Under the pieces are notes generated by a model. The model saw only the letters and a list, made by a program, of their open reading frames with translations. It made no database searches and had not been told where the DNA came from. DNA of 64,000 bases from Halosimplex salinum. GTDB taxonomy: Archaea; Halobacteriota; Halobacteria; Halobacteriales; Haloarculaceae. Below, piece by piece: positions 1-64,000 of the stretch. The stretch's first letter is position 1. Each line of letters opens with the position of its first letter. Location of the stretch: NCBI RefSeq assembly GCF_003730195.1, contig NZ_QWGG01000011.1:1-64000 (forward strand). Reading direction: 5' to 3'. Made by a program: the position numbers and the translations under genes.

Positions 1-119
1 TGCTGGCGACGTGGCGCCAGCAGGGACGCAATCCCTACGACGAACTCAAGCGAGTTTCCCGAGACAACGAGATGATTTCACGAGCTCAGGCTGTGCCGGC
101 CGTTGAATCTTCGGGGTAA
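1..119 (+). CDS. C-terminal end of a transposase-like ORF, cut by the window start
   Basis: An open frame enters from before base 1 and stops at a TAA at 117-119. The readable tail, about 38 residues, begins LATWRQQGRNPYDELKR, which resembles the C-terminal end of IS transposases; the family cannot be named from this piece. It overlaps the convergent 326-residue gene by about 74 bases, so one of the two ends may have been created by insertion. Bases 1-22 contain an 8-bp inverted repeat (TGCTGGCG/CGCCAGCA) inside the frame. Confidence 0.4.
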   Translation, partial: LATWRQQGRNPYDELKRVSRDNEMISRAQAVPAVESSG

Positions 120-1026
120 ACACGTACAGTTCAACTATATCACCGATATCAAACTCAACTTGATCGTAGGCATTACCAGCCATCTCCGCTTGTCGTCCAT
201 CTACATTCGGTACTGGATCGTTCAGACTTTCCACAAGAATCTGCCAGTCATCAACAATCTGTCGCTGTCGAACGGTTTCATATATTTCACCCTCCAATTC
301 AACATCGTACACCGAACGTGGAACAAGTGGAGAGCGGTCTAACCAAGGCGTCAACCACGCTTGGTAACGGTCAAGGATTCGGCATTCTCCCTTTTGCGTT
401 TGAAAAACATCGCCAACAGCGAATAGGAACTCCTCCTCTGGGTAGTTTATTTCTCGGCCAAACCGCCCATCAACTCTATCACCTTCTTCAATAGCACCGG
501 GGAGTTGTGACCATCCAGCAAACTCTGCCTTGTATCCACGGTCAACGAAGGGTGCTGGGAGGTAGTCATTTGGTGATTCAAATTGCTCAGTAAGTCGTTT
601 CAGTGCCACCTTCTCGGAGAGATGGTCGGTACGGTTGTCAGGGTCAGCGTCAAACGAATTGAGTGATTTTGAGGGAGATGTTGGAGAACCCAACGGCGGA
701 TTTTCCCACTCATCAATAGGAGTATGAAATGAAAACTCGCCTATGTAGAGACAGTAATACGACTTTCCATCGATTTTGTGGCAACGGATTGTATCAACAC
801 AGCCTGCTTCAACGAACTCTCCTAGCATCGCTCGTTTCAGTCCATACAGTGCCTTCTTCCGCAAACTGTAAAGACGGGCGTTTGCCTTGAGCCCAGCAGT
901 ATAGGCGTCTTCAGCAGATTCGGCATATCGCTTCGCTTCGATATTGAGCTGATGTAGCGCCTCTAACTGCTCAAAACTACATCGTGAGCAATGCGATACT
1001 TCTTGCGTATCCTCGATATCACTCAT
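46..1026 (-). CDS. Unknown 326-residue protein
   Basis: No family recognised. The protein is acidic and soluble, with an N-terminal CSRC pair (about residues 13-16) followed by a helical, Lys/Ala-rich stretch (about 19-65) that could form a coiled coil. The middle is low in complexity (Ser/Pro/Asn). The ATG at 1024-1026 overlaps the stop of a 22-codon ORF just upstream, which suggests translational coupling. The 3' end overlaps a transposase-like ORF from the other strand, so the C-terminus may not be native. Confidence 0.6.
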   Translation of the reverse strand: MSDIEDTQEVSHCSRCSFEQLEALHQLNIEAKRYAESAEDAYTAGLKANARLYSLRKKALYGLKRAMLGEFVEAGCVDTIRCHKIDGKSYYCLYIGEFSFHTPIDEWENPPLGSPTSPSKSLNSFDADPDNRTDHLSEKVALKRLTEQFESPNDYLPAPFVDRGYKAEFAGWSQLPGAIEEGDRVDGRFGREINYPEEEFLFAVGDVFQTQKGECRILDRYQAWLTPWLDRSPLVPRSVYDVELEGEIYETVRQRQIVDDWQILVESLNDPVPNVDGRQAEMAGNAYDQVEFDIGDIVELYVFTPKIQRPAQPELVKSSRCLGKLA

Positions 1027-1087
1027 ATTCCCTTTGAATGTCGAGTTGGAAGTCCAGTGTCTTAACGAAGGCCTGCTCGGCGGTCAT
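1019..1087 (-). CDS. Possible 22-residue leader ORF upstream of the 326-residue gene
   Basis: ATG at 1085-1087, stop at 1019-1021, beginning MTAEQAFVKTLDFQLDI. Its stop overlaps the start of the next gene by 8 bases, as in coupled haloarchaeal genes. It is too short for homology and could be the 3' relic of a longer gene. Confidence 0.25.
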   Translation of the reverse strand: MTAEQAFVKTLDFQLDIQREYE

Positions 1088-1329
1088 CTTCTATGTGATT
1101 TCTGATTTGATGTCCTCGTTCATAAGCCCGTGCCACGTATGGTGAAAGTGAAGACTCGTATCGGCGTTGATGACTCGACTCCCGCCGTCGGTGTCATCTA
1201 AGGGCAGTGTACCAGTGAACGCGTTGAGCGACCTGTCTATAGTCGTCTCTTTGCTGGCGGTCATTGGTCTAGTCATCTCGGTGTTACGGTGTCCAGGTAT
1301 ACTTGTACGGGCGGGTAGTAGCAACTGCT

Positions 1330-1632
1330 ATGGCAGACGATGAGGAGCCGGTGCAGCACTGTACGTTGGATACTCCAGTGGATATCCCAAATGTACTCGA
1401 GGCAACCGCAATCGAGTATCTTGATGTCGATGATCACCGGACGATTGTGATCTACCAGAGCGCAGTTCTGATGGTCACTACCTCTGAAGGACAAGCATTG
1501 GCCGCACGGGCGTTCGACGTCGCACTCTGGGAACCGCCAGTTGACAATCCTGACCGAGATCCCGACGAACTCCTCAGTGCGTTCATTGCGAAATTGGTGG
1601 CAGCATCCGATACGACTCGTATCGACGAGTGA
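1330..1632 (+). CDS. Unknown 100-residue acidic protein
   Basis: The ATG at 1330 is preferred over an upstream GTG because the acidic start MADDEEPVQ is typical of haloarchaeal proteins. It is a small alpha/beta protein with a valine-rich core (about residues 35-55) and no cysteine cluster or membrane segment. It is transcribed alone, towards the minus-strand gene ending at 1762. About 240 bases before it contain no convincing gene. Confidence 0.5.
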   Translation: MADDEEPVQHCTLDTPVDIPNVLEATAIEYLDVDDHRTIVIYQSAVLMVTTSEGQALAARAFDVALWEPPVDNPDRDPDELLSAFIAKLVAASDTTRIDE

Positions 1633-1761
1633 TCCTATGAGGGAGACGTATCGAAAACGACGAGCTGCGGTCCTTTTTATCAGACTCAGATGTCCGGCGA
1701 AACCAGCGGTGGAGTCCACCGAGTAGATGAGTGCCACGACGAGAACGAGGCGTCGTGTGCA

Positions 1762-2745
1762 TCACGGATCAGCGCCCGACTGGGTATAATACTCCGTTCC
1801 GGTATCGAACTCGGTCAGATCCTCGATCCGTGCTTCCAGATCCTCGATTTCCGCGCGCAACTCCGTGGCTTCCTCACTCTCGCTCGCCGCCAGCCGATCC
1901 TTCAATCCCTGCAGGCGCGTTTCCTTGATCTCCTCGTCGACCTCGGCTTTCCGGACGTATTCGGTTTCTGTGACATCGTAGACATCGCTCTCTCGGAGTT
2001 CGGTCACGTCGAGCGCATCGTCGACCTTGTCCGGATCCACGCCCAGAACACGCTCGCGATTGATTCCCGCGTCCTCCAGTGCTGCGAGGACCTCCTCTTC
2101 GTCTCGTAATGACTTCGATCGACGGGCCGTCCGCTGGACCGAGCCGAACTGAGCGTGAACCGGGCTGTCGTGGTTGATCCGATTGAGGAGGACATCGGCG
2201 ATATCCTGCCGGAGGTCGTTCGCCTCACGTTGCACGTCCGAGAGCAACGTATAGAGGTTGACAAGTGCGTCCGTGTCGAGTTCGGTTAGATTAGAGGGGT
2301 CGTGGCGTTCGAGCGCATCGATCAGAAGGAGTGCATCCGAGTACACTCCTATATCCGGTTCAACCCGGTCTTCCGTCGACGACTCTTCGTCATCGACGAC
2401 GTGCGTGGCACTCGGCTCCTCGGTCTCGATGATGACGCCAGCCTCCTCGTCGATTTCGAATCGGGGATGGAGCGTCAGGACCGCAGCATACGGCTCTGCG
2501 TCTGCCGGGATCCGGTCCAGCTCGAAGCGACCATTCCTCTCTTGGATCCGCCGGTAGAGCGTCTCGAACTGCTCGCGCTGCAGTGGACGAGAGTCACCCG
2601 ACTCCTGATACTCGATGATCACGCGGTGTTCCTGGGTGTCGGTGATGCGAAACCGCTTGTGTGAGAGTGGTGTGATGAGCGTAGCGTCCGAGGGGAGTTC
2701 CTCGGCCTCGTCGAGCAGCGTGTGCCAACTCACGCTGAATGGCAT
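1762..2745 (-). CDS. Unknown 327-residue protein with C-terminal coiled coil
   Basis: The start at 2745 (MPFSVSWHTLLDEAEELP) is preferred over an ATG 17 codons upstream because it opens directly into the conserved-looking domain. Residues 1-115 look like a beta-rich domain; an acidic linker follows; the last 80 residues are a Glu/Arg heptad-like coiled coil (EIKETRLQGLKDRLAASESE and on), suggesting oligomerisation. It lies just downstream of a HEAT-like gene on the same strand. No family recognised. Confidence 0.6.
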   Translation of the reverse strand: MPFSVSWHTLLDEAEELPSDATLITPLSHKRFRITDTQEHRVIIEYQESGDSRPLQREQFETLYRRIQERNGRFELDRIPADAEPYAAVLTLHPRFEIDEEAGVIIETEEPSATHVVDDEESSTEDRVEPDIGVYSDALLLIDALERHDPSNLTELDTDALVNLYTLLSDVQREANDLRQDIADVLLNRINHDSPVHAQFGSVQRTARRSKSLRDEEEVLAALEDAGINRERVLGVDPDKVDDALDVTELRESDVYDVTETEYVRKAEVDEEIKETRLQGLKDRLAASESEEATELRAEIEDLEARIEDLTEFDTGTEYYTQSGADP

Positions 2746-2832
2746 ATCTGGATGCATGACTCCGGGAGCACAAAACTCCGCGGCTAACGCTCTCACCCCG
2801 ACACATATTCCAGACGAGTATATTCGAGTGAG

Positions 2833-3429
2833 CTACCGTCCACTACTGTGCTCGTCGCCTTCGAGCGCGTCCCGAAGCCCGTCCGGAAGTAGGGAAAACG
2901 GCTTCTCCGCGTGAAAGGCGACGTTCTCGTAGGCCTGCTCGACGTGTTTTCGCTTCGAGTCCGCACACTCCTCGGCGAGCGCTTCCAGTTCGTCCATCAT
3001 CGATCGGAGTTCGTCCTTGGCTTCGAGCATCTCGGCGGTCAGCGCTAGTTCCTTGATCGCCTTGGCGGCTGCGCGTCGCACGCGGCCGTCGTCGTCGCGG
3101 AGTGCGTCCACGTAGAGGTCCCGCAGTCGTTCGCGGTGGGTCGCGATCTCGTCGAGCGTCCACTCGGCCGGTACCGCCTCGTCGGTGAGGTCCGAACCGA
3201 CCGTTCGATAGGCCAGGCGCGGATACAGACCGGCCGCAAAGCGAATCACGGACTGTCGCTGGTATCCATCGTCGGCCTCGTAGAGGTCGCGACACATCTC
3301 GAAACACTCGTCAAACAGGGCGGCTCGTTCCTCGAGTTCGGTATTCTCGATTTCGTCGATCGCCCGATTCACGCGCTCGGTGTCGCCAGAGGAGAGTGCG
3401 TCGGCGAACGCCTCGCGAGTGTGCTCCAT
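2833..3429 (-). CDS. Helical-repeat (HEAT-like) protein, 198 residues
   Basis: Almost entirely alpha-helical by composition. The segment about residues 105-125 (DALRDDDGRVRRAAAKAIKE) looks like a HEAT repeat, and the N-terminal half consists of further amphipathic helix pairs. No catalytic motif. It is likely a scaffold or protein-interaction module, cotranscribed with the coiled-coil gene downstream (gap about 90 bases). The repeat call is inference from helix pattern only. Confidence 0.55.
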   Translation of the reverse strand: MEHTREAFADALSSGDTERVNRAIDEIENTELEERAALFDECFEMCRDLYEADDGYQRQSVIRFAAGLYPRLAYRTVGSDLTDEAVPAEWTLDEIATHRERLRDLYVDALRDDDGRVRRAAAKAIKELALTAEMLEAKDELRSMMDELEALAEECADSKRKHVEQAYENVAFHAEKPFSLLPDGLRDALEGDEHSSGR

Positions 3430-3492
3430 ACGCGTTGTTGGTCGGATGGCGGCGTAATTCCTCGGATCGGGCTTCGGGAGGACCTCCGTTCC

Positions 3493-3879
3493 TCACCCGG
3501 CGGCGTCGTCGACGTAGTCTTCACGCCACCAGACGGTCCGGCCTGCAGACGACCTGACCGCAGTCGCCGTGAACACCTCGACCGAGAACGTCTCCGTTAC
3601 GGTCGTATCCGATCCGTGAAGATGGGTAGCGAGATAGCGCAGTAGTTCGGAGATCGCTTCGTCACTCCACGTATACTTCTCCCGGAGCACGAGAAGTGCA
3701 TAAGTCCGATCCTCATCGAGCGACCAGATCGTGGCTGTGGCGAGTCTGGCGTTGACGTGATTGTCGGCGACCACGTCCGGATGTGTGGTGTCGATGTGCC
3801 AGAGTGTCGCTTGCTCGGACTGAAAGAGGGGAAGCGGATCGAGGTGCTCGGACTGGAGATGTTCGGGCGTCAGTTCCAT
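3493..3879 (-). CDS. Unknown 128-residue protein
   Basis: The start at 3879 (MELTPEHLQSEHLDPLPLF) is chosen because the upstream extension is Ser/Arg-rich and falls in the 5' region of the DUF790 remnant on the other strand. A mixed alpha/beta protein without cysteines or membrane segments; a central YALLVLREKYTWSDEAISEL helix-strand unit is recognisable. It heads a minus-strand run with the two genes downstream. Function unknown. Confidence 0.55.
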   Translation of the reverse strand: MELTPEHLQSEHLDPLPLFQSEQATLWHIDTTHPDVVADNHVNARLATATIWSLDEDRTYALLVLREKYTWSDEAISELLRYLATHLHGSDTTVTETFSVEVFTATAVRSSAGRTVWWREDYVDDAAG

Positions 3880-3907
3880 ATCTGGTGTGTAGGGACAGGA
3901 GAGATAA

Positions 3908-4185
3908 TTTCTTCCCGGCCTGGAGAATTCTGAAGGGGAGCTATCGCGAACGAACAGCCATGGCCGACGTGCGATTCTCGAGATTGTCGGCTTCTGGACG
4001 CCCGAGTACTTGGACACAAAGCTGGAGAAGATTCGGCAGGTTGAGGCCGACAACTTCGTGCTGGCTGTCTCAGAGCGGCTAGATTGTTCGAGTCAGGAGT
4101 TCGGCAACCCGGGTGACCGGGTTCTGTGGTTCAAAACAGGGATCACGTCTACGATGTTGTTGAATGGCTGAACAGTTTGCAGTAG
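3908..4185 (+). pseudogene. C-terminal remnant of a DUF790 family nuclease, frameshifted
   Basis: The frame opens after TAA 3905-3907 and reads HGRRAILEIVGFWTPEYLDT, then a Lys/Glu helix and FVLAVSERLD, which is the C-terminal signature of DUF790 proteins (RecB-like nucleases found in archaea beside XPB helicases). After WFKTGI a single-base loss near 4143 shifts frame: the direct frame stops at 4169, while the restored frame reads VYDVVEWLNSLQ and stops at 4183-4185. Full-length DUF790 proteins are several hundred residues, so the N-terminal part is gone. A decayed fragment left by recombination. Confidence 0.65.
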
Positions 4186-4402
4186 TGCCACAGTCACCTA
4201 CTTGAACTGAAGTTAATCTGCCTTCCGACCGAAAGCCGGGACGGTCAGACTCCTCAACGGCGATGACTTGTTTCGTCTCCTCGTGAGTGAGGTCTCCATT
4301 ACCGAGGCCGGGCACGAGTATCTTGAAGGTGACCGCAATCTCGCTGACTGAAGCGACGGAGCAAAGCCCAGCATCGTCCCAGCCAGCCACGTGATCGCCC
4401 AT
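4079..4402 (-). CDS. Possible small hypothetical protein, 3' end overlapping the DUF790 remnant
   Basis: The first about 65 residues (MGDHVAGWDDAGL, then VTFKILVPGLGNGDLTHEE) have a normal haloarchaeal composition and look like real protein. The last about 35 residues are read antisense to the DUF790 remnant and look random. The gene has probably lost its true 3' end at the same junction that truncated the nuclease gene. Confidence 0.35.
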   Translation of the reverse strand: MGDHVAGWDDAGLCSVASVSEIAVTFKILVPGLGNGDLTHEETKQVIAVEESDRPGFRSEGRLTSVQVGDCGTTANCSAIQQHRRRDPCFEPQNPVTRVAELLTRTI

Positions 4403-4477
4403 AATTCTAAAAAGTACTGAACTACCTCCTGAATAGGTGTGAACAGCGGGATTGCTTGGGTGAGACCGGGACGGCCG

Positions 4478-5242
4478 TTAGTAGAGGTTAGTGAGGCCGA
4501 GACTGGCGAAGAGGATAGCGTTATAGCTACTGTGAATGAGGATCGGGACGAAGAGTGAGTCGGTACGCTCGTAGGCGAAGCCGAGGATGAGTGATAGCGC
4601 AAAGAGTGAGAGGAGGACGTTTCGGATGCCGCTCAAAGAACCCTGCAGGGCGAAGAGATGTACGCTCGCAAAAAAGAGGCTGGCGAGGAGTATTGCTCCG
4701 ATGGCCGAGAAGTACCTGCGGAGATACCCTTGAACGAGGCCGCGAAACAGGATTTCCTCGCAGGGTCCAGTGATGAGAAGGGATACGACGATGAGCCCGC
4801 CGAACATAGGGAGGGAGGCGTGTTTGGTAGCCTCGATCGCAGCCGCGTTCTGTGCGGTTGGAACGTTGAAAAACGTGAAGAGGGACGTGAGTACGTATTC
4901 TGTGACAATCATCACGAGAATGCCGCCGAGAATCCAGCGAGCGTCGCGGCGGGTCGGACGACGGAAGCGGAGGCCTGTGGGGAGGAGGTCCGTTTTCCAG
5001 TAGAGGAGACCACCGACAAAGATCGCGTATCCGAGTTCACTAAACGCGGCGGAAGCGAGGAAGCGTGCCGTCTCTGATTGCTGGGCAACTGGGTAGGCCT
5101 GATCAAGAATGACGATGCCCACATAGCCGACGATGAGGCTGGTAATGATCGCGCCGAAGATGAAGACAAGTACGAGGACGACAGAGCGGAGCGTTCGCCA
5201 GAGGTGGATGACGTCCTCCTCGAATGTACTATCTGTGGCCAT
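4478..5242 (-). CDS. CPBP family intramembrane metalloprotease
   Basis: 254 residues with about seven hydrophobic helices. The CPBP (Abi/Rce1-like) motifs are present: CEEILFRGLVQGYLRR (E162, E163, R167), FASVHLF (H195) and a C-terminal ILIHSSYNAILF with His and Asn. In this family the Glu and His residues bind a catalytic zinc within the membrane. Family roles include prenyl-protein processing and bacteriocin or immunity functions; the substrate here is unknown. It stands alone, about 60 bases from the next minus-strand gene. Confidence 0.85.
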   Translation of the reverse strand: MATDSTFEEDVIHLWRTLRSVVLVLVFIFGAIITSLIVGYVGIVILDQAYPVAQQSETARFLASAAFSELGYAIFVGGLLYWKTDLLPTGLRFRRPTRRDARWILGGILVMIVTEYVLTSLFTFFNVPTAQNAAAIEATKHASLPMFGGLIVVSLLITGPCEEILFRGLVQGYLRRYFSAIGAILLASLFFASVHLFALQGSLSGIRNVLLSLFALSLILGFAYERTDSLFVPILIHSSYNAILFASLGLTNLY

Positions 5243-5299
5243 CGCTGTTCGCGTCGTGTGTATCGGTTGTAGGCTCGCTAGTATTAACGGTCGGGTGAG

Positions 5300-6385
5300 T
5301 CAGGCAGTTGTGTAATCGTTGGGTGTGCTCTGTTGAGAGGGAGGGTCAGGATACGTGTCGGAACAGGTTGAGCCAGTCTGATCGACAATTGCGGTGAATG
5401 CGTCCCGGTTGAGGTTCCAGTCGAGAGCGCGGTCGTAGTCCGGCGTGGGCGAGCTCGTTCCGTCGACGAGCTCCTGAAACTCGACGGTCATCTTCGCTTG
5501 ACTACCTGGTGCGTCGCGCCATCGAATGACTGTTCCCCCAGTGCGGTCGTTGGTGTCGACGGTGACGGCACCGAAGCGGTCGTCGGGATCGTCGTGATCG
5601 AGCTTTGGGTTGCAGAACGCGGCCACTTCAGAGGCTGAGTAAAAGCCGTCGTCACGACCACGGTTCGTTTCGACGGGAAACTTGAAATCGTCCTGCTCGG
5701 TACAGCGGAAGACTCCTGAGAGTTCATACTCGTCGACGGTTTCACTCGTGGTGTATCCCGATCCGAGCACGGGAGAGTCCACTGTGCCCGTAGAAATGAG
5801 GAGGGCTGCGGTATCCGGTTCCGGGAAGGGTCGAACGTACCGATAGATGTGTTGGCAGTCGGTGTTCGTACACTGCCGGAGTTCGACGGCCTTGCCGGCC
5901 TGCTGTTCGATACGTATCGGTTCGCCACTGCGTTCTTCACACGCTGGGCAGACGCGATGGTCGCTATCGGGCGTCCAGGCGTGGAGACAGTCGAGGCGGT
6001 CTTCCTCGAGGCGGTAGACCCGGTCGAACCGCGCAAGCAAGTCACTCGGCTGCGGGGCGCGATCGTTGTCGTCTCCGGGGAGGTCGTGTGTCCACGCGAT
6101 GCCGGCTATCGACGACTGCTGGTTGATGGTGCCCCCGATGAGCCGCCCTTGCGTGCCGTCTTCGCCGACGACCGAGAGCGGACTGTGGAAGATCCCGAAG
6201 TTTCGCTTGACGACCGCGTATTCGGTGCCATCGATCCAGAGAAGGTCGCCTTCGTCTGCCGCGTAGAGGTCTTCGGCTGTCTCCACGGAAGCTGTTATTC
6301 GTTCCGCAGGAGGTTGTTCGAGGACGTGTCCCTTGTAATCGAGCTCCGTGAGCTGCGCTTGAGGAGTTCTGGTCGAGTCGGTCAT
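5300..6385 (-). CDS. Unknown 361-residue protein with a zinc-ribbon-like Cys cluster
   Basis: The start at 6385 (MTDSTRTPQAQLTELDYKG) is chosen because it follows a T-run/C-run leader seen before four other genes of this block; upstream in-frame sequence is basic and unlike protein. Residues about 120-170 hold HRVCPACEE and QCTNTDCQHIYRY, a likely zinc ribbon. No catalytic motif recognised. First of the long minus-strand block of small genes that resembles accessory operons of haloarchaeal plasmids. Confidence 0.6.
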   Translation of the reverse strand: MTDSTRTPQAQLTELDYKGHVLEQPPAERITASVETAEDLYAADEGDLLWIDGTEYAVVKRNFGIFHSPLSVVGEDGTQGRLIGGTINQQSSIAGIAWTHDLPGDDNDRAPQPSDLLARFDRVYRLEEDRLDCLHAWTPDSDHRVCPACEERSGEPIRIEQQAGKAVELRQCTNTDCQHIYRYVRPFPEPDTAALLISTGTVDSPVLGSGYTTSETVDEYELSGVFRCTEQDDFKFPVETNRGRDDGFYSASEVAAFCNPKLDHDDPDDRFGAVTVDTNDRTGGTVIRWRDAPGSQAKMTVEFQELVDGTSSPTPDYDRALDWNLNRDAFTAIVDQTGSTCSDTYPDPPSQQSTPNDYTTA

Positions 6386-6443
6386 AAGAGGCGCTCGCTG
6401 TTTATCGGCGACGAAAAAACTCCACCCCCGGCAGTGCCACACG

Positions 6444-7241
6444 TCAGTTGTCTCCGCGAACGTGGTCACGGAACGCAGTTCGAGTCTGTCCCTTCTCGAG
6501 CATCTTCCGAGTGAACGCGCGATACTCACGGCGTGCGTGGCCGAGGACTTGCGGATCGAGTGAGCCGTCCCACTTAACGAGTTCACGGATGTCGATGTCC
6601 TCAACTGTAATGTGACACGACCGACAGAGTGTCACGAGATTCTCGAGGGTGTGGGCCTGCTGTGGATCATCGAAGTCAGCAACTCGAATGATGTGGTGAA
6701 CATCTAACTCGCGCTCAAACTCAGATTCATGAACCCCGCACAATTGACACTCGAACGAATCCCGCTCTCGTGCTTGCTTACGAGCATATACCCAGTTTCC
6801 ATTGTATTTTGGTCTCTCCCCGCCGGTCCACCGTGGGTTATTTTCTTTTCTCCACTGACCCGACTCACGCATATGGGTTGCTTTGCAGGCTATGGAACAG
6901 AATCGGGACCCTCGTTCAGCTTCGGCGGGGATTAGTTTGTATTCGTCACCGCATTGTTCGCAATTCAGTGTGACCTCTCCACCTTTCCAGTTCGGAGCCT
7001 TCTCTCCGGTCCAATTATTGGACCGAAACTCGTTATGGCATTCGACTGAACAGAAACTTGACCGTTCCACTCGGTTAGGCTTTTCTCGATAAGTATCTCC
7101 ACAATTCGCACAGGTTAGTTCGACCCCCGCAATGGATTCACCATGGACCCGTGTGTGGTGTCGTTTCATATACCCTCTACTGCTGAAATCGTCCTTGCCA
7201 CACGTTGGACATGTGGTGTCCTCTGACTGACTATCGGTCAT
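6444..7241 (-). CDS. HNH endonuclease with N-terminal zinc fingers
   Basis: 265 residues from the ATG at 7241. Order: a C2H2-like finger (CPTCGKDDFSSRGYMKRHHT), two Cys4 fingers (CANCGDTY...CSVEC and CEQCGDEY...CSIAC), a Trp-rich linker with repeated NWTG/RWTGGE turns, then an HNH domain (CQLCG, ELDVHHIIRV, ENLVTLCRSCH). The HNH fold cuts DNA with one metal ion; the fingers probably set the site. Comparable proteins occur as homing or plasmid-borne nucleases and restriction enzymes. No methylase lies next to it. Confidence 0.85.
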   Translation of the reverse strand: MTDSQSEDTTCPTCGKDDFSSRGYMKRHHTRVHGESIAGVELTCANCGDTYREKPNRVERSSFCSVECHNEFRSNNWTGEKAPNWKGGEVTLNCEQCGDEYKLIPAEAERGSRFCSIACKATHMRESGQWRKENNPRWTGGERPKYNGNWVYARKQARERDSFECQLCGVHESEFERELDVHHIIRVADFDDPQQAHTLENLVTLCRSCHITVEDIDIRELVKWDGSLDPQVLGHARREYRAFTRKMLEKGQTRTAFRDHVRGDN

Positions 7242-7319
7242 TCTCTCAAATGCGGCTTCCGGACGCTTCACGGCTATGCTGTTGTGTTCGTATCATCTAG
7301 TGAAATTGCTTGCAGACTT

Positions 7320-7835
7320 TTAATGCTTGACCAGGATGCTTTCAGGCCCCCAGAGTTCATCCCCGGCAAGGATGGCGTTCGCCTCCCAAGGGACGCCTGT
7401 GATCTTTTCGGAGAGTTCACGGGGGTTCCAGGGTATCCCGTCGTCGGCCGACGAGACGTCCGTAACCTCGGGATTCGACATCGTGCGATCCTCCTTGAGG
7501 GTGAAGAACACTCGGGCCTCGTTGAAACCCTCACACGGAAAGTAGAGACGGCGCGCGGCGCAGTCCTCGCAGTAGGTCGCGAGTGGTGTGAGCGGCCGCT
7601 TCCCGGGATACTCGCGCATTTTGGACTGCCAGACGGGATGGTCGGGATTGAGGACGCGGTCGGTAACGTACTGTGCGACACGGGGAGTGCTCGAATAGGC
7701 GACGCCAGCGGCGCAGAAGTCGCAGATGAAGCGGTCAGGATGGTCGTGCTTCGTCTCGTACGTATGGCCGTCGTAGAGGTCGAGGAGCTGTGCAACGGTC
7801 CAGTCGGGGTTGATACGGGTGTCGTGGTTGATCAT
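7320..7835 (-). CDS. Unknown 171-residue Cys-containing protein
   Basis: Starts at ATG 7833-7835, whose first bases overlap the stop of the gene upstream (ATGA), so it is translationally coupled. It carries CDFCAAG and a later CEDCAAR about 50 residues on, plausibly one zinc site. The C-terminal half is Trp/Pro-rich without motif. Part of the minus-strand unknown block. Confidence 0.55.
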   Translation of the reverse strand: MINHDTRINPDWTVAQLLDLYDGHTYETKHDHPDRFICDFCAAGVAYSSTPRVAQYVTDRVLNPDHPVWQSKMREYPGKRPLTPLATYCEDCAARRLYFPCEGFNEARVFFTLKEDRTMSNPEVTDVSSADDGIPWNPRELSEKITGVPWEANAILAGDELWGPESILVKH

Positions 7836-8334
7836 CGGTTACCTCCTGATTGGGACGCCGTTGAAGCGGACGTTGAGGATACTGCGGTAGTGTCGCTCTC
7901 CGTGTCGAGTTGGTCTCCCTTCTCGATGTCGTTGACCTGTATATCGTACCACCGGAGCTCGCTGTGGTGACCCTCCTGTTTCCGGTGGAACCCGGTGGAT
8001 TCGACGAGTCTGATACCTGCCAGATTTTCCTTGTGAACGCGACAGCGGAGGCGTGAATACTCGTCTTGGGGTCGGTCCAGAATTGCGGTCGTGATGTCTA
8101 TCCGTTGCGCGTTCGGTGTGACGGCGAGTCGACTCACGAACGGCATCTCGACGGTATCGACGACTGCCATTCCGAGTCGGTCGCCGTCGAGAAGGGCCTC
8201 CCACACCTCTCCCTGTTCTTCGATGGCGGTTAGAGTCGGGACATCGTCGATCTCGTCGAAGAAGCACCACACGGCGTTTGGCGAGGGCCGTGAGTATCCG
8301 ACAGCAAGTCGGGATCGGTGTCGATGGATGCCAT
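7832..8334 (-). CDS. GNAT-like acetyltransferase gene, apparently frameshifted near its start
   Basis: Residues reading VSRLAVTPNAQRIDITTAIL, then LAGIRLVESTGFHR fit the acetyl-CoA-binding strand-helix and the GF turn of GNAT N-acetyltransferases. The most convincing start is the ATG at 8332-8334 (MASIDTDPDLLSD), three bases after the stop of the upstream gene, but that frame does not join the GNAT frame; a one-base shift near 8285-8305 would fuse them. Without a shift the best start is GTG at 8272. The Ser/Thr-rich tail ends at the coupled stop at 7832. Substrate unknown. Confidence 0.5.
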
Positions 8335-8337
8335 CGG

Positions 8338-8736
8338 TCAGGTGGTCAGATTTTGGTACGGGACGTGCGAGAGGTACGCCCGGCACTCGGGGCAGATAAC
8401 CGAGAGGACGGGACCGTCCGCGTCGCCAGTCTTGACGTACTCGAACTCGCCGTGACTCGAGTTGTAAATGTCTTCGCTGACCGTCATGGCGCTCAGTGCT
8501 TCGGTCCCACAGACAGGACAGGGCTCTCCGAACCCCCAGTCCGGTTCGTGAATTGATTGCCGGATTTTGAGTGCGTTGGACGGAAGCTGACGGAGGAGTT
8601 TCTGGACGTATTCGGGACTGACAGTATCATCGTCCGGCGATTTGGTGAGGATGAGGAGTGACTCAAGAACGTCTGAGGGGGATTGATCTTCGGAGTCGAT
8701 TCGCTCTTCTTTGATGTTGATGACGATGACTGTCAT
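8338..8736 (-). CDS. Unknown 132-residue zinc-ribbon-like protein
   Basis: The start at 8736 (MTVIVINIKEERIDSED) replaces longer in-frame options whose sequence is Ser/Pro noise. The C-terminal half carries CPVCGTEAL and CPECRAYL, spaced as a four-Cys zinc ribbon. The N-terminal half is helical. Next upstream is a perfect palindrome CCCCGCGGGG at 8771-8780. Function unknown. Confidence 0.55.
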   Translation of the reverse strand: MTVIVINIKEERIDSEDQSPSDVLESLLILTKSPDDDTVSPEYVQKLLRQLPSNALKIRQSIHEPDWGFGEPCPVCGTEALSAMTVSEDIYNSSHGEFEYVKTGDADGPVLSVICPECRAYLSHVPYQNLTT

Positions 8737-8806
8737 GGAAGGCTTGAGAAGGGAGCTGCTGGGTTTGACACCCCGCGGGGCTACTAGCGGATTTGGACGT
8801 GGTGGG

Positions 8807-9196
8807 TTAGTCCACGTCGATAGGCGTGTCGAGACGGGCGGCGGCGACGCGATAAGCGGCGACAATCTCGTCGACGGTGACGTTGTCGTCGTCTGCTTCG
8901 CGCTCGATGGTGATCTCGATCTCGCGGCGGACGGTGTCTGCGTCGTGGCTGTATCGCCAGATACCTTGTTCAACGCGGGGGTGGGTCAGGATGTTGTTCG
9001 GGATCCCGAGGTCGTCGACGGTGCGGAGGACTTCGGCGGTTGCGTGAACCCGGTCCCCGTAGCCATCGATCCCTTCTCGGAGCGCCTCGATGGCGTCTTG
9101 GAAGGTGAGGTCACTGGCCTCTTCACTGGCGGCGATGTGTGCGGAGACGGCGTCGGACGTTTCGGTGGGAAGCTGGCGCTGGGGTTCTGAGGTCAT
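8807..9196 (-). CDS. Unknown 129-residue helical protein
   Basis: Starts MTSEPQRQLPTETSDAV at 9196. Acidic and helical, with the segment LTFQDAIEALREGIDGYGD likely amphipathic. No Cys or membrane segment. It lies 12 bases downstream of the next gene on the same strand, consistent with one transcript. Confidence 0.5.
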   Translation of the reverse strand: MTSEPQRQLPTETSDAVSAHIAASEEASDLTFQDAIEALREGIDGYGDRVHATAEVLRTVDDLGIPNNILTHPRVEQGIWRYSHDADTVRREIEITIEREADDDNVTVDEIVAAYRVAAARLDTPIDVD

Positions 9197-9208
9197 ATTC
9201 ACTTTTAG

Positions 9209-9694
9209 TTAGTGCGAGAGTGGACTGCTTTGATCGAGCGGAATACTCGTGACCTCGACGAGTTCGAGGTGGTTGTCCGCTTGTGCCTGCTTGGCCGCCT
9301 TCCCACGGTTCGTTGTGAGTGTCGGGCCGAACTGACCGAGCTTGAGGAGGGTGTCTCGTTCCGTGTTGAGCACACCGTATTGGGTGATTTCATCTCCTGC
9401 TGCGGGCTCGCCGGTGCGGTCGACGACGTCGATGTTGAGCGACTGCCACGGCTTCCCGGTGTACTCGACGTGGACGTCCTCGCCGTGTTGGCGGGCGATG
9501 TAGTCCCACGCTTGGACGAGTCCCTTCAGGGCATCGTGGCGTTCGCCTTGATCACGACCGAGTATGTCGACCGTGAGGGCTGTCGTCGCAAACGCCATAT
9601 GGACTCCTTGTCGGTTCTTGAGCTGCTGTTCGACATCGAGTCTCTCGGGGAGATCCGAGAGATCGAATTCTGACGGTGGGAGGAACGATCGCAT
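9209..9694 (-). CDS. Unknown 161-residue protein
   Basis: The start at 9694 (MRSFLPPSEFDLSDLPERL) is supported by a Shine-Dalgarno-like GAGGTG about eight bases upstream, itself preceded by the T-run/C-run leader common to this block. Mixed alpha/beta with a central HVEYTGKPWQSLNIDVVDR strand pair. No known domain recognised. Confidence 0.55.
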   Translation of the reverse strand: MRSFLPPSEFDLSDLPERLDVEQQLKNRQGVHMAFATTALTVDILGRDQGERHDALKGLVQAWDYIARQHGEDVHVEYTGKPWQSLNIDVVDRTGEPAAGDEITQYGVLNTERDTLLKLGQFGPTLTTNRGKAAKQAQADNHLELVEVTSIPLDQSSPLSH

Positions 9695-9742
9695 TTTGTG
9701 CACCTCACTTCTGATGGGGGTGAAAAACAACAGGTGGTGCGG

Positions 9743-10285
9743 CTACTCGTGCCAGATTCGAGCATCGAGGAACGGGCCTTCGTGATAGATCTCGGCGTCG
9801 TCGAAGACGCGGTCGAGCTGGCGCTTGACCCGGTGGAGGCTCGGTGCGCGCTCAGGGGGACGGAATTGGAACGCGGAGTACCACGTTGCTTGGTCTTCTT
9901 TGATACCTTTCGGTAGGAGGACGGGAGTGAGTGCATCCGACCAGAGATTCCGATCATCAAGGATGGCTTCGAGTGCATTGTGGGAGAGGGATTCACCGGA
10001 GGTATCCTCGGCGTAAACGAAGACTGTCTTTGGATATGAGCTACCGACCTTGTAGTCGCGGTTGTACTGATGATTGAGGCCACCGAGAGCGCGGTATTCA
10101 GCCCCGGTCTCGGGGTCGATCGGGCCGAATTCGCCGGGCTTGCCGACAGCCTCGAAGTTGCCCGAGGGCATATAGCGTTCGTGGAGTGGGGCGTGCGTTA
10201 CGTGGGCGTACGCAAGCCGGCTGAGAATGGCGAACGGTGCGGCCGAATCGGTGTCGTCGGATGGCGTGGTGGATGCGTTGGACAT
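9743..10285 (-). CDS. Unknown 180-residue protein
   Basis: Starts MSNASTTPSDDTDSAAPFA. Aromatic residues are frequent (YNRDYKVGSSYPKTVFVYAE), suggesting a compact beta-rich fold. No catalytic pattern, Cys pair or membrane helix. Same strand as its neighbours, with about 80 bases on either side. Confidence 0.5.
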   Translation of the reverse strand: MSNASTTPSDDTDSAAPFAILSRLAYAHVTHAPLHERYMPSGNFEAVGKPGEFGPIDPETGAEYRALGGLNHQYNRDYKVGSSYPKTVFVYAEDTSGESLSHNALEAILDDRNLWSDALTPVLLPKGIKEDQATWYSAFQFRPPERAPSLHRVKRQLDRVFDDAEIYHEGPFLDARIWHE

Positions 10286-10364
10286 AGTATCGGATCTGGT
10301 TACGACGGAAGTCTGGGGGTGTTGGTGAGTCAGGACTACTCCGGCGACGGGATGAAAGGGATAA

Positions 10365-10634
10365 TCACGCGCTCTCTTGGTTGATGGCGGTCACCTCGTC
10401 GCCAGGAACGAGCTCGTCGCGATTGCGGCGCTCATCGCAGTTCGTACAGTAGACGCCCTCATTTTCAACGTCACTTCCGACAACCTCACCGCGCTTCATA
10501 CCGACCTCTTCGAAAGTACCGTCCTCGTACTTCTGGATGTCGCCGAACTGGACTTCTTCGATGATCCAAGAGAACGACCGGCCGCCGCACTCCGGGCAGG
10601 TCATCGGAACCGGCGTGTTCTTTTCAGACGTCAT
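10365..10634 (-). CDS. Small zinc-ribbon protein, 89 residues
   Basis: CPECGGRSF near the N-terminus and CTNCDERR near residue 65 give a four-Cys zinc ribbon around a beta core. The ATG overlaps the stop of the 154-residue gene upstream (ATGA), so the two are coupled. Such ribbons often act as nucleic-acid or protein adaptors; the partner is unknown. Confidence 0.6.
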   Translation of the reverse strand: MTSEKNTPVPMTCPECGGRSFSWIIEEVQFGDIQKYEDGTFEEVGMKRGEVVGSDVENEGVYCTNCDERRNRDELVPGDEVTAINQESA

Positions 10635-11095
10635 ACGTCGACCTCCACGTTCTCTAGGGCCCGTTCGTACAGGGCATCAGTGATCTGCGTCTCGGTTTCA
10701 GAGATTGCCGACTCGAGTGAGCGTTCATCTAGATCGTCGATGTCTGGATCTGCGCGCTCGCCGTCGATGAGGTGTTGCGTTGCGACTGCCGTATGGGCTG
10801 CGAGAACGGCGATAGCGGCTTCAAAGGCTGGGCCACTGAGGATGTATGTTTGCATCTCTCGATAGGCAGCGTCGTAGTCTTCGGGCGAGCCGGGAGAAGG
10901 AACAATGTCGTTGAGCGAATTGGTCGTGGTGAGGTCGTACGCGATGGCGTCTTGGGAGTCGTAGCCATCGCGGAGGGCGATACCAAAGTCGGTACGTTCC
11001 AGCGTGTCGAAAAGATCAATGAGTGCGGCTTGTGAGGTGTCGTCAGGGACGAGGAGCGAGGCAACGGCGTCCTCGTCTCGAGTGCTGTCTGTCAT
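10631..11095 (-). CDS. Unknown 154-residue helical protein
   Basis: Acidic, nearly all helical (AAYREMQTYILSGPAFEAAI, then SLESAISETETQITDALYER). It follows a leader with a TTTTTTC run and CTCCTCC, then GAGG. The stop overlaps the ribbon gene downstream by four bases, suggesting that the two products work together. No family recognised. Confidence 0.55.
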   Translation of the reverse strand: MTDSTRDEDAVASLLVPDDTSQAALIDLFDTLERTDFGIALRDGYDSQDAIAYDLTTTNSLNDIVPSPGSPEDYDAAYREMQTYILSGPAFEAAIAVLAAHTAVATQHLIDGERADPDIDDLDERSLESAISETETQITDALYERALENVEVDV

Positions 11096-11156
11096 CTGTT
11101 TTTGAAACCTCTTCGCCTCTGTAACGGAGGAGAAAAAATTGGGCTCGAAATAGTAG

Positions 11157-11414
11157 TTACTTGTGGCGGTAAGCGGGGCCCGATTCGTGCCTCGTGACTT
11201 CGGTTACCGTGATGGCGTCGACGTCGACGTCGACCTCGAGAACACCGGGATGGTCAGGGGTGGCAGAGAGATCGGAGAGCGCCTCATTGAGGCGTTCTTG
11301 AAGCCAGTCGGGGTAGATGTCGGCTGGAATTGATTCGTCGAGGTCCTCTGTTGCACCAAGGGGAATCTGCACGTCGATGGTTACCGTTCGATCGTGGTGA
11401 GTGGACGAATTCAT
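11157..11414 (-). CDS. Unknown 85-residue acidic protein
   Basis: Starts MNSSTHHDRTVTIDVQIPLG at 11414. It reads as strand, helix (IYPDWLQERLNEALSDL), strand (VLEVDVDVDAITVTEV), a small alpha/beta fold. It lies 21 bases downstream of the SWIM gene on the same strand. No match recognised. Confidence 0.5.
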   Translation of the reverse strand: MNSSTHHDRTVTIDVQIPLGATEDLDESIPADIYPDWLQERLNEALSDLSATPDHPGVLEVDVDVDAITVTEVTRHESGPAYRHK

Positions 11415-11435
11415 AGGTGTGGAGCTGTAGGTGAT

Positions 11436-11972
11436 CTACCGCTGGTCTCGAATCGCGTCGAGACCAAAGTCCTCGTCAGGGTTGCGGATGGCCTCGAGCG
11501 TGTCGGTGACGAATTCGAGCGCCTCAATCTCTGACTGAAGCCGGGCGATTTCTTCCTCGCGGTCTTGGATGGCGTCGATGATGGCGGCTTCTGCCTGCTG
11601 GTAGTCAGCGTCCTCACGGACGTCGTTGTCGTCGTCCTCTTGGATTGATGTGGTGAATGCCGATGACGGGAGTTTCCCGTCGGGGCGGGGGACCGTCTCT
11701 TCTTCAACTTCGATAGCGACACGTCGGACGTGCTTACAGCCGCCCTCTGGATCGCGATCTTGGTAATCCGGACAAGTACACGTTTCGTCGATGAGGTCGA
11801 TAGTGTAGGTCTCCCCGGACTCGCCGGTTACTGAGTAGATGCCGCCCTGCTTGAGGAGCGCGACATCCATCGTTTCGTTACGAGCGCGTTCGTCACGTCG
11901 GTCAGTACTCTGAGGCAGCGTTGGGGACGAGTCGGATGCGTCCCTGGCCGATGCGGTGGAGTGTGAACTCAC
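11436..11972 (-). CDS. SWIM zinc-finger protein with C-terminal coiled coil
   Basis: The GTG start at 11970-11972 is preferred over ATG 11870 because it sits eight bases after GGAGG and follows the shared T-run/C-run leader; this gives 178 residues. The SWIM motif CxCx(n)CxH is TCTCPDYQDRDPEGGCKHVR. Then come a Ser-rich acidic linker and a coiled coil (ADYQQAEAAIIDAIQDREEE). SWIM fingers bind DNA or protein and occur in haloarchaea as small stand-alone proteins, often on plasmids. The upstream GTG and the leader are inference. Confidence 0.75.
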   Translation of the reverse strand: MSSHSTASARDASDSSPTLPQSTDRRDERARNETMDVALLKQGGIYSVTGESGETYTIDLIDETCTCPDYQDRDPEGGCKHVRRVAIEVEEETVPRPDGKLPSSAFTTSIQEDDDNDVREDADYQQAEAAIIDAIQDREEEIARLQSEIEALEFVTDTLEAIRNPDEDFGLDAIRDQR

Positions 11973-12087
11973 GAAGCGATTCCTCCACCTGCTGGCAGGG
12001 GAGTGAAAAACGCCCACGTCTCTGATCGCTAATCTATGCTTGTGCTGGCTGACGATGCTCTTGAGGGCGTTCTGTAAGTCGAGAACG

Positions 12088-12441
12088 CTATTCGGGTGTT
12101 TCGGAGCAAGGTTCTGAAGATTGAGTTCCCGTTTCTTGGTCGTTCTTCTTGACCTGGGTGGTGAGGACTCGGTGGGTGTCGGAGTCGTGGATGCGACGCT
12201 GGCGCTCGAAACCGTCTTGAGGGTTCGGTCCTGCGAGGGCGATGACGAACCAGCCTGAGTCAGGTGCGCCACGAGTTGCATTGAGGACTCGGTAGATACG
12301 GCCAGACTCATCATCGAGGAAGAGAACCTCCAAGGTCTCGCCCTCTGAAGAGTCTGCTCGATCAAGCGCGGTGAGGACGCACTCGTCTTCGAATTGGTCG
12401 CGGAGCTGCTCGAACGAATGTGGGCTATCCGTGTCGATCAT
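12088..12441 (-). CDS. Unknown 117-residue protein
   Basis: Starts MIDTDSPHSFEQLRDQFEDE. A helix followed by strands TLEVLFLDDESGRIYRVLNA and GWFVIALAG suggests a small alpha/beta domain; the tail is polar and probably disordered. Its leader (TTTTTCGACCCCTC, then GAGG) closely matches those of other genes in the block. Confidence 0.5.
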   Translation of the reverse strand: MIDTDSPHSFEQLRDQFEDECVLTALDRADSSEGETLEVLFLDDESGRIYRVLNATRGAPDSGWFVIALAGPNPQDGFERQRRIHDSDTHRVLTTQVKKNDQETGTQSSEPCSETPE

Positions 12442-12490
12442 CGGTTGTTCTGTCCTCTACTTCTCGAGGGGTCGAAAAACGCTGGTAGGG

Positions 12491-12637
12491 ATGCTGGAAG
12501 AAGATGTTGACTACGTTCTTGAAGCCGAGGAGGGTTTCGGGATCAATCTGACCGCCGATGAGTCGCCGTTGTCACTAACGGATTTCTCAATTCGAGCTAA
12601 TTGTGAATCTCTATCCACTCTTGATACTCTTCGGTAG
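12491..12637 (+). CDS. Possible 48-residue gene remnant
   Basis: ATG 12491 to TAG 12637 reads MLEEDVDYVLEAEEGFGINL, an acidic composition typical of real haloarchaeal proteins. It runs against, and overlaps by 41 bases, the minus-strand gene ending at 12597. It may be the cut end of a gene; nothing identifies it. Confidence 0.25.
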   Translation: MLEEDVDYVLEAEEGFGINLTADESPLSLTDFSIRANCESLSTLDTLR

Positions 12638-13097
12638 AGAGCAACCGACCACACTGTGCGCAGTAATGTAGATCGCGTCCCCCTTGCTTTCGCTCTACAG
12701 ACAATCGGGTGTCGCTCTCAATTGAAGCACAATTGTCACAGGTTTCGTTGGCCCGTTGTTCCTGCCGTCGCTGACGTGCTTCATCAAGATGCTCCATCAT
12801 TTCATCAATCTCGGTGCGATTCTCCTCATCTTGCTGGATGAACTCGGCGTCCAGCACTTCAACCGTGATTATCTTTGGCTCCGTCTCGGTGTTGACATCA
12901 CTAATTCTGGCGGTAAAGATACACATGTCGCCTGGAGCAATTCGTGTCTCGACCGCCTGTTCATATCTAATTTGGACCTCTTGAACGGCCTCTAAGAAAT
13001 CAAGATCAAGGAACTCGGCCTGTTTATTTGGAAGGACTCTGACGGGCATTTCGCCCACCGCGCCAGTATCAGTCACCCATCGCCAGTCCGTCATCAA
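12597..13097 (-). CDS. Unknown 166-residue protein with C-terminal zinc ribbon
   Basis: An N-terminal beta-rich part (residues 1-90) is followed by a charged helix (NRTEIDEMMEHLDEARQRRQ) and a ribbon CDNCAS...CAQCGRLL. An AT-rich element ATTATA lies about ten bases before the start. The layout (beta domain, helix, ribbon) suggests a nucleic-acid-binding adaptor, but no family was recognised. Confidence 0.55.
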   Translation of the reverse strand: MMTDWRWVTDTGAVGEMPVRVLPNKQAEFLDLDFLEAVQEVQIRYEQAVETRIAPGDMCIFTARISDVNTETEPKIITVEVLDAEFIQQDEENRTEIDEMMEHLDEARQRRQEQRANETCDNCASIESDTRLSVERKQGGRDLHYCAQCGRLLSTEEYQEWIEIHN

Positions 13098-13176
13098 TTG
13101 CGTATAATGCTGGAAACTTGTTAGTAATTACCGGGCCGTGGTTGATGACCCGACTGATCTGTACGTCTGTGTTTGG

Positions 13177-13392
13177 TCAGAGTTTGCGAACCTGGTCGTC
13201 GAGTGAAGCTCCACACGACCAGCAATCTCCTGTCGCCCCGGCATTTGCGGTGCCACAGGCTGAACAGACGTGGAGGGGGATATCCACATCAATCCGCAGT
13301 TCTGCGGTGCCACAGTCCGGGCAGGGACCAGCGTCGCGGGGGAGCGGGCGGTCGTATCGACGACAATCTGGGTTCGTGCAGTAGCGCACCAT
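13177..13392 (-). CDS. Double zinc-ribbon mini-protein, 71 residues
   Basis: Reads MVRYCTNPDCRRYDRPLPRD, then CPDCGTAEL, then CSACGTANA and CWSCGASLD: eight cysteines in four CxxC-type pairs, giving two zinc ribbons. Haloarchaea carry many such proteins of unknown job. It is monocistronic. Confidence 0.65.
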   Translation of the reverse strand: MVRYCTNPDCRRYDRPLPRDAGPCPDCGTAELRIDVDIPLHVCSACGTANAGATGDCWSCGASLDDQVRKL

Positions 13393-13542
13393 CCCATTGT
13401 GTGATTAATTCTCATTCATCAAATAATTAAGCTCTCAAAATTGGGTGACGGTGTCCAGTACTACTTCGACGGAATCGACAGTGAGCGACACGACGTACGA
13501 TCCTGCTGACTGGCCTATTTCAGCGTGGTTGTGTAGCGGATT

Positions 13543-15456
13543 TCACGTCCGAATTTCGAAGCGAGCGCCCCCGTCTGTGCCATTGGTGACCTCGATCGAC
13601 CAACCGTGGGCCTCCACAATTCGGCTGACGATCGCGAGCCCGAAACCCGTCCCGTCTTGGTTTGTTGTGTACCCGCTCTCGAACACATCTTCGCGATCGG
13701 ACGTCGAAATCCCTGGTCCGGTGTCTTCGATAAAGAAGCCATCACCATTCTCAAGGCTTCCAACACGAATCGTGACGGCCTCGCCGCCGTGGTCGATCGC
13801 GTTTCGATAGAGGTTCTCGAACATTTGGAGGAGGCGACTGCGATCAGCGTTGAGACGCAGATCCGTCTTGACGTTGAGCGTCGCAGTGTCCGTATCAACG
13901 TTTTGCCAAGCTTGCTTAGTAAGAGTATTGAGGGAGATCGTCTCTGTCTCGCCGACTGCTTCTCCCTGTCGAGCGAGTGTGAGCATATCCTTGATGAGGC
14001 GTTCCATACGGTCTAACGCGCGCTCTATAGCGCCGAGGTGTTCACTGTCATCGATGCTATCGATGAATTCGAGCCGTCCTCGGGCGACGTTCAAAGGATT
14101 CCGGAGATCGTGCGAAAGGATACCGGCGAATTCCTCCAGCCGGTCACGTTCTCGCCGAATTGTCGCCTCTGCGGACAGTCGCTCGAGAGCCGTCACGACG
14201 TGAGTCGCTAGCATCTCCGCGACTTCCTCGTCGCGCTTGGCGAACGCGTTCGGCTCAAACGAAAACACCTGTAGTACACCATATTCTCCGAGCGGAATAC
14301 TCAACAATGCGCGAGGATCGTTGCTGGCTTGGGGTTCGGGGTGTACTCCACCATCGCGGATTGGCGACGCCGTAGCCCCCCGAGTCTCCCCGAGGTCGTT
14401 GACCCGGACAACCGTATTCGATTGGTAACTCTCCCCGGCGTATCCGAAGGAGGTTGGTACCGGGTCATAATCATCTACACTACCAGGGTTTGAACTGGTG
14501 ACCGGAACCAGCTGGTCACCTTCTACTACTGCGACGTGTGCGACATCACCATCGAATAATTTGACTGCGCCGTCAGCAGCGTGTTGATGGATCGCTGTCG
14601 TCGAGTCCGCTCTAGTGATTTCGGTAGCGAGCTCGTGGAGTTGTGTCACCTTCGAGGTGTGATTACGGAGTTGTTGCTCTGCCACTTTCCGATCTGAGAC
14701 GTCCTGAATGATCCCCGTAAAGAGATGATCACCGTCGATGGGATACTCCCCGAAGCTAATCTCGATCGGGAATTCCTCTCCGTCGGCGCGAAGGCCGTGT
14801 GCCTCGAGCCCGTTCCAGTCGAACGTTTGTTCCCCTTCTGAGAGATATTTGGCCAGCCCATTCTGATGCGATTCCCGTAACTCCTCGGGCATTAGCTTCG
14901 TTAGTGGTTCGCCAACTATTGCTGACTGTTCATATCCGAAGAGTTCGTTGACGGCGTCGTTCGCATACCGTATTGTGCTCGTCTCGTCGATAGTCACGAC
15001 GCCCAACGACGAGTTCTCCGTCAATGCTCGGAACCGTGCCTCAGACCGCGCCAGCTCCCGTTCGCGCTGCTGTAAACCAGTTGCGTAGTAGCCCAGGAGG
15101 ATGCCTGCTGCCATGAAAATCCCTGCTCCATTGAGGGCGAGTTGCCCCGGCTCAGCGGCTGGATTATGTTCGAGCGAGATAACGAAAATGAACCAGATGA
15201 TGACCGCAACACCAGTGATCGCCCCACCACCTGTCCAGAGTGCCAATTGACTGATTCGGGACTCTTGGTGAGTTCGTTCGAGCCAAATCCCGCCGATAAG
15301 CAAACCAATCCCGATTGTGGCTGGTAGTGCTACTTCGAGAAAGTCGACTACGGCATCGTCTCCATCGATAAGGATCCAGCCAAGCGTACAGATAAAAAGT
15401 AGAAGTCCGGAGAAGGAAACCGACCACCTCCGTATCGGACGATACAAACCTCTCAT
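13543..15456 (-). CDS. Membrane PAS-GAF histidine kinase
   Basis: 637 residues. N-terminal membrane helices (about 12-30, 42-58, 73-95, 108-126), a PAS domain (about 138-255), a GAF-like domain (about 275-425), and a kinase core: H-box FAGILSHDLRNPLN with phospho-acceptor H449, N-box MFENLYRNAIDHGG, G1 box EDTGPGIS and G2 GTGFGLAIV. It would autophosphorylate on His and pass phosphate to a receiver; no response regulator is encoded nearby, so the partner lies elsewhere. The signal is unknown. A HalOD1 gene lies just upstream on the same strand. Confidence 0.9.
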   Translation of the reverse strand: MRGLYRPIRRWSVSFSGLLLFICTLGWILIDGDDAVVDFLEVALPATIGIGLLIGGIWLERTHQESRISQLALWTGGGAITGVAVIIWFIFVISLEHNPAAEPGQLALNGAGIFMAAGILLGYYATGLQQRERELARSEARFRALTENSSLGVVTIDETSTIRYANDAVNELFGYEQSAIVGEPLTKLMPEELRESHQNGLAKYLSEGEQTFDWNGLEAHGLRADGEEFPIEISFGEYPIDGDHLFTGIIQDVSDRKVAEQQLRNHTSKVTQLHELATEITRADSTTAIHQHAADGAVKLFDGDVAHVAVVEGDQLVPVTSSNPGSVDDYDPVPTSFGYAGESYQSNTVVRVNDLGETRGATASPIRDGGVHPEPQASNDPRALLSIPLGEYGVLQVFSFEPNAFAKRDEEVAEMLATHVVTALERLSAEATIRRERDRLEEFAGILSHDLRNPLNVARGRLEFIDSIDDSEHLGAIERALDRMERLIKDMLTLARQGEAVGETETISLNTLTKQAWQNVDTDTATLNVKTDLRLNADRSRLLQMFENLYRNAIDHGGEAVTIRVGSLENGDGFFIEDTGPGISTSDREDVFESGYTTNQDGTGFGLAIVSRIVEAHGWSIEVTNGTDGGARFEIRT

Positions 15457-15573
15457 CTGCCGTCAATAATCGGAAAGAGATCCTTAATTCGTATGATTTG
15501 GAAACTGGGCGTCATTTCTTACTCTTGGTGTGGGAAGGGGTACGTACTTCTATGGCTTCCGATGCTGGGTGTT

Positions 15574-15834
15574 CTATGATTCGTCTGGATTCGAAGAACC
15601 CTCGGCCGGTACTCGAATGTCGTCGGGTGTCGCGATGAGTTCTACGTTCTGAACAGTAAATCGAACCGAGACGTCTCCCTTTGATGAGGTGAGGAGCTGT
15701 AATAGTGCATCGACATCCACCCAATCCTGTAAATTATAGTCGTTGTCTTCGAGCCCACGCGTTTCCAGTGTCTCAATAATTTCAACGAGGCGGTCACTCG
15801 TTCGGTCCGGACTGTCTGGTGGCGGGGAATGCAT
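15574..15834 (-). CDS. HalOD1 output-domain protein, 86 residues
   Basis: Matches the halobacterial output domain: RLVEIIETLETRGLEDNDYN, then VDVDALLQLLTSSKGDVSVR, ending in paired strands FTVQNVELIATPDDIRV. HalOD1 is a small domain found alone or after receivers in haloarchaeal signalling. Its position about 120 bases before a histidine kinase suggests a shared pathway, but that is inference. Confidence 0.75.
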   Translation of the reverse strand: MHSPPPDSPDRTSDRLVEIIETLETRGLEDNDYNLQDWVDVDALLQLLTSSKGDVSVRFTVQNVELIATPDDIRVPAEGSSNPDES

Positions 15835-15955
15835 CGGTACGCTCTACGCTTAGGATGGCAGCAATTTAAAAGGTTGTGAGTCAACTGTAGAATCGAGACG
15901 CTTTTCTGTTTGACTTAGCGCGTTTGGGATAGCACCGGCGCAACCACAAGCGATT

Positions 15956-16216
15956 ATGCGCTTTGATGCGGACTGGATGTCTCGTGCTGATGATCGGATT
16001 CTAGAACATCTCTCTGAGGAGGGACCTGATACCCCAAAGAAAATGGCTCACAGTGACCGCGTTCGCTTTTCTCGCCAACACATCAACGCTCGGTGCAAAA
16101 CACTCGTCACCTACGGACTTCTCGTCCATTTAGGCAACGGTGTTTACGATATCACCCGTGAGGGAGAACAGTATCTCGCCGGTGAACTCGACGCCCGAGA
16201 TCTAGAGCTAAAGTGA
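15956..16216 (+). CDS. PhiH1-repressor-like winged-helix regulator
   Basis: 86 residues: DDRILEHLSEEGPDTPKKMA, then FSRQHINARCKTLVTYGLLV and a wing NGVYDITREGEQYLAG, as in the haloarchaeal virus phiH1 repressor family. It binds DNA as a dimer in characterised relatives. It lies alone between the sensor genes and the defence operon, transcribed towards the operon's 3' end. About 245 bases after it (16217-16460) show no gene. Confidence 0.8.
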   Translation: MRFDADWMSRADDRILEHLSEEGPDTPKKMAHSDRVRFSRQHINARCKTLVTYGLLVHLGNGVYDITREGEQYLAGELDARDLELK

Positions 16217-16460
16217 AGTGTTTGATTGAGTTTAGGAATTTGGATCGGTAGAAAATCACGGGTGAGGATTGAATTCCGAACCAAAGAAATCCGTCTCTTT
16301 GCATACCCTGGTAAATCAGTATGTGCCTATCGTGTAGCGATCCTATAGCACACAGATTATGGCTTTGGTCGTAGTCGATTGTGCCATCGGATTCCAGCAA
16401 AGACAGAAAAATGGTCTTCTGGTAAGCGCTTTTCTACATGAACCGCCTGAAATATGGCCT

Positions 16461-19400
16461 CTACTCGGCAGCTGGAAGTTGGGATAACCAGGTCAGGATA
16501 GTTTGCTCAGCATCGTCGACATCTGAGATCGAGTTCGTCCCACCGAGGATATTTTTCACACTCTCGCTCGTTACAGCTGGTTCTACAACAGTCGCTTGTT
16601 TGGCTTCGGCGACCTGACTACTTCGGGTAACAGACGATCCACTCTCTCCACGCTGACCACAGACGAACTCCACATTATCGACTTCTGTTGGGGCAGCTTC
16701 GCGGACGAGCGCTTCGAATAGTGGATCTCCAGGTAGGAGCAGCCGAATCGACGGGAACTGCTCAGCAATCTCTGGGTTGAACGTCACAACAACACCGCTA
16801 CCCCCTCCAAGCTCTGCCTGAGCTGTCTCTCCGAGCGACTCCGGCATTGCTACTGCATCCTCCTCCGGCAGTTCCAGAACGTATGCATCGTCGACGATAT
16901 CTTCGAAGTCGTCGGCGCGGTCATGGTTCCGGAGGGCAGTAAACGACCATTCTGTCTCTTCGAGGCGGTCGTTTTGCGTAAGTTGTGTCTCGATCGTCTC
17001 TAAGCTCACCAACGGTTCATACGACCGATCACCGGTCCCGATTTCATCGAATGCGGGATAGCAATAGAGTTCCCACCCGTCAAGTCCGGAACTCTCGATT
17101 ATCGCCTCTTTCGTCGATACCTCTTCTGGCTCATCTGCTAGCCCGGTCTCCTCGGCTTTCTCCTGGGCACGTTTTGCCCGTGAGTCCGCTTCTTCGACGA
17201 CTTGCTCACTTGGCTCTCTGGTGTCATCCGATCCGGAACTACCCATAACGGCGTCTTTGATGTCCTGTTCGATGCTGTTCAGTACCGGACGCATCGGCCC
17301 AACCACGTTCTCGAACAGCTGTAACCGTCCCTCCAGTTCCTCATAGATGTCGCCGTCGATGCTGTCCTTGTAGGCGTAGTTGATGATCTTCACGACCTCG
17401 TTCTTCTGGCCAATACGGTCGATTCGACCGATGCGTTGTTCAACCCGCATCGGATTCCACGGCAAATCGAAATTGATCAGCGCATCCGCGGTTTGGAGGT
17501 TCAGCCCCTCACTCGCGCTGTCTGTACAGATCAGGATATTGGTATCGCCGTCAGTGAAATCGCGCTTGATCGCCTCTTTACCGACGTTCACCCACTCTCC
17601 GGTTGTTTCGTCGTACTGCATCCCGCCACCACCACTGTACGTACCGACGTTTGGATGCGTGTCTGTCAGCGTCTCACGGATATGCTCGAGGGTGTCGTGA
17701 TACTGCGTGAAGATGATAATGTTATCACGGGCGCTCTGACGGAGTGAGCGAATGTCGCGGCGCAGCTGCGCTACCTTCGGGTCGGTGTGGGCTTGCCTGA
17801 GATCGTCCACGAACTCTTGGAGGGCCGTCCGCTCCGCCTGAATCACGTCGGCGGCACCACGACTACTTGGCTGATAGGCGTCGAGGGATGCTTGGCCGAT
17901 CGCCTCGTCGATGGTCGCTTCCGTCACTCCGGCGTCCCTACTAAGCTCGGAGACCTCCTCGGTCATGTCCTCAACCTTCTCGTCGAGCTTCTCCATCCGG
18001 CGCTGGAGGCTCTGCTTGATGGCGTGGAGACTGCTCGTCAGGCGCTGACGATACGTGGTCATCACGAAGCCCAACGCGAGCTTCTCCTTCCCCGTCAGGA
18101 CTTTCTGCGATTGCTTATACGTCTCATCAATATACTGCTCTACCTGATCGTACAGCGGGGCTGCGTCACCCAGCTCGATACGTTTTGTCTCGACATCCCG
18201 AGTCGGAACCGTATCGTCGAGGAGCCCCAGATCCTGACACTGCTCCAAGACCGCTCGAGTATTCCGGAAGATGCGGGACTGAACCGGTGTCGCCCACTGA
18301 GAAGCTTCCACAAGTGCGCTCCACTCCGTTGGCCCACAGTCGAAAATGAGCGAGCGAGGATCGTCAAAGCGAGGGGAGGTTTCGCGCACGCCGACGAGTT
18401 TCTCGAGGGCTTTCCGCTGTTGAATTGACTCCGTGTCCGTCGCCTCGACTAGCGCCTTCGCCTGCTCGTCGTAGCCGGGATTCGACGTGAGATGTTCGTG
18501 AATGAGTTTCCCGAACCGTTCAATTCTCGGTCGGCCTTCGTCCTCCTCCAGATCGAGCTCTTTCTGGAACTGTTGGAGAACCTGTTGCTGTCCATCGGCT
18601 ATATTCTGATACCGAGAGCCGACGGTGCTGAGGCTGTCCTCGAGTGCCTGCCGTGTTTCGAAGAACTCGACGAATCGGTCCTTGTCGTCCCAACCCTCTG
18701 GGAGATCGCATAGTCGAAGGAGATCGTAGAGCTCGCCAACATTCAGCTGCATGGGAGTCGCCGTGAGAGCGTAGAGACACCGGGAGGCCTCCTCGGCTTG
18801 TCCGAGCAGGTCGTAGAGTTTTGTCTCCTCGCGGGCACTGTGTGCCTCGTCGACGACCGTGAGATCCCACACACTCTCGTCGGTGCGTGGAGCGACGTGT
18901 GCCTGATTACCTTCGCGGCGGGCGGTATGCCACGACTCGATTACGACGGTTGGCTCATCTCTCTCCCTAACGAACGAACCAATCGGCGTGTTCTCCCAGG
19001 CATCGGCGTCAACCGCTCCGGATGTGGGGATACGGTGGTCCTCTGCGTCTCCGAGAGGACCGATCATGTAATCACCGTCGTAGGACCGTTCGTGATAGTA
19101 GGCGTGGATATTGAAGCGGTCGAGGAGTTCGTTCTGCCACTGCTGAACCAACCCTGCAGGAACCAGAAACAGCGCCTGCTCAGCCTCTCCGACCTGCATC
19201 AGCCGTGAGAGGGTCAGGCCTGCTTCGATGGTTTTGCCGAGTCCCACCTCGTCACAGAACAGGAGGTTGTTCGGGTAGATACTGACTGCTGTATCGGAGA
19301 TCGTTCGCTGATGCGGCCAGGGTGTGACAGTACTGATTTCCTCTGCGAGATGGATTCCTCCCGGTGTTCGTCCGGCGACCGAGACGACACCAGCGGTATC

Positions 19401-20099
19401 GTCTTCGGGCACCGTCGTCTGGGGTTCGTGATTCTGGACCCGCTCGACGTGTTCCTCGAGCGTTCCATCGGTGTCCTTCCAGTCGATGAGGTCCTGGCGT
19501 GCAGCTTCGTCGAGCTCGAAGACATCGACAGAGGGGTGGAAGCCGTTCCAGAGTGCGTTGAACGTCGAGACGTCTTCCTCGACGTACTTCGCTTCGCCGC
19601 GGCTCCAGGAGCGATGAACTTTGAAGCGTTCGTAGTTGTACTGCCACGCACTGAGCGTCTCGTTGATACTCCCCTCGAAGCTGATCTTGTTGCCCTCGCG
19701 ATCGACACCGATGCCGAGCTTCGGGTGGAAGAGTCCGTCACCGCCTTTGGGGTCGCCGACCTTGATTTGGAGGTCGCCGCGGTCGAGGAGGGTCGCGATG
19801 ATGGTGAGCTGGGACTCAACCCACGGTTCGAGGGGTTCATCTGCATCAGGGAACATCGCTCCCTTCTCGCGCTTCTGGAGGTCCGCTCCAGCGATGACAC
19901 GTACTGTTCCATCAGTCTCGAGGAGGGAGTCAACCCCTTCGAGAGCGTGCGCCAGACTACGTAGACTCAGATAGCCGGCGAGCCGGTCATAGCGAATGAC
20001 CTCGTTGAGGAATGGCCGGTAGAACGTCTCCATGAGCGTCCGGTTGGTCCGGAACTCGCTCTCGTACACCGGCTCCCACGAGACGTCCCTGAGGGTCAT
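16461..20099 (-). CDS. PLD-like/SNF2 superfamily 2 helicase of a defence operon
   Basis: 1212 residues. Residues 1-190 form a phospholipase-D-like domain with an HxK motif (HPKLGI, H125 and K127) and a following Asn (about N146). Then an SNF2-type motor: motif I FCDEVGLGKT (282-290), motif II DEAH (417-420), motif III TATP (446-449), and C-terminal motifs TDSASEGLNLQTAD and RIGRIDRIGQK. An acidic helical C-terminal third follows. Its ATG overlaps the methylase stop (TAATG). PLD-helicase fusions of this type occur beside DUF1156 methylases in archaeal defence loci. It is probably the DNA-translocating effector; a single HKD site would need a dimer to cut. Confidence 0.85.
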   Translation of the reverse strand: MTLRDVSWEPVYESEFRTNRTLMETFYRPFLNEVIRYDRLAGYLSLRSLAHALEGVDSLLETDGTVRVIAGADLQKREKGAMFPDADEPLEPWVESQLTIIATLLDRGDLQIKVGDPKGGDGLFHPKLGIGVDREGNKISFEGSINETLSAWQYNYERFKVHRSWSRGEAKYVEEDVSTFNALWNGFHPSVDVFELDEAARQDLIDWKDTDGTLEEHVERVQNHEPQTTVPEDDTAGVVSVAGRTPGGIHLAEEISTVTPWPHQRTISDTAVSIYPNNLLFCDEVGLGKTIEAGLTLSRLMQVGEAEQALFLVPAGLVQQWQNELLDRFNIHAYYHERSYDGDYMIGPLGDAEDHRIPTSGAVDADAWENTPIGSFVRERDEPTVVIESWHTARREGNQAHVAPRTDESVWDLTVVDEAHSAREETKLYDLLGQAEEASRCLYALTATPMQLNVGELYDLLRLCDLPEGWDDKDRFVEFFETRQALEDSLSTVGSRYQNIADGQQQVLQQFQKELDLEEDEGRPRIERFGKLIHEHLTSNPGYDEQAKALVEATDTESIQQRKALEKLVGVRETSPRFDDPRSLIFDCGPTEWSALVEASQWATPVQSRIFRNTRAVLEQCQDLGLLDDTVPTRDVETKRIELGDAAPLYDQVEQYIDETYKQSQKVLTGKEKLALGFVMTTYRQRLTSSLHAIKQSLQRRMEKLDEKVEDMTEEVSELSRDAGVTEATIDEAIGQASLDAYQPSSRGAADVIQAERTALQEFVDDLRQAHTDPKVAQLRRDIRSLRQSARDNIIIFTQYHDTLEHIRETLTDTHPNVGTYSGGGGMQYDETTGEWVNVGKEAIKRDFTDGDTNILICTDSASEGLNLQTADALINFDLPWNPMRVEQRIGRIDRIGQKNEVVKIINYAYKDSIDGDIYEELEGRLQLFENVVGPMRPVLNSIEQDIKDAVMGSSGSDDTREPSEQVVEEADSRAKRAQEKAEETGLADEPEEVSTKEAIIESSGLDGWELYCYPAFDEIGTGDRSYEPLVSLETIETQLTQNDRLEETEWSFTALRNHDRADDFEDIVDDAYVLELPEEDAVAMPESLGETAQAELGGGSGVVVTFNPEIAEQFPSIRLLLPGDPLFEALVREAAPTEVDNVEFVCGQRGESGSSVTRSSQVAEAKQATVVEPAVTSESVKNILGGTNSISDVDDAEQTILTWLSQLPAAE

Positions 20100-22954
20100 T
20101 ACTGATGTTCACCGAGCTCCGTCTGTCTGTCTTCCCCCGACATATCGATGTGATCGAGGTTTATGTCTAGGTAGTCCCCTGTTTCTCCGGAAACGAGGTT
20201 CACGAGGGTCTCTCGCATATCGGATTCGGTAGGGAGTACCTCTAAAAGAGCTGTAACGGTGGCTTCGAACTCCCGACTCGATTTGAGGTCCCTGTCGGAG
20301 AGCCATTCCCAAGCAGCACGGGGACCCTCCCGCTCGTACACGTGAATCGCTGCATGTACTGCGTCGATCATATAGGTAAAACGCATATCGGTCGGATTCA
20401 CGGGATACTTTCGTGACGAGGGATTGTCAGCACTGTCACTTTTAAGAAGGACAATGTCCTGAACTCGTTCATCGTGGTCTTTCAGAATTATGTCTTTCTG
20501 GCTCTTTCCCCAGATCTTCGTTGAACGTTTGATATTATCGATGTCTATGTTTGCTGCAACACCCAGTTGTCGTGCTTCGTCATAGGGGACAGTATCGTTC
20601 TCATAGATAAGCCATGAGAGAATGTACCAACGGGTGAGCGAGTCGATCTGATCGAGACCTTCAGTCTTGAGGAAGCGTTCAGCGAGAACACCAGTCACTG
20701 CTTTTCTTGCTTGTCCCAGTGCCTCTCGGGGTCGGATTTCCTCGCCCTTCTTATTCACGACAGGGTGTGCTTCAGCGTATTTTTGCAGGGTGGGGCCGTA
20801 TGCGGCGATCGCCGTATCCGTTTTGGAGATATTGTATCCCGAGTCAAGGATTTCTTCCGCTTGGTCTCGTGCGGCTTCACGAATACCCTCTTGGACATCT
20901 TCCCAAAGTGTCCGATCTGACGACTGACTCACTTGTTTCCGGGCAACAAGGAAGATAGAGCTGTCTGCACTTGCGTGGCCCTGCATACTAATCCTGTCCG
21001 ACATCTCGGTCTTGATTGGATGTGTTGCAGTAATGGTAAACCCGGCACTGATGAGAGCTGATGTGAGAGTGTCCCAGGCGTCCATCTCCCGATGAGTGAA
21101 CATTACAGTCATAACGCCACCCGGATTGAGGAGCTCCTGTACCTCTGAGAAGATCTCCTCCATCTTGTTCTCGTAATGTTCGTCCGCAAGTTCCTTCTTT
21201 GACTGTTCGTCGTCAGCAATCTCCTCAAATCGATAAGGGTTAGCTACTGCCTCATTATCTTTATCGGTCAGATTAGAACTGTAGATCTCTGGGTGGATGT
21301 CTTCCAAATATTCCTTCTGGATGACATAGAAGACGTCCGAAAGTTCTGCGTACATAATACTGCTGTAATACGGCGGATCAACAATTGCTGCATCAACCGA
21401 ACCAGGTTCTAATTTGGTAGTTAGCTGCCCCGCATCAGTCGATAAAACTTCTGCACCTTCCGAATCTGGAAGATACGAGACCAGTTTCTCATAGGCGTCA
21501 AACACGTGCTCAGAGTGCTTATGATACCCTCTACGAGGGGCGGATAGATTGTTGTCTACAGTCATCCGCTTTAGAATGAGTGTATTATCTGTGAAGATGT
21601 GGCTCCCGTAGCCTCTCGAGTCTCGCCACTGGTTGAGCCTTGTATTATAATTCATTGCTCGACTTCCGGCAAGGGCAAGAACTGTCAGTATAGCTTCTGA
21701 ACGGTCAGAATCGTAACTGTCTTGGATTTCAGACTTCTGCTTATGGAACGCATTCACGAATTCATACTGGACAACCAGTTGGCGTGGGGTGAATATATCC
21801 CGCCATTCGTGCATCCCATAAATGGCTGGGTCGTTTGTACGACTACTCACATCTACCGGTTCACTTAGGAATGTTAGAAGATCGAAGTCACTTTCGACTC
21901 TTTCCGCGGCCTTCTGCATTCCTTTTTTATCAACTTCTCCTCCAGCACGGTAGCCGCGTTTTCCGTTTTCTGTCTCGTAATTCACTCCGTAGATGCTGTA
22001 CTCGAATTCGCCATCGTGAATCTTCTTCCGAATGTCTTCCTTTTCGTTTACGACGTCACAGTGAGGGCATTCGGCACTCCGTCCCCTTAGAGGGGCCTCT
22101 TCTGGGTCATATTCCGGCTCGTTCTCGACTCGAACGTGGGTGTATTTCACCGTCCCATCCTCGTAGATCGGCTTAATGGCATCCCCACCGTCCGATTCCT
22201 TATTCAACCACCATTTGGAGACTAGCGGGATTTCTCCCGCACATGAATCGCATTGAATGATATACGTCATCGCCGAATTGAGGATCTGGCGACCGGGCTC
22301 TTCTGTGGGATAGTAGGGCTCAATATTATCTCTGGCAGTTTCGAGGATTTTGTCCCGCCATTCGCGAATATCCGGGTCAAGTGACCCAACTTTGGGTGCG
22401 TACTCTAGTCCCGCTTTTAGAATAAGTGAAGGAACAGGATTCAGCTCGTTCGCTTTCGCCGGAATCCCATATCGAATGGCCTCAAACGGGATGATTCCGC
22501 GCCCTGCGGTTGGATCAAGGATTGTGGGGAGCTCTCCACCCCACCCTTCTCGAAGCTTAGACTGGAGCTTCTCGATTTCGGTGTCCGTCGGAGACTGTGT
22601 ATTTGGATTCGGATACCCGTAATGGTCGTCGAGAGTGCCACTGCCCTTCTTTTCCGTGAATTTCTTCTCAACATAGTCGGTAATACCGGTGTTCAGCTGC
22701 TTCGGTCCTATTTTCATAAGACGGAGGAGCTCATCAGAGTCAATCTCACCAGGGTACACCGAGGCCAGTACAGCTAGCCTGACTGCTGGTGTAGGTCGGG
22801 CAGCAAACCATTTGTGGAGGCTCCGAAGCGCGTGATAACGCCCAGATTCCATATCTTTCTGACTCTCAATGTCGATTGCATTGAGGGGAAGTTTCGACTC
22901 GATTGCAACGTTCTCAGGAACCTCTGCTTCGTCCAGGAATGATTTCTCAGACAT
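20099..22954 (-). CDS. DUF1156 adenine-specific DNA methylase (COG1743-like)
   Basis: 951 residues from ATG 22954; the 32-residue upstream extension is basic and overlaps the previous gene, so it is rejected. The N-terminal DUF1156 signature LPLNAIDIESQKDMESGRYH and LHKWFAARPTPAVRL is clear. SAM motif I is DPTAGRG (147-153), the catalytic motif IV is DPPY (526-529), and a zinc ribbon C235xxC238/C296xxC299 lies between. It should make N6-methyladenine to mark self DNA. The gene looks more A+T-rich than surrounding haloarchaeal genes. It sits eight bases after DUF3780 and overlaps the helicase. Confidence 0.88.
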   Translation of the reverse strand: MSEKSFLDEAEVPENVAIESKLPLNAIDIESQKDMESGRYHALRSLHKWFAARPTPAVRLAVLASVYPGEIDSDELLRLMKIGPKQLNTGITDYVEKKFTEKKGSGTLDDHYGYPNPNTQSPTDTEIEKLQSKLREGWGGELPTILDPTAGRGIIPFEAIRYGIPAKANELNPVPSLILKAGLEYAPKVGSLDPDIREWRDKILETARDNIEPYYPTEEPGRQILNSAMTYIIQCDSCAGEIPLVSKWWLNKESDGGDAIKPIYEDGTVKYTHVRVENEPEYDPEEAPLRGRSAECPHCDVVNEKEDIRKKIHDGEFEYSIYGVNYETENGKRGYRAGGEVDKKGMQKAAERVESDFDLLTFLSEPVDVSSRTNDPAIYGMHEWRDIFTPRQLVVQYEFVNAFHKQKSEIQDSYDSDRSEAILTVLALAGSRAMNYNTRLNQWRDSRGYGSHIFTDNTLILKRMTVDNNLSAPRRGYHKHSEHVFDAYEKLVSYLPDSEGAEVLSTDAGQLTTKLEPGSVDAAIVDPPYYSSIMYAELSDVFYVIQKEYLEDIHPEIYSSNLTDKDNEAVANPYRFEEIADDEQSKKELADEHYENKMEEIFSEVQELLNPGGVMTVMFTHREMDAWDTLTSALISAGFTITATHPIKTEMSDRISMQGHASADSSIFLVARKQVSQSSDRTLWEDVQEGIREAARDQAEEILDSGYNISKTDTAIAAYGPTLQKYAEAHPVVNKKGEEIRPREALGQARKAVTGVLAERFLKTEGLDQIDSLTRWYILSWLIYENDTVPYDEARQLGVAANIDIDNIKRSTKIWGKSQKDIILKDHDERVQDIVLLKSDSADNPSSRKYPVNPTDMRFTYMIDAVHAAIHVYEREGPRAAWEWLSDRDLKSSREFEATVTALLEVLPTESDMRETLVNLVSGETGDYLDINLDHIDMSGEDRQTELGEHQ

Positions 22955-22962
22955 TGGTAGCT

Positions 22963-23580
22963 TTAGATGTGGTCGGCGAGTAGGACGCGAAGTGCTTTCG
23001 TACCGCTGGGTGACGACGGCGAGCGAGCCTTGGCGTGCCAGTAGTAGCATTCACCCAGACTCATCTGGTCGATTCCCTTTGCGACTTCACGGAGACGGTC
23101 TCGACGTCGCATCGGCTTCATCGCACGGAACGCGATCGAGAGCCGAACACCGGCCGCTTCGGGAAGACTCACGCTTGCTGGGCCTCCTGTACAGACGGTC
23201 TCGGGATCAAGACTCAGCTCCCGGAAGGTGGATTCGATGAGGAAACTCACCTCGTTGAACGCCCCGCCGCGTAACGTCGCGATATGAATCGCACACCAGT
23301 CATCCCAATCGTACGCCGCGTCATCTGCCCCGGGGAGTTCGGACGGGGAACGGTCGCCGATAATGGCCTCCTCCAGTTCGCGTACTGAGACGCTTACTGC
23401 TTTTTGGGCTCTCTCAAACCGTTCTCGTCGGGCCGTCGCGATATCGCGGGGCGCCAGCTCGTAGAGCGTGATTTCGTGCTGGTCGTCGACCCGATCGCGC
23501 GTCAACACGAACGTCGGTCGATTCCCGTACGCGCCGGTAGTGAAGGCGAACGAATTCCCCTCGGCGATCCCCTGACTCAT
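22963..23580 (-). CDS. DUF3780 family protein
   Basis: 205 residues. The closing segment MSLGECYYWHAKAR, then TKALRVLLADHI fits DUF3780, a family of about 200 residues known from bacteria and archaea next to DUF499 and DUF1156 genes. It has a beta-rich N-terminus and a WDDWCAIHIATLRGG helix; no enzyme motif. The start overlaps the DUF499 stop (ATGA) and the stop lies eight bases before the methylase, so it is translated within the operon. Probably a structural or specificity subunit of the complex (inference). Confidence 0.7.
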   Translation of the reverse strand: MSQGIAEGNSFAFTTGAYGNRPTFVLTRDRVDDQHEITLYELAPRDIATARRERFERAQKAVSVSVRELEEAIIGDRSPSELPGADDAAYDWDDWCAIHIATLRGGAFNEVSFLIESTFRELSLDPETVCTGGPASVSLPEAAGVRLSIAFRAMKPMRRRDRLREVAKGIDQMSLGECYYWHAKARSPSSPSGTKALRVLLADHI

Positions 23581-26500
23581 ACTTGGGTCACCTCGCTGGA
23601 TTCGATCAGACGGATTTGCGTGTGCATCGTGACGGTGAACGCGTTGTCGACAGCGAGGAGTTCGTCCAGGGCGTCGAACGTATCACCATAGAGGCGATCA
23701 TCGCCCTCGTCGAACTCAATCGCGAACTCGGCTTCAGCGGTACGACCGCCATCCGGATTCGCGAGATCTTCCGGCTCCATGTTGAATCGGAGGTGGCTTG
23801 CGAAGACCTCTGGGCGTCCATTGAAATCGACTTCGAACTCCGATTTCGAGTCGGCTCCGTCGTTGGCCTCATAATCGAAGTCCATCGTCGTGTCCTCTGC
23901 GAAGTCCTCATCGTTGCTGAGTTTGTTTGCAGTGAACCACGCGCCCTTCCACGCATCGGCCCCGTCCAGATGAATCCAGACGCCTTCGACGATGGGCGTC
24001 AGTTCGTCAGGGTGTCCGTCGTACTCCTCGCGAGCGCTGGTAAGCTCATCCGCGATGTCAGCCCGCATTTCCTGTAGGGCCCTAGAGACGTGTGCGGGCT
24101 CAGAGGTGCGAACTTCGATGAGTTTACTGAACGGCTCAGGTTCGTCATCGCCACCTGAACTGCCGCCGCTACTGCCGCCAGTCTCCTCATCATCGTCGTC
24201 AGGAGTCTCGTCCTCTTGCTCTTCGTCTTCGTCGGGTTCCTCCCAGTCGATCTCACTCCCGACGTCGTCGACCAGCTCATCGAGCGAGGTGTAGAGTGTG
24301 TGCGACTGCGAGAGCTTCACGTCCTGATAGCTGAGCCCCGTGTGCAGATTCTTCGCGTCGTCGAGTTCGTGATCGGTTGCCGTGAGCGCCGTCTCGGGCG
24401 TGTAGTACCCGGTCTTCTGCTCCTCGTCCCAGTAGGCGTACCCGTCTTCACGGACGAGCTGGGCGATCGTCTTTCGCAGTGGGATGGGTGACAGGAGAAT
24501 CTCCGCATCCTGGCGCTTCCCGAACTGTTCTTCGATTGCTCTCGTCGTCATCGAGGTCGAGCCGACGTTCCAGATCGTCGCCTCGAACCAGTCAACACCG
24601 TAGGCGTCCTCTCCTTCGGGGATGATCGCGCCTGCTTCATCGAGCTTCTCGATGACACTCTGATGGATGGTGCTGTCGGTGGTGACGTTCCGATGAGCCA
24701 GGCCATCTCCAGTCGGGAAGTAGAGATGCGTATACGCCTTTTTGATGTCCTGATCGAGCGTGCCCTTCGCGCTATCGAGGCGTTCACCGAGCTTGTCCTG
24801 CTGTTCGGTGTTGAGCTCGTACTGGTCGCCGAGATTATTCTGGATGTGTTTGATGGCAGCGACGCGCTCTGCGGTCCGCTTCGCGTCGGATACGTCGTTC
24901 GCGCTCGCCGCGAGGAAGACGACGTTATTCTTGAACACCCGTGGCGTCTTCTGTCCGCCACTCGACGATGCTGTATTCTTGAACAGCGTTTGGATTGCCT
25001 CGGGGACGGTCTCGTAGTCCGTGATGGTGACCGTATCGAAGTCCATCACGCACAGATGCGCTTCGTCGGCCGTATCCGGGATCTCGTGTGGCTCTTCCGG
25101 TCCGACAATCACATTCAGACTGCCCTGACCGAGTGCCTCGTCAAGGGCTTCCTCGAGATGCCGTCGGGCGAGCCCGTCTTGTAGTTGCTCGACGACGGAA
25201 TCGATGAGTTTCGTGAGGTTCGGCTCTGACTTGAACTGGATCTTCTCACCGTTGTCTCCGTGCAGGTAGAAACACGCAGACCGACGTCCCTCTCCAAGGA
25301 GGTTATTGAGCGCGTCGTCGTAGTGCGCAAGCTCGACTTCGGTGTTGGCAATCGCGTGTCGAAGAGGCCGGCGTGTAGTGCCGCGCCCGTCGGCGCCCTT
25401 CACGATGCTCTTCCAGAGGATTGCCGTCGTCAGATGTGTTCCGAGTGGGGGGTGTCCGTTCTTGACCCAATTCCGGTCCTCTTCCTCTGCGTTCGCCGTG
25501 CCATCTTCCGAGAAGATGTCGGCTTTGATCGCGGCCTCGAAGTCCATGTCGACCGACGAGAACAGCCGGAGAAGCGTCGAACGAACGTCCCCATCGGAGG
25601 GATGCATATCGAACAGACGAACGAAGTGGCGTTCTTGGTAGTCGCTCTGGTGCTGCCAGAGGCGGTAGACTGCGCGGGAGAGGAGCTTGAGCGCACCACG
25701 AGTGCGCTGGAACGACGGGAGGGAGTCCAGTTCCTCTGTGAGTGTATCAATGACCGTCGGATGAATCGGGTAGCTGTCTTCCAGGCGGTCTCGGTGTTCC
25801 GGGTTCGTTGCACTGTCGGGGAAGGAGTCACGATCACCCGTGTAGAGGGACATGTAGGCATCAACAGTTGCATCGCGCCCATCTTCCGCGACGCTCTCGA
25901 ACAAGCGGTGTCGCAGGACAGCGGCAATTTCGTTGTCCTCCGTCGGCGTAATGGAGCCCTCGACACGGTCGCTGATACTGTTGAACTCAGAGATGGTCTC
26001 GGAGACGAGACCACGGACGTCTTCGGCTTGGTCGGCGAAGGCGGTGTCCGCGATACTGAGGACAACAGTGACCTTGTCGTTGTTCTGCGTCGCGGACAGC
26101 AGCGACATCAGGAAGGTATTCGTCTGCTTCGCGAGCGTCGAATCCCCGATTTCGACAGCGGCAGCTTGCTCGAGATATGCGGCGATCTCGTCGATGAGGA
26201 TGAGCGATGGATTGTCGTTCCGCTCGAAGAGCCGCTCGAGTTTGGTCGTTCCTGGAGGCGTTCGGTTCTCGTCGTTCTCGCGCAGGAACTCGTAGCCTTC
26301 CCGCCCGAACAGCTGGTAGGCCATTTCGCCCCACATCGTCTTCGTCGCGGGGGCGTCAGGGTCGTCGTAGTTCGAGCGAGCGTCCTCGGCGTCGACGTGT
26401 GTGCCCACGAAGACGGCTGAGTTGACGTCGAGACCAAGTGCAGCGGCGTCAGTATACTCATCGGCGATGTCTTGGTCGAGGATGAAGTCAGACAGATCGG

Positions 26501-26870
26501 GGACAGCACTCGGCGACTCTGCGAGGTGATACGCGGCGATCTGGTTGTGGGTTTTCCCGCCACCGAAGCTGGTGTCGAGTCGGAGAATGCCGTTCGTACC
26601 GGTGTAGTCGTCGTTATGTGCGCCGACGAAACGGGTTGCGAGACGCGTGAGAAGCTCCTGCAGACCGCTAGTGGGGTAGGTTTTCTCGAAGAAGAGTCGA
26701 GGGTCCGCGTAGACATCAGGAGCGTCGTCGCTGTGGGCGACGTCCGCGAGGCTAGCCGCGAATTGGTCCTCAGCGAGCTCACCGGTGAGAACGTCCTGGC
26801 GAGGTTCGCAGGAGTCGAAAATACTCGGCGGACGATTCGTCGTGCCGGTGGTTGTGGGCGTATCGCTCAT
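23577..26870 (-). CDS. DUF499 AAA+ ATPase of a defence operon (COG1483-like)
   Basis: 1097 residues. Walker A SFGGGKTH (101-108) has the GGGKTH form typical of DUF499; Walker B LILIDEIAAYLEQ follows around residue 230. The long helical middle includes ATPase lid elements; residues about 860-895 are an acidic Asp/Glu then Gly/Ser linker, ending in a beta-rich C-terminal domain. DUF499 proteins are large ATPases predicted to act in phage defence and are compared with BREX BrxC/PglY. Both ends overlap neighbours by ATGA. Confidence 0.85.
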   Translation of the reverse strand: MSDTPTTTGTTNRPPSIFDSCEPRQDVLTGELAEDQFAASLADVAHSDDAPDVYADPRLFFEKTYPTSGLQELLTRLATRFVGAHNDDYTGTNGILRLDTSFGGGKTHNQIAAYHLAESPSAVPDLSDFILDQDIADEYTDAAALGLDVNSAVFVGTHVDAEDARSNYDDPDAPATKTMWGEMAYQLFGREGYEFLRENDENRTPPGTTKLERLFERNDNPSLILIDEIAAYLEQAAAVEIGDSTLAKQTNTFLMSLLSATQNNDKVTVVLSIADTAFADQAEDVRGLVSETISEFNSISDRVEGSITPTEDNEIAAVLRHRLFESVAEDGRDATVDAYMSLYTGDRDSFPDSATNPEHRDRLEDSYPIHPTVIDTLTEELDSLPSFQRTRGALKLLSRAVYRLWQHQSDYQERHFVRLFDMHPSDGDVRSTLLRLFSSVDMDFEAAIKADIFSEDGTANAEEEDRNWVKNGHPPLGTHLTTAILWKSIVKGADGRGTTRRPLRHAIANTEVELAHYDDALNNLLGEGRRSACFYLHGDNGEKIQFKSEPNLTKLIDSVVEQLQDGLARRHLEEALDEALGQGSLNVIVGPEEPHEIPDTADEAHLCVMDFDTVTITDYETVPEAIQTLFKNTASSSGGQKTPRVFKNNVVFLAASANDVSDAKRTAERVAAIKHIQNNLGDQYELNTEQQDKLGERLDSAKGTLDQDIKKAYTHLYFPTGDGLAHRNVTTDSTIHQSVIEKLDEAGAIIPEGEDAYGVDWFEATIWNVGSTSMTTRAIEEQFGKRQDAEILLSPIPLRKTIAQLVREDGYAYWDEEQKTGYYTPETALTATDHELDDAKNLHTGLSYQDVKLSQSHTLYTSLDELVDDVGSEIDWEEPDEDEEQEDETPDDDDEETGGSSGGSSGGDDEPEPFSKLIEVRTSEPAHVSRALQEMRADIADELTSAREEYDGHPDELTPIVEGVWIHLDGADAWKGAWFTANKLSNDEDFAEDTTMDFDYEANDGADSKSEFEVDFNGRPEVFASHLRFNMEPEDLANPDGGRTAEAEFAIEFDEGDDRLYGDTFDALDELLAVDNAFTVTMHTQIRLIESSEVTQV

Positions 26871-27007
26871 TCGTTTGTCGAGGTGGTTTCGTTGGTGCGT
26901 TCTTTGAGGAGCGTCTTGATTACTGAATCGAGGGACGTGTGGTCTTCCTCGTCCTTGATCTCCTCTAGCTGTTCTTTCGTCCAGTCCTGTACCCGTATCA
27001 TCGGCAT
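26867..27007 (-). CDS. Ribbon-helix-helix-like small protein leading the defence operon
   Basis: 46 residues from ATG 27007 (MPMIRVQDWTKEQLEEIKDE), then HTSLDSVIKTLLKER: a strand and two helices as in VapB/CopG-like antitoxins. It overlaps the DUF499 start by four bases. It may autoregulate the operon. The 150-base gap to the divergent 27220 gene would hold both promoters; AT-rich TGGTATTTTAAAG at 27090-27104 is a candidate TATA region. Confidence 0.6.
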   Translation of the reverse strand: MPMIRVQDWTKEQLEEIKDEEDHTSLDSVIKTLLKERTNETTSTNE

Positions 27008-27219
27008 AATTGTATCACGAAATGTCCGGTCCCCTGAGTTTCGCGCACAGTACGTTATCACGATGTATACAGACAGTTGACTTAGTCATTTGGTATTTTA
27101 AAGATGAGTAGAGTGCGACAAGCCTGAGGTTCGACTATGATACTGTCTCTCTGGCCGATCTCACATTCAATCCCGAGCTATTAGCCATCTCTTTGTAGCT
27201 CCAATTAGACTCGGACAAT

Positions 27220-27783
27220 ATGCCGAAGCCGGATATCGAAGTCCTCGACGACGGCGACGCCTATCCGTATTCATCGCATATCAGCGTAGACGGTACAGAC
27301 CTCCAGCTGGGCGATCTTCTCCTTGTGTTTGATTCTCCTGACGATAATGGTGTCAGCTTCTTTGAGCGCATCTATGGGTTCACTTGGCCGGGAATCATCA
27401 CTCACGTCGTCGATGGGCCGGTTCCTGCTGAGTTCCACAATTTCGAGGACTTTGCTGCGGATCTCGACAGCGGGAAGACCGCGGTCGCCAGCAAACGCGA
27501 ACAAACGAGCTTCTTTGTCGACGAAGACACCGTCCGCACTATCACCCTCTACCGATACCAGTACCAGGGCGGGTGGCAGCCGATAGTGATTGATGAGCGA
27601 CGAGATCCACTTGAGAACACTCCTTTCAATGAATCAATTACTCTCTGTGAGGATGGAGAGCAGGTAATTGAAGAACTACTCGGGACGAGTTCACCTGAGG
27701 AGAAGCAGGAGGTTGAGCATCTCCGTGAATTTCTACGGTCTGCTGGTTATCAACTAAATCCGATCTCTGATTCAGACGAATAA
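27220..27783 (+). CDS. Unknown 187-residue protein between two defence systems
   Basis: Starts MPKPDIEVLDDGDAYPYSSH. Beta-rich with a DLQLGDLLLVFDSPDD core, a FFVDEDTVRTITLYRYQYQ strand pair and a C-terminal acidic helix. No family recognised. It is divergent from the DUF499 operon and ends 17 bases from the end of the convergent Argonaute gene, so it could belong to either system as a regulator or sensor, or be unrelated. Confidence 0.55.
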   Translation: MPKPDIEVLDDGDAYPYSSHISVDGTDLQLGDLLLVFDSPDDNGVSFFERIYGFTWPGIITHVVDGPVPAEFHNFEDFAADLDSGKTAVASKREQTSFFVDEDTVRTITLYRYQYQGGWQPIVIDERRDPLENTPFNESITLCEDGEQVIEELLGTSSPEEKQEVEHLREFLRSAGYQLNPISDSDE

Positions 27784-27800
27784 GCCTCTCACTCACCGAT

Positions 27801-29219
27801 TCACATATAGTAGAAATACTGTGGCCGAACCTCTGAGATGGACTCCGTATCTACTTCGGAGAGGATTGTACCAACACGCTTTGCAACACTCACGGTTGCT
27901 GGCATCCGAATTGCGTAGTCTGATGTATTCCAGTCGAGTTTCGTGAAAAAGAGGATCTCCTTACAGATCTCTAACGAGGGTGTCTCACAGATCTCGTCAG
28001 GTCGGATCTCAATCGGTGATGGTACTCCACTCCCCTGATAGGTCGTCTCTTCCGGGACATATCCGGATGTGTAGAGATAGTGGACGTCGTCATCAGGGAC
28101 GCTCAGGAGGGTTCCCCGTATGGCGGGATAATCCGTAGGTGGGAACAACCTGACCTTTGGCCGCCTACGAACCCAGACTAGATCTAAATCGCGAACACCA
28201 TCTGTGGCATCAAGCAACCCTTCACGTTCTTCATCCCAGAAGACAGATGGCTTATGAAGGACGAACCGGCTGGGACGTGTCCCTTTCTGAGCTTCGTAGT
28301 ATTCCAGAATCTGCTCACCTACCTGTCTAGCCGCCTCATATGAGAGGTGGGGAGACCCATTCTCGTCCTCGGTGATATCCGGGAGTGGATCGCTCTGAAG
28401 GATAATATGGTCCCGTCCGTGAAAGACGTGAGCAAGAGCAGCTCGAATTACATCATCTCCTTCGTCTCGCTCTCTGTAGAACGAGAGTCCTGCGTAGCAG
28501 TGCCCATCTTCGATCTGCCGAGTTTTCCAGGGATGCCCTCGTTGTGACTTGTATAGAAGTCCAACTGTGAGATTCCAGGCCCGAGATGCTCGCTGTCGGT
28601 CAGTACGGATTGCAAGTGTGGATGGCTTAATCAGCTGTGTGGGGATTCGAGCCTCTATCCCGATCAGCTTGATTCGATTTCGCAGGTCAGAACCTTCCGA
28701 CTGGATCCGCGCATGGTCCTGGTTCTCAGGAGTACACGCGTCCATCACTTCTTGCGGAATACAGACGATGATTGCGTTCGGCTGAACCGAATCCCGTTCG
28801 ATTATCTCTATGTCTTTCCGCACTAGCTTCAGGAATCGCTCCATCCGATCTCTGGGGGTCGATTTACTCGTAACAGATTGGATGTCTCGTCGGCGAATTT
28901 GGCGTCTCCAACCCTTCTTTGCATTGATGGAGAGATTGAGCGGGGAACTCTTACCAAGGCCGGAATACGGAACCTGCCACGGATTATCACTCGTTCCTGG
29001 ATGGATCCCGACCTCCATATCGTGAAGTAGTTCGGTCAACCGGCGGATCGAATCTCGATCGCCGATAATCCCGAGTTTGATTGTGTGGTGTCCTTCTTCA
29101 TAGAGCCGTGGACCATATCTGATAAGGCCACGTTTGGGAGAGGTTTCAGTACCTCCTTCAAACTGAATCTCTGGCTCCTCGAGGTGACGAAGCGTGAACG
29201 GGGAATCTTCAGGCGTCAT
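27801..29219 (-). CDS. Short prokaryotic Argonaute (MID-PIWI), catalytically inactive
   Basis: 472 residues, the usual length of short pAgos, which lack N and PAZ domains. MID elements are NAIIVCIPQEVMDAC (148-162), IKLIGIEARIPTQLI (183-197) and an Arg-rich RTDRQRASRAW. PIWI strands are CYAGLSF (241-247), where the first catalytic Asp is Ser/Leu, RFVLHKPSVFW (318-328), where RDG is replaced by HKPS, and the C-terminal FFTKLDWNTSDYAIRMPATV (424-443). It should bind guide and target without cutting and signal to its partner. Its ATG overlaps the stop of the nuclease-APAZ gene. Clearly A+T-rich. Confidence 0.85.
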   Translation of the reverse strand: MTPEDSPFTLRHLEEPEIQFEGGTETSPKRGLIRYGPRLYEEGHHTIKLGIIGDRDSIRRLTELLHDMEVGIHPGTSDNPWQVPYSGLGKSSPLNLSINAKKGWRRQIRRRDIQSVTSKSTPRDRMERFLKLVRKDIEIIERDSVQPNAIIVCIPQEVMDACTPENQDHARIQSEGSDLRNRIKLIGIEARIPTQLIKPSTLAIRTDRQRASRAWNLTVGLLYKSQRGHPWKTRQIEDGHCYAGLSFYRERDEGDDVIRAALAHVFHGRDHIILQSDPLPDITEDENGSPHLSYEAARQVGEQILEYYEAQKGTRPSRFVLHKPSVFWDEEREGLLDATDGVRDLDLVWVRRRPKVRLFPPTDYPAIRGTLLSVPDDDVHYLYTSGYVPEETTYQGSGVPSPIEIRPDEICETPSLEICKEILFFTKLDWNTSDYAIRMPATVSVAKRVGTILSEVDTESISEVRPQYFYYM

Positions 29220-30640
29220 TGTTCAATTCCACCTGTGTTTTCGAGATCAGACGCTGACTCGATGAGCTCATCACGTTCGTCTCCATCTTTGGGCGGGCGG
29301 ACATTGAGGGACAGCGAGTCAACTCTGGTCACTTCGAGTTCCTTTACGACGGGTATCTTTTCACCCATAAATCGATCAAGCTGGGTCTGATCCGACATCA
29401 GCAACTCTTCCCAGACACGCAGCTGGCGGTCGTACTTACTATTCTGGGCGTGGAAACGATTTGGCGAGAAGTCGTTTTGGAGCCGCGATTTACGCTCGCC
29501 TGTTACAGGTCGACGACCGTCGGAAGTGAAGACTTGTGTGGGTAGCAGAACGTAGTAGTACTCTTCCGCATAGCGCCGCACTCGTACTTTGACACCACGA
29601 TGGATGACATCGGGGTAGGAGTCTAACTCCTTTGCAACCCAAGATCGACCTAGTTTTCGCTCGGAACCGTGCTGTCTGCGGTCTAGTTCGGGGTATACGG
29701 TTGTTCCCTTCTCACGGTCGATGAGACAATCGTTATCTCTTGCAACGAGAGTGAAAATCCCTCTGAGAAGGGACCTTACGATATTTTCACGCTCTTCTTC
29801 TTGAGCCCGCGTTCGGAGGAACTCCTCGAACTCTCGTGTTTCGAAACGGTCCTCGTGTATGTAATGACGAGTAGACCCCGGAAGATGGTCCGGATGAACG
29901 AGCGAATATAATTTCCGCTCGTGAAGCTTGATGGGGAACGCTTCGTTGTTATAATTATAGACGCGAGCAGATTCGGCTTCCTCTGTCGTCTCTATGATGT
30001 ACAGTGTCTCTGGGTAGCGGGTTACCTGAAACAGATTCGTCGCATATTCTGTTTCCTCAGAAACCGGTTCATACGAATGAAGATATGGTTCGTACTGGAA
30101 CCGTTCTGTTTTCTCGAGTTGATGAGCTTGTTGACGGAGGTCATCGTATGTACCTACGAAAACATGGGTATCAATAGCAAAATCTCGGAACTCATCTACA
30201 TCAGTATCATCTAGCCGATCTACGACCTCATCGTTAACGCTGTCTTTGAGTTTTTCGTAGAAGTCGACCAGTTTCTGATTATCGGTGACATCACGATCGA
30301 ACAGGGCTTTCCAGAGCTGGTCATTAGAAAGTGTCTCCGTAAAAATATAGAAGTCAAACCGGTGGGGTTGGGGTTGTTTGATATATTCGAGGAAATACCG
30401 GGCCAATTCGTCTCTAAAATCGTTCGGGCTGAGGCCTGTGGAATACGCTTTTGCTTCGGCTACCACTTTATCGCCCGTAGCTTTGTTCACAAACTGAATA
30501 TCGTCAAGCGTAGAGTGGAAGGCTGAATCCCGCTCAACCATGTAATTCAGCCCTTCCATATACTCAATGACGACTTCCTTATAGTCCTCCCCGCGTCGCG
30601 CCGTCCCTTCCCGCTCTTTATATAGATTGTAGATGGGCAC
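29216..30640 (-). CDS. PD-(D/E)XK nuclease-APAZ partner of the short Argonaute
   Basis: 474 residues, GTG start at 30638-30640. The N-terminal nuclease core is LDDIQFVNKATGDKVVAEAK: D46/D47 and E62-x-K64, a PD-(D/E)XK arrangement, followed by helix NDFRDELARYFLEY. The C-terminal region, ending YYYVLLPTQVFTSDG and KYDRQLRVWEELLM, fits an APAZ domain, which stands in for the missing N-PAZ lobe of Argonaute. The pair corresponds in layout to SPARDA-type systems, where guide-directed target recognition releases indiscriminate DNase activity and kills the infected cell. That mechanism is inference here; the nuclease subfamily is not certain. Confidence 0.75.
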   Translation of the reverse strand: MPIYNLYKEREGTARRGEDYKEVVIEYMEGLNYMVERDSAFHSTLDDIQFVNKATGDKVVAEAKAYSTGLSPNDFRDELARYFLEYIKQPQPHRFDFYIFTETLSNDQLWKALFDRDVTDNQKLVDFYEKLKDSVNDEVVDRLDDTDVDEFRDFAIDTHVFVGTYDDLRQQAHQLEKTERFQYEPYLHSYEPVSEETEYATNLFQVTRYPETLYIIETTEEAESARVYNYNNEAFPIKLHERKLYSLVHPDHLPGSTRHYIHEDRFETREFEEFLRTRAQEEERENIVRSLLRGIFTLVARDNDCLIDREKGTTVYPELDRRQHGSERKLGRSWVAKELDSYPDVIHRGVKVRVRRYAEEYYYVLLPTQVFTSDGRRPVTGERKSRLQNDFSPNRFHAQNSKYDRQLRVWEELLMSDQTQLDRFMGEKIPVVKELEVTRVDSLSLNVRPPKDGDERDELIESASDLENTGGIEQ

Positions 30641-30723
30641 GTTGTATCTCGTTACAAGGAAGTCTCGTGTGAATTACTTTTCCCTCAGTCGTTGGATAGT
30701 CTACTGGGATCCGACGATACTTC

Positions 30724-30730
30724 TATAAAA
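30724..30730 (+). promoter_or_regulatory. TATA box for the 274-residue gene
   Basis: TATAAAA at 30724-30730 lies about 27 bases before the ATG at 30753, the spacing of haloarchaeal leaderless promoters. This supports ATG 30753 over the upstream in-frame TTG at 30744. Confidence 0.5.
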
Positions 30731-30752
30731 CGAGCGGTAGATATTGGAGATA

Positions 30753-31577
30753 ATGAATCGTGGGGACTTGGGAACGACTCTGCGTCTCCTCAATCGCGAA
30801 CGAGGGACCGCGGATGCGTTGCCGAAAAAGTCGCTTCACAAGCTCCTCTATCGTATTGACGTCAAATCTGCCGAGCAAGATTTGGACATCGAGATTCCGT
30901 ATTACTGGTATCTCTTTGGTACCGTATCTCCAGCCACGCCCTCAACTGTCCCCTCAGCCAGTATTAACGAGCCCGGACTTGAAGATCGCCTACGTTCTGT
31001 TGTCTCAGAGGCTCTCTCAGAATATTACGAACATGGGTTAGAATGGCTCACAGACAGAATGTATGATGATGCGCCGTATGAGGTTCAGCGGGATTTTCGG
31101 GAGTTAGATAAGAAAATACGGACGTTACATACGGAGTATCACGATTTCTTTGAGGTTGATCCAAGCAGAGAATCGGTACTCAGCTCCGTCCACGACACTT
31201 TTGAATCATTTCCAAATGACCGATTTTCGGAGTACGACCGACCGCTAATCAAGTGGTATAATGCGGTCACACGAGAACTCCATTCGCATTCTCCTGATCC
31301 CTCCAGATTGATGACGGTGAATGTCACGTTCTGGCGTATATTTGCTCTCGAACTTGCTCAACGGCATGCCCAGGGAATGTCTCCGGAAGAGGTTCGTGGG
31401 AACCTCGGTATAACCTCGTTTGAGGAGGCTCGGAGTTCTGCGATTCAGAAACTTGACGAATTCGAAGAGGAAGACCTTGATGCGAAATTTTCTGGATTAC
31501 CGACTGAACTCGAATCTGAACGGAGTGCAGCTGACGAACTTGTTGCTCCGATTCTTGAACGCCGGCATTCGTTGTAG
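30753..31577 (+). CDS. Unknown 274-residue protein, divergent from the Argonaute operon
   Basis: The start at 30753 (MNRGDLGTTLRLLNRERG) is set by the TATA box. The N-terminal part KSLHKLLYRID, then IEIPYYWYLFGTVSP recalls the Lys-Leu-x-Tyr...Tyr-Gly-Pro pattern of SocA/Panacea-type antitoxin domains, but the match is by eye only. The rest is helical, with FWRIFALELAQRHAQGMSPE and a tail of acidic helices. A PIN nuclease gene follows after an insertion element, so the two were probably neighbours. Candidate antitoxin, sensor or defence component. Confidence 0.55.
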   Translation: MNRGDLGTTLRLLNRERGTADALPKKSLHKLLYRIDVKSAEQDLDIEIPYYWYLFGTVSPATPSTVPSASINEPGLEDRLRSVVSEALSEYYEHGLEWLTDRMYDDAPYEVQRDFRELDKKIRTLHTEYHDFFEVDPSRESVLSSVHDTFESFPNDRFSEYDRPLIKWYNAVTRELHSHSPDPSRLMTVNVTFWRIFALELAQRHAQGMSPEEVRGNLGITSFEEARSSAIQKLDEFEEEDLDAKFSGLPTELESERSAADELVAPILERRHSL

Positions 31578-31645
31578 TTTAACGCCTCACGCCAGCGCCG
31601 TCTGCTGATCTGAATATCGTTGGGACTACCTGTCAGAGAAACCCG

Positions 31646-32980
31646 GTGGCTGCTGTGAGTTACGAACCACCGGATTCAGTGATTGTCGACCGGATCAAAA
31701 GAGCGTTTCCCTCTGAGGAGTTGCGCGAGCGCGCTCGCGCAACGAATCTCGTCCAACGAGAGCGCAAGTTCGACACTGTCGCGTTGTTCTACACCCTCTC
31801 ACTGGGTTTCGCTGCTGGATCAGATCGCTCTATTCAGGCATTTCTCGAACGGTTTGTCGAAATGGCTGACTGTGACGAACTCGCTTATCCAACCTTCCAC
31901 GGCTGGTTTTCACCCGCGTTCGTTACACTCCTGCGAGAGATTCTCGATGACGCCATCGAGAATCTCGAACCGGGACAAACCGACCTCAGCGGACGTCTCG
32001 AACGCTTTCGAGACGTCCTCATTGTTGACGCTTCTATCATCACACTCTACCAAGACGCTACAGACGTCTACGCAGCGACTGGCGAAGATCAAGCTGGCGT
32101 GAAGCTTCACCTCACAGAATCACTCTCAACCGGACTTCCTACGCGTTTTCAAACGACTGACGCCAAAACGCAGGAACGGAGCCAGCTACCCACCGGTGAG
32201 TGGGTAGCTGGCGCACTCGTCTTACTCGATCTCGGCTTCTACGACTTCTGGTTGTTCGACCGTATCGATCAAAACGACGGCTGGTTCATCTCACGGGTCA
32301 AAGATGACGCAAACTTCGAGATCGTCGAAGAGCTTCGCACATGGCGGGGAAACAGTATTCCGCTCGAAGGCGAGTCGCTGCAGGACGTCCTTGACGACCT
32401 GCAGCGACAGGAGATCGACGCTCGGATTACCCTCTCATTCGACCGCAAGCGAGGGTCGGGCGTCAGCACGACCCGAACGTTCCGACTCGTCGGTGTGCTC
32501 AACGAGGACAGCGATGAGTACCATCTCTACCTAACGAATCTTTCCAGAGACAACTACCACGCGCCCGATATCGCACAGCTCTATCGGGCGCGCTGGGAGA
32601 TTGAGCTGCTGTTCAAGGAACTCAAATCGCGCTTCGGTCTCGATGAGATCAATACGACAGATCCCTACATCATCGAAGCGCTGATCATCGTAGCGGCGCT
32701 CTCGCTGCTGATGAGCCGCGTTATCGTGGATGAACTCCGCAAATTAGACGCAAAGCGGCAGGGGAGCGACGACGACGCGGCCGCGTCGTCGACGCGTCTT
32801 CCACGTCGTCGGTGTTCTCACGCGCTCGAACGTCACGCACACCTAGTCCAGCTGTACCTGATGCTGGATCTCGGGTATGAACTGCCAGATCTCGACGAAT
32901 TGCTGTTGTGGTCGTCACGAGATCCAAATCCACATCGACCAAGATTACGTGAGCAGGTTGAGTCAGGCGAGTTCTGGTAG
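31646..32980 (+). CDS. IS4-family transposase, ISH8 type
   Basis: 444 residues with a GTG start 27 bases inside the element. DDE residues are visible: DASIITLYQ (first Asp), LDLGFYDFWLFDR (second Asp) and the YREK-like box YRARWEIELLFKELK (Glu). The frame is intact, so the element may be active. A 13-bp perfect inverted repeat lies inside the gene at 32181-32212. The C-terminal part has a low-complexity SDDDAAASSTRLPRRR insert. Confidence 0.88.
   Translation: MAAVSYEPPDSVIVDRIKRAFPSEELRERARATNLVQRERKFDTVALFYTLSLGFAAGSDRSIQAFLERFVEMADCDELAYPTFHGWFSPAFVTLLREILDDAIENLEPGQTDLSGRLERFRDVLIVDASIITLYQDATDVYAATGEDQAGVKLHLTESLSTGLPTRFQTTDAKTQERSQLPTGEWVAGALVLLDLGFYDFWLFDRIDQNDGWFISRVKDDANFEIVEELRTWRGNSIPLEGESLQDVLDDLQRQEIDARITLSFDRKRGSGVSTTRTFRLVGVLNEDSDEYHLYLTNLSRDNYHAPDIAQLYRARWEIELLFKELKSRFGLDEINTTDPYIIEALIIVAALSLLMSRVIVDELRKLDAKRQGSDDDAAASSTRLPRRRCSHALERHAHLVQLYLMLDLGYELPDLDELLLWSSRDPNPHRPRLREQVESGEFW
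32181..32212. repeat. Perfect 13-bp inverted repeat inside the transposase gene
   Basis: GCCAGCTACCCAC at 32181-32193 and its exact complement GTGGGTAGCTGGC at 32200-32212, six-base spacer CGGTGA. It would form a very stable hairpin in the transposase mRNA. Confidence 0.8.
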
Positions 32981-33042
32981 AAACTCGCCTGACAAGCCGG
33001 TTAGCTCAGAGGTAGGTAGTAGCGACAGCTCTGGATCGGCGA

Positions 33043-33064
33043 CGCACTCACCGGAGTGAGTGCG
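33043..33064. terminator. Hairpin just outside the right end of the insertion element
   Basis: CGCACTCAC (33043-33051), loop CGGA, GTGAGTGCG (33056-33064): a perfect 9-bp stem. No T-run follows, so it could be a processing or barrier structure rather than an archaeal terminator. Confidence 0.4.
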
Positions 33065-33265
33065 CCGCCTTCAGAGAGTGACACAGATCTCAGCATCCGA
33101 GACAGAAGAACATCCGTTCAGTTCTCCGATCACGCTTCATTAGCGATTCGACTCAACACCGTCTTGCTCAACTATCCGCATAAACACCGCCTCGACGCGC
33201 CGCTAAACTACAACGGATGTGAACGCCGGGGAATTGCGCACGAAGATCTCCATCCGGGCCAATGA
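33056..33265 (+). pseudogene. ORF fragment ending at the PIN gene start
   Basis: An open frame whose stop TGA (33263-33265) overlaps the PIN start as ATGA, the typical coupling of a cistron to its partner. About 45 residues before the stop (FSDHASLAIRLNTVLLNYPH and on) look protein-like, while the first residues lie in a hairpin. It may be the displaced 3' end of the gene that once preceded the PIN gene, cut by the insertion element, or simply an open frame. Confidence 0.3.
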
Positions 33266-34059
33266 CTCGATACTTCGTAGACACTAACGTCCTCATTGGA
33301 CTCACGTTTTCTCACGATCGGTGGGCCGTAGAAGCAGAGCGTATCCTAGACGGTCATAACACGCTCTTCACGAGTGAGTTTGTGATCTACGAGTATTGCA
33401 GCCGTCCACAAGGAGCGCCTCGAGTTGTGTCCGACCCCGATCAACTACAGGTTGACCCTGACGATACCGATGGCGTGTTCGGGACCGTTCTTGAAGACTT
33501 TCAAGAGAACGTCGAGGATAATATCCCAATGTACAATCGAGAAATCGATTTACAGCGCTACGATGGGCTTTCCTTTGAGAGGATCTTAGAGATTTTCTTC
33601 GATAATATTGAGGTTCGAAGTCAGGCCAAGCCACACTTTGTTCGACACTTTCAGAACTACTTCTCCTCGCGTGAAATCACCCCACGGAATGCGAAACGGT
33701 GTGTCGAAGATCTTCGAGATCGTGTTCTCCACGACGCAAAGGAGCGGAAAGACGCACTAATGGATGCTGTCCACGTCATGTCGTCAACTTATGACGATCA
33801 GGAGCGCGCTCGCGGTCTAGTCAAGGAGCACATCGGAATTCGAGAGTCCCGGATTCCTCCAGTAGACTCTCAGTGGCTTCTTGACGCAATAGGGCTTGCA
33901 GAACGCGATGTGCTTCAGCGTGTTGTGACCGGAGATAAGAAAGACATCGTCCGATATCAGCAACAACTGACGTCATTATTTGATGTTTCAATCCTCTATA
34001 TTTTGGATGAGTTTCATACTCATTCCCAAGTCAGTCAGGATTCACACGAGATCTTCTGA
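33262..34059 (+). CDS. PIN-domain ribonuclease, 265 residues
   Basis: The N-terminal MTRYFVDTNVLIGLTF gives D7 and N9 of a PIN fold; E44 (VIYEYC) and Asp residues in KERKDALMDAVHVMSS complete the acidic set. At 265 residues it is about twice the size of VapC toxins, with a long helical insertion and C-terminal extension (TGDKKDIVRYQQQL). A PIN protein of this size beside a divergent Argonaute operon suggests a toxin or effector RNase. The predicted partner is the 274-residue protein on the other side of the insertion element. Confidence 0.75.
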   Translation: MTRYFVDTNVLIGLTFSHDRWAVEAERILDGHNTLFTSEFVIYEYCSRPQGAPRVVSDPDQLQVDPDDTDGVFGTVLEDFQENVEDNIPMYNREIDLQRYDGLSFERILEIFFDNIEVRSQAKPHFVRHFQNYFSSREITPRNAKRCVEDLRDRVLHDAKERKDALMDAVHVMSSTYDDQERARGLVKEHIGIRESRIPPVDSQWLLDAIGLAERDVLQRVVTGDKKDIVRYQQQLTSLFDVSILYILDEFHTHSQVSQDSHEIF

Positions 34060-34093
34060 AGAATAGAGCCGGTTTTAGTTCGGAGTGTGGCCG

Positions 34094-34966
34094 CTAGTTC
34101 TGCCGGAAACTGGTCGCCTTGACCGGGAACCCTTCAGCCTGTTCTGCAACGTTAGGCGTGAGCTGGTACACACCACTATCGACATGATCCATCGGCGCTT
34201 CCAACGCCCCCTCCGAGAGTCCGCGGTCGCTCCACTCGGTGTGGGAAACCGCAACCTCGAATCCGCCGACTCGTGGCGGAACAGCTGGTAGCGCCTCGGC
34301 GTTTTCTGGATAATCTTCGAGGAGCGGTGCATATCGGAACGGCAGCCGAAGTAGGTGACTTCGAGTGGTTTGGCCGGAGTAGACGCACCGATTCGGGTCC
34401 TCGACGCAGACGTCCTCGACGCGCTCCTCGTCACTCGGATAGTCGATACCGTAGTGGTCGGGATCCTCGCCTGCCTGCGCCTGTACTGCCTTCTCGATAG
34501 CTTGTCCAAGACTCATCGGGTCGGTCGCGTGCGAGAGCCAACATGCCACTGCAACAGCGTCGTCTGCATCCGCCGTGAGCGTATACGTCGAGATTTCCGG
34601 CGAACTGATCGGCGTGTAATAGGCCCGGACCGCGAACAGGCAGGGTTCGTAGATCTGGCCGTCTGCCTCCTGAGCTTCGGCGGCAACGTCGTCGCTGTGG
34701 ATGCTTGACTCAAAGTCAGCTTCGAGACCTTGAATACGCCGTCGACGCCCGACTACCTCGTACTCCACTGGGTCGATACGGAGTTCCGTGTTCTCGGCCG
34801 CAGTGAACCGTGCTTCGACGCCGGGTGTTCCCTCTGACCCATACGTCCCGCGTTCGAAAGACTCCTCTGTCCATCCGTCTGCGAGGCGTATTTCGTACTC
34901 GTCGGTCACCATCGGAGCTTCCGGCTCTGTCGGCAGAGGGTCAGTCTCCAAGTCGTGCTCGTCCAT
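34094..34966 (-). CDS. Unknown 290-residue acidic protein
   Basis: Starts MDEHDLETDPLPTEPEAPMV. Mostly beta-rich (YEIRLADGWTEESFERGTYG), with ACWLSHATDPMSLGQAIEKA as the main helix and a CVEDPNRCVYSGQTTRSHLL segment near residue 195. No domain recognised. It is convergent with the PIN gene (gap 34 bases) and stands between it and the CoiA-like gene. Confidence 0.5.
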   Translation of the reverse strand: MDEHDLETDPLPTEPEAPMVTDEYEIRLADGWTEESFERGTYGSEGTPGVEARFTAAENTELRIDPVEYEVVGRRRRIQGLEADFESSIHSDDVAAEAQEADGQIYEPCLFAVRAYYTPISSPEISTYTLTADADDAVAVACWLSHATDPMSLGQAIEKAVQAQAGEDPDHYGIDYPSDEERVEDVCVEDPNRCVYSGQTTRSHLLRLPFRYAPLLEDYPENAEALPAVPPRVGGFEVAVSHTEWSDRGLSEGALEAPMDHVDSGVYQLTPNVAEQAEGFPVKATSFRQN

Positions 34967-35045
34967 ATCACCGACTGTCTGCTACGTCGACTTAAACTAC
35001 TGTCACGCCGGGGGTGCTAACGAGCGGGAAGGCAACCACGATGGC

Positions 35046-36269
35046 CTATGGGTTCAGCTGTCGGCAACTCGGGCAGTCGTCCCAGTCAGCTTGATCTCGG
35101 TGCGAGCGATGTCCACATCTACGGGGATTCGCGAACAGGTAGTCTAGTCCCCACTCCGGGTCAGGAGCTTTCCCGAACAAAATCGGCGCCGTCTCTCCAG
35201 CACCGGTATGGTTCATAAGGAGATGAACGGGACAGTATCGGCACTCCCAGAGAGCGACGTCGACGCGGTCGTCATACCCTCTTTCGATGACTTCCTTCCG
35301 GTCCCACTCGTGAACGCCTCGTGGCCCGCGACACGGCGCGACGTCAACACGGTTCACCAGAACTGTCTCGAACGTGGGATCGGGACCGAGTCGCTTCGCT
35401 TCTAACCACTCCTCAAAGTCGTCCGCCACTTCGCTGTGTATAATAATCGCATCCCGGAGCTCGTCGATTCTAACCTCTGGCGCGAGGACCCCTTCGTAAT
35501 CGTACACGAACCGAGTGAGCGTCTGATCGTACTGGCGGCGTGAGCCGCACCCACGACAGAACTCGTACTCGTAGCTATCCGGATGTGCGTAGCTCGGGAT
35601 TCGCCGCCAATCGTGGCTTCCTGTTTCTGCATAGGGGTAGCATTTTCTGGACGGCGGCTCCCACTCGAGATTCGCTTCGACGCGCGTCCCAAACTCCCAC
35701 GGATCGTGCTCACGGATGCTGTAGGCGCGTCCATCTTCGGCTCGGAATGCGTCGTCGACGATGTCGTAATCCAGCTGCTCGTCGCTGAAGTCGTCGGGAG
35801 TCAGCCACACGACCGAGTACCCTGCCGAGAGATAATCGTGAGTCGTCCCCTCGATGTCCTTACTGTGGTGTTTGTGCTGTACCTCGATGATGAGTCCCCT
35901 CCCGAAGTAGAGGTTTTCCTTATGGAACTCAACAAATGCATCAGATCGCCGCGTCTCCGGGGCCGTCGCCGTCCCTGTAATGTCGATCGTGATCTCGGCT
36001 CCGACGTGGGGCGCGGTGGGGAACTGTTCAGCGAGAGCGGCGACGGCGAGGGCCGTACAGCGAGCATGCGTATCTGATTCCCCTTTGGATGCTGTTGAAC
36101 AGGATTCAGAATCGTCATCGCTGGCGTGGAAGAAGTGACGAGCGCGATGATCGCCATCACGGGGGTAGAGCATACCCCGGCATTCGGGACACTCGACGGC
36201 CTGCTGGTCGTTGACCTGTTCGGGGACGACGATATCGCCATCCAGGAGCGCTCGAAACGGCACTGTCAT
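35046..36269 (-). CDS. CoiA-like nuclease-domain protein, 407 residues
   Basis: The start at 36269 (MTVPFRALLDGDIVVPEQV) is chosen because a CoiA-type N-terminus follows directly. Order: CPEC (27-30), RHFFHAS (H45, H48), GESDTH (63-68), then a PD-(D/E)XK-like core RRSDAF (D110) and IIEVQHK (E129, Q131, K133). The C-terminal half has a Cys-rich EFCRGCGSRR site. CoiA helps DNA uptake in Gram-positive bacteria; archaeal homologues are uncharacterised and often lie in defence or mobile regions. Probably acts on DNA. Confidence 0.75.
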   Translation of the reverse strand: MTVPFRALLDGDIVVPEQVNDQQAVECPECRGMLYPRDGDHRARHFFHASDDDSESCSTASKGESDTHARCTALAVAALAEQFPTAPHVGAEITIDITGTATAPETRRSDAFVEFHKENLYFGRGLIIEVQHKHHSKDIEGTTHDYLSAGYSVVWLTPDDFSDEQLDYDIVDDAFRAEDGRAYSIREHDPWEFGTRVEANLEWEPPSRKCYPYAETGSHDWRRIPSYAHPDSYEYEFCRGCGSRRQYDQTLTRFVYDYEGVLAPEVRIDELRDAIIIHSEVADDFEEWLEAKRLGPDPTFETVLVNRVDVAPCRGPRGVHEWDRKEVIERGYDDRVDVALWECRYCPVHLLMNHTGAGETAPILFGKAPDPEWGLDYLFANPRRCGHRSHRDQADWDDCPSCRQLNP

Positions 36270-36455
36270 CACTATCGAAGTACGTCGATTGCTTGAACCC
36301 ACCGCTATCCCTGTAAATGCAACCCATACTCTCGCCAAGACCCTTGAGGGGTTCCTAGGTTAGTGGGTTGTATTTCTAGCTACACTCGTCCAACCGCCGC
36401 AACGCTCTCTACCAATAATCAAGGCGAGTGTCTCGGGGCTGGACCTAGAGGCGGT

Positions 36456-37022
36456 TCACTCATTCCACGTAAGCTGGTCAACGGTTGGAAACTCAGCCTT
36501 CGCTGTCTGGGGCGGGTTGTAGTATCGGGACTTGATATCATAGTAGCCGAATTCAGGAGGGATACGAGCGCACGCCGTTGCCAGATTCTCGTCCGCTGTG
36601 TGGGTAATCACACGAATGCGGGCATTCGCGTCGAACAATCGAACCGCTAACGCGACCAACGACGCATCTCGCCAGTTGTTCGTCTCTGGATACTTGCTTT
36701 GCTGGTTGAGAAACTCATCTGCAACGAACCGAGCTTTCTCAACCGGCCCGGCGCTCCTATCAAACCCTTTTGTGCGGTCACCTGGCAGCGGTGTGGCCAC
36801 CCGAAGCCACCCCTCTTCGATAGCCCTATCGAGGTATGGATTCGTCGGTGAGTCGGCACTTCCAGTATCCGCCAGTTCGTGGTAGACTGCTGCTGGTACC
36901 CAAATCTCTGTCCCGGCTTCCTCAACGGCACTCTTGAGCGACTGTAAACGCGGACTGGGATGCTTCCCTAAATTCCGAAACATCACTGTGTCCGCAATGT
37001 TCGCAGTATACATCCTCGTCAT
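36456..37022 (-). CDS. PIN-like toxin, 188 residues
   Basis: Four acidic sites fit a PIN fold: NIADTVMF near the start, VPAAVYHELA, NNWRDASLVALAVRL and THTADENLATAC. It starts five bases after the stop of the HTH gene upstream, a toxin-antitoxin-like arrangement common in haloarchaea. Expected activity is RNA cleavage held in check by the HTH partner; target unknown. Confidence 0.7.
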   Translation of the reverse strand: MTRMYTANIADTVMFRNLGKHPSPRLQSLKSAVEEAGTEIWVPAAVYHELADTGSADSPTNPYLDRAIEEGWLRVATPLPGDRTKGFDRSAGPVEKARFVADEFLNQQSKYPETNNWRDASLVALAVRLFDANARIRVITHTADENLATACARIPPEFGYYDIKSRYYNPPQTAKAEFPTVDQLTWNE

Positions 37023-37027
37023 TCAGT

Positions 37028-37651
37028 CTACTTGTCGGCAAATTCCTCGAGGAGATCGCCTTCGTCCTCGTCGAAATCATCCGGTGTGTACGTTGTCGGG
37101 CCCGACTCGTCGTCACCGAGATCGAGAATCGAATAGAGTGCTTCGACGAGATCATACGCAGTTCCAGGCGAAAGGTCTGTGAGGCTCGCGATCTGCCGGA
37201 TTGTGACATTCCCCTTACTGTGTGCTTCCACGAGATCGTATGCGAGTGCGAACGTGACGATGCCGTGGTCTTCGAGAACCCGTTCGATCGCTGGATACTC
37301 GTTCTTCTGTGCGATCACCTCGATAAGTTCGGGCGTGATCGAGACTTCCGTCTCGCGGACCGTCAATGTCAGTTCGAACTCTTCAGCGGTGTATACGGCG
37401 GTCCCACCATCGTCGTCAACCTTGCTGATCAGGCCCGCCTGTTCCAGCTTATGGAGATAGTCGTACACCGTTTTCTTCGAGACGGTCGTTGTTTCAACGA
37501 GCTCGGGGCCCGTGGCAGTCGCGGACCGCCGAATCAATGTATAGAGGCTAGCGAGGGACGGGTTCTCGAGTAATTCTGCGAACGTGGGGATTCCGGTGAT
37601 CATCCCCGGAGTGTCCCCCGCGTTTCGCACGTGTTCTGTATCGTAGCTCAT
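37028..37651 (-). CDS. HTH regulator/antitoxin paired with the PIN-like toxin
   Basis: 207 residues from ATG 37651. Two winged helix-turn-helix units: LVETTTVSKKTVYDYLHKLE with wing DDDGGTAVYTAEEFELTL, and IRQIASLTDLSPGTAYDLVE with wing SGPTTYTPDDF. The longer upstream frame is rejected because the TATA-like and operator-like sequences lie there. It probably represses its own promoter through the near-palindrome at 37661-37672 and neutralises the PIN toxin. Confidence 0.75.
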   Translation of the reverse strand: MSYDTEHVRNAGDTPGMITGIPTFAELLENPSLASLYTLIRRSATATGPELVETTTVSKKTVYDYLHKLEQAGLISKVDDDGGTAVYTAEEFELTLTVRETEVSITPELIEVIAQKNEYPAIERVLEDHGIVTFALAYDLVEAHSKGNVTIRQIASLTDLSPGTAYDLVEALYSILDLGDDESGPTTYTPDDFDEDEGDLLEEFADK

Positions 37652-37660
37652 CTTGTATAG

Positions 37661-37672
37661 AGTTACGAAACT
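37661..37672. promoter_or_regulatory. Candidate autoregulatory operator
   Basis: AGTTACGAAACT, palindromic except for two inner positions, lies 10-21 bases before the HTH start and next to an AT-rich CATAAACG that could be its TATA region. A dimeric winged-helix repressor bound here would block transcription. Confidence 0.3.
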
Positions 37673-37879
37673 AGAAACCATAAACGTTTGCCCCGGAAAT
37701 CGGGTGCTGTAGTGTTCACAGGTTGTCGAGGCGAATACCACGGGGCTGATTTCGAGGTAGTTTAGCTTGAGTAGATCTCTGCTTCCACTTTCACTTTGGT
37801 TCACTGAGGTATATGTAGACCCGTCCCTTAGAGAGAAGCAGAGGGTATTGCGTCCCTCAGTCACACGCTTCACACTCAT

Positions 37880-38017
37880 ATGAGCACTCAGGATCCGCAC
37901 CTCGGTGACTGCCCGCACTGCGGTTGTGAGATTCTGTCCCGTCATACTCTGATAGAGTATGGGGGCGGTGTCTGGGCTGAATGTCCCGAGTGCCGGGATG
38001 TCGTTGCCCCACAGTGA
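37880..38017 (+). CDS. 45-residue zinc-ribbon protein
   Basis: Reads MSTQDPHLGDCPHCGCEIL, then GGGVWAECPECRDVVAPQ: two CxxC pairs make one ribbon. A TATA-like GGTATATG lies about 55 bases upstream. Proteins of this size and pattern are widespread in haloarchaea with no known role. A second ribbon gene follows six bases later. Confidence 0.7.
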   Translation: MSTQDPHLGDCPHCGCEILSRHTLIEYGGGVWAECPECRDVVAPQ

Positions 38018-38023
38018 GTCTCT

Positions 38024-38170
38024 ATGTTACGAATCCTAAAGCGGCTGTCTCCAAACTCAACTGATACAACAGTACTGTTCGAGTGTCGATCTTGCGGAAC
38101 CAGTTTAGATGAGACCCAGGACTCCTGTCCCGAATGCGATTATAGTGATGTCGTTCGGCACGAGTTATAG
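38024..38170 (+). CDS. 48-residue zinc-ribbon protein
   Basis: Reads MLRILKRLSPNSTDTTVLFE, then CRSCGTSLDETQDSCPECDY: a compact Cys4 ribbon. Cotranscribed with the 45-residue ribbon gene (gap six bases). It overlaps the end of a truncated PadR gene on the other strand by six bases. Confidence 0.7.
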   Translation: MLRILKRLSPNSTDTTVLFECRSCGTSLDETQDSCPECDYSDVVRHEL

Positions 38171-38329
38171 TTCGACGTACTGGTGTTCCCAGTCACGCCA
38201 GGCTTCGAGTTCTCGCTGACCGCATTTTGTAACTGTATAGACGTTTGTCCGGCGGTCTTTCTCTCCTTTCTCAACCAGCCTCTTTTCAACCAGTGTATCG
38301 AGGTTGGGGTAGAGACGTCCAAGGAACAT
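38165..38329 (-). pseudogene. Truncated PadR-family regulator
   Basis: The frame reads GRLYPNLDTLVEKRLVEKGE, then DRRTNVYTVTKCGQRELEAW, ending DWEHQYVEL, the C-terminal half of haloarchaeal PadR winged-helix regulators. The N-terminal helices, including the recognition part, are missing. The break lies near 38320-38335, next to another truncated gene, so a deletion joined the two. Confidence 0.7.
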
Positions 38330-38339
38330 CGATCGTAAC

Positions 38340-38368
38340 TACGTTGAGGACGCCTACGCGCCGACTGA
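38340..38368 (+). pseudogene. 3' end of a second copy of the deoxyribosyltransferase-like gene
   Basis: The bases read Y-V-E-D-A-Y-A-P then the stop region, matching the end of the gene at 40608-41183 (IEDAYAPD) with one base missing before the stop. About 25 of 30 bases agree. A short relic left by deletion. Confidence 0.5.
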
Positions 38369-38401
38369 TTTGGGCTCCTCAATCTGGAGACTCATCGTAA
38401 T

Positions 38402-39766
38402 TTAGATAACACCGCTGATGACGAGTAGCCCGACGACAACTAGCAGCGTCGCAACCACACTCCCACCAGCTAAGAGTTTGTTCTCCATCGCCTTCTTATG
38501 GATCGGCATATCGGTGTACTCCTCACGGAAGGCCTCGAGATTGTCTTCGTCGTAGAAGTACTTCGTCTTCAACGCGAACCGCTCAGTTACGGCACAGCCC
38601 GTACAGACCGGTTTCTGCTTTAGCCGTTCGGTCTTGGTGTGGCTGTCGCAGGCGATCGCTCCACAGTTGGGACAGTAGGTGTACGTCTCGTCGACGCCGT
38701 TCATATCGCAGTGGACGCAGCGATGGATTCCGTCCTCGGCGGTCACTCTTGACGGGCCCGTCGCGTAGTATTCGTAGGGATAGGTGTACTCTTTGAGGTC
38801 GGTGGTGTGCCGAACCTCGGGAAGGTACACCGGTTTGATCGACTGGACGGAGATATCCGAGCGGTTCGGCTCGCAGGTCTTGTTGTACGTGACGTTGTTG
38901 TCGCCGGTATAGGTGACTGTCGTCGTGTGGTGCTGCTGGAGTCGCTCAACGGCCCACTCCTTGTACTCGGTCTGCGTCTGGCCAAACCGGTGCTCCTTGA
39001 CCTCGTCGAATACCTCGCCGAATCGATTGGTGTCCAGGTCGACCGTCACGTGCAGGTTTTCGGTGACCAGCGTCGCGACGTCGTCGTCAGCTACCTGGGG
39101 ATGTCCGCGGTCAGCGTGAACGGCAAACCGTGTCCGTTCGTTGATTCGGTGGATGACGCCGACTGATGTCTCGAAGACCGCGTTGGTGTCAGCGGTGACT
39201 GCTACGACCGGCCGAAATGTCGCCTCTGAGCGTGGCGCCGGCAGGTCGGTGGCCTCAATGTTCTCAATGTCGTGGAACGCTTCCTTGACCGGTGCGTCGA
39301 CGGCGGCCGCGGGATCGTAGGGACGGAGTGTTTCGTCACAGAGGATTTCGATTCGACCGTTGTAGAGGTCGAGGCCGATCTCATCGGCGATCTCCCGGAG
39401 GTCCTCGCCGTCGAGCAGCTCGATAGGATGGGGATCGACGTTCTGTTGGAGCCGTTCTGCGTACTCCTGGGCCGGGTTCGTGAACCGGCCGGTTGTGACG
39501 ACTATCCCCTGCTTTGGCCCCTCGAAGTCGAACGTCGCGATGGCCGAATGTAATTTCTGCACGACCGGCCGTCCGACTGCATCCGTGTGCTTGCACTCGA
39601 CGATGATTGCGCGCCGCTGTCCGTCGACGACCTCCTCCATGATGACGTCCCGGCCCTCGTCGGCGGTTCGATCGGCCTGGCGGACGTTCTCGTAGCCGAG
39701 ATTTCGGAAGACATCCTCCATCACGTCCTCGAACTCGAATCCGGAGAGGTCGTCCAGTACAGCCAT
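38402..39766 (-). CDS. Mrr-type restriction endonuclease with zinc ribbon and membrane anchor
   Basis: 454 residues. The N-terminal Mrr_cat domain FEDVMEDVFRNLGYENV, GRDVI (D40), IVECKH (E57, K59) and VVQKLHSAI (Q70) is complete. The middle (150-330) is unassigned. A zinc-binding part follows (CVHCDMNG, CPNCGAIAC, CTGC), then a hydrophobic C-terminal helix (about 430-452) that should anchor it in the membrane. Mrr proteins cut methylated or foreign DNA; a membrane tether would place cleavage at DNA entry. Monocistronic. Confidence 0.85.
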   Translation of the reverse strand: MAVLDDLSGFEFEDVMEDVFRNLGYENVRQADRTADEGRDVIMEEVVDGQRRAIIVECKHTDAVGRPVVQKLHSAIATFDFEGPKQGIVVTTGRFTNPAQEYAERLQQNVDPHPIELLDGEDLREIADEIGLDLYNGRIEILCDETLRPYDPAAAVDAPVKEAFHDIENIEATDLPAPRSEATFRPVVAVTADTNAVFETSVGVIHRINERTRFAVHADRGHPQVADDDVATLVTENLHVTVDLDTNRFGEVFDEVKEHRFGQTQTEYKEWAVERLQQHHTTTVTYTGDNNVTYNKTCEPNRSDISVQSIKPVYLPEVRHTTDLKEYTYPYEYYATGPSRVTAEDGIHRCVHCDMNGVDETYTYCPNCGAIACDSHTKTERLKQKPVCTGCAVTERFALKTKYFYDEDNLEAFREEYTDMPIHKKAMENKLLAGGSVVATLLVVVGLLVISGVI

Positions 39767-40044
39767 TCAGTTCCAAGTGGAGTATAAGTTGCTACTACTA
39801 TATACGTTGTCGAGGCTGGCGATGAAAACACAGCGACGTGACCACGGTTATTGTTTACACATCTTACAGAGTGTCCGACCACTACCTCGGAGGATGGAAT
39901 TGATGCGTGCCTTCTGTTACGATTCATCTGTTCTGAATCGAAATCGAAACTGATCTCTCTCGGCGGCTTTGCGCTGGTTACGCTTTCGAAATCTCTTGGA
40001 TGGTGAGTTCTTCGTCTGGCAAAACGCACGGCCCGAGGTGAGTA

Positions 40045-40476
40045 TCAGTTCCGTCTGTTCGGACGGTCGATGTCTTCGGCGGCCTTGATTTCGTTTGTTT
40101 TCTCGACTTCGGCGAACAGTTCTCGGTATGCGTCGGGCTCGAAGAGGTTGTTCCGGTCGAACAGCTCGCGGGCGGCGTCGGTCAGCTGAAAGAACCGGTA
40201 CGGTTGGCCCCGTTCGAGCCCCTCACGATCTCGTTCGATGGCCTCGATCAGTCCCACCTCCTCCAGCCGGATGAGGTGGTCGGTGAGCGTCGACGCTGCG
40301 ATACTCGGGTTGTAGTATTCGAGTTCTTTCTTCGAGGGCGCGCCTTTCGGATGACCGACGATCGTCCCGATGACATTCGCGCGGGTTGTGTCGTCGAGGG
40401 CACTCAACGCTGCGATCGGATCGAGGCCGGCCGCGTTCTCGGCTGGCGTGAGCGGGGTAGCGTCAGGCCGGGACAT
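40045..40476 (-). CDS. ArsR-like winged-helix regulator, 143 residues
   Basis: DPIAALSALDDTTRANVIGT, then SKKELEYYNPSIAASTLTDH and LIRLEEVGLIEAIER describe a winged helix with recognition helix STLTDHLIRLEE. The tail is polar. It is divergent from the deoxyribosyltransferase-like gene at 40608 (gap 131 bases) and may control it. Confidence 0.7.
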   Translation of the reverse strand: MSRPDATPLTPAENAAGLDPIAALSALDDTTRANVIGTIVGHPKGAPSKKELEYYNPSIAASTLTDHLIRLEEVGLIEAIERDREGLERGQPYRFFQLTDAARELFDRNNLFEPDAYRELFAEVEKTNEIKAAEDIDRPNRRN

Positions 40477-40607
40477 TATGTATCAGTGTTTGTCCCCCGG
40501 TCGGATAATCATTTCGGTGAAATTCGAAGTGGTGGGCAGAGTGCTTGCGTATTCTATTTCCGGTCGTATTTCCGTACCGTTAGGTGGCGGTAGTGAATCC
40601 ACCCAAT

Positions 40608-41183
40608 ATGACCAATGACGACGCTACCCGTGCCGTCATCGACAAATTGGGTGATCAGCCGGGCGAGACGCTTCCACCCGAACGGGTCGAGGCGATCCAG
40701 ACCGCGATGCACGAGGATCTCGGACGGTTCATCAACAACACGTCCTACTTCGTTCTCGGTTCCTACGGTGAGGAGGAGCGGCCACGATTGGAGGCTGTTC
40801 GCGACCAACTCGCGAGTGATGCTGCAGCCTCGAACTCTGATGACGGGGTCGACGCGTTCCTGATGGACGATATTCTGGACGTCTCGGAGTTCTTCACGTC
40901 GAAATTCAAGCTGCTGGTCAGCTACGCGGACCATATCGTCGGGGTGTACGAACACTCCCAGGGCGGGCACGCGTGGGAAGCGGGCTACATCGATCAGCCG
41001 ACCTATCGGGAGCGAACGCGAGCCTTCTATCGAACCTACGAGACTGAGGAGGAACAGTACGCGGCCTACGACGGGATGTTCGCACACTATCTCCTCTCGA
41101 TGGAGCGGGTGGATCGTGCGTACACGTGGACGACGCCCGAGGACCTTCGTGACTATATTGAGGATGCTTACGCGCCCGACTGA
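40608..41183 (+). CDS. Nucleoside-deoxyribosyltransferase-like protein, 191 residues
   Basis: The start at 40608 (MTNDDATRAVIDKLGDQ) is preferred over a GTG eight codons upstream. After a helical N-terminus come YFVLGSYGEEERPRLEAV (48-65), AFLMDDILD (83-91), KFKLLVSYADHIVGVYEH (99-116) and QGGHAWEAG (118-126): a Rossmann-like order with a conserved E/H-GGH-E-G site like nucleoside 2-deoxyribosyltransferase and related TIR-like or SLOG-like folds. It may bind or cleave a nucleotide such as NAD. A second copy existed, since its 3' end survives at 38340. Confidence 0.5.
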   Translation: MTNDDATRAVIDKLGDQPGETLPPERVEAIQTAMHEDLGRFINNTSYFVLGSYGEEERPRLEAVRDQLASDAAASNSDDGVDAFLMDDILDVSEFFTSKFKLLVSYADHIVGVYEHSQGGHAWEAGYIDQPTYRERTRAFYRTYETEEEQYAAYDGMFAHYLLSMERVDRAYTWTTPEDLRDYIEDAYAPD

Positions 41184-41229
41184 CGGCGTGAGGAACGATT
41201 ATTTGCGTCGGATACTGAATCTTCTCGTG

Positions 41230-41670
41230 ATGGTCGACATCCCTGATACACTTCGCTTGGTATCTACTGCGACTATTGAGTCCGACGACGGGGGCTACAC
41301 ATTCGAGATTCCAGCGAGTGAGATACGTCACGACGGTATTCAACCCGGTGAGACGTATCGAATCGCTGTTCTCGAAACCGGGCATACAACAGTGCGATCC
41401 GATACGCAGTCGGCGGACAGATCGTCTGAGACCTCCCCGACCACTCAGGAGCAGGGACCCCCCGAGCCGCCTGTTGAAGAGGGTGAGATTCGGGAGGTGA
41501 CGATTGAGACGATTGGTGACCAGGGCGACGGCATCGCGAAGGTTGACCGCGGTTACGTCGTGATCGTTCCGGAGGGACAACCCGGTGACGAACCGACCGT
41601 TGAGATCGAACAGGTGCAACAGAACGTCGCCTTTGCTACGATCGTTGAGCCGGACCCCCGAACGCTGTGA
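41230..41670 (+). CDS. TRAM-domain protein, 146 residues
   Basis: The C-terminal TRAM domain is clear: REVTIETIGDQGDGIAKVDR, GYVVIVPEGQPGDEPTVEIE and NVAFATIVE. The N-terminal 55 residues are a separate beta-rich part (YTFEIPASEIRHDGIQPGE), followed by a Ser/Thr/Glu linker. TRAM binds RNA; stand-alone archaeal TRAM proteins act as RNA chaperones. Starts at ATG 41230. Confidence 0.8.
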   Translation: MVDIPDTLRLVSTATIESDDGGYTFEIPASEIRHDGIQPGETYRIAVLETGHTTVRSDTQSADRSSETSPTTQEQGPPEPPVEEGEIREVTIETIGDQGDGIAKVDRGYVVIVPEGQPGDEPTVEIEQVQQNVAFATIVEPDPRTL

Positions 41671-41758
41671 GTGCTCCTCTACCAAATCGTTTAGTTGATG
41701 CTGTCGGTAACGACGGAACCAGTGGAGTGTTCTACAGGATATGAAGAATCGTACTGTT

Positions 41759-41971
41759 TTATCTGACGGAGTATCCGTTTGCTTTGAGAAGTTCGCGGAC
41801 GCGTTCCTCGTGATCGCCCTGGAGTTCGATGTGCCCTTCTTTGACGGTGCCACCAGTTCCAAGTGTAGATTTCAGTTCTGAGGCGAGTGAGTCGAGATCG
41901 GTGCCACCTTCGAACCCCTCGACGACGACCATTTTCTTTCCATACCGGCGTTCTTCCGTTCGGACAGTCAC
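41759..41971 (-). CDS. SUI1/eIF1-like translation factor, short form
   Basis: 70 residues from GTG 41971: ERRYGKKMVVVEGFEGGTDL, then LASELKSTLGTGGTVKEGHI and RVRELLKANGYSV, the core of SUI1. In-frame codons upstream read PLADLDRATEQVTVRTEER, which matches the usual N-terminal extension, yet no ATG, GTG or TTG exists before a stop at 42065. The gene has either lost its start or uses the internal GTG. Main eIF1 genes are chromosomal; this is an extra copy. Confidence 0.65.
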   Translation of the reverse strand: MTVRTEERRYGKKMVVVEGFEGGTDLDSLASELKSTLGTGGTVKEGHIELQGDHEERVRELLKANGYSVR

Positions 41972-42170
41972 CTGTTCTGTCGCCCGATCGAGATCAGCGA
42001 GCGGATTGCCCCATCGAATCAGTAGCGTAGATAATTTCGATGAGATGGTGCGAGAGCGGTATTCTCATATCAGGCTGGAGAGTTAGGAGACGTTGCTATC
42101 GAGGCGCTCGAAGATATCGACAGTATACCGCAGTGAATTCATATAGCGTACGAGGGCTGCACTGTCGTGT

Positions 42171-42824
42171 TCACACCGCTTCGACGGTGAACAGCGAGTC
42201 GTCGTTGAGGACGACCTGCACGCGCCGGTGCCAGGCCTCGACGAATGCCGCCCGCTGCTCCTCGCTCGCGGACCCCTCTAGAATCCGCTGGAGATTCCCG
42301 ATTGCGGGGCCGCCGTCGGGAACGTCGCTGACGTGGTAGGTCACTTCAACAGTCTCGTCCGTATCGGTTCGCCGGAACCGGAACGTCGGTTCGTGCGTGC
42401 CCGGGTCGAACGCGTCGAAGACGAGGAGATCACGACGGCTCCCGTGACCACCGGCGAGCCCGCTGAATCCGTCATCGCCGGTCGCGCCAGTCACGTACGA
42501 GATGATACGGCTCATCACGCCGTACGCAGCATCCTCCTGCGGGCCGGCCGTCTGGACCTCGATTTCGCTCCGGACTGGATAGTCGTCGGGATACAGGGCG
42601 TCGAGCCCGAGCTGGACGATCCGGTAGGCGCCCGAGGCAGTCGGACAGGAGTGTCCTGCCTCTTTCACCGCGTCTCTATAAGCGATGACGAACGGCTCGC
42701 CCGGTTCGAGGACGTCGAGGGCCTCCGCGACGGGGTCGCGGATTTCGATCGGCTCGACGTCGTAGTCGACCTGCCAATTGGTTCTCGTCTGGGTCGTGTC
42801 AGTCGCAGTCGAATTCGATGTCAT
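42171..42824 (-). CDS. FmdE-like domain protein, 217 residues
   Basis: The segment YRDAVKEAGHSCPTASGAYR, then LGLDALYPDDYPVRSEIEVQ fits the FmdE family (named after formylmethanofuran dehydrogenase subunit E), with a conserved HSCP metal site. Haloarchaea lack methanogenesis, so it is likely a metal-binding accessory protein. It lies 28 bases downstream of the P-type ATPase gene on the same strand, which suggests a role in the same metal response. Confidence 0.75.
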   Translation of the reverse strand: MTSNSTATDTTQTRTNWQVDYDVEPIEIRDPVAEALDVLEPGEPFVIAYRDAVKEAGHSCPTASGAYRIVQLGLDALYPDDYPVRSEIEVQTAGPQEDAAYGVMSRIISYVTGATGDDGFSGLAGGHGSRRDLLVFDAFDPGTHEPTFRFRRTDTDETVEVTYHVSDVPDGGPAIGNLQRILEGSASEEQRAAFVEAWHRRVQVVLNDDSLFTVEAV

Positions 42825-42852
42825 GAGTTGTGGTTGTGATCGTGTCTCGTGG

Positions 42853-44772
42853 TCAGTAGCGGAGCAGTCGCATCCCGTTGAGGATGACGAGGAGGACGCT
42901 GGCCTCGTGGACCAGCATTCCCGACGCGAGGGTGACGTAGCTGGTGAGCACGCCCGCGAGGAGGACGGTCACGGTCAGCACCGCGATCCCGACGTTCTCG
43001 AGGACGTTCCAGCGCGTCGCCTTGCTGAGTTTGACCGCGTACGGGATGCGTTCGAGGTCGTCGGCCATCAACGCCATGTCAGCCGTTTCGATAGCGGTGT
43101 CCGTTCCCGCAGCACCCATCGCGATGCCGACATCGGCAGTGGCCAGCGATGGCGCGTCGTTGATGCCGTCGCCGACCATCGCGACGACGTGGCCGTCGGC
43201 CTGGTAGCCCTCGATGACGGACTGCTTGTCCTCGGGGAGGAGTTCGGCACGGTACTCGTCGATACCGACCTCCTCGGCAACGGCAGCGGCCGTCCGATCG
43301 TTGTCGCCGGTGAGCATCACCGTCTCGATGCCAGCGTCTTGGAGCGCCGCGACGACCCCAGGAGCGGCCTCCCGGAGCTCGTCCCGCATCGCAATCGCGC
43401 CGATGATGTCCCCGTCCCGAACGACGTGGACGACTGTCTCGCCGCGCCCCTCACGCTCGCGGACGTAGTCGGCGACCCGATCGGGGACATCGACGTCGCG
43501 GTCGTCCAGCAGCGCGCGGTTGCCGACGACGACTTCCTGGCCATCGGCATGGGCGATGACGCCCTTGCCGGCGACCACGTCGAAGTCGTCGGGATCGGGG
43601 ACCGACCTGCGCCCCACGTCCGTATCGTCCGCTTGGGCGACCGTCGCTCCACCGTCCGTCGCAGCCGTCTGGCGTTCGCGGGCCATGTCGACGATGGCGT
43701 CCGCGAGGTGGTGTTCGCTCTTCTTCTCGGCGGTCGCTGCGAGCGAGAGGACGTCGGCGGCGGCGACGCCGAACCCCTCGATGTCGGAGACGGTGGTCTC
43801 GCCCTTCGTGAGCGTCCCCGTCTTGTCGAAGGCGACGAGATCGATCTTGCCGGCGCGTTCGAGGTGTTCGCCGCCCTTCATCAGCACGCCCGACCGGGCG
43901 GCGTTACCGATGGCCGAGACGATGCTGACCGGTGGCCCGATGACCAGCGCGCCCGGACAGCCGATGACCAGCAGCGTCAGCGACAGGATCGCGTTCTGCG
44001 TGACCGCGTACGCGCCGATAGCCAGGGCAATGACGGCCGGCGTGTAGTACTTCGCGAACCGGTCGATGAGACTCTCCGTGGGCGACTGAGCCTCCTGGGC
44101 CTCCTCGACGCGACGGATGATCCGTTCGAGAGTCGTATCCGATCCCGCTCCCGTCGTCCGGATTTCTAGCGCGCCCTCCTGGTTGACCGTCCCGGCGTAC
44201 ACCTCGTCGCTGTCGGCCTTGTGGACGGGCGCGCTCTCGCCGGTGACCGGCGCCTGGTTGACTGCGCTCTCGCCGTCGACGACGGTTCCGTCGACCGGGA
44301 TCTTCCCGCCCGGCTTTACGACGACGACTTCGCCCTCTTCGACATCGCGGGCGGAGACCTTTTGGAGTGTCCCGTCGCGACGGACGGTCGCCGTGTCGGG
44401 CGTCATCTCCAGCAGCTCCTGGAGGGCCGTCCGAGTCTTCCGCATGGTGCGGCCCTCGAGGTAGCTGCCGAGGCTGAACAGGAAGACGACGGCGGCGGCT
44501 TCCCAGTACTCGCCGATGACGATGGCGCCGATTGCAGCCAGCGTCACCAGCGTCTTGATGCCGAGCGTCCGGTTGGTGACCTCGTGGTAAGCGGTCTTGG
44601 CGATGTCGTAGCCACCCACGACCGTCGCGAGGACGAGGATGGCGGCGCTTGCCATCTCGAAACTCGTGAGGTAGCCGAGACTCCAGCCACCGCCGTACAG
44701 CAGGCCGCTTGTCGCCGTGACGATGGCCTTCCGGTGGTTCCGGTAGTACTGCGTGATCGATTGTTTGTTCAT
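42853..44772 (-). CDS. P1B-type heavy-metal ATPase with CPG motif
   Basis: 639 residues. P-type motifs: TGES (177-180), DKTGTLTKG (316-324), GDGINDAP. The membrane motif is CPG (272-274), where most P1B pumps have CPC, CPH or SPC, and the nucleotide-binding HP dipeptide is SEHHLADA (352-359). It has about eight membrane helices and no N-terminal HMA, which is encoded by the next gene upstream. The last helix carries HEASVLLVILNGMRLL. Exports a soft or transition metal; the CPG site makes the metal uncertain. Confidence 0.9.
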   Translation of the reverse strand: MNKQSITQYYRNHRKAIVTATSGLLYGGGWSLGYLTSFEMASAAILVLATVVGGYDIAKTAYHEVTNRTLGIKTLVTLAAIGAIVIGEYWEAAAVVFLFSLGSYLEGRTMRKTRTALQELLEMTPDTATVRRDGTLQKVSARDVEEGEVVVVKPGGKIPVDGTVVDGESAVNQAPVTGESAPVHKADSDEVYAGTVNQEGALEIRTTGAGSDTTLERIIRRVEEAQEAQSPTESLIDRFAKYYTPAVIALAIGAYAVTQNAILSLTLLVIGCPGALVIGPPVSIVSAIGNAARSGVLMKGGEHLERAGKIDLVAFDKTGTLTKGETTVSDIEGFGVAAADVLSLAATAEKKSEHHLADAIVDMARERQTAATDGGATVAQADDTDVGRRSVPDPDDFDVVAGKGVIAHADGQEVVVGNRALLDDRDVDVPDRVADYVREREGRGETVVHVVRDGDIIGAIAMRDELREAAPGVVAALQDAGIETVMLTGDNDRTAAAVAEEVGIDEYRAELLPEDKQSVIEGYQADGHVVAMVGDGINDAPSLATADVGIAMGAAGTDTAIETADMALMADDLERIPYAVKLSKATRWNVLENVGIAVLTVTVLLAGVLTSYVTLASGMLVHEASVLLVILNGMRLLRY

Positions 44773-44776
44773 AGTG

Positions 44777-44992
44777 TTAGGCGGGCTGGGGAGTGTACCC
44801 CTGGTTTTCGATGGTCTCTGCGAAGGCGTCGGGGTCAGCGACGCTGTCGTCGTACTCGATCTCGACGCGGCCGGTCGCGTAGTGGACTTCGACGTGCTGG
44901 ACGCCGTCGACGTTCGACAGGGCGCGTTCGACGGTACTCGCGCAGGTCGGGCAGTCGAAGTCGAGGACGCGGAATTGGGTTGTGTCGCTCAT
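44777..44992 (-). CDS. HMA-domain metallochaperone, 71 residues
   Basis: VLDFDCPTCASTVERALSNV carries the CxxC metal site of heavy-metal-associated domains; the full beta-alpha-beta-beta-alpha-beta fold follows. It ends four bases before the ATPase start, so they are cotranscribed and the chaperone replaces the missing N-terminal domain of the pump. Confidence 0.88.
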   Translation of the reverse strand: MSDTTQFRVLDFDCPTCASTVERALSNVDGVQHVEVHYATGRVEIEYDDSVADPDAFAETIENQGYTPQPA

Positions 44993-45193
44993 TACAGTTT
45001 GAGATAGTGCCCGTACCTCAATAAGTATTTTTTATATGATATGTTTGAATTCGGATACGAGTCGTTGGAACAGTCAAACGGGTCGTCTAGGGCTTTCGCT
45101 ATCGCGGGTCCATCCTGTACTGGATACCTCGACAGACACCTACCCGACTCCTGCCCCGCTACCTTTTCCCGCGTGCTCGCGCTCAGTCCTCGT

Positions 45194-45718
45194 ATGAGTG
45201 ATTCCGATACCGACCACCGTCTCGACGACATCGCGGTGCGAGACACTCGGATTTCGGACGCCATCGACGAGCCGATGCGGGCGATGGTCCTCGACATTCT
45301 GTCCGAGGAAGCCCTAACTGCGACCGAGGTCCACGAACGCCTCGACGATCGCGGCATCGACCGGACGGAGAACACGGTCCGCCATCACATCAACGAGCTC
45401 CGGGATGCGGGCCTCGTCGACGTCGTTCGCTTCGAGGAGGGGCGTGGTGGGACGACGAAGTACTACCACGCGAACACGATCGTCCTCTCGTACTCACTAC
45501 CAGATTCGGCCGACGCCGCCGTCGAGGAGATGATCGACGCTGCCCAGCCCCAGATCACGGACGCGCTCACTACGCTCACCGACGAGTACGACGACGCTAT
45601 TGAGGAGATCGTCGAGGATATGCAGCCCTGCGAGCACTGCCAGACCCAGAAGTACGAGACGTACGTTCTTCTGACCGTCCTGCGACGTGCGTTCGTTCGC
45701 GCCCACAGAAATTCCTGA
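45194..45718 (+). CDS. ArsR-like metal-sensing repressor, 174 residues
   Basis: The start at 45194 (MSDSDTDHRLDDIAVRD) is preferred over a longer frame with no coding character. Winged helix: PMRAMVLDILSEEALTATEV, ENTVRHHINELRDAGLVDVV with wing RGGTTKYYHANTI. A C-terminal CEHC near residue 150 is a likely metal site. It is divergent from the HMA-ATPase operon; the 200-base gap with TTTTTTATATGATATG at 45026-45041 would hold both promoters. Confidence 0.85.
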   Translation: MSDSDTDHRLDDIAVRDTRISDAIDEPMRAMVLDILSEEALTATEVHERLDDRGIDRTENTVRHHINELRDAGLVDVVRFEEGRGGTTKYYHANTIVLSYSLPDSADAAVEEMIDAAQPQITDALTTLTDEYDDAIEEIVEDMQPCEHCQTQKYETYVLLTVLRRAFVRAHRNS

Positions 45719-45747
45719 GGGGGAACCACCCCTACGCTGGCAGGGTC

Positions 45748-47214
45748 TTAGAAGGAGAACCGATCACGCGCGGATTGCATCGCGAGGCGAGTCAGGAGTC
45801 GCGCAGGGCCACGCTTTGGGAGGTCCCGTACAGTCTCGATGCTGGTCGGCGGTTCACTACCACCAATGTCTAACTCCCAGCCTGTCTCGTCCATGAAGCG
45901 TTCGACAGCCTGATTTACTCGCTGTCGCACGTCGTCCGAGTCCATTGTCTCGGGCACACCATTCCGGAGGACGACGTCGCCGTCAACGATCACTGTCTCG
46001 ACGTCGGCCGGGACCGCGTTGTTCACGACGTGTGCGGGAACGTTGGTCAGTGGCGTGAACTTCGGTTTGTCGACGTCGAGGAGGATAATATCCGCGCGCT
46101 TTCCCGCTTCGATACTGCCGATCTCGTCGCCCATCCCCAGCGCGCGTGCGCCCTCGATAGTGAGAATTCGTATCAGTTCCATCGAGTCGAACTGCCCGGC
46201 TGAACGCTTGAGATTTGCCGCCAGCCGAGCTTGCCGCGCTTCACCGAACATGCTGTACGAGTCGTGCCAGTAGTGGTCGTCAATCCCTACTCCGACGTCG
46301 ACGCCGGCGGCTCGAAGCTCGGGAACGGGCGTCCACTGCGTCTCCCCGTCCGGATTCCAGTAACAGAAGACGGACGGGCAGTGCGCAACAGCCGCGTCCG
46401 CCTCGGCGGTTCGCTGGATGTCCTCTTCGTCGCCGAGGCGGAAGTGAGCAGCGACCAGTCGGTCGTCCAGGAGTCCAACGTCGTCGAGCAATCCTACCGA
46501 GTCCTCGCCACCGTTCGCTCGTGCCATCGTGTTACTCTCCTCGAGTTCGAGCAAGTGCGTGTGGACGAGCAGGTCCGGATACTCTGCGGCGAGGGATGCG
46601 GTCCGTTCCCACAGCTGCCGGGTACACGACCAGTCGTCGTGCGGGCAGATCGTCGCCCTGATTCGGCCGTCGTACGTGTCGTGGTACGTTTCGACGAACT
46701 CGCGAGCACGGGAGAACTGCTGATCGACTGGTTGGTCCCAGAAGAGGTCCGAGATCGCCGGGCCGAAAAATCCGCGGAGCCCTGCTTCCCCGAACGCCTC
46801 TGCACCTGCGGCAGGCCGTGCGTCCATCGAGTTCACGGTCGTGACACCGCCCAAGAGGAAATTGAGCGCTGCGAGCTCGACGCCTGCCTCGACGAGGTAC
46901 TCGAATTCGCCGTTCCCTAATCTGTTAAACAAGGCCGTCCCACTCCCAAGCATCTCCGTCAGCTCGAGTTCGCTAAACGCACCGATGAGCGGTGTCATCT
47001 CCAAGTGCGTGTGGGCGTTCACCAACCCCGGCATCACCAGTTTCCCGTTCCCGTCGATAACGGTGGACGCTTCTAATTCTCCGTCTCCTGCACGTGATGG
47101 TCGGACTTCTTCGATACAGCCATCGGTGATGCATACTGTGCCGCGCTCGTACAGGCGGTTCCGCTCGTCGGCTGTGAGAACGAGTGCATCATGGATTGCC
47201 AGATCGACAGCCAT
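45748..47214 (-). CDS. Amidohydrolase, SAH/MTA deaminase-like
   Basis: 488 residues of the metal-dependent Atz/Trz amidohydrolase family: metal ligands HTH in NAHTHLEM (H68, H70), LVHTHLLE, the VAAHFRL histidine and GIDDHYWHDS. The family deaminates 5'-methylthioadenosine, S-adenosylhomocysteine or related purines, or hydrolyses s-triazines; the exact substrate is not readable. A SAH-type role would be useful beside methyltransferases, but no operon partner is present. Convergent with the ArsR-like gene. Confidence 0.82.
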   Translation of the reverse strand: MAVDLAIHDALVLTADERNRLYERGTVCITDGCIEEVRPSRAGDGELEASTVIDGNGKLVMPGLVNAHTHLEMTPLIGAFSELELTEMLGSGTALFNRLGNGEFEYLVEAGVELAALNFLLGGVTTVNSMDARPAAGAEAFGEAGLRGFFGPAISDLFWDQPVDQQFSRAREFVETYHDTYDGRIRATICPHDDWSCTRQLWERTASLAAEYPDLLVHTHLLELEESNTMARANGGEDSVGLLDDVGLLDDRLVAAHFRLGDEEDIQRTAEADAAVAHCPSVFCYWNPDGETQWTPVPELRAAGVDVGVGIDDHYWHDSYSMFGEARQARLAANLKRSAGQFDSMELIRILTIEGARALGMGDEIGSIEAGKRADIILLDVDKPKFTPLTNVPAHVVNNAVPADVETVIVDGDVVLRNGVPETMDSDDVRQRVNQAVERFMDETGWELDIGGSEPPTSIETVRDLPKRGPARLLTRLAMQSARDRFSF

Positions 47215-47542
47215 CGTAAATTAGGAAGTGGATGTGACAGTTACCGTACTGGACAACCGAGCAGGCCGGCGAAGGCTGTTCTTCCAGGTGGTGTTCCCCT
47301 CATTTGGGATATCATCGGTCTCTACTGGTCCCATTAGCCTCTAATACGTCGGCGTGATTTAATCAGATTCCCCTTTTGAATCTGAAGTCGGATTCCGTGG
47401 AGCTTGTGGAGGTTTGCAATGTTTTCCCCTCTTCACGATAGATCATCTATGGCCGACGGTTACGATGCCATAGTACTGATACCCTCATAGGCAGTATATT
47501 CTAATCAAAACCGCAATAGATGATCCCTACAATGATACACCT
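47215..47542. other. 328-base divergent intergenic region with inverted repeat
   Basis: It separates the amidohydrolase (minus) from the permease (plus). A perfect 8-bp inverted repeat, TCAGATTC/GAATCTGA with a seven-base spacer, lies at 47363-47385, and GTATATTCTAATC at about 47492 could be the permease TATA region. No gene seen. Confidence 0.4.
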
Positions 47543-48931
47543 ATGCAGGCGACGATAATCGACGGAGTTCTTGAATCCCTTCGTATCGGTGTCGGATTTC
47601 TCTGGACGGCGGCGTGGGCGATCATCATGGGCCTCACGATTACGAGTCTCGTCCAGGTCTACGTCTCGAAGGAGCGGATGGCACAGGTGCTGGGTGAGGG
47701 CGATCTAACTGGACTTACCAAGGCGACTGTGTTCGGAGCAGCAAGCAGTGGCTGTAGTTTCGGCGCCGTCGCCATCGGGAAGGGCCTGTTCAAGAAGGGG
47801 GCGCACGCGGTGAACTTCCTCGCGTTCATGTTCGCGTCGACGAACCTCATCGTCGAACTAGGGCTGATGATTCTCATCCTGCTTGGCTGGGAGTTCCTCG
47901 TCGCGGAACTGCTCGGCGGCCTGATTCTCATCGCCGTCATGGCCGCCATCGTCCACCTCACGCTTCCCGAAAACCTGTTTAACGAAGTCCGCGAGAAGCT
48001 CAACGAGCGCGACCGCCAGGCGGGCGTCACGGAAGATCCCACCTGCGGGATGGAGGGGAAAGACGAGTACACGCTCACGACCGACGGCGGTGAGACGCTC
48101 AAATTCTGCTCGGAGGGCTGTATGGAGACCTATCGCCAGGAGACGTCGAGTAGCGGCGGGTGGCGTGACGAGTTGCTGTCGTGGGGTGGCTGGTACAAGG
48201 TCGGGAATCAGTACCGCAAGGAGTGGTCGATGATCTGGAAAGACATCGTCGCCGGCTTCCTTATTTCTGGGTTCGTCATCGTCTTCGTCCCGCAGTGGGT
48301 GTGGAACACGCTGTTCATTCAGGGCGACGGCCTGCTCGTGACTGCCGAGAACGCCGTCATGGGCGTCATCATCGCCGTCCTCAGTTTCGTCGGCAGTATG
48401 GGCAACGTCCCGTTCGCCGTCGCGCTCTGGGGTGGTGGCGTCAGCTTCGCCGGGATCATCGCGTTCGTCTACGCCGACCTCATCACCGTGCCCGTGCTGA
48501 ACGTCTACCGGAAGTACTACGGCTGGAAGATCATGCTGTACATCCTTGGCGTCTTCTTCGTGACGATGGCGTTCACTGGCTTCCTCATGGAGTTGCTGTT
48601 CGACGCCCTCGGCATCGTACCAGATCTGGCCGGTGGCGAGACGGCGACCGAACAGACGTACTTCGAGCTCAACTACACGTTCTACCTCAATATTATCGCC
48701 TTCGCGCTCTCCGGGTTCCTCCTGTATGTCTACCGACGTGGAATCGGCGCACCAGGTCAGTATCGTGATCCGGTGTGTGGCATGCGGACCGACGATGAGG
48801 GGCCGAGTGCGTCCAATGATGGGATGACGTACTATTTTTGCTCGAAGACCTGTAAGCGGGCATTCGAGGAAGAGCCCACGGAATTTGCTGATCAAAGCCC
48901 GCAGATAACAAACCACGATCACGATCACTGA
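47543..48931 (+). CDS. Permease with two YHS metal-binding domains
   Basis: 462 residues. The membrane part matches the DUF318/UPF0718 permease family (ASSGCSFGAVAIGKGLFKKG and FASTNLIVELGLMILILLGW), split in two halves of about four helices each. YHS domain 1 (about 170-200) is DPTCGM...FCSEGCMETY, between the halves; YHS domain 2 at the C-terminus is DPVCGM...YYFCSKTCKRAF. YHS domains bind copper and related metals, so the protein likely exports metal or a metal complex. The tail NHDHDH adds His ligands. It heads the Met-rich module. Confidence 0.85.
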   Translation: MQATIIDGVLESLRIGVGFLWTAAWAIIMGLTITSLVQVYVSKERMAQVLGEGDLTGLTKATVFGAASSGCSFGAVAIGKGLFKKGAHAVNFLAFMFASTNLIVELGLMILILLGWEFLVAELLGGLILIAVMAAIVHLTLPENLFNEVREKLNERDRQAGVTEDPTCGMEGKDEYTLTTDGGETLKFCSEGCMETYRQETSSSGGWRDELLSWGGWYKVGNQYRKEWSMIWKDIVAGFLISGFVIVFVPQWVWNTLFIQGDGLLVTAENAVMGVIIAVLSFVGSMGNVPFAVALWGGGVSFAGIIAFVYADLITVPVLNVYRKYYGWKIMLYILGVFFVTMAFTGFLMELLFDALGIVPDLAGGETATEQTYFELNYTFYLNIIAFALSGFLLYVYRRGIGAPGQYRDPVCGMRTDDEGPSASNDGMTYYFCSKTCKRAFEEEPTEFADQSPQITNHDHDH

Positions 48932-49056
48932 TAGATGTACTGTGGTTCATCCGCTGTGAAGCACTTCATCATCGCACCTTCAATCCGCAATTGTCACACC
49001 TGTCGCGCCAAAATTGATTGTATGAGCAGTCAGATATCGAAACAAGGGGATGTCAT

Positions 49057-49638
49057 ATGAACCAACGTCCAGCGGATACCGTCGTTGGTGTGCTCCTTGG
49101 GTTCGTCCTCTTGGCTGGCGGACTACTCAGTTGGCGGGCCTATCAACAGCGTCGCGCTATCGAGCAGTCGATGGGGCCGATGATGGACTCGTCTATGGGG
49201 GCGATTCACGGTCCAGATCCTCTCTGGTACGTGGTTGGAACCCTTCTGGTCGCAGGCAGTATCGGTGGCATCTATTACGTGGTTCGAGGGAATCTCATCG
49301 ATTCGACAACCGACTCAGCGGATCACATCGACCCCGATCAGGTATCGGAGGCAACGCCTACATCGATAGACGATGACGCCTCGCCGGCGACGCCTATCAA
49401 TCCTGAATCGGATCCGCAAGCGCGCGTTCTCGATCTCTTACCGGATGATGAACGACGCGTCCTTGAACCCGTCCTGAACTCGCCTGGAATCACGCAGATC
49501 GAACTTCGGGATCGATCTGAGTTCTCAAAGAGTAAAGTGAGCCAGACCGTGAGTTCACTCGAGGAGCGCGGGCTGCTGTATCGGGAACGACAGGGTCGAA
49601 CCTACCGCGTGTATCCGAGTGATGACCTGCAGAACTAA
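49057..49638 (+). CDS. Membrane-bound winged-helix regulator, 193 residues
   Basis: The start at 49057 (MNQRPADTVVGVLLGFVLL) opens into a first membrane helix; a second follows (WYVVGTLLVAGSIGGIYYVV). The external loop between them carries MGPMMDSSMGAIHG, a possible Met/His copper site. The cytoplasmic C-terminus is a MarR-like winged helix: VLNSPGITQIELRDRSEFSK, then KVSQTVSSLEERGLLYRE. A one-protein sensor: metal sensed outside, DNA bound inside (inference). Confidence 0.75.
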   Translation: MNQRPADTVVGVLLGFVLLAGGLLSWRAYQQRRAIEQSMGPMMDSSMGAIHGPDPLWYVVGTLLVAGSIGGIYYVVRGNLIDSTTDSADHIDPDQVSEATPTSIDDDASPATPINPESDPQARVLDLLPDDERRVLEPVLNSPGITQIELRDRSEFSKSKVSQTVSSLEERGLLYRERQGRTYRVYPSDDLQN

Positions 49639-49671
49639 CAGACGTAGAAATTCATACTAACACTACCCATC

Positions 49672-50376
49672 ATGTCACAAGCAACACTCGAAACTGATCG
49701 CATTAGCCGGGTTCTCAAGTCAAGCACGTGGCTCAATCTCCTCCTCGCCGCACAGTTGATCGCCGGGTTGGTGTACGCATATTTCACAGGAGATATGGGG
49801 AGCCGGTGGACCCATTTCGTCCTTCCATTTATTTGGTTCACCGCCTCAGTCTGGGTGATCTGGCACACTCGACCTGTAACGAAACGTCGAGTGTATCGTA
49901 TTGGTGCCGCACTTGTCGTTGCTCTATATCTCATCGTGATGTTTTATTTTTCAGGATTACTTGGACCGAGCACCTCTCATTTCGGGCAGCTCACTGGACC
50001 AAGCGGCTTCGGAATAACGTGGGGTCGATCTTTGGGATGGAGTCCGGTCTTCGTCTATACAGGTGACCTGATCACGGTCTCGCTCATTCCTTACCAAGCG
50101 GTTGGCCTGTTCGCGCTGGCGTATCTCGTCTATGATGCATTGCTTGATTTCTCGCAGTCGGCAGTCGGAGGAATAGTCGGGATTGTGGCGTGCCCTGCCT
50201 GCGTTAGCCCGTTGTTTGCCGTACTACTTGCAGGCGGACTGAGTGGTTCTTCAACGATGTTATTGCTTGGTGCGTATGGCTACGAAATTGCGACCGTTCT
50301 GTTCCTCATGACAATTGGAATCCTCTACCATCGTCAGGCACTCACGAGGCAGTATCACCAGTTCCGAGGGAACTGA
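49672..50376 (+). CDS. Polytopic membrane protein with CPAC motif
   Basis: 234 residues with about six membrane helices. The last pair contains VACPACVSPLFAVLLAGGLS, a CPxC motif within the membrane region, as in some mercury and copper carriers. No family was recognised with certainty. It follows the regulator by 33 bases and belongs to the metal module. Confidence 0.65.
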   Translation: MSQATLETDRISRVLKSSTWLNLLLAAQLIAGLVYAYFTGDMGSRWTHFVLPFIWFTASVWVIWHTRPVTKRRVYRIGAALVVALYLIVMFYFSGLLGPSTSHFGQLTGPSGFGITWGRSLGWSPVFVYTGDLITVSLIPYQAVGLFALAYLVYDALLDFSQSAVGGIVGIVACPACVSPLFAVLLAGGLSGSSTMLLLGAYGYEIATVLFLMTIGILYHRQALTRQYHQFRGN

Positions 50377-50648
50377 TCCATCTCGTTCGTGGTCAGCAAT
50401 ACCCGAGCCTCCCTCGCCGCCTGAACCGTGGTTATTGTCTGGATCGCCGCAATGAGGTGAACAGTCTCGACGGATCCCCTTTGCTCTCACCATTCCTCTG
50501 ATCCTTTCGAATTCGGCAGGTATGAACGATCCCGTCAGTAGAAAACGTTTAGATGGCGTTATAGACGTTCTTGAACGCTCTCCTGTTTGAGTTCACTCCC
50601 ACGAAGATAACTCCGAACCCACCGTATGACTACTTGAGGCGAAAAACA

Positions 50649-50966
50649 ATGACCAACCGAAACCTCGGACGATGGCTGCTCGTGGTGCTCGCGATTGTCG
50701 GACTCGCGTTTGCCGCCCCGGTAGTTAGCGCACACGGTGACGAACCGATCCAGGGGAACGAGACGGCAGCTGAAGGGACGCCAGCCGATGGTAGTGCAGC
50801 AGACTGGGCGGCCTGGATGGAAGGTCACATGACCGACTACATGGGCCCGAATGCCGTTGACGAGATGGAAGCGCACATGGGCGTGACCGTCGACGAGATG
50901 GCCCAAGATATGGCGGACGACAATCACACCGCGACGGGGATGAACGGACAGGGGTACGGCTGCTAA
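50649..50966 (+). CDS. Secreted Met/His-rich protein, 105 residues
   Basis: The start at 50649 opens a Sec signal peptide (NRNLGRWLLVVLAIVGLAFA, cleavage about PVVSAHG). The mature part is acidic and holds Met/His clusters: WMEGHMTDYMGPN, MEAHMGVTVDEMAQDM and a final MNGQGYGC. Met-rich secreted proteins bind Cu(I) in characterised systems. Probably an extracellular copper carrier (inference). The 270 bases before it hold no clear gene. Confidence 0.65.
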   Translation: MTNRNLGRWLLVVLAIVGLAFAAPVVSAHGDEPIQGNETAAEGTPADGSAADWAAWMEGHMTDYMGPNAVDEMEAHMGVTVDEMAQDMADDNHTATGMNGQGYGC

Positions 50967-51029
50967 CGATCCCTGTTCGGATCCTCGTCTGACACGATAG
51001 ATATTCGACTTACTGACTCAACGATCACA

Positions 51030-51377
51030 ATGACACACTACACCAACACTCTCGGGCGGACGACTCGTCGAATCGCAATACTAGCGGTTCCGCTGTTGAT
51101 TGTAGCAACGGGCACCGCAGCGGCTCACGGTGGTGGAGGCTACGGCGGCGGTATGATGGGTAGCGGCGGTTGGGGGGTCTTCAGCGGTGGAATGGGCCTC
51201 TGGAGCTTCCTTTGGATGGGGCTCCTAATCGTCGTCCCGCTCTATCTCGTCTACTCACTCCTCAACAGAGATTCTGAGAGGAGTGATAGTCGGCCGCTTT
51301 CGGTTCTTCGTGAGCGTTACGCTCGCGGTGAACTCTCCGATGAAGAGTTCGAACGTCGACGAAAGCAACTCGAGTAG
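51030..51377 (+). CDS. Membrane protein with Gly/Met region and SHOCT motif, 115 residues
   Basis: N-terminal signal/membrane helix, a Gly/Met-rich stretch (GYGGGMMGSGGWGVFSGGMG), a second helix (WMGLLIVVPLYLVYSLL), then a C-terminal SHOCT motif LRERYARGELSDEEFERRR. SHOCT is a short C-terminal oligomerisation motif. Follows the secreted Met/His protein by about 60 bases. Confidence 0.75.
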   Translation: MTHYTNTLGRTTRRIAILAVPLLIVATGTAAAHGGGGYGGGMMGSGGWGVFSGGMGLWSFLWMGLLIVVPLYLVYSLLNRDSERSDSRPLSVLRERYARGELSDEEFERRRKQLE

Positions 51378-51482
51378 TGCCCATGACCGAAATAGAAGGA
51401 GCATCGTCGAGAAAAAATTCTCGTCTGCCAGTTGGGGCGACGGGACCGAACGCTTAAGTGCGTAAACAGGATACAGTATTAC

Positions 51483-51899
51483 ATGAGTTACACAATACAA
51501 ACCAAGATTGATGGAGAGTTCGACGATGTCGTCGACGCAACGAATGCCGCGCTCAAAGACGAGGGATTCGGTGTTCTCTGTGACATCGACATTCAGGCGA
51601 CGCTCAAGGAGAAACTCGGTGAGGAGTTCCGCCAGTATCGCATCCTCGGTGCGTGCAATCCTCCGCTGGCATACGAAGGGTTGAGTGTAGAAACTGAACT
51701 CGGTGCGCTCTTGCCCTGTAACGTCATCGTCTACGAGAACGATGACGGCGTCATCGTGGTGAGTGCGGTCGACCCGGAACAGTTAGTCGGGATCGCTGAT
51801 AACGACGCGCTTGACTCCGTCGCGACCGAGGTCAGCGAACGATTCGACCGCGTACTGGCAGCCGTAACTGACGAGTTCGGATCCGCATCGGAGGCCTGA
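51483..51899 (+). CDS. DUF302 family protein, 138 residues
   Basis: Matches DUF302: TNAALKDEGFGVLCDIDIQA, FRQYRILGACNPPLAYEGL and GALLPCNVIVYENDDGVIVV. These proteins are common near redox and metal-resistance genes; function unresolved. Two cysteines (ACNP, LPCN) are conserved in the family. Cytoplasmic, seven bases ahead of the next SHOCT gene. Confidence 0.85.
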   Translation: MSYTIQTKIDGEFDDVVDATNAALKDEGFGVLCDIDIQATLKEKLGEEFRQYRILGACNPPLAYEGLSVETELGALLPCNVIVYENDDGVIVVSAVDPEQLVGIADNDALDSVATEVSERFDRVLAAVTDEFGSASEA

Positions 51900-51905
51900 T
51901 CTCTG

Positions 51906-52259
51906 ATGGCATCATCGGATCAACTGGATACGACGACGATACTGCTCATCGTCCTCGGAGCGTTCATCCTCCTTCCCTTGCTCACAATGGGTATGGGGTT
52001 CGGTGGGATGATGGGATACGGAGGAATGATGGGCCAGTACGGTACCACAGGTGGTTGGTGGCCCCTCATCGGGATGCTCGTCCCGGTCATCTTCCTCCTT
52101 GCGCTTCTGGGCGGTGGATATCTCATCTTCCGGCGGATGAGCGAGACACAGACGTCTCATAATCCCGCGATGGAAGAGTTACGTCTGGCGTACGCTCGTG
52201 GCGATCTCACGGACGAAGAGTTCGAAGCCCGACGAGAAAAGCTCGAACAATCAGAGTGA
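51906..52259 (+). CDS. Membrane SHOCT protein with Gly/Met loop, 117 residues
   Basis: Two membrane helices (TTILLIVLGAFILLPLLTMG and LIGMLVPVIFLLALLGGGYL) flank an external GMGFGGMMGYGGMMGQYG loop, then SHOCT LRLAYARGDLTDEEFEARRE. It has the same plan as the protein at 51030. The Met-Met pairs could bind Cu(I). Confidence 0.75.
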   Translation: MASSDQLDTTTILLIVLGAFILLPLLTMGMGFGGMMGYGGMMGQYGTTGGWWPLIGMLVPVIFLLALLGGGYLIFRRMSETQTSHNPAMEELRLAYARGDLTDEEFEARREKLEQSE

Positions 52260-52486
52260 CCACTACCCAAACCGCGTTTCACCCGTTTGAACACCTGCGG
52301 ATCGACTCGAGGGTATCGAAACCAACCGTTCGGCAGCATCGTTCCGTTACATCGAAATGGTGTGCTCGATTCAGCATATGGTTATGAGTAGTAATGGGAA
52401 CAAACGACAAGTTCGGAGTGAGTCACGTCCGAAGTCTTCGCACCAGTATCGCGCGTAGCTACCCACCGAAGAATGATCCAGACAAC

Positions 52487-53242
52487 ATGACACATCACAG
52501 CCGACGTCAATTCTTAGGCATTGTCGGTGCCAGCGCAGTCGCCAGCACCGGCTTTGCTCAGTCAGCGAACGCACAGGAGACGCCCATCGTGGAGATGGGA
52601 AACAATTACTTCGACCCAATCGGCCTACGTGTTGATCCCGGGACAACCGTTCAATTTGAACTCGCAGCGGGGGCACATTCCGCTACGGCGTACGCAGATC
52701 GTATTCCGGAGGGCGCTTCCGCCTTCGATAGTGGGACGATCTCAGACGGGAGCTTCGAATATACGTTCGAAACGCCAGGGACGTATGATTACTACTGCAT
52801 CCCGCACAAGTCGATTGGGATGGTCGGACGGATCGTAGTTGGCAGTCCTGGCGGACCGGCAGAGGAGGATTCAATCCCGGATGGAGAGGTCCCATCGAGT
52901 GAGGCGATTGTTGACCAGGGTACAGTCGCCTACGGCTCAAGCAGCGATGGAAGCGGGAATACTGGTGGTGGAATGATGGGACGAGGTGGTTCTGGAATGA
53001 TGAGTGGCCGCAACGGAGGTGGAGTTGGAGGGCTACCAGCTGTTGGTGGCGTACTCGGAATGCTGGGCGTTCTCGGTGGCGGGCTCTACTGGCTTGGAAA
53101 CCAAAAATCTCCTCAATCGACTACCGACGACTCAGCCAGAAAAACGCTCCAGAACCGCTATGCCAGGGGCGAAATTGACGAGGAGGAGTATAGACGTCGC
53201 CGTGAGCGATTAGATGCTACTGATGAGGACATCTCCAACTGA
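52487..53242 (+). CDS. Halocyanin-like copper protein with SHOCT tail
   Basis: 251 residues from ATG 52487, which opens a Tat signal (SRRQFLGIVGASAVAS). A cupredoxin domain follows: His in AAGAHSATAY and the C-x(n)-H-x(n)-M loop YYCIPHKSIGM give the type 1 copper ligands. Then a Gly/Met-rich linker (GGGMMGRGGSGMMSGRNGGG), a membrane helix and a SHOCT motif LQNRYARGEIDEEEYRRRR. Electron carrier or copper binder on the outer face of the membrane. The cupredoxin-Met linker-SHOCT fusion is unusual. Confidence 0.85.
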   Translation: MTHHSRRQFLGIVGASAVASTGFAQSANAQETPIVEMGNNYFDPIGLRVDPGTTVQFELAAGAHSATAYADRIPEGASAFDSGTISDGSFEYTFETPGTYDYYCIPHKSIGMVGRIVVGSPGGPAEEDSIPDGEVPSSEAIVDQGTVAYGSSSDGSGNTGGGMMGRGGSGMMSGRNGGGVGGLPAVGGVLGMLGVLGGGLYWLGNQKSPQSTTDDSARKTLQNRYARGEIDEEEYRRRRERLDATDEDISN

Positions 53243-53377
53243 TTGCCACCGTGAGAGGGTGAACTCACCGGGGTCAAGTGATTCGGGGATTAGAGAATAC
53301 CGCCCTCACCGATACCTTTGATTTCAGAACGATCCCGTGACTTGTTTTGTTCCATTTATGACTGATTTCTCTTGTGA

Positions 53378-54130
53378 TCAACTCGCCTGTGTGGCTCGGT
53401 AGTAAACACCAATTGCGAGCACGGCTACGAGGAGAAGATATCCAGTAGCCCACACCAACGAGAGAGCCGTATCTACGTCGGTTGTGAGTCCGGTATCGAC
53501 CATTACACGGACTGGCCAATAGCCCGGAAAGAGTTTCATCCACCAATCAGGTTCAGATTGAATAAACAGCGGATCCTGAAACAGTCCGATATCGAGCATC
53601 GGGAGAATCAGCATCAGCCACATCCCGGCTAGGCGGTTGAAGACGGCCCCGACGAGCATCCCGATGAGACCATACGTGACCGAGACGACGAGCATCGCTG
53701 CGACGAACCACCAGAGATACTCGGGCTGGAAATCGACGAGCATCACACCAACTGAGACACCGGTGACGATGAGAGTAATTGCTGCGAGAACCCCAAACCG
53801 GGCAGCGATTACCTGCCATGCACGATAGCCAGCGACTGCCAGACGACCGTCCGTGTCTTTGGCTTCTCGCATCAGGAACAACCCGGCGAGTCCGGCGATG
53901 AGAGCACTCGTAATCGGCGTCATGATCACGCCGTGGACCTCAGGCATCCCCCGCATGACCGTCGCCGTCTCACCGTCGACGAGCGTCCGAACCGGCATCT
54001 CGACGTCCTGGGTGACTGCGAACGCCAACGTGATGAACGAGACCGGTAGGACGACCAGTAGAGCGACGAGGACGTAGTTACGCGCCTGTTCTTTGATGCC
54101 GATCGAGAACGCCGTTGTCGTACGGTTCAT
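53378..54130 (-). CDS. ABC-2 type permease subunit
   Basis: 250 residues, about six membrane helices: ARNYVLVALLVVLPVSFITL, PITSALIAGLAGLFLMREAK and others. The ATG at 54130 overlaps the stop of the upstream permease (ATGA); an in-frame GTG lies three codons earlier. Forms a heterodimeric exporter with that subunit and the ATPase. Substrate unknown; the family often exports lipids, drugs or peptides. Confidence 0.8.
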   Translation of the reverse strand: MNRTTTAFSIGIKEQARNYVLVALLVVLPVSFITLAFAVTQDVEMPVRTLVDGETATVMRGMPEVHGVIMTPITSALIAGLAGLFLMREAKDTDGRLAVAGYRAWQVIAARFGVLAAITLIVTGVSVGVMLVDFQPEYLWWFVAAMLVVSVTYGLIGMLVGAVFNRLAGMWLMLILPMLDIGLFQDPLFIQSEPDWWMKLFPGYWPVRVMVDTGLTTDVDTALSLVWATGYLLLVAVLAIGVYYRATQAS

Positions 54131-54864
54131 GCGGACCACCCACCACTGGTGCGCATCGTCACTCCGAACACTACGGTGACGAGCACGAGCAAGACGAGCA
54201 GGTATCCGGCAACGAAGCCGAGGTCGCCCGTCGTATATGTACCTTGGAACATCGCCTCCTGAAGGAGTTCCTTCGGATGATAGAGCGGGAAGTATTCCAC
54301 GAACTCAGGAATGTCAGCAGCCAGCGGGCTGTCGCCACTGAGGAACGCGTCCATCATCGCGAGGAACACCACGACGAGCGAGCCTTCGAACAGTCGCGGA
54401 AGGAGCGCCCCGACGAGTGCGCCAAGAAACGCATAGACGAGGCCGGCGAGGACGAGGAATACGAACGTCAGGACAGGGGCTTCCGGTGAAATCGTCAGCC
54501 AGAGAACGCCGTAGTTCACGGCAGCCACGACAACGGTCACTCCTCCGAGCGCCGCTAATCGAGTCGCAAGCAGTGTTCGGGGTGGATAGCCTGTCTGAAC
54601 GAGTCGCCGATCGGCTGCACGCGCACTAATCATCTGCGCGAGTCCCATCAGGCCGGCAATGATGGCGACCCCGAATATCGCTCCGAGAAGGCGACCTAGC
54701 TCGATCGGAATCGCCTCGACCGTCGGCATACTTGGTAACCCAGCCATTGCTTGTCCCCAGCCTTCGATAACGACAATCGGAAGGAGAAGTGCTAGGACAA
54801 CATTCAGGGGGGTTCTGAGGAAGGTGGAGACGTTCGCCCGAATCCCCGTCCAAACCCTATTCAT
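54127..54864 (-). CDS. ABC-2 type permease subunit
   Basis: 245 residues from ATG 54864 (an ATG 11 codons upstream is possible). Six membrane helices; the sequence VSTFLRTPLNVVLALLLPIV and the MSARAADRRLVQTGYPPRTL loop are typical of ABC-2 permeases. It overlaps the ATPase gene by eight bases and the second permease by four. Confidence 0.82.
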   Translation of the reverse strand: MNRVWTGIRANVSTFLRTPLNVVLALLLPIVVIEGWGQAMAGLPSMPTVEAIPIELGRLLGAIFGVAIIAGLMGLAQMISARAADRRLVQTGYPPRTLLATRLAALGGVTVVVAAVNYGVLWLTISPEAPVLTFVFLVLAGLVYAFLGALVGALLPRLFEGSLVVVFLAMMDAFLSGDSPLAADIPEFVEYFPLYHPKELLQEAMFQGTYTTGDLGFVAGYLLVLLVLVTVVFGVTMRTSGGWSA

Positions 54865-55588
54865 CGGTCTCTTCCCCCCGTTCACTGGCCGTTGCATCAG
54901 TCTCGCCTTCCTGGTCAGTCACGTCGTAGACCTGTCCGTCACGAACCTCATAGATGCGGTCGAGACGACTTTGCTCTTCGATCAGGTGTGAAATCATCGT
55001 GACAGCTGTTCCGTCGGCAGCGAGTTCCTCAGCGAGATCCCAGAACGTGAGATACGTTTCCCAGTCGAATCCAGTGTAGGGCTCGTCCAGCATGAGGACG
55101 TCCGGATCGTGCATCAGGGCGATACTGAGATTGATTTTCTGCCGGTTTCCACCACTGAGTTGGTCGATTCGGTAGTCAAGGTACTGCTCGAAATCGAGTT
55201 TCGACGCCAAGCGGTGTTTGGCCTCGTCGATTTCTTCGGCGGTCATTCCGTATCCGGAACCGAACAGTCGGAACGTCTCTCCGACCGTCAAGCGGTCGTA
55301 AAGCAGTGGTTCCTGTGGACACCAGCCAACGGTTCCCGTCCGTTCGACTGTTCCGGAATCCTGTTCGAGGACACCGACGAGGATGTTCATGAGCGTGGAT
55401 TTGCCCGACCCGTTCGCGCCGACGATCCCGACGATTTCCCCCGTCCGAATTTCGAGATCGGCACCGGTCAAGACGGTCACAGATCGTGTGAATGGGAGTC
55501 TTGACCCGTACGTTTTTTCGACTCCCTCAGCACGAACGAGTACCTCACTACTGTTCCCTTCTGGCGTAGTAGTTGTGGATGATCCCAT
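54857..55588 (-). CDS. ABC transporter ATPase
   Basis: 243 residues. Walker A GANGSGKS (57-64), signature LSGGNRQKINLS, Walker B VLMLDEPYTGFD, and the H-loop ISHL. First gene of the three-gene exporter operon. The 240 bases upstream (55589-55828) hold no gene; the palindrome TACATGTA at 55596-55603 lies next to the start. Confidence 0.9.
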   Translation of the reverse strand: MGSSTTTTPEGNSSEVLVRAEGVEKTYGSRLPFTRSVTVLTGADLEIRTGEIVGIVGANGSGKSTLMNILVGVLEQDSGTVERTGTVGWCPQEPLLYDRLTVGETFRLFGSGYGMTAEEIDEAKHRLASKLDFEQYLDYRIDQLSGGNRQKINLSIALMHDPDVLMLDEPYTGFDWETYLTFWDLAEELAADGTAVTMISHLIEEQSRLDRIYEVRDGQVYDVTDQEGETDATASERGEETDE

Positions 55589-55828
55589 TGTCAGCTACAT
55601 GTACACGCTCCTAATTCACTCCGATTACTCTTTCAAATCCAAAACGACACTGTCAACGCGACCCTGAATAGTAGTATTTCCTCCGCACTATTCTGTGATG
55701 GCCGAGTTTTCGGACTTATCGAATCGAATACCCCTTCTGATTAGATGGGCCTCCGAGTTGGTCTACAACAGATGTCATACGACGGTCTCGGGAATCTCGT
55801 CGTGGTCAACACGACAGCCCTGCCGGAT

Positions 55829-56467
55829 TCAGTCCGGTAGGGGATCGATCAGAACGGTGGCTGCCCCATCGAGAACGAGGCTTCCACTATCATCTTCGAT
55901 CTGTGTTGTGAGTTCGTATCGGTCGTTATCGAGAACGTCGGTGATCTCACATCGGGCCGTCAGGGTGTCATCAATGCTGACTGGTCGGCGGAATTCCAAA
56001 TTCTGGGAAATATAGATCGTGACTCCGGGAAAGCACGCGAGTGCAGCACTTATCATTCCCGAGACGAGCGTTCCATGAGCGATGCGGTGGCCAAACCGGG
56101 TCTTTTCAGCGAATGCCTCGTTGAGATGGACCGCGTTTGTATCTCCGGTCGCCTCTGCAAATTTCCTAACATCCTCGTCTGTGATCGTCTTCGAGAAGCG
56201 AACACTATCTCCCGTGCTAAGTGAAGATGGGTCGGTTATCGAGAGATCGAACTCTCCAGTGGCTCGACCGTATGGCACTCGGGGGAGCGTCATTCCTCCC
56301 GATTCAACGAGATGCGGATGTGGCGTTTCGGTATACTTCTCAGGTACTTCCTCGAACACTGCTCGACAGTCTTCCGAGCAGAAGTGATACACTTTGTCGT
56401 CGTGTTCGATAGTCGGGTCGGCAGTTTCTTGTGAGACTTCCATCCCACAGACGGGGTCAACAGGCAT
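55829..56467 (-). CDS. YHS-MaoC fusion protein, 212 residues
   Basis: The N-terminal YHS domain (MPVDPVCGMEVSQETAD, then VYHFCSEDCRAVFEEVPEKY) is fused to a MaoC-like hot-dog domain with the active-site pattern DTNAVHLNEAFAEKTRFGHR and IAHGTLVSGM (Asp and His of R-hydratases). MaoC enzymes hydrate enoyl-CoA; joining one to a metal-binding YHS domain is odd and could make a metal-responsive acyl-CoA enzyme. It follows the Lrp-TRASH regulator by 12 bases. Confidence 0.82.
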   Translation of the reverse strand: MPVDPVCGMEVSQETADPTIEHDDKVYHFCSEDCRAVFEEVPEKYTETPHPHLVESGGMTLPRVPYGRATGEFDLSITDPSSLSTGDSVRFSKTITDEDVRKFAEATGDTNAVHLNEAFAEKTRFGHRIAHGTLVSGMISAALACFPGVTIYISQNLEFRRPVSIDDTLTARCEITDVLDNDRYELTTQIEDDSGSLVLDGAATVLIDPLPD

Positions 56468-56479
56468 TGATCTGTAGTT

Positions 56480-57073
56480 CTACTTTTCTTGAGGATTCTC
56501 GTGCTCTCCTTTGAACGCGGTCTCGCAGTCTTTGCAACAGAACTGCTGGAGTGATCCACCAACGCGGGTAGCTATTCCGTCTTCGCTGATAGTGGTTCCA
56601 CAGTGTGCGCACGTAAGTACGGATTCAGTACCGTTGGCATAGGCTGAACGGGTGGCGCTTGACAGCAGTTGCACGTCGTATCGTCGCACGTCACTCAGTG
56701 GTAGACTGTGCTGCACCCAGTTTCCGACCGTAGTCCGCGGCGGTGTCGCAACAACCACGATCTCGCCCTCAGCAGTTGTGAATACGTGTTCTACGTATGG
56801 GGCCTTGAGGATCGATTCTCGAAGTGAATCTGTCTTTCCGAGCTCAGGCTGGAGGCGTACCATGACGTGTATCCGGTTTTCGTACTGTGTGAGGTCGAGA
56901 TCAACGGTGAATCGACGAATGACATCATCTTGCTCCAACTGACGGACGCGTGCTGAAACGGACGGGGGTGAAAGATTTACAGCCTCAGCAATAGTGCTGT
57001 AGGGTCGTCTCGCGTTCTCCGCTAAAAGACGGAGGATTTCGCGATCCGTGTCGTCAAGTTCTGGTTGGGTCAT
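56480..57073 (-). CDS. Lrp/AsnC regulator with C-terminal TRASH metal-sensing domain
   Basis: 197 residues from ATG 57073. AsnC HTH: LDDTDREILRLLAENARRPY, then PPSVSARVRQLEQDDVIRRF; a ligand-binding-type middle; and a C-terminal TRASH site CAHCGTTI...FCCKDCETAF. In haloarchaea such regulators control copper ATPase genes. Here the neighbours are YHS proteins, and only a 12-codon relic remains where an ATPase would be expected. A G-rich tract lies just upstream. Confidence 0.85.
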   Translation of the reverse strand: MTQPELDDTDREILRLLAENARRPYSTIAEAVNLSPPSVSARVRQLEQDDVIRRFTVDLDLTQYENRIHVMVRLQPELGKTDSLRESILKAPYVEHVFTTAEGEIVVVATPPRTTVGNWVQHSLPLSDVRRYDVQLLSSATRSAYANGTESVLTCAHCGTTISEDGIATRVGGSLQQFCCKDCETAFKGEHENPQEK

Positions 57074-57086
57074 CGAAAGGCGGAAT

Positions 57087-57126
57087 GGGGGTGAGGGGAT
57101 CGGGTGAATGGGGGTGGGTGTGGGGG
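57087..57126 (+). repeat. G-run tract with quadruplex potential
   Basis: On the plus strand there are six runs of 3-5 G (at 57087, 57095, 57102, 57110, 57116, 57122) separated by loops of 1-5 bases. It lies 14 bases before the start of the Lrp-TRASH gene, so the mRNA-like strand is C-rich. It fits a G-quadruplex/i-motif pattern. Confidence 0.6.
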
Positions 57127-57155
57127 AGCTACGACGCAGGTGTGGGGTGTGACGG

Positions 57156-57296
57156 TTAGACGTAATCCTCCGGTGTCGAGGTGAACGTCTCCTTGCAGCC
57201 CTCGGCACAGAAGTAGTACGTCTGACCGTCGTACTCAGTTGTGGCCGCCGGATCACTTTCATCGACGTCCATTCCACAGACTGGATCAGTTGCCAT
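57156..57296 (-). CDS. YHS-domain mini-protein, 46 residues
   Basis: Reads MATDPVCGMDVDESDPAATT, then YYFCAEGCKETFTSTPEDYV: a complete YHS domain with its three metal-binding cysteines. Lies upstream of the Lrp-TRASH gene on the same strand. Likely a small copper chaperone or buffer, as in haloarchaeal copper clusters. Confidence 0.85.
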   Translation of the reverse strand: MATDPVCGMDVDESDPAATTEYDGQTYYFCAEGCKETFTSTPEDYV

Positions 57297-57645
57297 TCGG
57301 TTTCACCCCACATCAATGGTACGAGGGCCTGAACCAAGCAATTTGTTCTTAGCAATCCAAAGTCGGGATACATAGCGATTTGAGCCGTGCTGCACGGTTT
57401 GGCTTTTCTGACTCCACAATCAACGGTTAGTACCTCACAATCCCGAACTATCGTTCGAGTATACCAACGGATTCCTATCTGTGTCCTATATAAATACTGG
57501 AGTCTGAACCAATTCTAAACCTATGGGTCACGATCCACCACACGACAATCACGAGGAGTGAAGACCCCACAGGTCCATCCAAATTCGTGGATGCTCAAGC
57601 GTCGACGTGACGATCCGATTCTTTCTTGCGCCGTGCAAGTAGCAG
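57297..57645. other. 349-base region with promoter signals and a gene relic
   Basis: Contains the palindrome CCGTGC-T-GCACGG at 57385-57397, a strong TATA box TATATAAATA at about 57487-57496, and a 12-codon ORF. No other gene is visible before the methyltransferase end at 57646. Confidence 0.45.
57523..57561 (+). pseudogene. 12-codon His-rich ORF, possible relic of a copper ATPase
   Basis: The ORF MGHDPPHDNHEE follows a good TATA box. Haloarchaeal CopB-type ATPases begin with similar His/Asp stretches and are usually divergent from Lrp-TRASH and YHS genes, so this may be the promoter and first codons of a deleted pump. It could also be a His-rich leader peptide. Confidence 0.35.
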
Positions 57646-58527
57646 TCAAGTAGTCTCTAGTTCCGCAACGAAGATAACGTGTCGCAGGAACGGCAGCGCG
57701 TGGTGAGCCTTCCGTACCTGCTCAGTAATCGCTAGGGGATCGAGATCATACGCTCCTAACAGTCGTTCAATGAGAGCCCGGAGCGGGCTCGTGAGTAGCT
57801 GGAGGTACAGCGTCGTCCACTTTCGGAAGCGTCCGACGCTGTGTTTCGTGATATCTTCGACCGCTTTGAGCTCAAAGCTTGTCTCGTCGAGAGCAGCTTT
57901 GTATCCTTCAACAGTACCCAAGGACGGCATATCCCACGCATCCGCAAATGAATCGACCAATCTCCGTTCCGTTTCAGTCACGTCTGACTGCATCACGAGA
58001 TCGGAGACTACGAGAACCGCCTCGGGTTCGAGGGTATCTGCGACTGTAGCGAAAACGCGATTCCGCTCGGGGAGGTATACGAGCGCGTCGATGGCTGTAC
58101 ACGCGGTAAACGAGTCCCTGGTAAACGGGAGTTGTGTCGCGTCACCGATGATGAACTCGGAATCGAGGTGCTTACCCCGTGCGTTCTCGGTTGCCATCTG
58201 GATGTTGTACGGAACGAGGTCGACACCAGTGACGTTGAAGCCGAACTGATAGGCGAGGTGGAGGGCTGGACCCCCCCGACCGCAGCCGACATCGAGGAGG
58301 CGCACTCCGTCGGTTGTGGGTAGATGCGACGCGACCCTCGAGCCGACTTCCGTGACGAGGCGACGTTGACTCGAACCGGCTATATGTGGCTGGTACCACT
58401 CCGAGTAGCCGAGATTGAGGAACTCGTCAGTATCGAAATGGAGGTCGAACGCCCGCCAGATATCGGCTCGCTCGCCGCGGTAGGAGAACTGGTCGGTGAT
58501 CCGGTTGCGTAGAGTACTTTGATCCAT
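57646..58527 (-). CDS. SAM-dependent methyltransferase, 293 residues
   Basis: Class I methyltransferase: motif I VRLLDVGCGRGGPALHLAYQ near residue 77, followed by the acidic GVDLVPYNIQMA; motif DALVYLPERNRVF and VLVVSDLVM. The layout resembles small-molecule or UbiE-like enzymes acting on lipids or quinones. Its C-terminal helices (TLYLQLLTSPLRALIERLLG) are amphipathic. It lies eight bases after the Cys-rich gene upstream and is probably cotranscribed. Substrate unknown. Confidence 0.8.
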   Translation of the reverse strand: MDQSTLRNRITDQFSYRGERADIWRAFDLHFDTDEFLNLGYSEWYQPHIAGSSQRRLVTEVGSRVASHLPTTDGVRLLDVGCGRGGPALHLAYQFGFNVTGVDLVPYNIQMATENARGKHLDSEFIIGDATQLPFTRDSFTACTAIDALVYLPERNRVFATVADTLEPEAVLVVSDLVMQSDVTETERRLVDSFADAWDMPSLGTVEGYKAALDETSFELKAVEDITKHSVGRFRKWTTLYLQLLTSPLRALIERLLGAYDLDPLAITEQVRKAHHALPFLRHVIFVAELETT

Positions 58528-58534
58528 CGGTCAC

Positions 58535-58906
58535 CTACTCGAGTTCGGAAACCTCCGAATAGCAGTACTCGGATTCGTCGCAGTACGCGAGGTCGGCACA
58601 CCCGCGAGGACGCTGGTAGTCGATTCCCTTGTGCCGCCGGAGATACGTCACGTAGCCGTCGTCCACGCGGTCTAGGATGTCGTGACAGATCCACTTCTCC
58701 CCGAACCAAGTGGCGCCCAGATTTCGGTACGGACACAGGAAGATCGTCCGTTCGACCGAATCGATCTGTGGCGTCTCGACGATCCGGACACCGACAAGAC
58801 GATACGCGATGCGAAGACGGGTGACGACCGAGTCCGGCGTATTCGCGCCAAGGAAAAGTACGTACGCGAGCACATACCCGAGGCCATGGAGGAGTCGTCG
58901 AATCAT
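58535..58906 (-). CDS. Cys-rich protein with N-terminal hydrophobic helix, 123 residues
   Basis: A hydrophobic N-terminal segment (HGLGYVLAYVLFLGANTP) is followed by six cysteines: FLCPYRNLG, WICHDILDRV, RGCADLAYCDESEYCYSE. The spacing suggests a metal or Fe-S site, or an L-2-amino-thiazoline carboxylate hydrolase-like fold; neither is certain. Coupled to the methyltransferase gene downstream. Confidence 0.55.
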   Translation of the reverse strand: MIRRLLHGLGYVLAYVLFLGANTPDSVVTRLRIAYRLVGVRIVETPQIDSVERTIFLCPYRNLGATWFGEKWICHDILDRVDDGYVTYLRRHKGIDYQRPRGCADLAYCDESEYCYSEVSELE

Positions 58907-58958
58907 CGTTCAGGCTGTCGACTGCCGTCCCAAAGTATCTTGACCAGGTGTTCTCTGT

Positions 58959-59453
58959 TCAGATCTCGGTGTACACGTTACCTGTCTTTCCGCCGCCGAG
59001 TTTGTAGACGGTGAATGTGTCGGACTTCGTCCCGCCCATCCCCGGTGAACCGGCCGGCATCCCGGGCAACGCGATGCCGTCGATTGCCGGCTCTTCATCG
59101 AGCATCGTCGCGATAATCTCGACAGGGACGTGTCCTTCGACGACGTACTCGTCGAGGACGAGTGTGTGACAGCTCTGTAAATCCGATGGGATACCGTGTT
59201 GGCGCTTGAGATCCGCCACGTCCTCGGTTTCGGTTTCCCCGAGCGTCGTGTCGAGATGGTCCCGAAGATACGACGCATATCGTCCACAACAGCTACAGCC
59301 AGGTGAACTGTATTGCTGAGCGTTCGTCACTGCCAGCGTCCCCTCGATGTCCCACTCGTCCTCACTCGATGATCCTAAACAGCCGGCAATTCCGAGTGTG
59401 ACTGTCGTCGCACCGACCCGTAGTAGTCCGCGACGAGTTACGGTCCGTTCCAT
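58959..59453 (-). CDS. DUF411 metal-binding lipoprotein
   Basis: 164 residues from ATG 59453, which opens a Tat signal (RRGLLRVGATTVTLG) with lipobox IAGC. The DUF411 domain follows: SPGCSCCGRYASYLRD (Cys cluster), HGIPSDLQSCHTLVLDEYVV, EGHVPVEIIATML and IALPGMPAGSPGM. DUF411 proteins are linked to copper and other metal resistance. A membrane-anchored extracytoplasmic metal binder. Confidence 0.85.
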   Translation of the reverse strand: MERTVTRRGLLRVGATTVTLGIAGCLGSSSEDEWDIEGTLAVTNAQQYSSPGCSCCGRYASYLRDHLDTTLGETETEDVADLKRQHGIPSDLQSCHTLVLDEYVVEGHVPVEIIATMLDEEPAIDGIALPGMPAGSPGMGGTKSDTFTVYKLGGGKTGNVYTEI

Positions 59454-59909
59454 ATGTTCGTCACTTGGTTCGGGGGTATTCAATTGTACGTCGACCTTTC
59501 CTGTGTATTGAGAACGGATTCAAGCACGACGGGGAAGGCGACTTTCAGTTCTGAGTAGGAAACCCCAAAGGTCAGAGTCCCGTATTCGTCTCCATGTGGC
59601 GACCCTCATCGGTCGAGGGTGCTGCCGTGACGGTTTTCCGTCAACGAGCATATCGGCCTTAAATTGCGCCCAACATGACCCAGAGCATGACTCGTCGCAC
59701 CGACTTCGACACTTCACTCCTCGAAACTGTGGGAAATACGCTCTCGTCGAACTGATGCGACTCCAAACGACGTCTCCACTCTTTTCGAAATAGGCGTGCT
59801 ATAGCGAGTTACTTGCGATAAAAGCCTCAAGTCACCACCCCAGAGACTGTTCTCCCGGTTTCGATTCTTAACAGAAAGCACGGTAAATCGTCGTTACGTA
59901 TAGATATGT
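59454..59909. other. 456-base region without a convincing gene
   Basis: Two small hairpins lie together: ACCCTC/GAGGGT at 59602-59620 and TGACGG-TTTT-CCGTCA at 59628-59643. Short open frames here have no protein-like composition. AT-rich sequence ACGTATAGATATG before 59910 would serve the UspA gene. Confidence 0.35.
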
Positions 59910-60908
59910 ATGAACTCCCCCAGCCATCTAGAAGTTCGAGAAGGTGCGGACATCAACCTGTACAACCAGATCCTCATTCCACTCTACGGAGCTGATATAA
60001 GGGACTCAGTGGTCCAATATGGTCTATCACTTGCAGAAACGTATGATGCGGCTCTCCACGTATTATCTATTCAAGATGAGGAACGCACGGAGGTGGAATC
60101 CGACCAAGTCACTAAACAAGAGGAATGGGACGCAGCAGCGGTAATTGAACCCGTGGTGGATCAGGCCCACTCGCTCGGACTCAATGTGATACCAGCAGTG
60201 GATAGTGGGCACTCTTCAGGTGTTATTCGGGAATACGCTGAGGAGAATGATATCGATTTGCTTGTCCACCAGAAACCTACACAGACTAGATTAGCACGAA
60301 TTCTCCGGAGAGACGTCTCCAGCCACATCATTCAAAATATCTCTCTTCCTGTCTTGACGATACCTGATATGGATCCCTCTGATCCGGTAGGAGAGTTATC
60401 TACTAGTCAGTTCACAGATATTCTCGTGCCTACGGATGGATACGACGAGGCATCTGTGGCCTTCAAACATGGGCTACAAATTGCTAAACGGTATGATGCA
60501 ACCCTACATGGACTTTTTGTCATTTCCGAACAGTCCTATTCGAGTCGGCCTGGATTCACGTGGGAAGAGGTCACTGACTCTTGGGAACAGCGGGGAACTC
60601 GGCTCTTGGAGGACATTACGGAGAAGGCAGCGACCTTGGACGTTCCTGTCCGAACTACGTTGAGCTTTGGTCAACCTCAGCAGGAGATTCTCAAATACAC
60701 TGAGGTGACTGACATCGACCTTGTTACAATGGGGACACGAGGATTGACTGGCATTCGTCGGCTATTACAGGGAAGCGTCGCAGCTCAAGTGATCGAGGAA
60801 GCAGATTACCCCGTTCTAACGGTTAACCGAAGGACAGCTGAATTGAAAAAACACCCGTACACCTTTCTTCGAAAGACAAACCAGAATCGGAAGTCAGGGC
60901 TATATTGA
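59910..60908 (+). CDS. Tandem universal stress protein (UspA), 332 residues
   Basis: Two Usp domains. The first (about 20-150) starts YNQILIPLYGADIRDSVVQY; its nucleotide loop is degenerate (HQKPTQTRLARILRRD). The second (about 170-310) starts FTDILVPTDGYDEASVAFKH and keeps the ATP-type loop GTRGLTGIRRLLQGS. Tandem Usp proteins are common in haloarchaea. Leu/Ile/Thr codons are visibly A+T-rich compared with the metal genes. A terminator-like hairpin overlaps its stop. Confidence 0.88.
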   Translation: MNSPSHLEVREGADINLYNQILIPLYGADIRDSVVQYGLSLAETYDAALHVLSIQDEERTEVESDQVTKQEEWDAAAVIEPVVDQAHSLGLNVIPAVDSGHSSGVIREYAEENDIDLLVHQKPTQTRLARILRRDVSSHIIQNISLPVLTIPDMDPSDPVGELSTSQFTDILVPTDGYDEASVAFKHGLQIAKRYDATLHGLFVISEQSYSSRPGFTWEEVTDSWEQRGTRLLEDITEKAATLDVPVRTTLSFGQPQQEILKYTEVTDIDLVTMGTRGLTGIRRLLQGSVAAQVIEEADYPVLTVNRRTAELKKHPYTFLRKTNQNRKSGLY

Positions 60909-60926
60909 AATATTATTTTCAATATA
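60901..60926 (+). terminator. AT-rich hairpin at the end of the UspA gene
   Basis: TATATTGAAA (60901-60910), loop TATTAT, TTTCAATATA (60917-60926): a perfect 10-bp stem that includes the stop codon. The following 250 bases, up to 61172, are A+T-rich and hold no gene. Confidence 0.45.
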
Positions 60927-61172
60927 CTAATTTCAGTCTTAAATCCAGAAATTTCTATTGCGTATTGATTTCAGTTTCTTCTACCAAACCAAAGAGTGTT
61001 AAGTTCGTTCTGCTGAATAAAGCGCGCGTACTGACCAGAAGGAAAACCAAGAAACGATAAGGCTACTCCTGAAAATCGTGTTTGTCTTCACGTTTAGGTG
61101 CATCAGATGGACGTTAGTGCGAGCAACGCGAAAAGTTAACTGGCAAATGGCTCCACGGACTGAGTTGTTGAA

Positions 61173-61460
61173 CTAGTCGTCCATGCCGGATGGGGTTTGG
61201 CCCGTAGTCGATCCCGACGGTGCCGACCCTGCGGCAAACTTGTAAACGGCGACGAGTCCCCAAATCACCAAGCCGAGCAGGATGATGCCCGCCCTAATGT
61301 CGATGGGGACCACTGCAGCGTGTTCGATTGCTCCCTCGCTATCGACTGGGTGCCCGGCTCCCAGTAGCATGTCGAGCAGGCCGATCACGACGACGCCCAA
61401 GACAACCAAGCCACCGCCGACGTACATGGCGATTTGGTCTGCCGTTGATAAGTCACTCAT
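61173..61460 (-). CDS. Small two-helix membrane protein, 95 residues
   Basis: Two membrane helices (IAMYVGGGLVVLGVVVIGLL and AGIILLGLVIWGLVAVYKFA) joined by a polar loop, with a Ser/Thr/Gly tail. It starts six bases after the DoxX stop, so the two are one operon; such pairs recur in haloarchaea. Likely an accessory subunit. Confidence 0.6.
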   Translation of the reverse strand: MSDLSTADQIAMYVGGGLVVLGVVVIGLLDMLLGAGHPVDSEGAIEHAAVVPIDIRAGIILLGLVIWGLVAVYKFAAGSAPSGSTTGQTPSGMDD

Positions 61461-61466
61461 TGGTAG

Positions 61467-62000
61467 TCACCCGAGGAGTTTCCGTAATCGCGTGTTCTCG
61501 AACAGTTCCATCTCACGCAGGCGGTTATCGACTGCCAGGACGCCGCCCGCTCCGAGTGCCACAATGGTTCCGAAGACCATGATCCCAAGTAGTTCACCCG
61601 TGACCATACCGTTGGCCCAGCCGCCACCGTAGCCGTTGATGAAGTAGAAGAACAGCATCATGAAGGCACCAAAGAAGGCGGCGGTCCTCGTGAGGACACC
61701 GAGTATCAGCCCGAAACCGATGGCGGTTTGCCCAAGCGGTACCGCCACGTTGACGAACGCCAACAGGATGCCGTCGCTGAACGGCGTGACGAAGGGGGCG
61801 AGAATCGTGCCCTGAGCGGCTCCGCCGACGAACCAGCTGGCGTCGAAGGGCCACGCCCAGATCTTGTCAAGGCCGGCGTGGAGCATCCACCACCCGGCGG
61901 TCAGCCGAAGCAGCAGGATCCAATACGACAACCAGGCTCCTGAGACCGAGAACGACGTCTCAGTTCCGAGAAATCTCGTTCGAATGGATTGTGTTGACAT
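61467..62000 (-). CDS. DoxX family membrane protein, 177 residues
   Basis: The start at 62000 (MSTQSIRTRFLGTETSFS). LLLRLTAGWWMLHAGLDKIW, then VPLGQTAIGFGLILGVLTRT are the DoxX/DoxD hallmarks; four membrane helices. DoxD is a thiosulfate:quinone oxidoreductase subunit in Acidianus; general DoxX proteins serve redox homeostasis. The role here is not defined. Confidence 0.82.
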   Translation of the reverse strand: MSTQSIRTRFLGTETSFSVSGAWLSYWILLLRLTAGWWMLHAGLDKIWAWPFDASWFVGGAAQGTILAPFVTPFSDGILLAFVNVAVPLGQTAIGFGLILGVLTRTAAFFGAFMMLFFYFINGYGGGWANGMVTGELLGIMVFGTIVALGAGGVLAVDNRLREMELFENTRLRKLLG

Positions 62001-62324
62001 GGCATACTTCACCTCACGACTGAGTTTATCAGAAGTGGTAAAAAGATTGGTGGTGGTTCGTGATCTCTAAGAGTCGGGGCTCATTGCAGGAACGCGGGTG
62101 TCAGAGGTGAGTTGGATGATCCTCAAGAAGGAATTCGGTCACCCTCAACGCACTGATTGTGTGCTGGGGCATGTAAGCAGGAGCACCGATGAAGCTGAGC
62201 CCACCGATTTCTGGATTTCGGAAAATTCTGTTTGAGGGACTGAATTCATCTACTGATCTAATCCTTTGTACTTACCGATCCTCTCAGTAGCTAACAGATT
62301 CTGAGAATTTAACTCGAGTGGATA
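62001..62324. other. 324-base intergenic region
   Basis: Between the DoxX start and the end of the flavoprotein gene. No coding frame or strong repeat seen; TGATAAACTCAG on the minus strand at about 62025 could be part of the DoxX promoter. Confidence 0.35.
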
Positions 62325-63500
62325 TCAATCAATTAACTCCCACTGGTTAGTCATTCCTCCATAGACACGGTTTAAAACTCGTCGTCTCGAGAAAATACGG
62401 GCAAATAAAACAGGGTGGCGGAGGAGACGCAGTAGAACTGCACTCGGAGACCGGTCAACGTCTTCAATATCGATCCCGGCAGCGGCACGAATTGCTGCTC
62501 CCAGAACCTTGGGATTACGAGTTTCAAGAAAGTATCTCACAACTGTGGCGAAAATGTACTCCGTTTTCATCCTCTGATATAATCTATCAGGATAATTGTG
62601 TAATTGGCTTCTGTTAGCCAGCTCTGCGGCCAAGAATCCCGATTCAACGGCCTGTGAGATCCCCTTTCCGGTGAGTCGGTTTGCTATACCTGCAGCATCA
62701 CCCACTCGTACGACTGAATGCTCCGGTAGATGGGTTCTGTCGGGATCAAGGCTTGGTCCCTCGGGAATGATTGCGACGTTCGTCCGTTCCTGCGACGGGA
62801 CTGGCCACCCATTCCGCTCACAGGCTTCCCTCAATGCCTTCATATAATCATTAGGCCGGTCACTGACCGTCCAGCCGATACCAACGTTGGCTCGTTGCGA
62901 TGTCTTCGGGAATGCCCACGAGTACCCTGTATAGTTCTCCAGAATTATCCGGCTGTTCGGGTACAACTCGGTGAAGTCCCCTTCGACATCACTGTTAAGC
63001 GCTACCATATATCCTGAATACTCGTTGGTTGTTCCGAGCGCTTTACTAGAGAGTGATGGCTGACCGGTTGCATCAACGACGAGATCATACTCATCGGTGA
63101 ACTCGTGGAAATCTGTCCGTGTGATAGACTGGTTTTCGTGGATGTCAACACCCTTCTCTGAGAGTTGTTCTGCCCAGGACTGCTCAACGACATTTCGGTC
63201 CGTTATATATGTATCCGCAGCAGGAAAGGTGCCGGCTCCAGTGCGGTGGCGATCGGCGTCGATTCCGTCATACACCTCCACTTCCATCGCTGGCAGCGGG
63301 TTGAGAAAGCCGTTCTCTACAGTCGGTTCGAGTGGGATCTTCGATACCGCTGTCATCGCTTCTCCGCAATTAACGCCTTTGCTATCGTAGGACTGCCGCT
63401 CATATAGTTCGACGACGAATCCAGCGTCGTCGAATCCAGCAGCTGCTGCAAGCCCGGCCATCCCTCCACCTATTACCGCAATTTTGGACGTTCGAGTCAT
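62325..63500 (-). CDS. Geranylgeranyl-reductase-like FAD oxidoreductase
   Basis: 391 residues from ATG 63500. The dinucleotide fold IAVIGGGMAGLAAAAGF with acidic end (VELYER) begins the protein; DLVVDATGQPS and VVRVGDAAGIANRLTGKGIS are the second and third FAD motifs of the group that includes geranylgeranyl reductase. In archaea such enzymes saturate the isoprenoid chains of membrane lipids; others act in quinone or carotenoid metabolism. It starts 28 bases after the DUF63 stop. Confidence 0.82.
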   Translation of the reverse strand: MTRTSKIAVIGGGMAGLAAAAGFDDAGFVVELYERQSYDSKGVNCGEAMTAVSKIPLEPTVENGFLNPLPAMEVEVYDGIDADRHRTGAGTFPAADTYITDRNVVEQSWAEQLSEKGVDIHENQSITRTDFHEFTDEYDLVVDATGQPSLSSKALGTTNEYSGYMVALNSDVEGDFTELYPNSRIILENYTGYSWAFPKTSQRANVGIGWTVSDRPNDYMKALREACERNGWPVPSQERTNVAIIPEGPSLDPDRTHLPEHSVVRVGDAAGIANRLTGKGISQAVESGFLAAELANRSQLHNYPDRLYQRMKTEYIFATVVRYFLETRNPKVLGAAIRAAAGIDIEDVDRSPSAVLLRLLRHPVLFARIFSRRRVLNRVYGGMTNQWELID

Positions 63501-63528
63501 CGGTTTTTGCCAATCTTTGAGGCCATCG

Positions 63529-64000
63529 TTAAGCTCCCAACAGCATCCGAAGTGACCCACGAACGCCCATCGGGAGTCCGATCGCTCCGATGAAGAACGT
63601 CATAAGCCACCACCACGTGTGATTCATCTCCTCTTTCGCATCGGCGAGATACCACACGATGCCGACAGTCACGACGAGTTTCAGCACGAACGTCGATCCG
63701 GAGAATCCAGTCGCCTGGTACACGAGATTCGTCACGACCAGCTTTGGGGAGTAGCCGAGGAACGTCACACCGATGAGATTCTGCGCAGCGTCCCACAACT
63801 GGCCGAAAACGGCCAGCAGAATTAGCGGGTGTCGAAGGTGGGTGATATTGGCGAAACTCGTGCCCCAGTAGTAGAGTGCGGTTACGCCGAGCGCTATCCC
63901 CGTCGTCGCGACAGGAACCCATAGGCGGAGTGGGGTCGATGTCGAGAGGCCGTGCCAAACAGCCCACCAGACGGCCCCGACAGCCCACACCGACCCGACG
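63529..64000 (-). CDS. DUF63 family membrane protein, N-terminus beyond the window
   Basis: The frame is open to base 64000; the visible part is about 157 residues. The end GAIGLPMGVRGSLRMLLG and the helix STFVLKLVVTVGIVWYLADA match DUF63, a membrane family of haloarchaea and other Euryarchaeota. At least five membrane helices are visible. Function unknown; it is cotranscribed with the flavoprotein gene. Confidence 0.75.
   Translation of the reverse strand, partial: VGSVWAVGAVWWAVWHGLSTSTPLRLWVPVATTGIALGVTALYYWGTSFANITHLRHPLILLAVFGQLWDAAQNLIGVTFLGYSPKLVVTNLVYQATGFSGSTFVLKLVVTVGIVWYLADAKEEMNHTWWWLMTFFIGAIGLPMGVRGSLRMLLGA

What the first reader, a model, noticed from the sequence alone, without database searches (positions are those of the whole stretch)
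27801..30640. Short Argonaute with a PD-(D/E)XK-APAZ nuclease in a haloarchaeon
Seen: a 472-residue MID-PIWI protein with catalytic residues replaced (GLS for G-x-D, HKPS for RDG), overlapped ATGA by a 474-residue protein with D46/D47-E62-x-K64 and an APAZ-like C-terminus. Known: SPARDA-type short pAgo systems kill infected or plasmid-bearing cells through a nuclease released by guide-target binding. Inference: a salt-adapted version with a possibly different nuclease subfamily. It lies directly next to the DUF499 operon.
Basis: partly seen in the sequence, partly recalled or inferred. Interest (0 to 1): 0.9.

Follow-up and report, generated by a model that had tools for sequence, protein, structure and literature searches.

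The report
Short Argonaute with toxin-antitoxin-like companion genes
A salt-loving archaeon carries an Argonaute-based immune system that probably kills infected cells with a DNA-cutting partner, and its genes are almost always found beside a second gene pair that looks like a toxin and its antidote, a link we found no report of.

Summary
Window 27801-30640 (-) encodes a catalytically dead short Argonaute (MID-PIWI) overlapped by a PD-(D/E)XK nuclease fused to an APAZ domain. D47, E62 and K64 are invariant in 32/32 relatives; the APAZ half matches solved SPARDA structures (Z 19.7). PADLOC already lists both families, so the two-gene core is a new member of a known kind. The nuclease is not DUF4365 by sequence.

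A divergent pair lies next to the operon: ORF277 (30753-31577 +), whose N-terminus is a remote Panacea (antitoxin) domain, and a PIN-domain protein (33262-34059 +). In the window an ISH30-like element separates them; in relatives they overlap or nearly touch. In 391 haloarchaeal genomes all 35 nuclease-APAZ loci have the PIN gene about 1 kb away. The same pair also precedes a split, membrane-effector-like Argonaute system in two genomes. Ago-linked ORF277 forms one clade (98/96), while Ago-free relatives look like ordinary Panacea-PIN pairs. The pair therefore follows the Argonaute, not the nuclease.

Best reading: SPARDA-like abortive defence plus an integrated toxin-antitoxin-derived arm. 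Whether that arm guards the system, strikes second, or makes RNA guides is open.

The parts
27801..29219 (-). Short Argonaute (MID-PIWI), 472 aa, PIWI catalytic residues replaced
   Evidence: PADLOC pAgo E 1.5e-215; PDB 9om4_B E 2e-54, 9qbl_B E 8e-50; G-[IL]-S and HKxS pattern in 27 relatives
29216..30640 (-). PD-(D/E)XK nuclease-APAZ partner, 474 aa; nuclease about residues 1-178 (D47, E62, K64), APAZ about 194-451
   Evidence: PADLOC Aga_REase_Archaea E 1.5e-170; invariant D47/E62/K64; [quoted passage not shown] APAZ Z 19.7 to XauSPARDA 9qcc
30641..30752 (.). 112-nt divergent intergenic region, presumed bidirectional promoter (94-165 nt in relatives)
   Evidence: no sigma-70-like promoter found, which does not cover archaeal promoters
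30753..31577 (+). ORF277: Panacea-like N-terminal domain plus helical C-terminal extension; last codons replaced by IS sequence (TTG at 30744 is the alternative start)
   Evidence: in every intact haloarchaeal REase-APAZ locus; hhalign to Panacea E 1e-6; AF2 pLDDT 82, pTM 0.78
31566..33219 (+). Inserted ISH30-like IS4 element (transposase 31646-32980) with 10-bp target duplication TGAACGCCGG (31556-31565 and 33220-33229)
   Evidence: blastn against intact relatives, plasmid matches named ISH30, sequence, Pfam DDE_Tnp_1
33262..34059 (+). PIN265: PIN-domain protein, 265 aa, next gene after ORF277 in relatives (4-nt overlap to 14-nt gap)
   Evidence: D6, E43, D201, D224 invariant, D207 13/14; Pfam PIN E 1e-4, just below cut-off; 35 of 35 REase-APAZ loci

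Best explanation
This is a four-gene haloarchaeal short-Argonaute immune module. Core (inferred from family mechanism): the dead Argonaute and the nuclease-APAZ protein form a heterodimer that binds a small guide, most likely RNA; pairing with invader DNA makes complexes assemble and brings nuclease domains together, which then degrade DNA (and perhaps RNA) non-specifically, so the infected or plasmid-invaded cell dies or goes dormant. Second arm: a Panacea-like protein and a PIN ribonuclease, transcribed the other way, are a toxin-antitoxin-derived pair recruited by Argonaute systems; most likely the Panacea-like protein holds the PIN RNase in check and the RNase is released as a guard or second strike when the Argonaute system fires or is disabled. 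Shown here: gene content, domains, catalytic residues, strict linkage, clade structure, linkage to two different Argonaute types. Inferred: guide type, activation, killing, and the role of the pair. The core mechanism alone I hold at about 0.8; the guard or second-strike role of the pair at about 0.45.
For: Core; SPARDA mechanism from PMC12205087 and PMC10810196. The MID K184, TQ195 and YK224 motifs are conserved and the local alignments to SPARDA Agos show the same pattern. Second arm: ORF277 and PIN265 in all intact haloarchaeal loci; Panacea homology; PIN acids; antitoxin-first order with overlap or a gap of at most 14 nt; free-standing ORF277-like/PIN-like pairs elsewhere; Ago-linked ORF277 a single clade, 98/96; same pair before a split Ago with a different effector; every locus with an intact nuclease also has intact ORF277.
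Against: Methanogen relatives of the Ago/nuclease pair lack ORF277 and PIN265, and bacterial SPARDA works with two genes (PMC12205087), so the pair is not needed for the core reaction. ORF277 has no Pfam hit and no solved-structure match. The nuclease-APAZ model is only moderate (mean pLDDT 65). In the window itself the IS uncouples ORF277 from PIN265. Nothing biochemical was tested.
Confidence: 0.5

Rival explanations
1. The Panacea-like/PIN pair is the guide-supply arm: the PIN RNase cuts cellular or invader RNA into the short guides that the Argonaute loads, and the Panacea-like protein gates it.
For: The pair follows the Argonaute across two effector types, a nuclease and a membrane-type protein, so a role common to Agos fits; PIN domains are ribonucleases (established family knowledge) and SPARDA uses RNA guides (PMC12205087, PMC10810196).
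Against: Methanogen and bacterial relatives have no such pair; Ago-free Panacea-PIN pairs exist; ORF277 is intact in three loci with a broken nuclease.
Confidence: 0.25
2. The pair is a plain addiction or plasmid-stability toxin-antitoxin module that merely sits beside the Ago operon.
For: Many loci are on plasmids; order and overlap are typical of toxin-antitoxin pairs.
Against: 35 of 35 loci, at a nearly fixed distance, including chromosomal ones; Ago-linked copies form one clade although other Panacea-PIN pairs are available to be swapped in; the same clade occurs with a second Ago type.
Confidence: 0.15
3. ORF277 is the dedicated antitoxin or inhibitor of the nuclease-APAZ effector itself.
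For: Divergent position next to the nuclease gene; no locus has an intact nuclease with broken or absent ORF277.
Against: ORF277 also occurs with a split Ago system that has no nuclease-APAZ and as free-standing pairs with PIN-like genes; methanogen nuclease-APAZ lacks it.
Confidence: 0.1
4. The window copy is a decaying remnant without function.
For: The IS cut the end of ORF277 and separated it from PIN265; decayed copies occur in a same-genus genome.
Against: All four window ORFs are open, with invariant catalytic residues, and the copy is about 96-98% identical to uninterrupted ones.
Confidence: 0.15

Closest known systems
SPARDA (short pAgo + DREN/DUF4365-APAZ; XauSPARDA, NbaSPARDA, TmuRE-Ago)
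   Same: Class I short pAgo with dead PIWI, operon order nuclease-APAZ then Ago, APAZ fold (Z 19.7), PD-(D/E)XK topology, D and K of the active site
   Different: Nuclease not DUF4365 by Pfam or hhalign, E-x-K instead of Q-x-K; two extra conserved genes (Panacea-like, PIN)
PADLOC Aga_REase_Archaea (PDLC02417)
   Same: The partner is a full-length match, E 1.5e-170
   Different: The entry covers the effector only and its relatives include methanogens without the extra pair; ORF277 has no PADLOC match, and I found no mention of a third or fourth gene in the papers searched
SPARHA (HNH-APAZ short pAgo, 9om4)
   Same: Best solved-structure match of the Ago (E 2e-54); same APAZ
   Different: HNH nuclease instead of PD-(D/E)XK
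Panacea (PanAT/SocA, DUF4065) toxin-antitoxin systems
   Same: ORF277 N-terminus is a remote Panacea domain; upstream of a toxin-like RNase, genes overlapping
   Different: Below Pfam threshold; long helical C-terminal extension; tied to Argonautes
Sulfolobus SiAgo-type pseudo-short pAgo system (Aga1-Ago-Aga2)
   Same: Related loci L127 and L128 have an N-L1-L2-like protein, a MID-PIWI protein and a protein with apparent C-terminal membrane helices, preceded by the same ORF277-PIN pair
   Different: The window has the APAZ/nuclease type; the comparison of the membrane protein rests on visible hydrophobic segments and gene order only, recalled from knowledge of the SiAgo system

Membership tests
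SPARDA in the broad sense (short pAgo + nuclease-APAZ) | MID-PIWI Ago without N/PAZ, catalytic residues lost | tested here: met
SPARDA in the broad sense (short pAgo + nuclease-APAZ) | Operonic partner with an APAZ domain | tested here: met
   Profile E 4e-9 to DUF4365-APAZ chains; Z 19.7, 235 residues
SPARDA in the broad sense (short pAgo + nuclease-APAZ) | Nuclease domain with intact catalytic residues | tested here: met
   D47/E62/K64 in 32 of 32; [quoted passage not shown]
SPARDA in the strict sense (DREN/DUF4365 nuclease) | DUF4365 domain with D..Q-x-K | tested here: not met
   No Pfam DUF4365 match in 15 members; hhalign score 10.8, 11 columns; E replaces Q
SPARDA in the broad sense (short pAgo + nuclease-APAZ) | RNA-guided DNA sensing, filament or oligomer formation, collateral nuclease activity | not testable with these tools
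   needs biochemistry
SPARDA in the broad sense (short pAgo + nuclease-APAZ) | Two-gene system | tested here: not met
   Two more conserved genes at all haloarchaeal loci checked: PIN265 at 35 of 35, ORF277 between
Panacea (DUF4065/SocA) | Panacea domain by curated Pfam cut-off | tested here: not met
   No PF13274 match among 16 members at E up to 5
Panacea (DUF4065/SocA) | Homology to the Panacea domain by profile comparison | tested here: met
   hhalign E 1e-6, probability 91%, 114 colinear columns; shuffles at most 23 against 50.7; Ago-linked rows alone E 5e-5
Panacea (DUF4065/SocA) | Neutralises a cognate toxin | not testable with these tools
   needs toxicity and rescue assays
PIN-domain RNase | Conserved acidic residues D, E, D, D | tested here: met
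   D6, E43, D201, D224 in 14 of 14, D207 in 13 of 14
PIN-domain RNase | Curated Pfam cut-off | tested here: not met
   23.4 bits against 23.6 for the window protein
PIN-domain RNase | RNase activity | not testable with these tools
   needs biochemistry

The most novel reading that the evidence does not exclude
A Panacea-PIN pair is a dedicated, effector-independent accessory of haloarchaeal Argonaute systems, recruited once and kept across two Argonaute types; it either makes the RNA guides or acts as a guard or second strike, joining RNA-guided immunity and a toxin-antitoxin module in one obligate four-gene system.
Probability: 0.5. Interest if true: 0.85.

Novelty: new variant of a known kind. 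Interest (0 to 1): 0.72.

Why it matters
Where short Argonautes get their guides, and how cells keep their suicidal effectors in check, are open questions. Here the same RNase plus antitoxin-like pair travels with Argonautes that have different effectors, which gives a concrete candidate for one of those roles and a genetically tractable test in haloarchaea. It also shows that annotating these systems as two-gene operons misses conserved divergent partners.

Tried and rejected
DUF4365 membership of the nuclease: no match. Known-fold match for ORF277: Foldseek on PDB, VIA second look, and BFVD gave nothing significant; the best BFVD hits are unnamed 147-aa phage proteins that I could not identify. 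Direct Pfam, PHROG and PDB-sequence searches of ORF277 failed; Panacea showed only by profile-profile comparison, first weakly, then clearly with deeper profiles. I chose Panacea after seeing its motif by eye, so the first P-values carry some selection; the later, larger-margin ones matter more. A first ORF277 tree held four mis-framed rows and was rebuilt. DUF499 operon as part of the system: rejected, present only in the near-identical plasmid clade. ORF187 (27220-27783): same clade only. ORF277 in viral contigs: none found. Shared palindrome in the divergent promoter region: none obvious by eye.

Full report
1. The observation. The 472-aa protein is a short Argonaute: PADLOC pAgo E 1.5e-215, and the closest solved chains are short Agos of SPARHA (9om4) and SPARDA (9qbl, 9qbp, 9jsb). 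Its PIWI site reads G-[ILV]-S and HKxS in all 27 readable relatives, so loss of slicing is ancestral to the family. The MID residues K184, TQ195 and YK224 are conserved in those relatives, and the local alignments to SPARDA Agos show the same pattern.

2. The partner. PADLOC Aga_REase_Archaea matches it at E 1.5e-170. A profile of relatives finds the APAZ half of solved DUF4365-APAZ and HNH-APAZ proteins at E 4e-9 to 7e-8. In the AlphaFold2 model (mean pLDDT 65) the best solved match is XauSPARDA, Z 19.7 over 235 residues, model residues 194-451. The N-terminal part has helix-strand-strand-strand-helix-strand order, with D47 directly before the second strand and E62/K64 in the third, the PD-(D/E)XK layout; D47, E62 and K64 are invariant in 32 distinct relatives. 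It is not DUF4365: no Pfam match in 15 relatives, no hhalign match, and E-x-K where DREN has Q-x-K (D41/Q60/K62 in NbaSPARDA, PMC12205087; Q62/K64 in TmuRE, PMC10810196).

3. A third gene. A divergent ORF (30753-31577 +; TTG alternative at 30744) has a homologue at the same place in all intact haloarchaeal relatives examined. Searched on its own in GTDB genomes, 22 of 22 loci found carry the Ago/nuclease operon or its remains. Intact nuclease-APAZ is always accompanied by intact ORF277; broken ORF277 occurs only where the nuclease is broken too, and three loci have a broken nuclease with intact ORF277 (small numbers). It had no Pfam, PHROG, PDB-sequence or PDB-fold match.

4. Its domain. The motif K..hK..Y, then WY.yG, then MYxdAPY recalled Panacea (DUF4065/SocA). 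Profile comparison supports this: score 34.5 against at most 23.5 in 550 column shuffles for the first profile; with the wider ORF277 family E 1e-6, probability 91%, 114 colinear columns, shuffles at most 23; one Ago-free relative (in L138) hits a Panacea HMM directly at E 5e-8 (E-value for the 31 sequences searched). The C-terminal part is a helical extension without a match.

5. A fourth gene. Immediately after ORF277, overlapping by 4 nt or within 14 nt, relatives encode a PIN-domain protein. Acids D6, E43, D201 and D224 are invariant. In the window it lies at 33262-34059, separated from ORF277 by an ISH30-like element with a perfect 10-bp target duplication, which also replaced the last codons of ORF277. 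In 391 haloarchaeal genomes all 35 nuclease-APAZ loci have the PIN gene 1.0-1.15 kb away, 2.7 kb in the window. These include near-identical copies; about 13 lineages differ by more than 15%.

6. The pair goes with the Argonaute. In two genomes without nuclease-APAZ the same ORF277-PIN pair precedes, on the same strand, a protein matching the N-terminal part of class II pAgos, a MID-PIWI protein of the EcAgo/AfAgo type, and a protein with apparent C-terminal membrane helices, as in SiAgo-like systems. Methanogen relatives of the Ago/nuclease pair have neither gene. More distant ORF277-like proteins in other haloarchaea mostly sit directly before a 230-250-aa PIN-like gene without an Ago. In the tree the 18 Ago-linked ORF277 proteins form one clade, support 98/96, which includes the split-Ago ones. 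A weaker Panacea-like/PIN-like pair lies near a long pAgo and a type IIG-like protein in L129 and L130.

7. Mechanism. For the core I adopt the SPARDA mechanism: guide-directed DNA recognition, assembly, collateral nuclease, cell death or dormancy (PMC12205087, PMC10810196). This is inference by homology. For the pair, the Panacea domain, the PIN RNase, the overlap and the Ago-free relatives point to a toxin-antitoxin origin. Because it is kept with two Ago types that have different effectors, it should act with the Argonaute and not with the nuclease as such. I put a guard or second-strike role first, guide supply second, and plain addiction and nuclease inhibition below these.

8. Setting. 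The cassette is 91-97% identical on plasmids and contigs of Haloarcula, Natrinema, Halorussus, Haloplanus, Halosimplex, Halorarius and others, including H. marismortui pHMA155, where all these genes are annotated hypothetical. More distant versions also occur on chromosome-sized contigs. The DUF499 operon (PLD-type helicase, DUF1156 methylase, DUF7680, DUF499) accompanies it only in that plasmid clade.

9. Known or new. The two-gene core is catalogued in PADLOC; nuclease-APAZ types are described in PMC6299218 and PMC10810196. A haloarchaeal pAgo survey (PMC11442185) states that its PIWI domains consistently keep the catalytic tetrad and concentrates on long pAgos. Searches for Argonaute with Panacea, SocA, DUF4065 or PIN found no report of this link; the library holds open-licence papers only, so this is not proof of novelty.

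Noticed in passing
L083:2755-4185 (+), next to a short pAgo at 4124-5707: A Schlafen AlbA_2 domain (Pfam E 1.4e-11) fused to APAZ as partner of a class I short pAgo: an effector type not among those listed in the papers read here.
   Followed up: partly
L127:3941-9403 (-) and L128:4120-9521 (-): Haloarchaeal split Argonaute operons resembling the Sulfolobus SiAgo system (N-L1-L2-like, MID-PIWI, protein with apparent membrane helices), preceded by the ORF277-PIN pair.
   Followed up: partly
L129:688-8994 (-) and L130:5962-14276 (+): A long pAgo (751 aa), an Eco57I/MmeI-like type IIG protein, and a Panacea-motif protein plus a PIN-like protein in one cluster.
   Followed up: partly
L136-L150: Free-standing haloarchaeal ORF277-like proteins, mostly followed directly by a 230-250-aa PIN-like gene: an apparently undescribed Panacea-PIN toxin-antitoxin-like family; some (L138, L143, L150) have 1200-1370-aa neighbours that were not identified.
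   Followed up: partly
window 16461-26870 (-): PLD-type SNF2 helicase, DUF1156 methylase, DUF7680 and DUF499 operon, resembling Hma/Pbe/DISARM-like candidate defence systems.
   Followed up: no
window 38402-39766 (-): 454-aa protein with an N-terminal Mrr_cat restriction endonuclease domain (Pfam E 7e-27), a further defence candidate in the same window.
   Followed up: no
G034:C3 (L134:6809-8682): Intact short Ago with a nuclease-APAZ protein truncated to its last quarter, and no ORF277 or PIN gene nearby.
   Followed up: no
L135:2579-4213 (-), the locus of L068: ORF277 is frameshifted, and the PIN protein beside it has lost the otherwise conserved D207; fits toxin-antitoxin logic but is a single case.
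   Followed up: no
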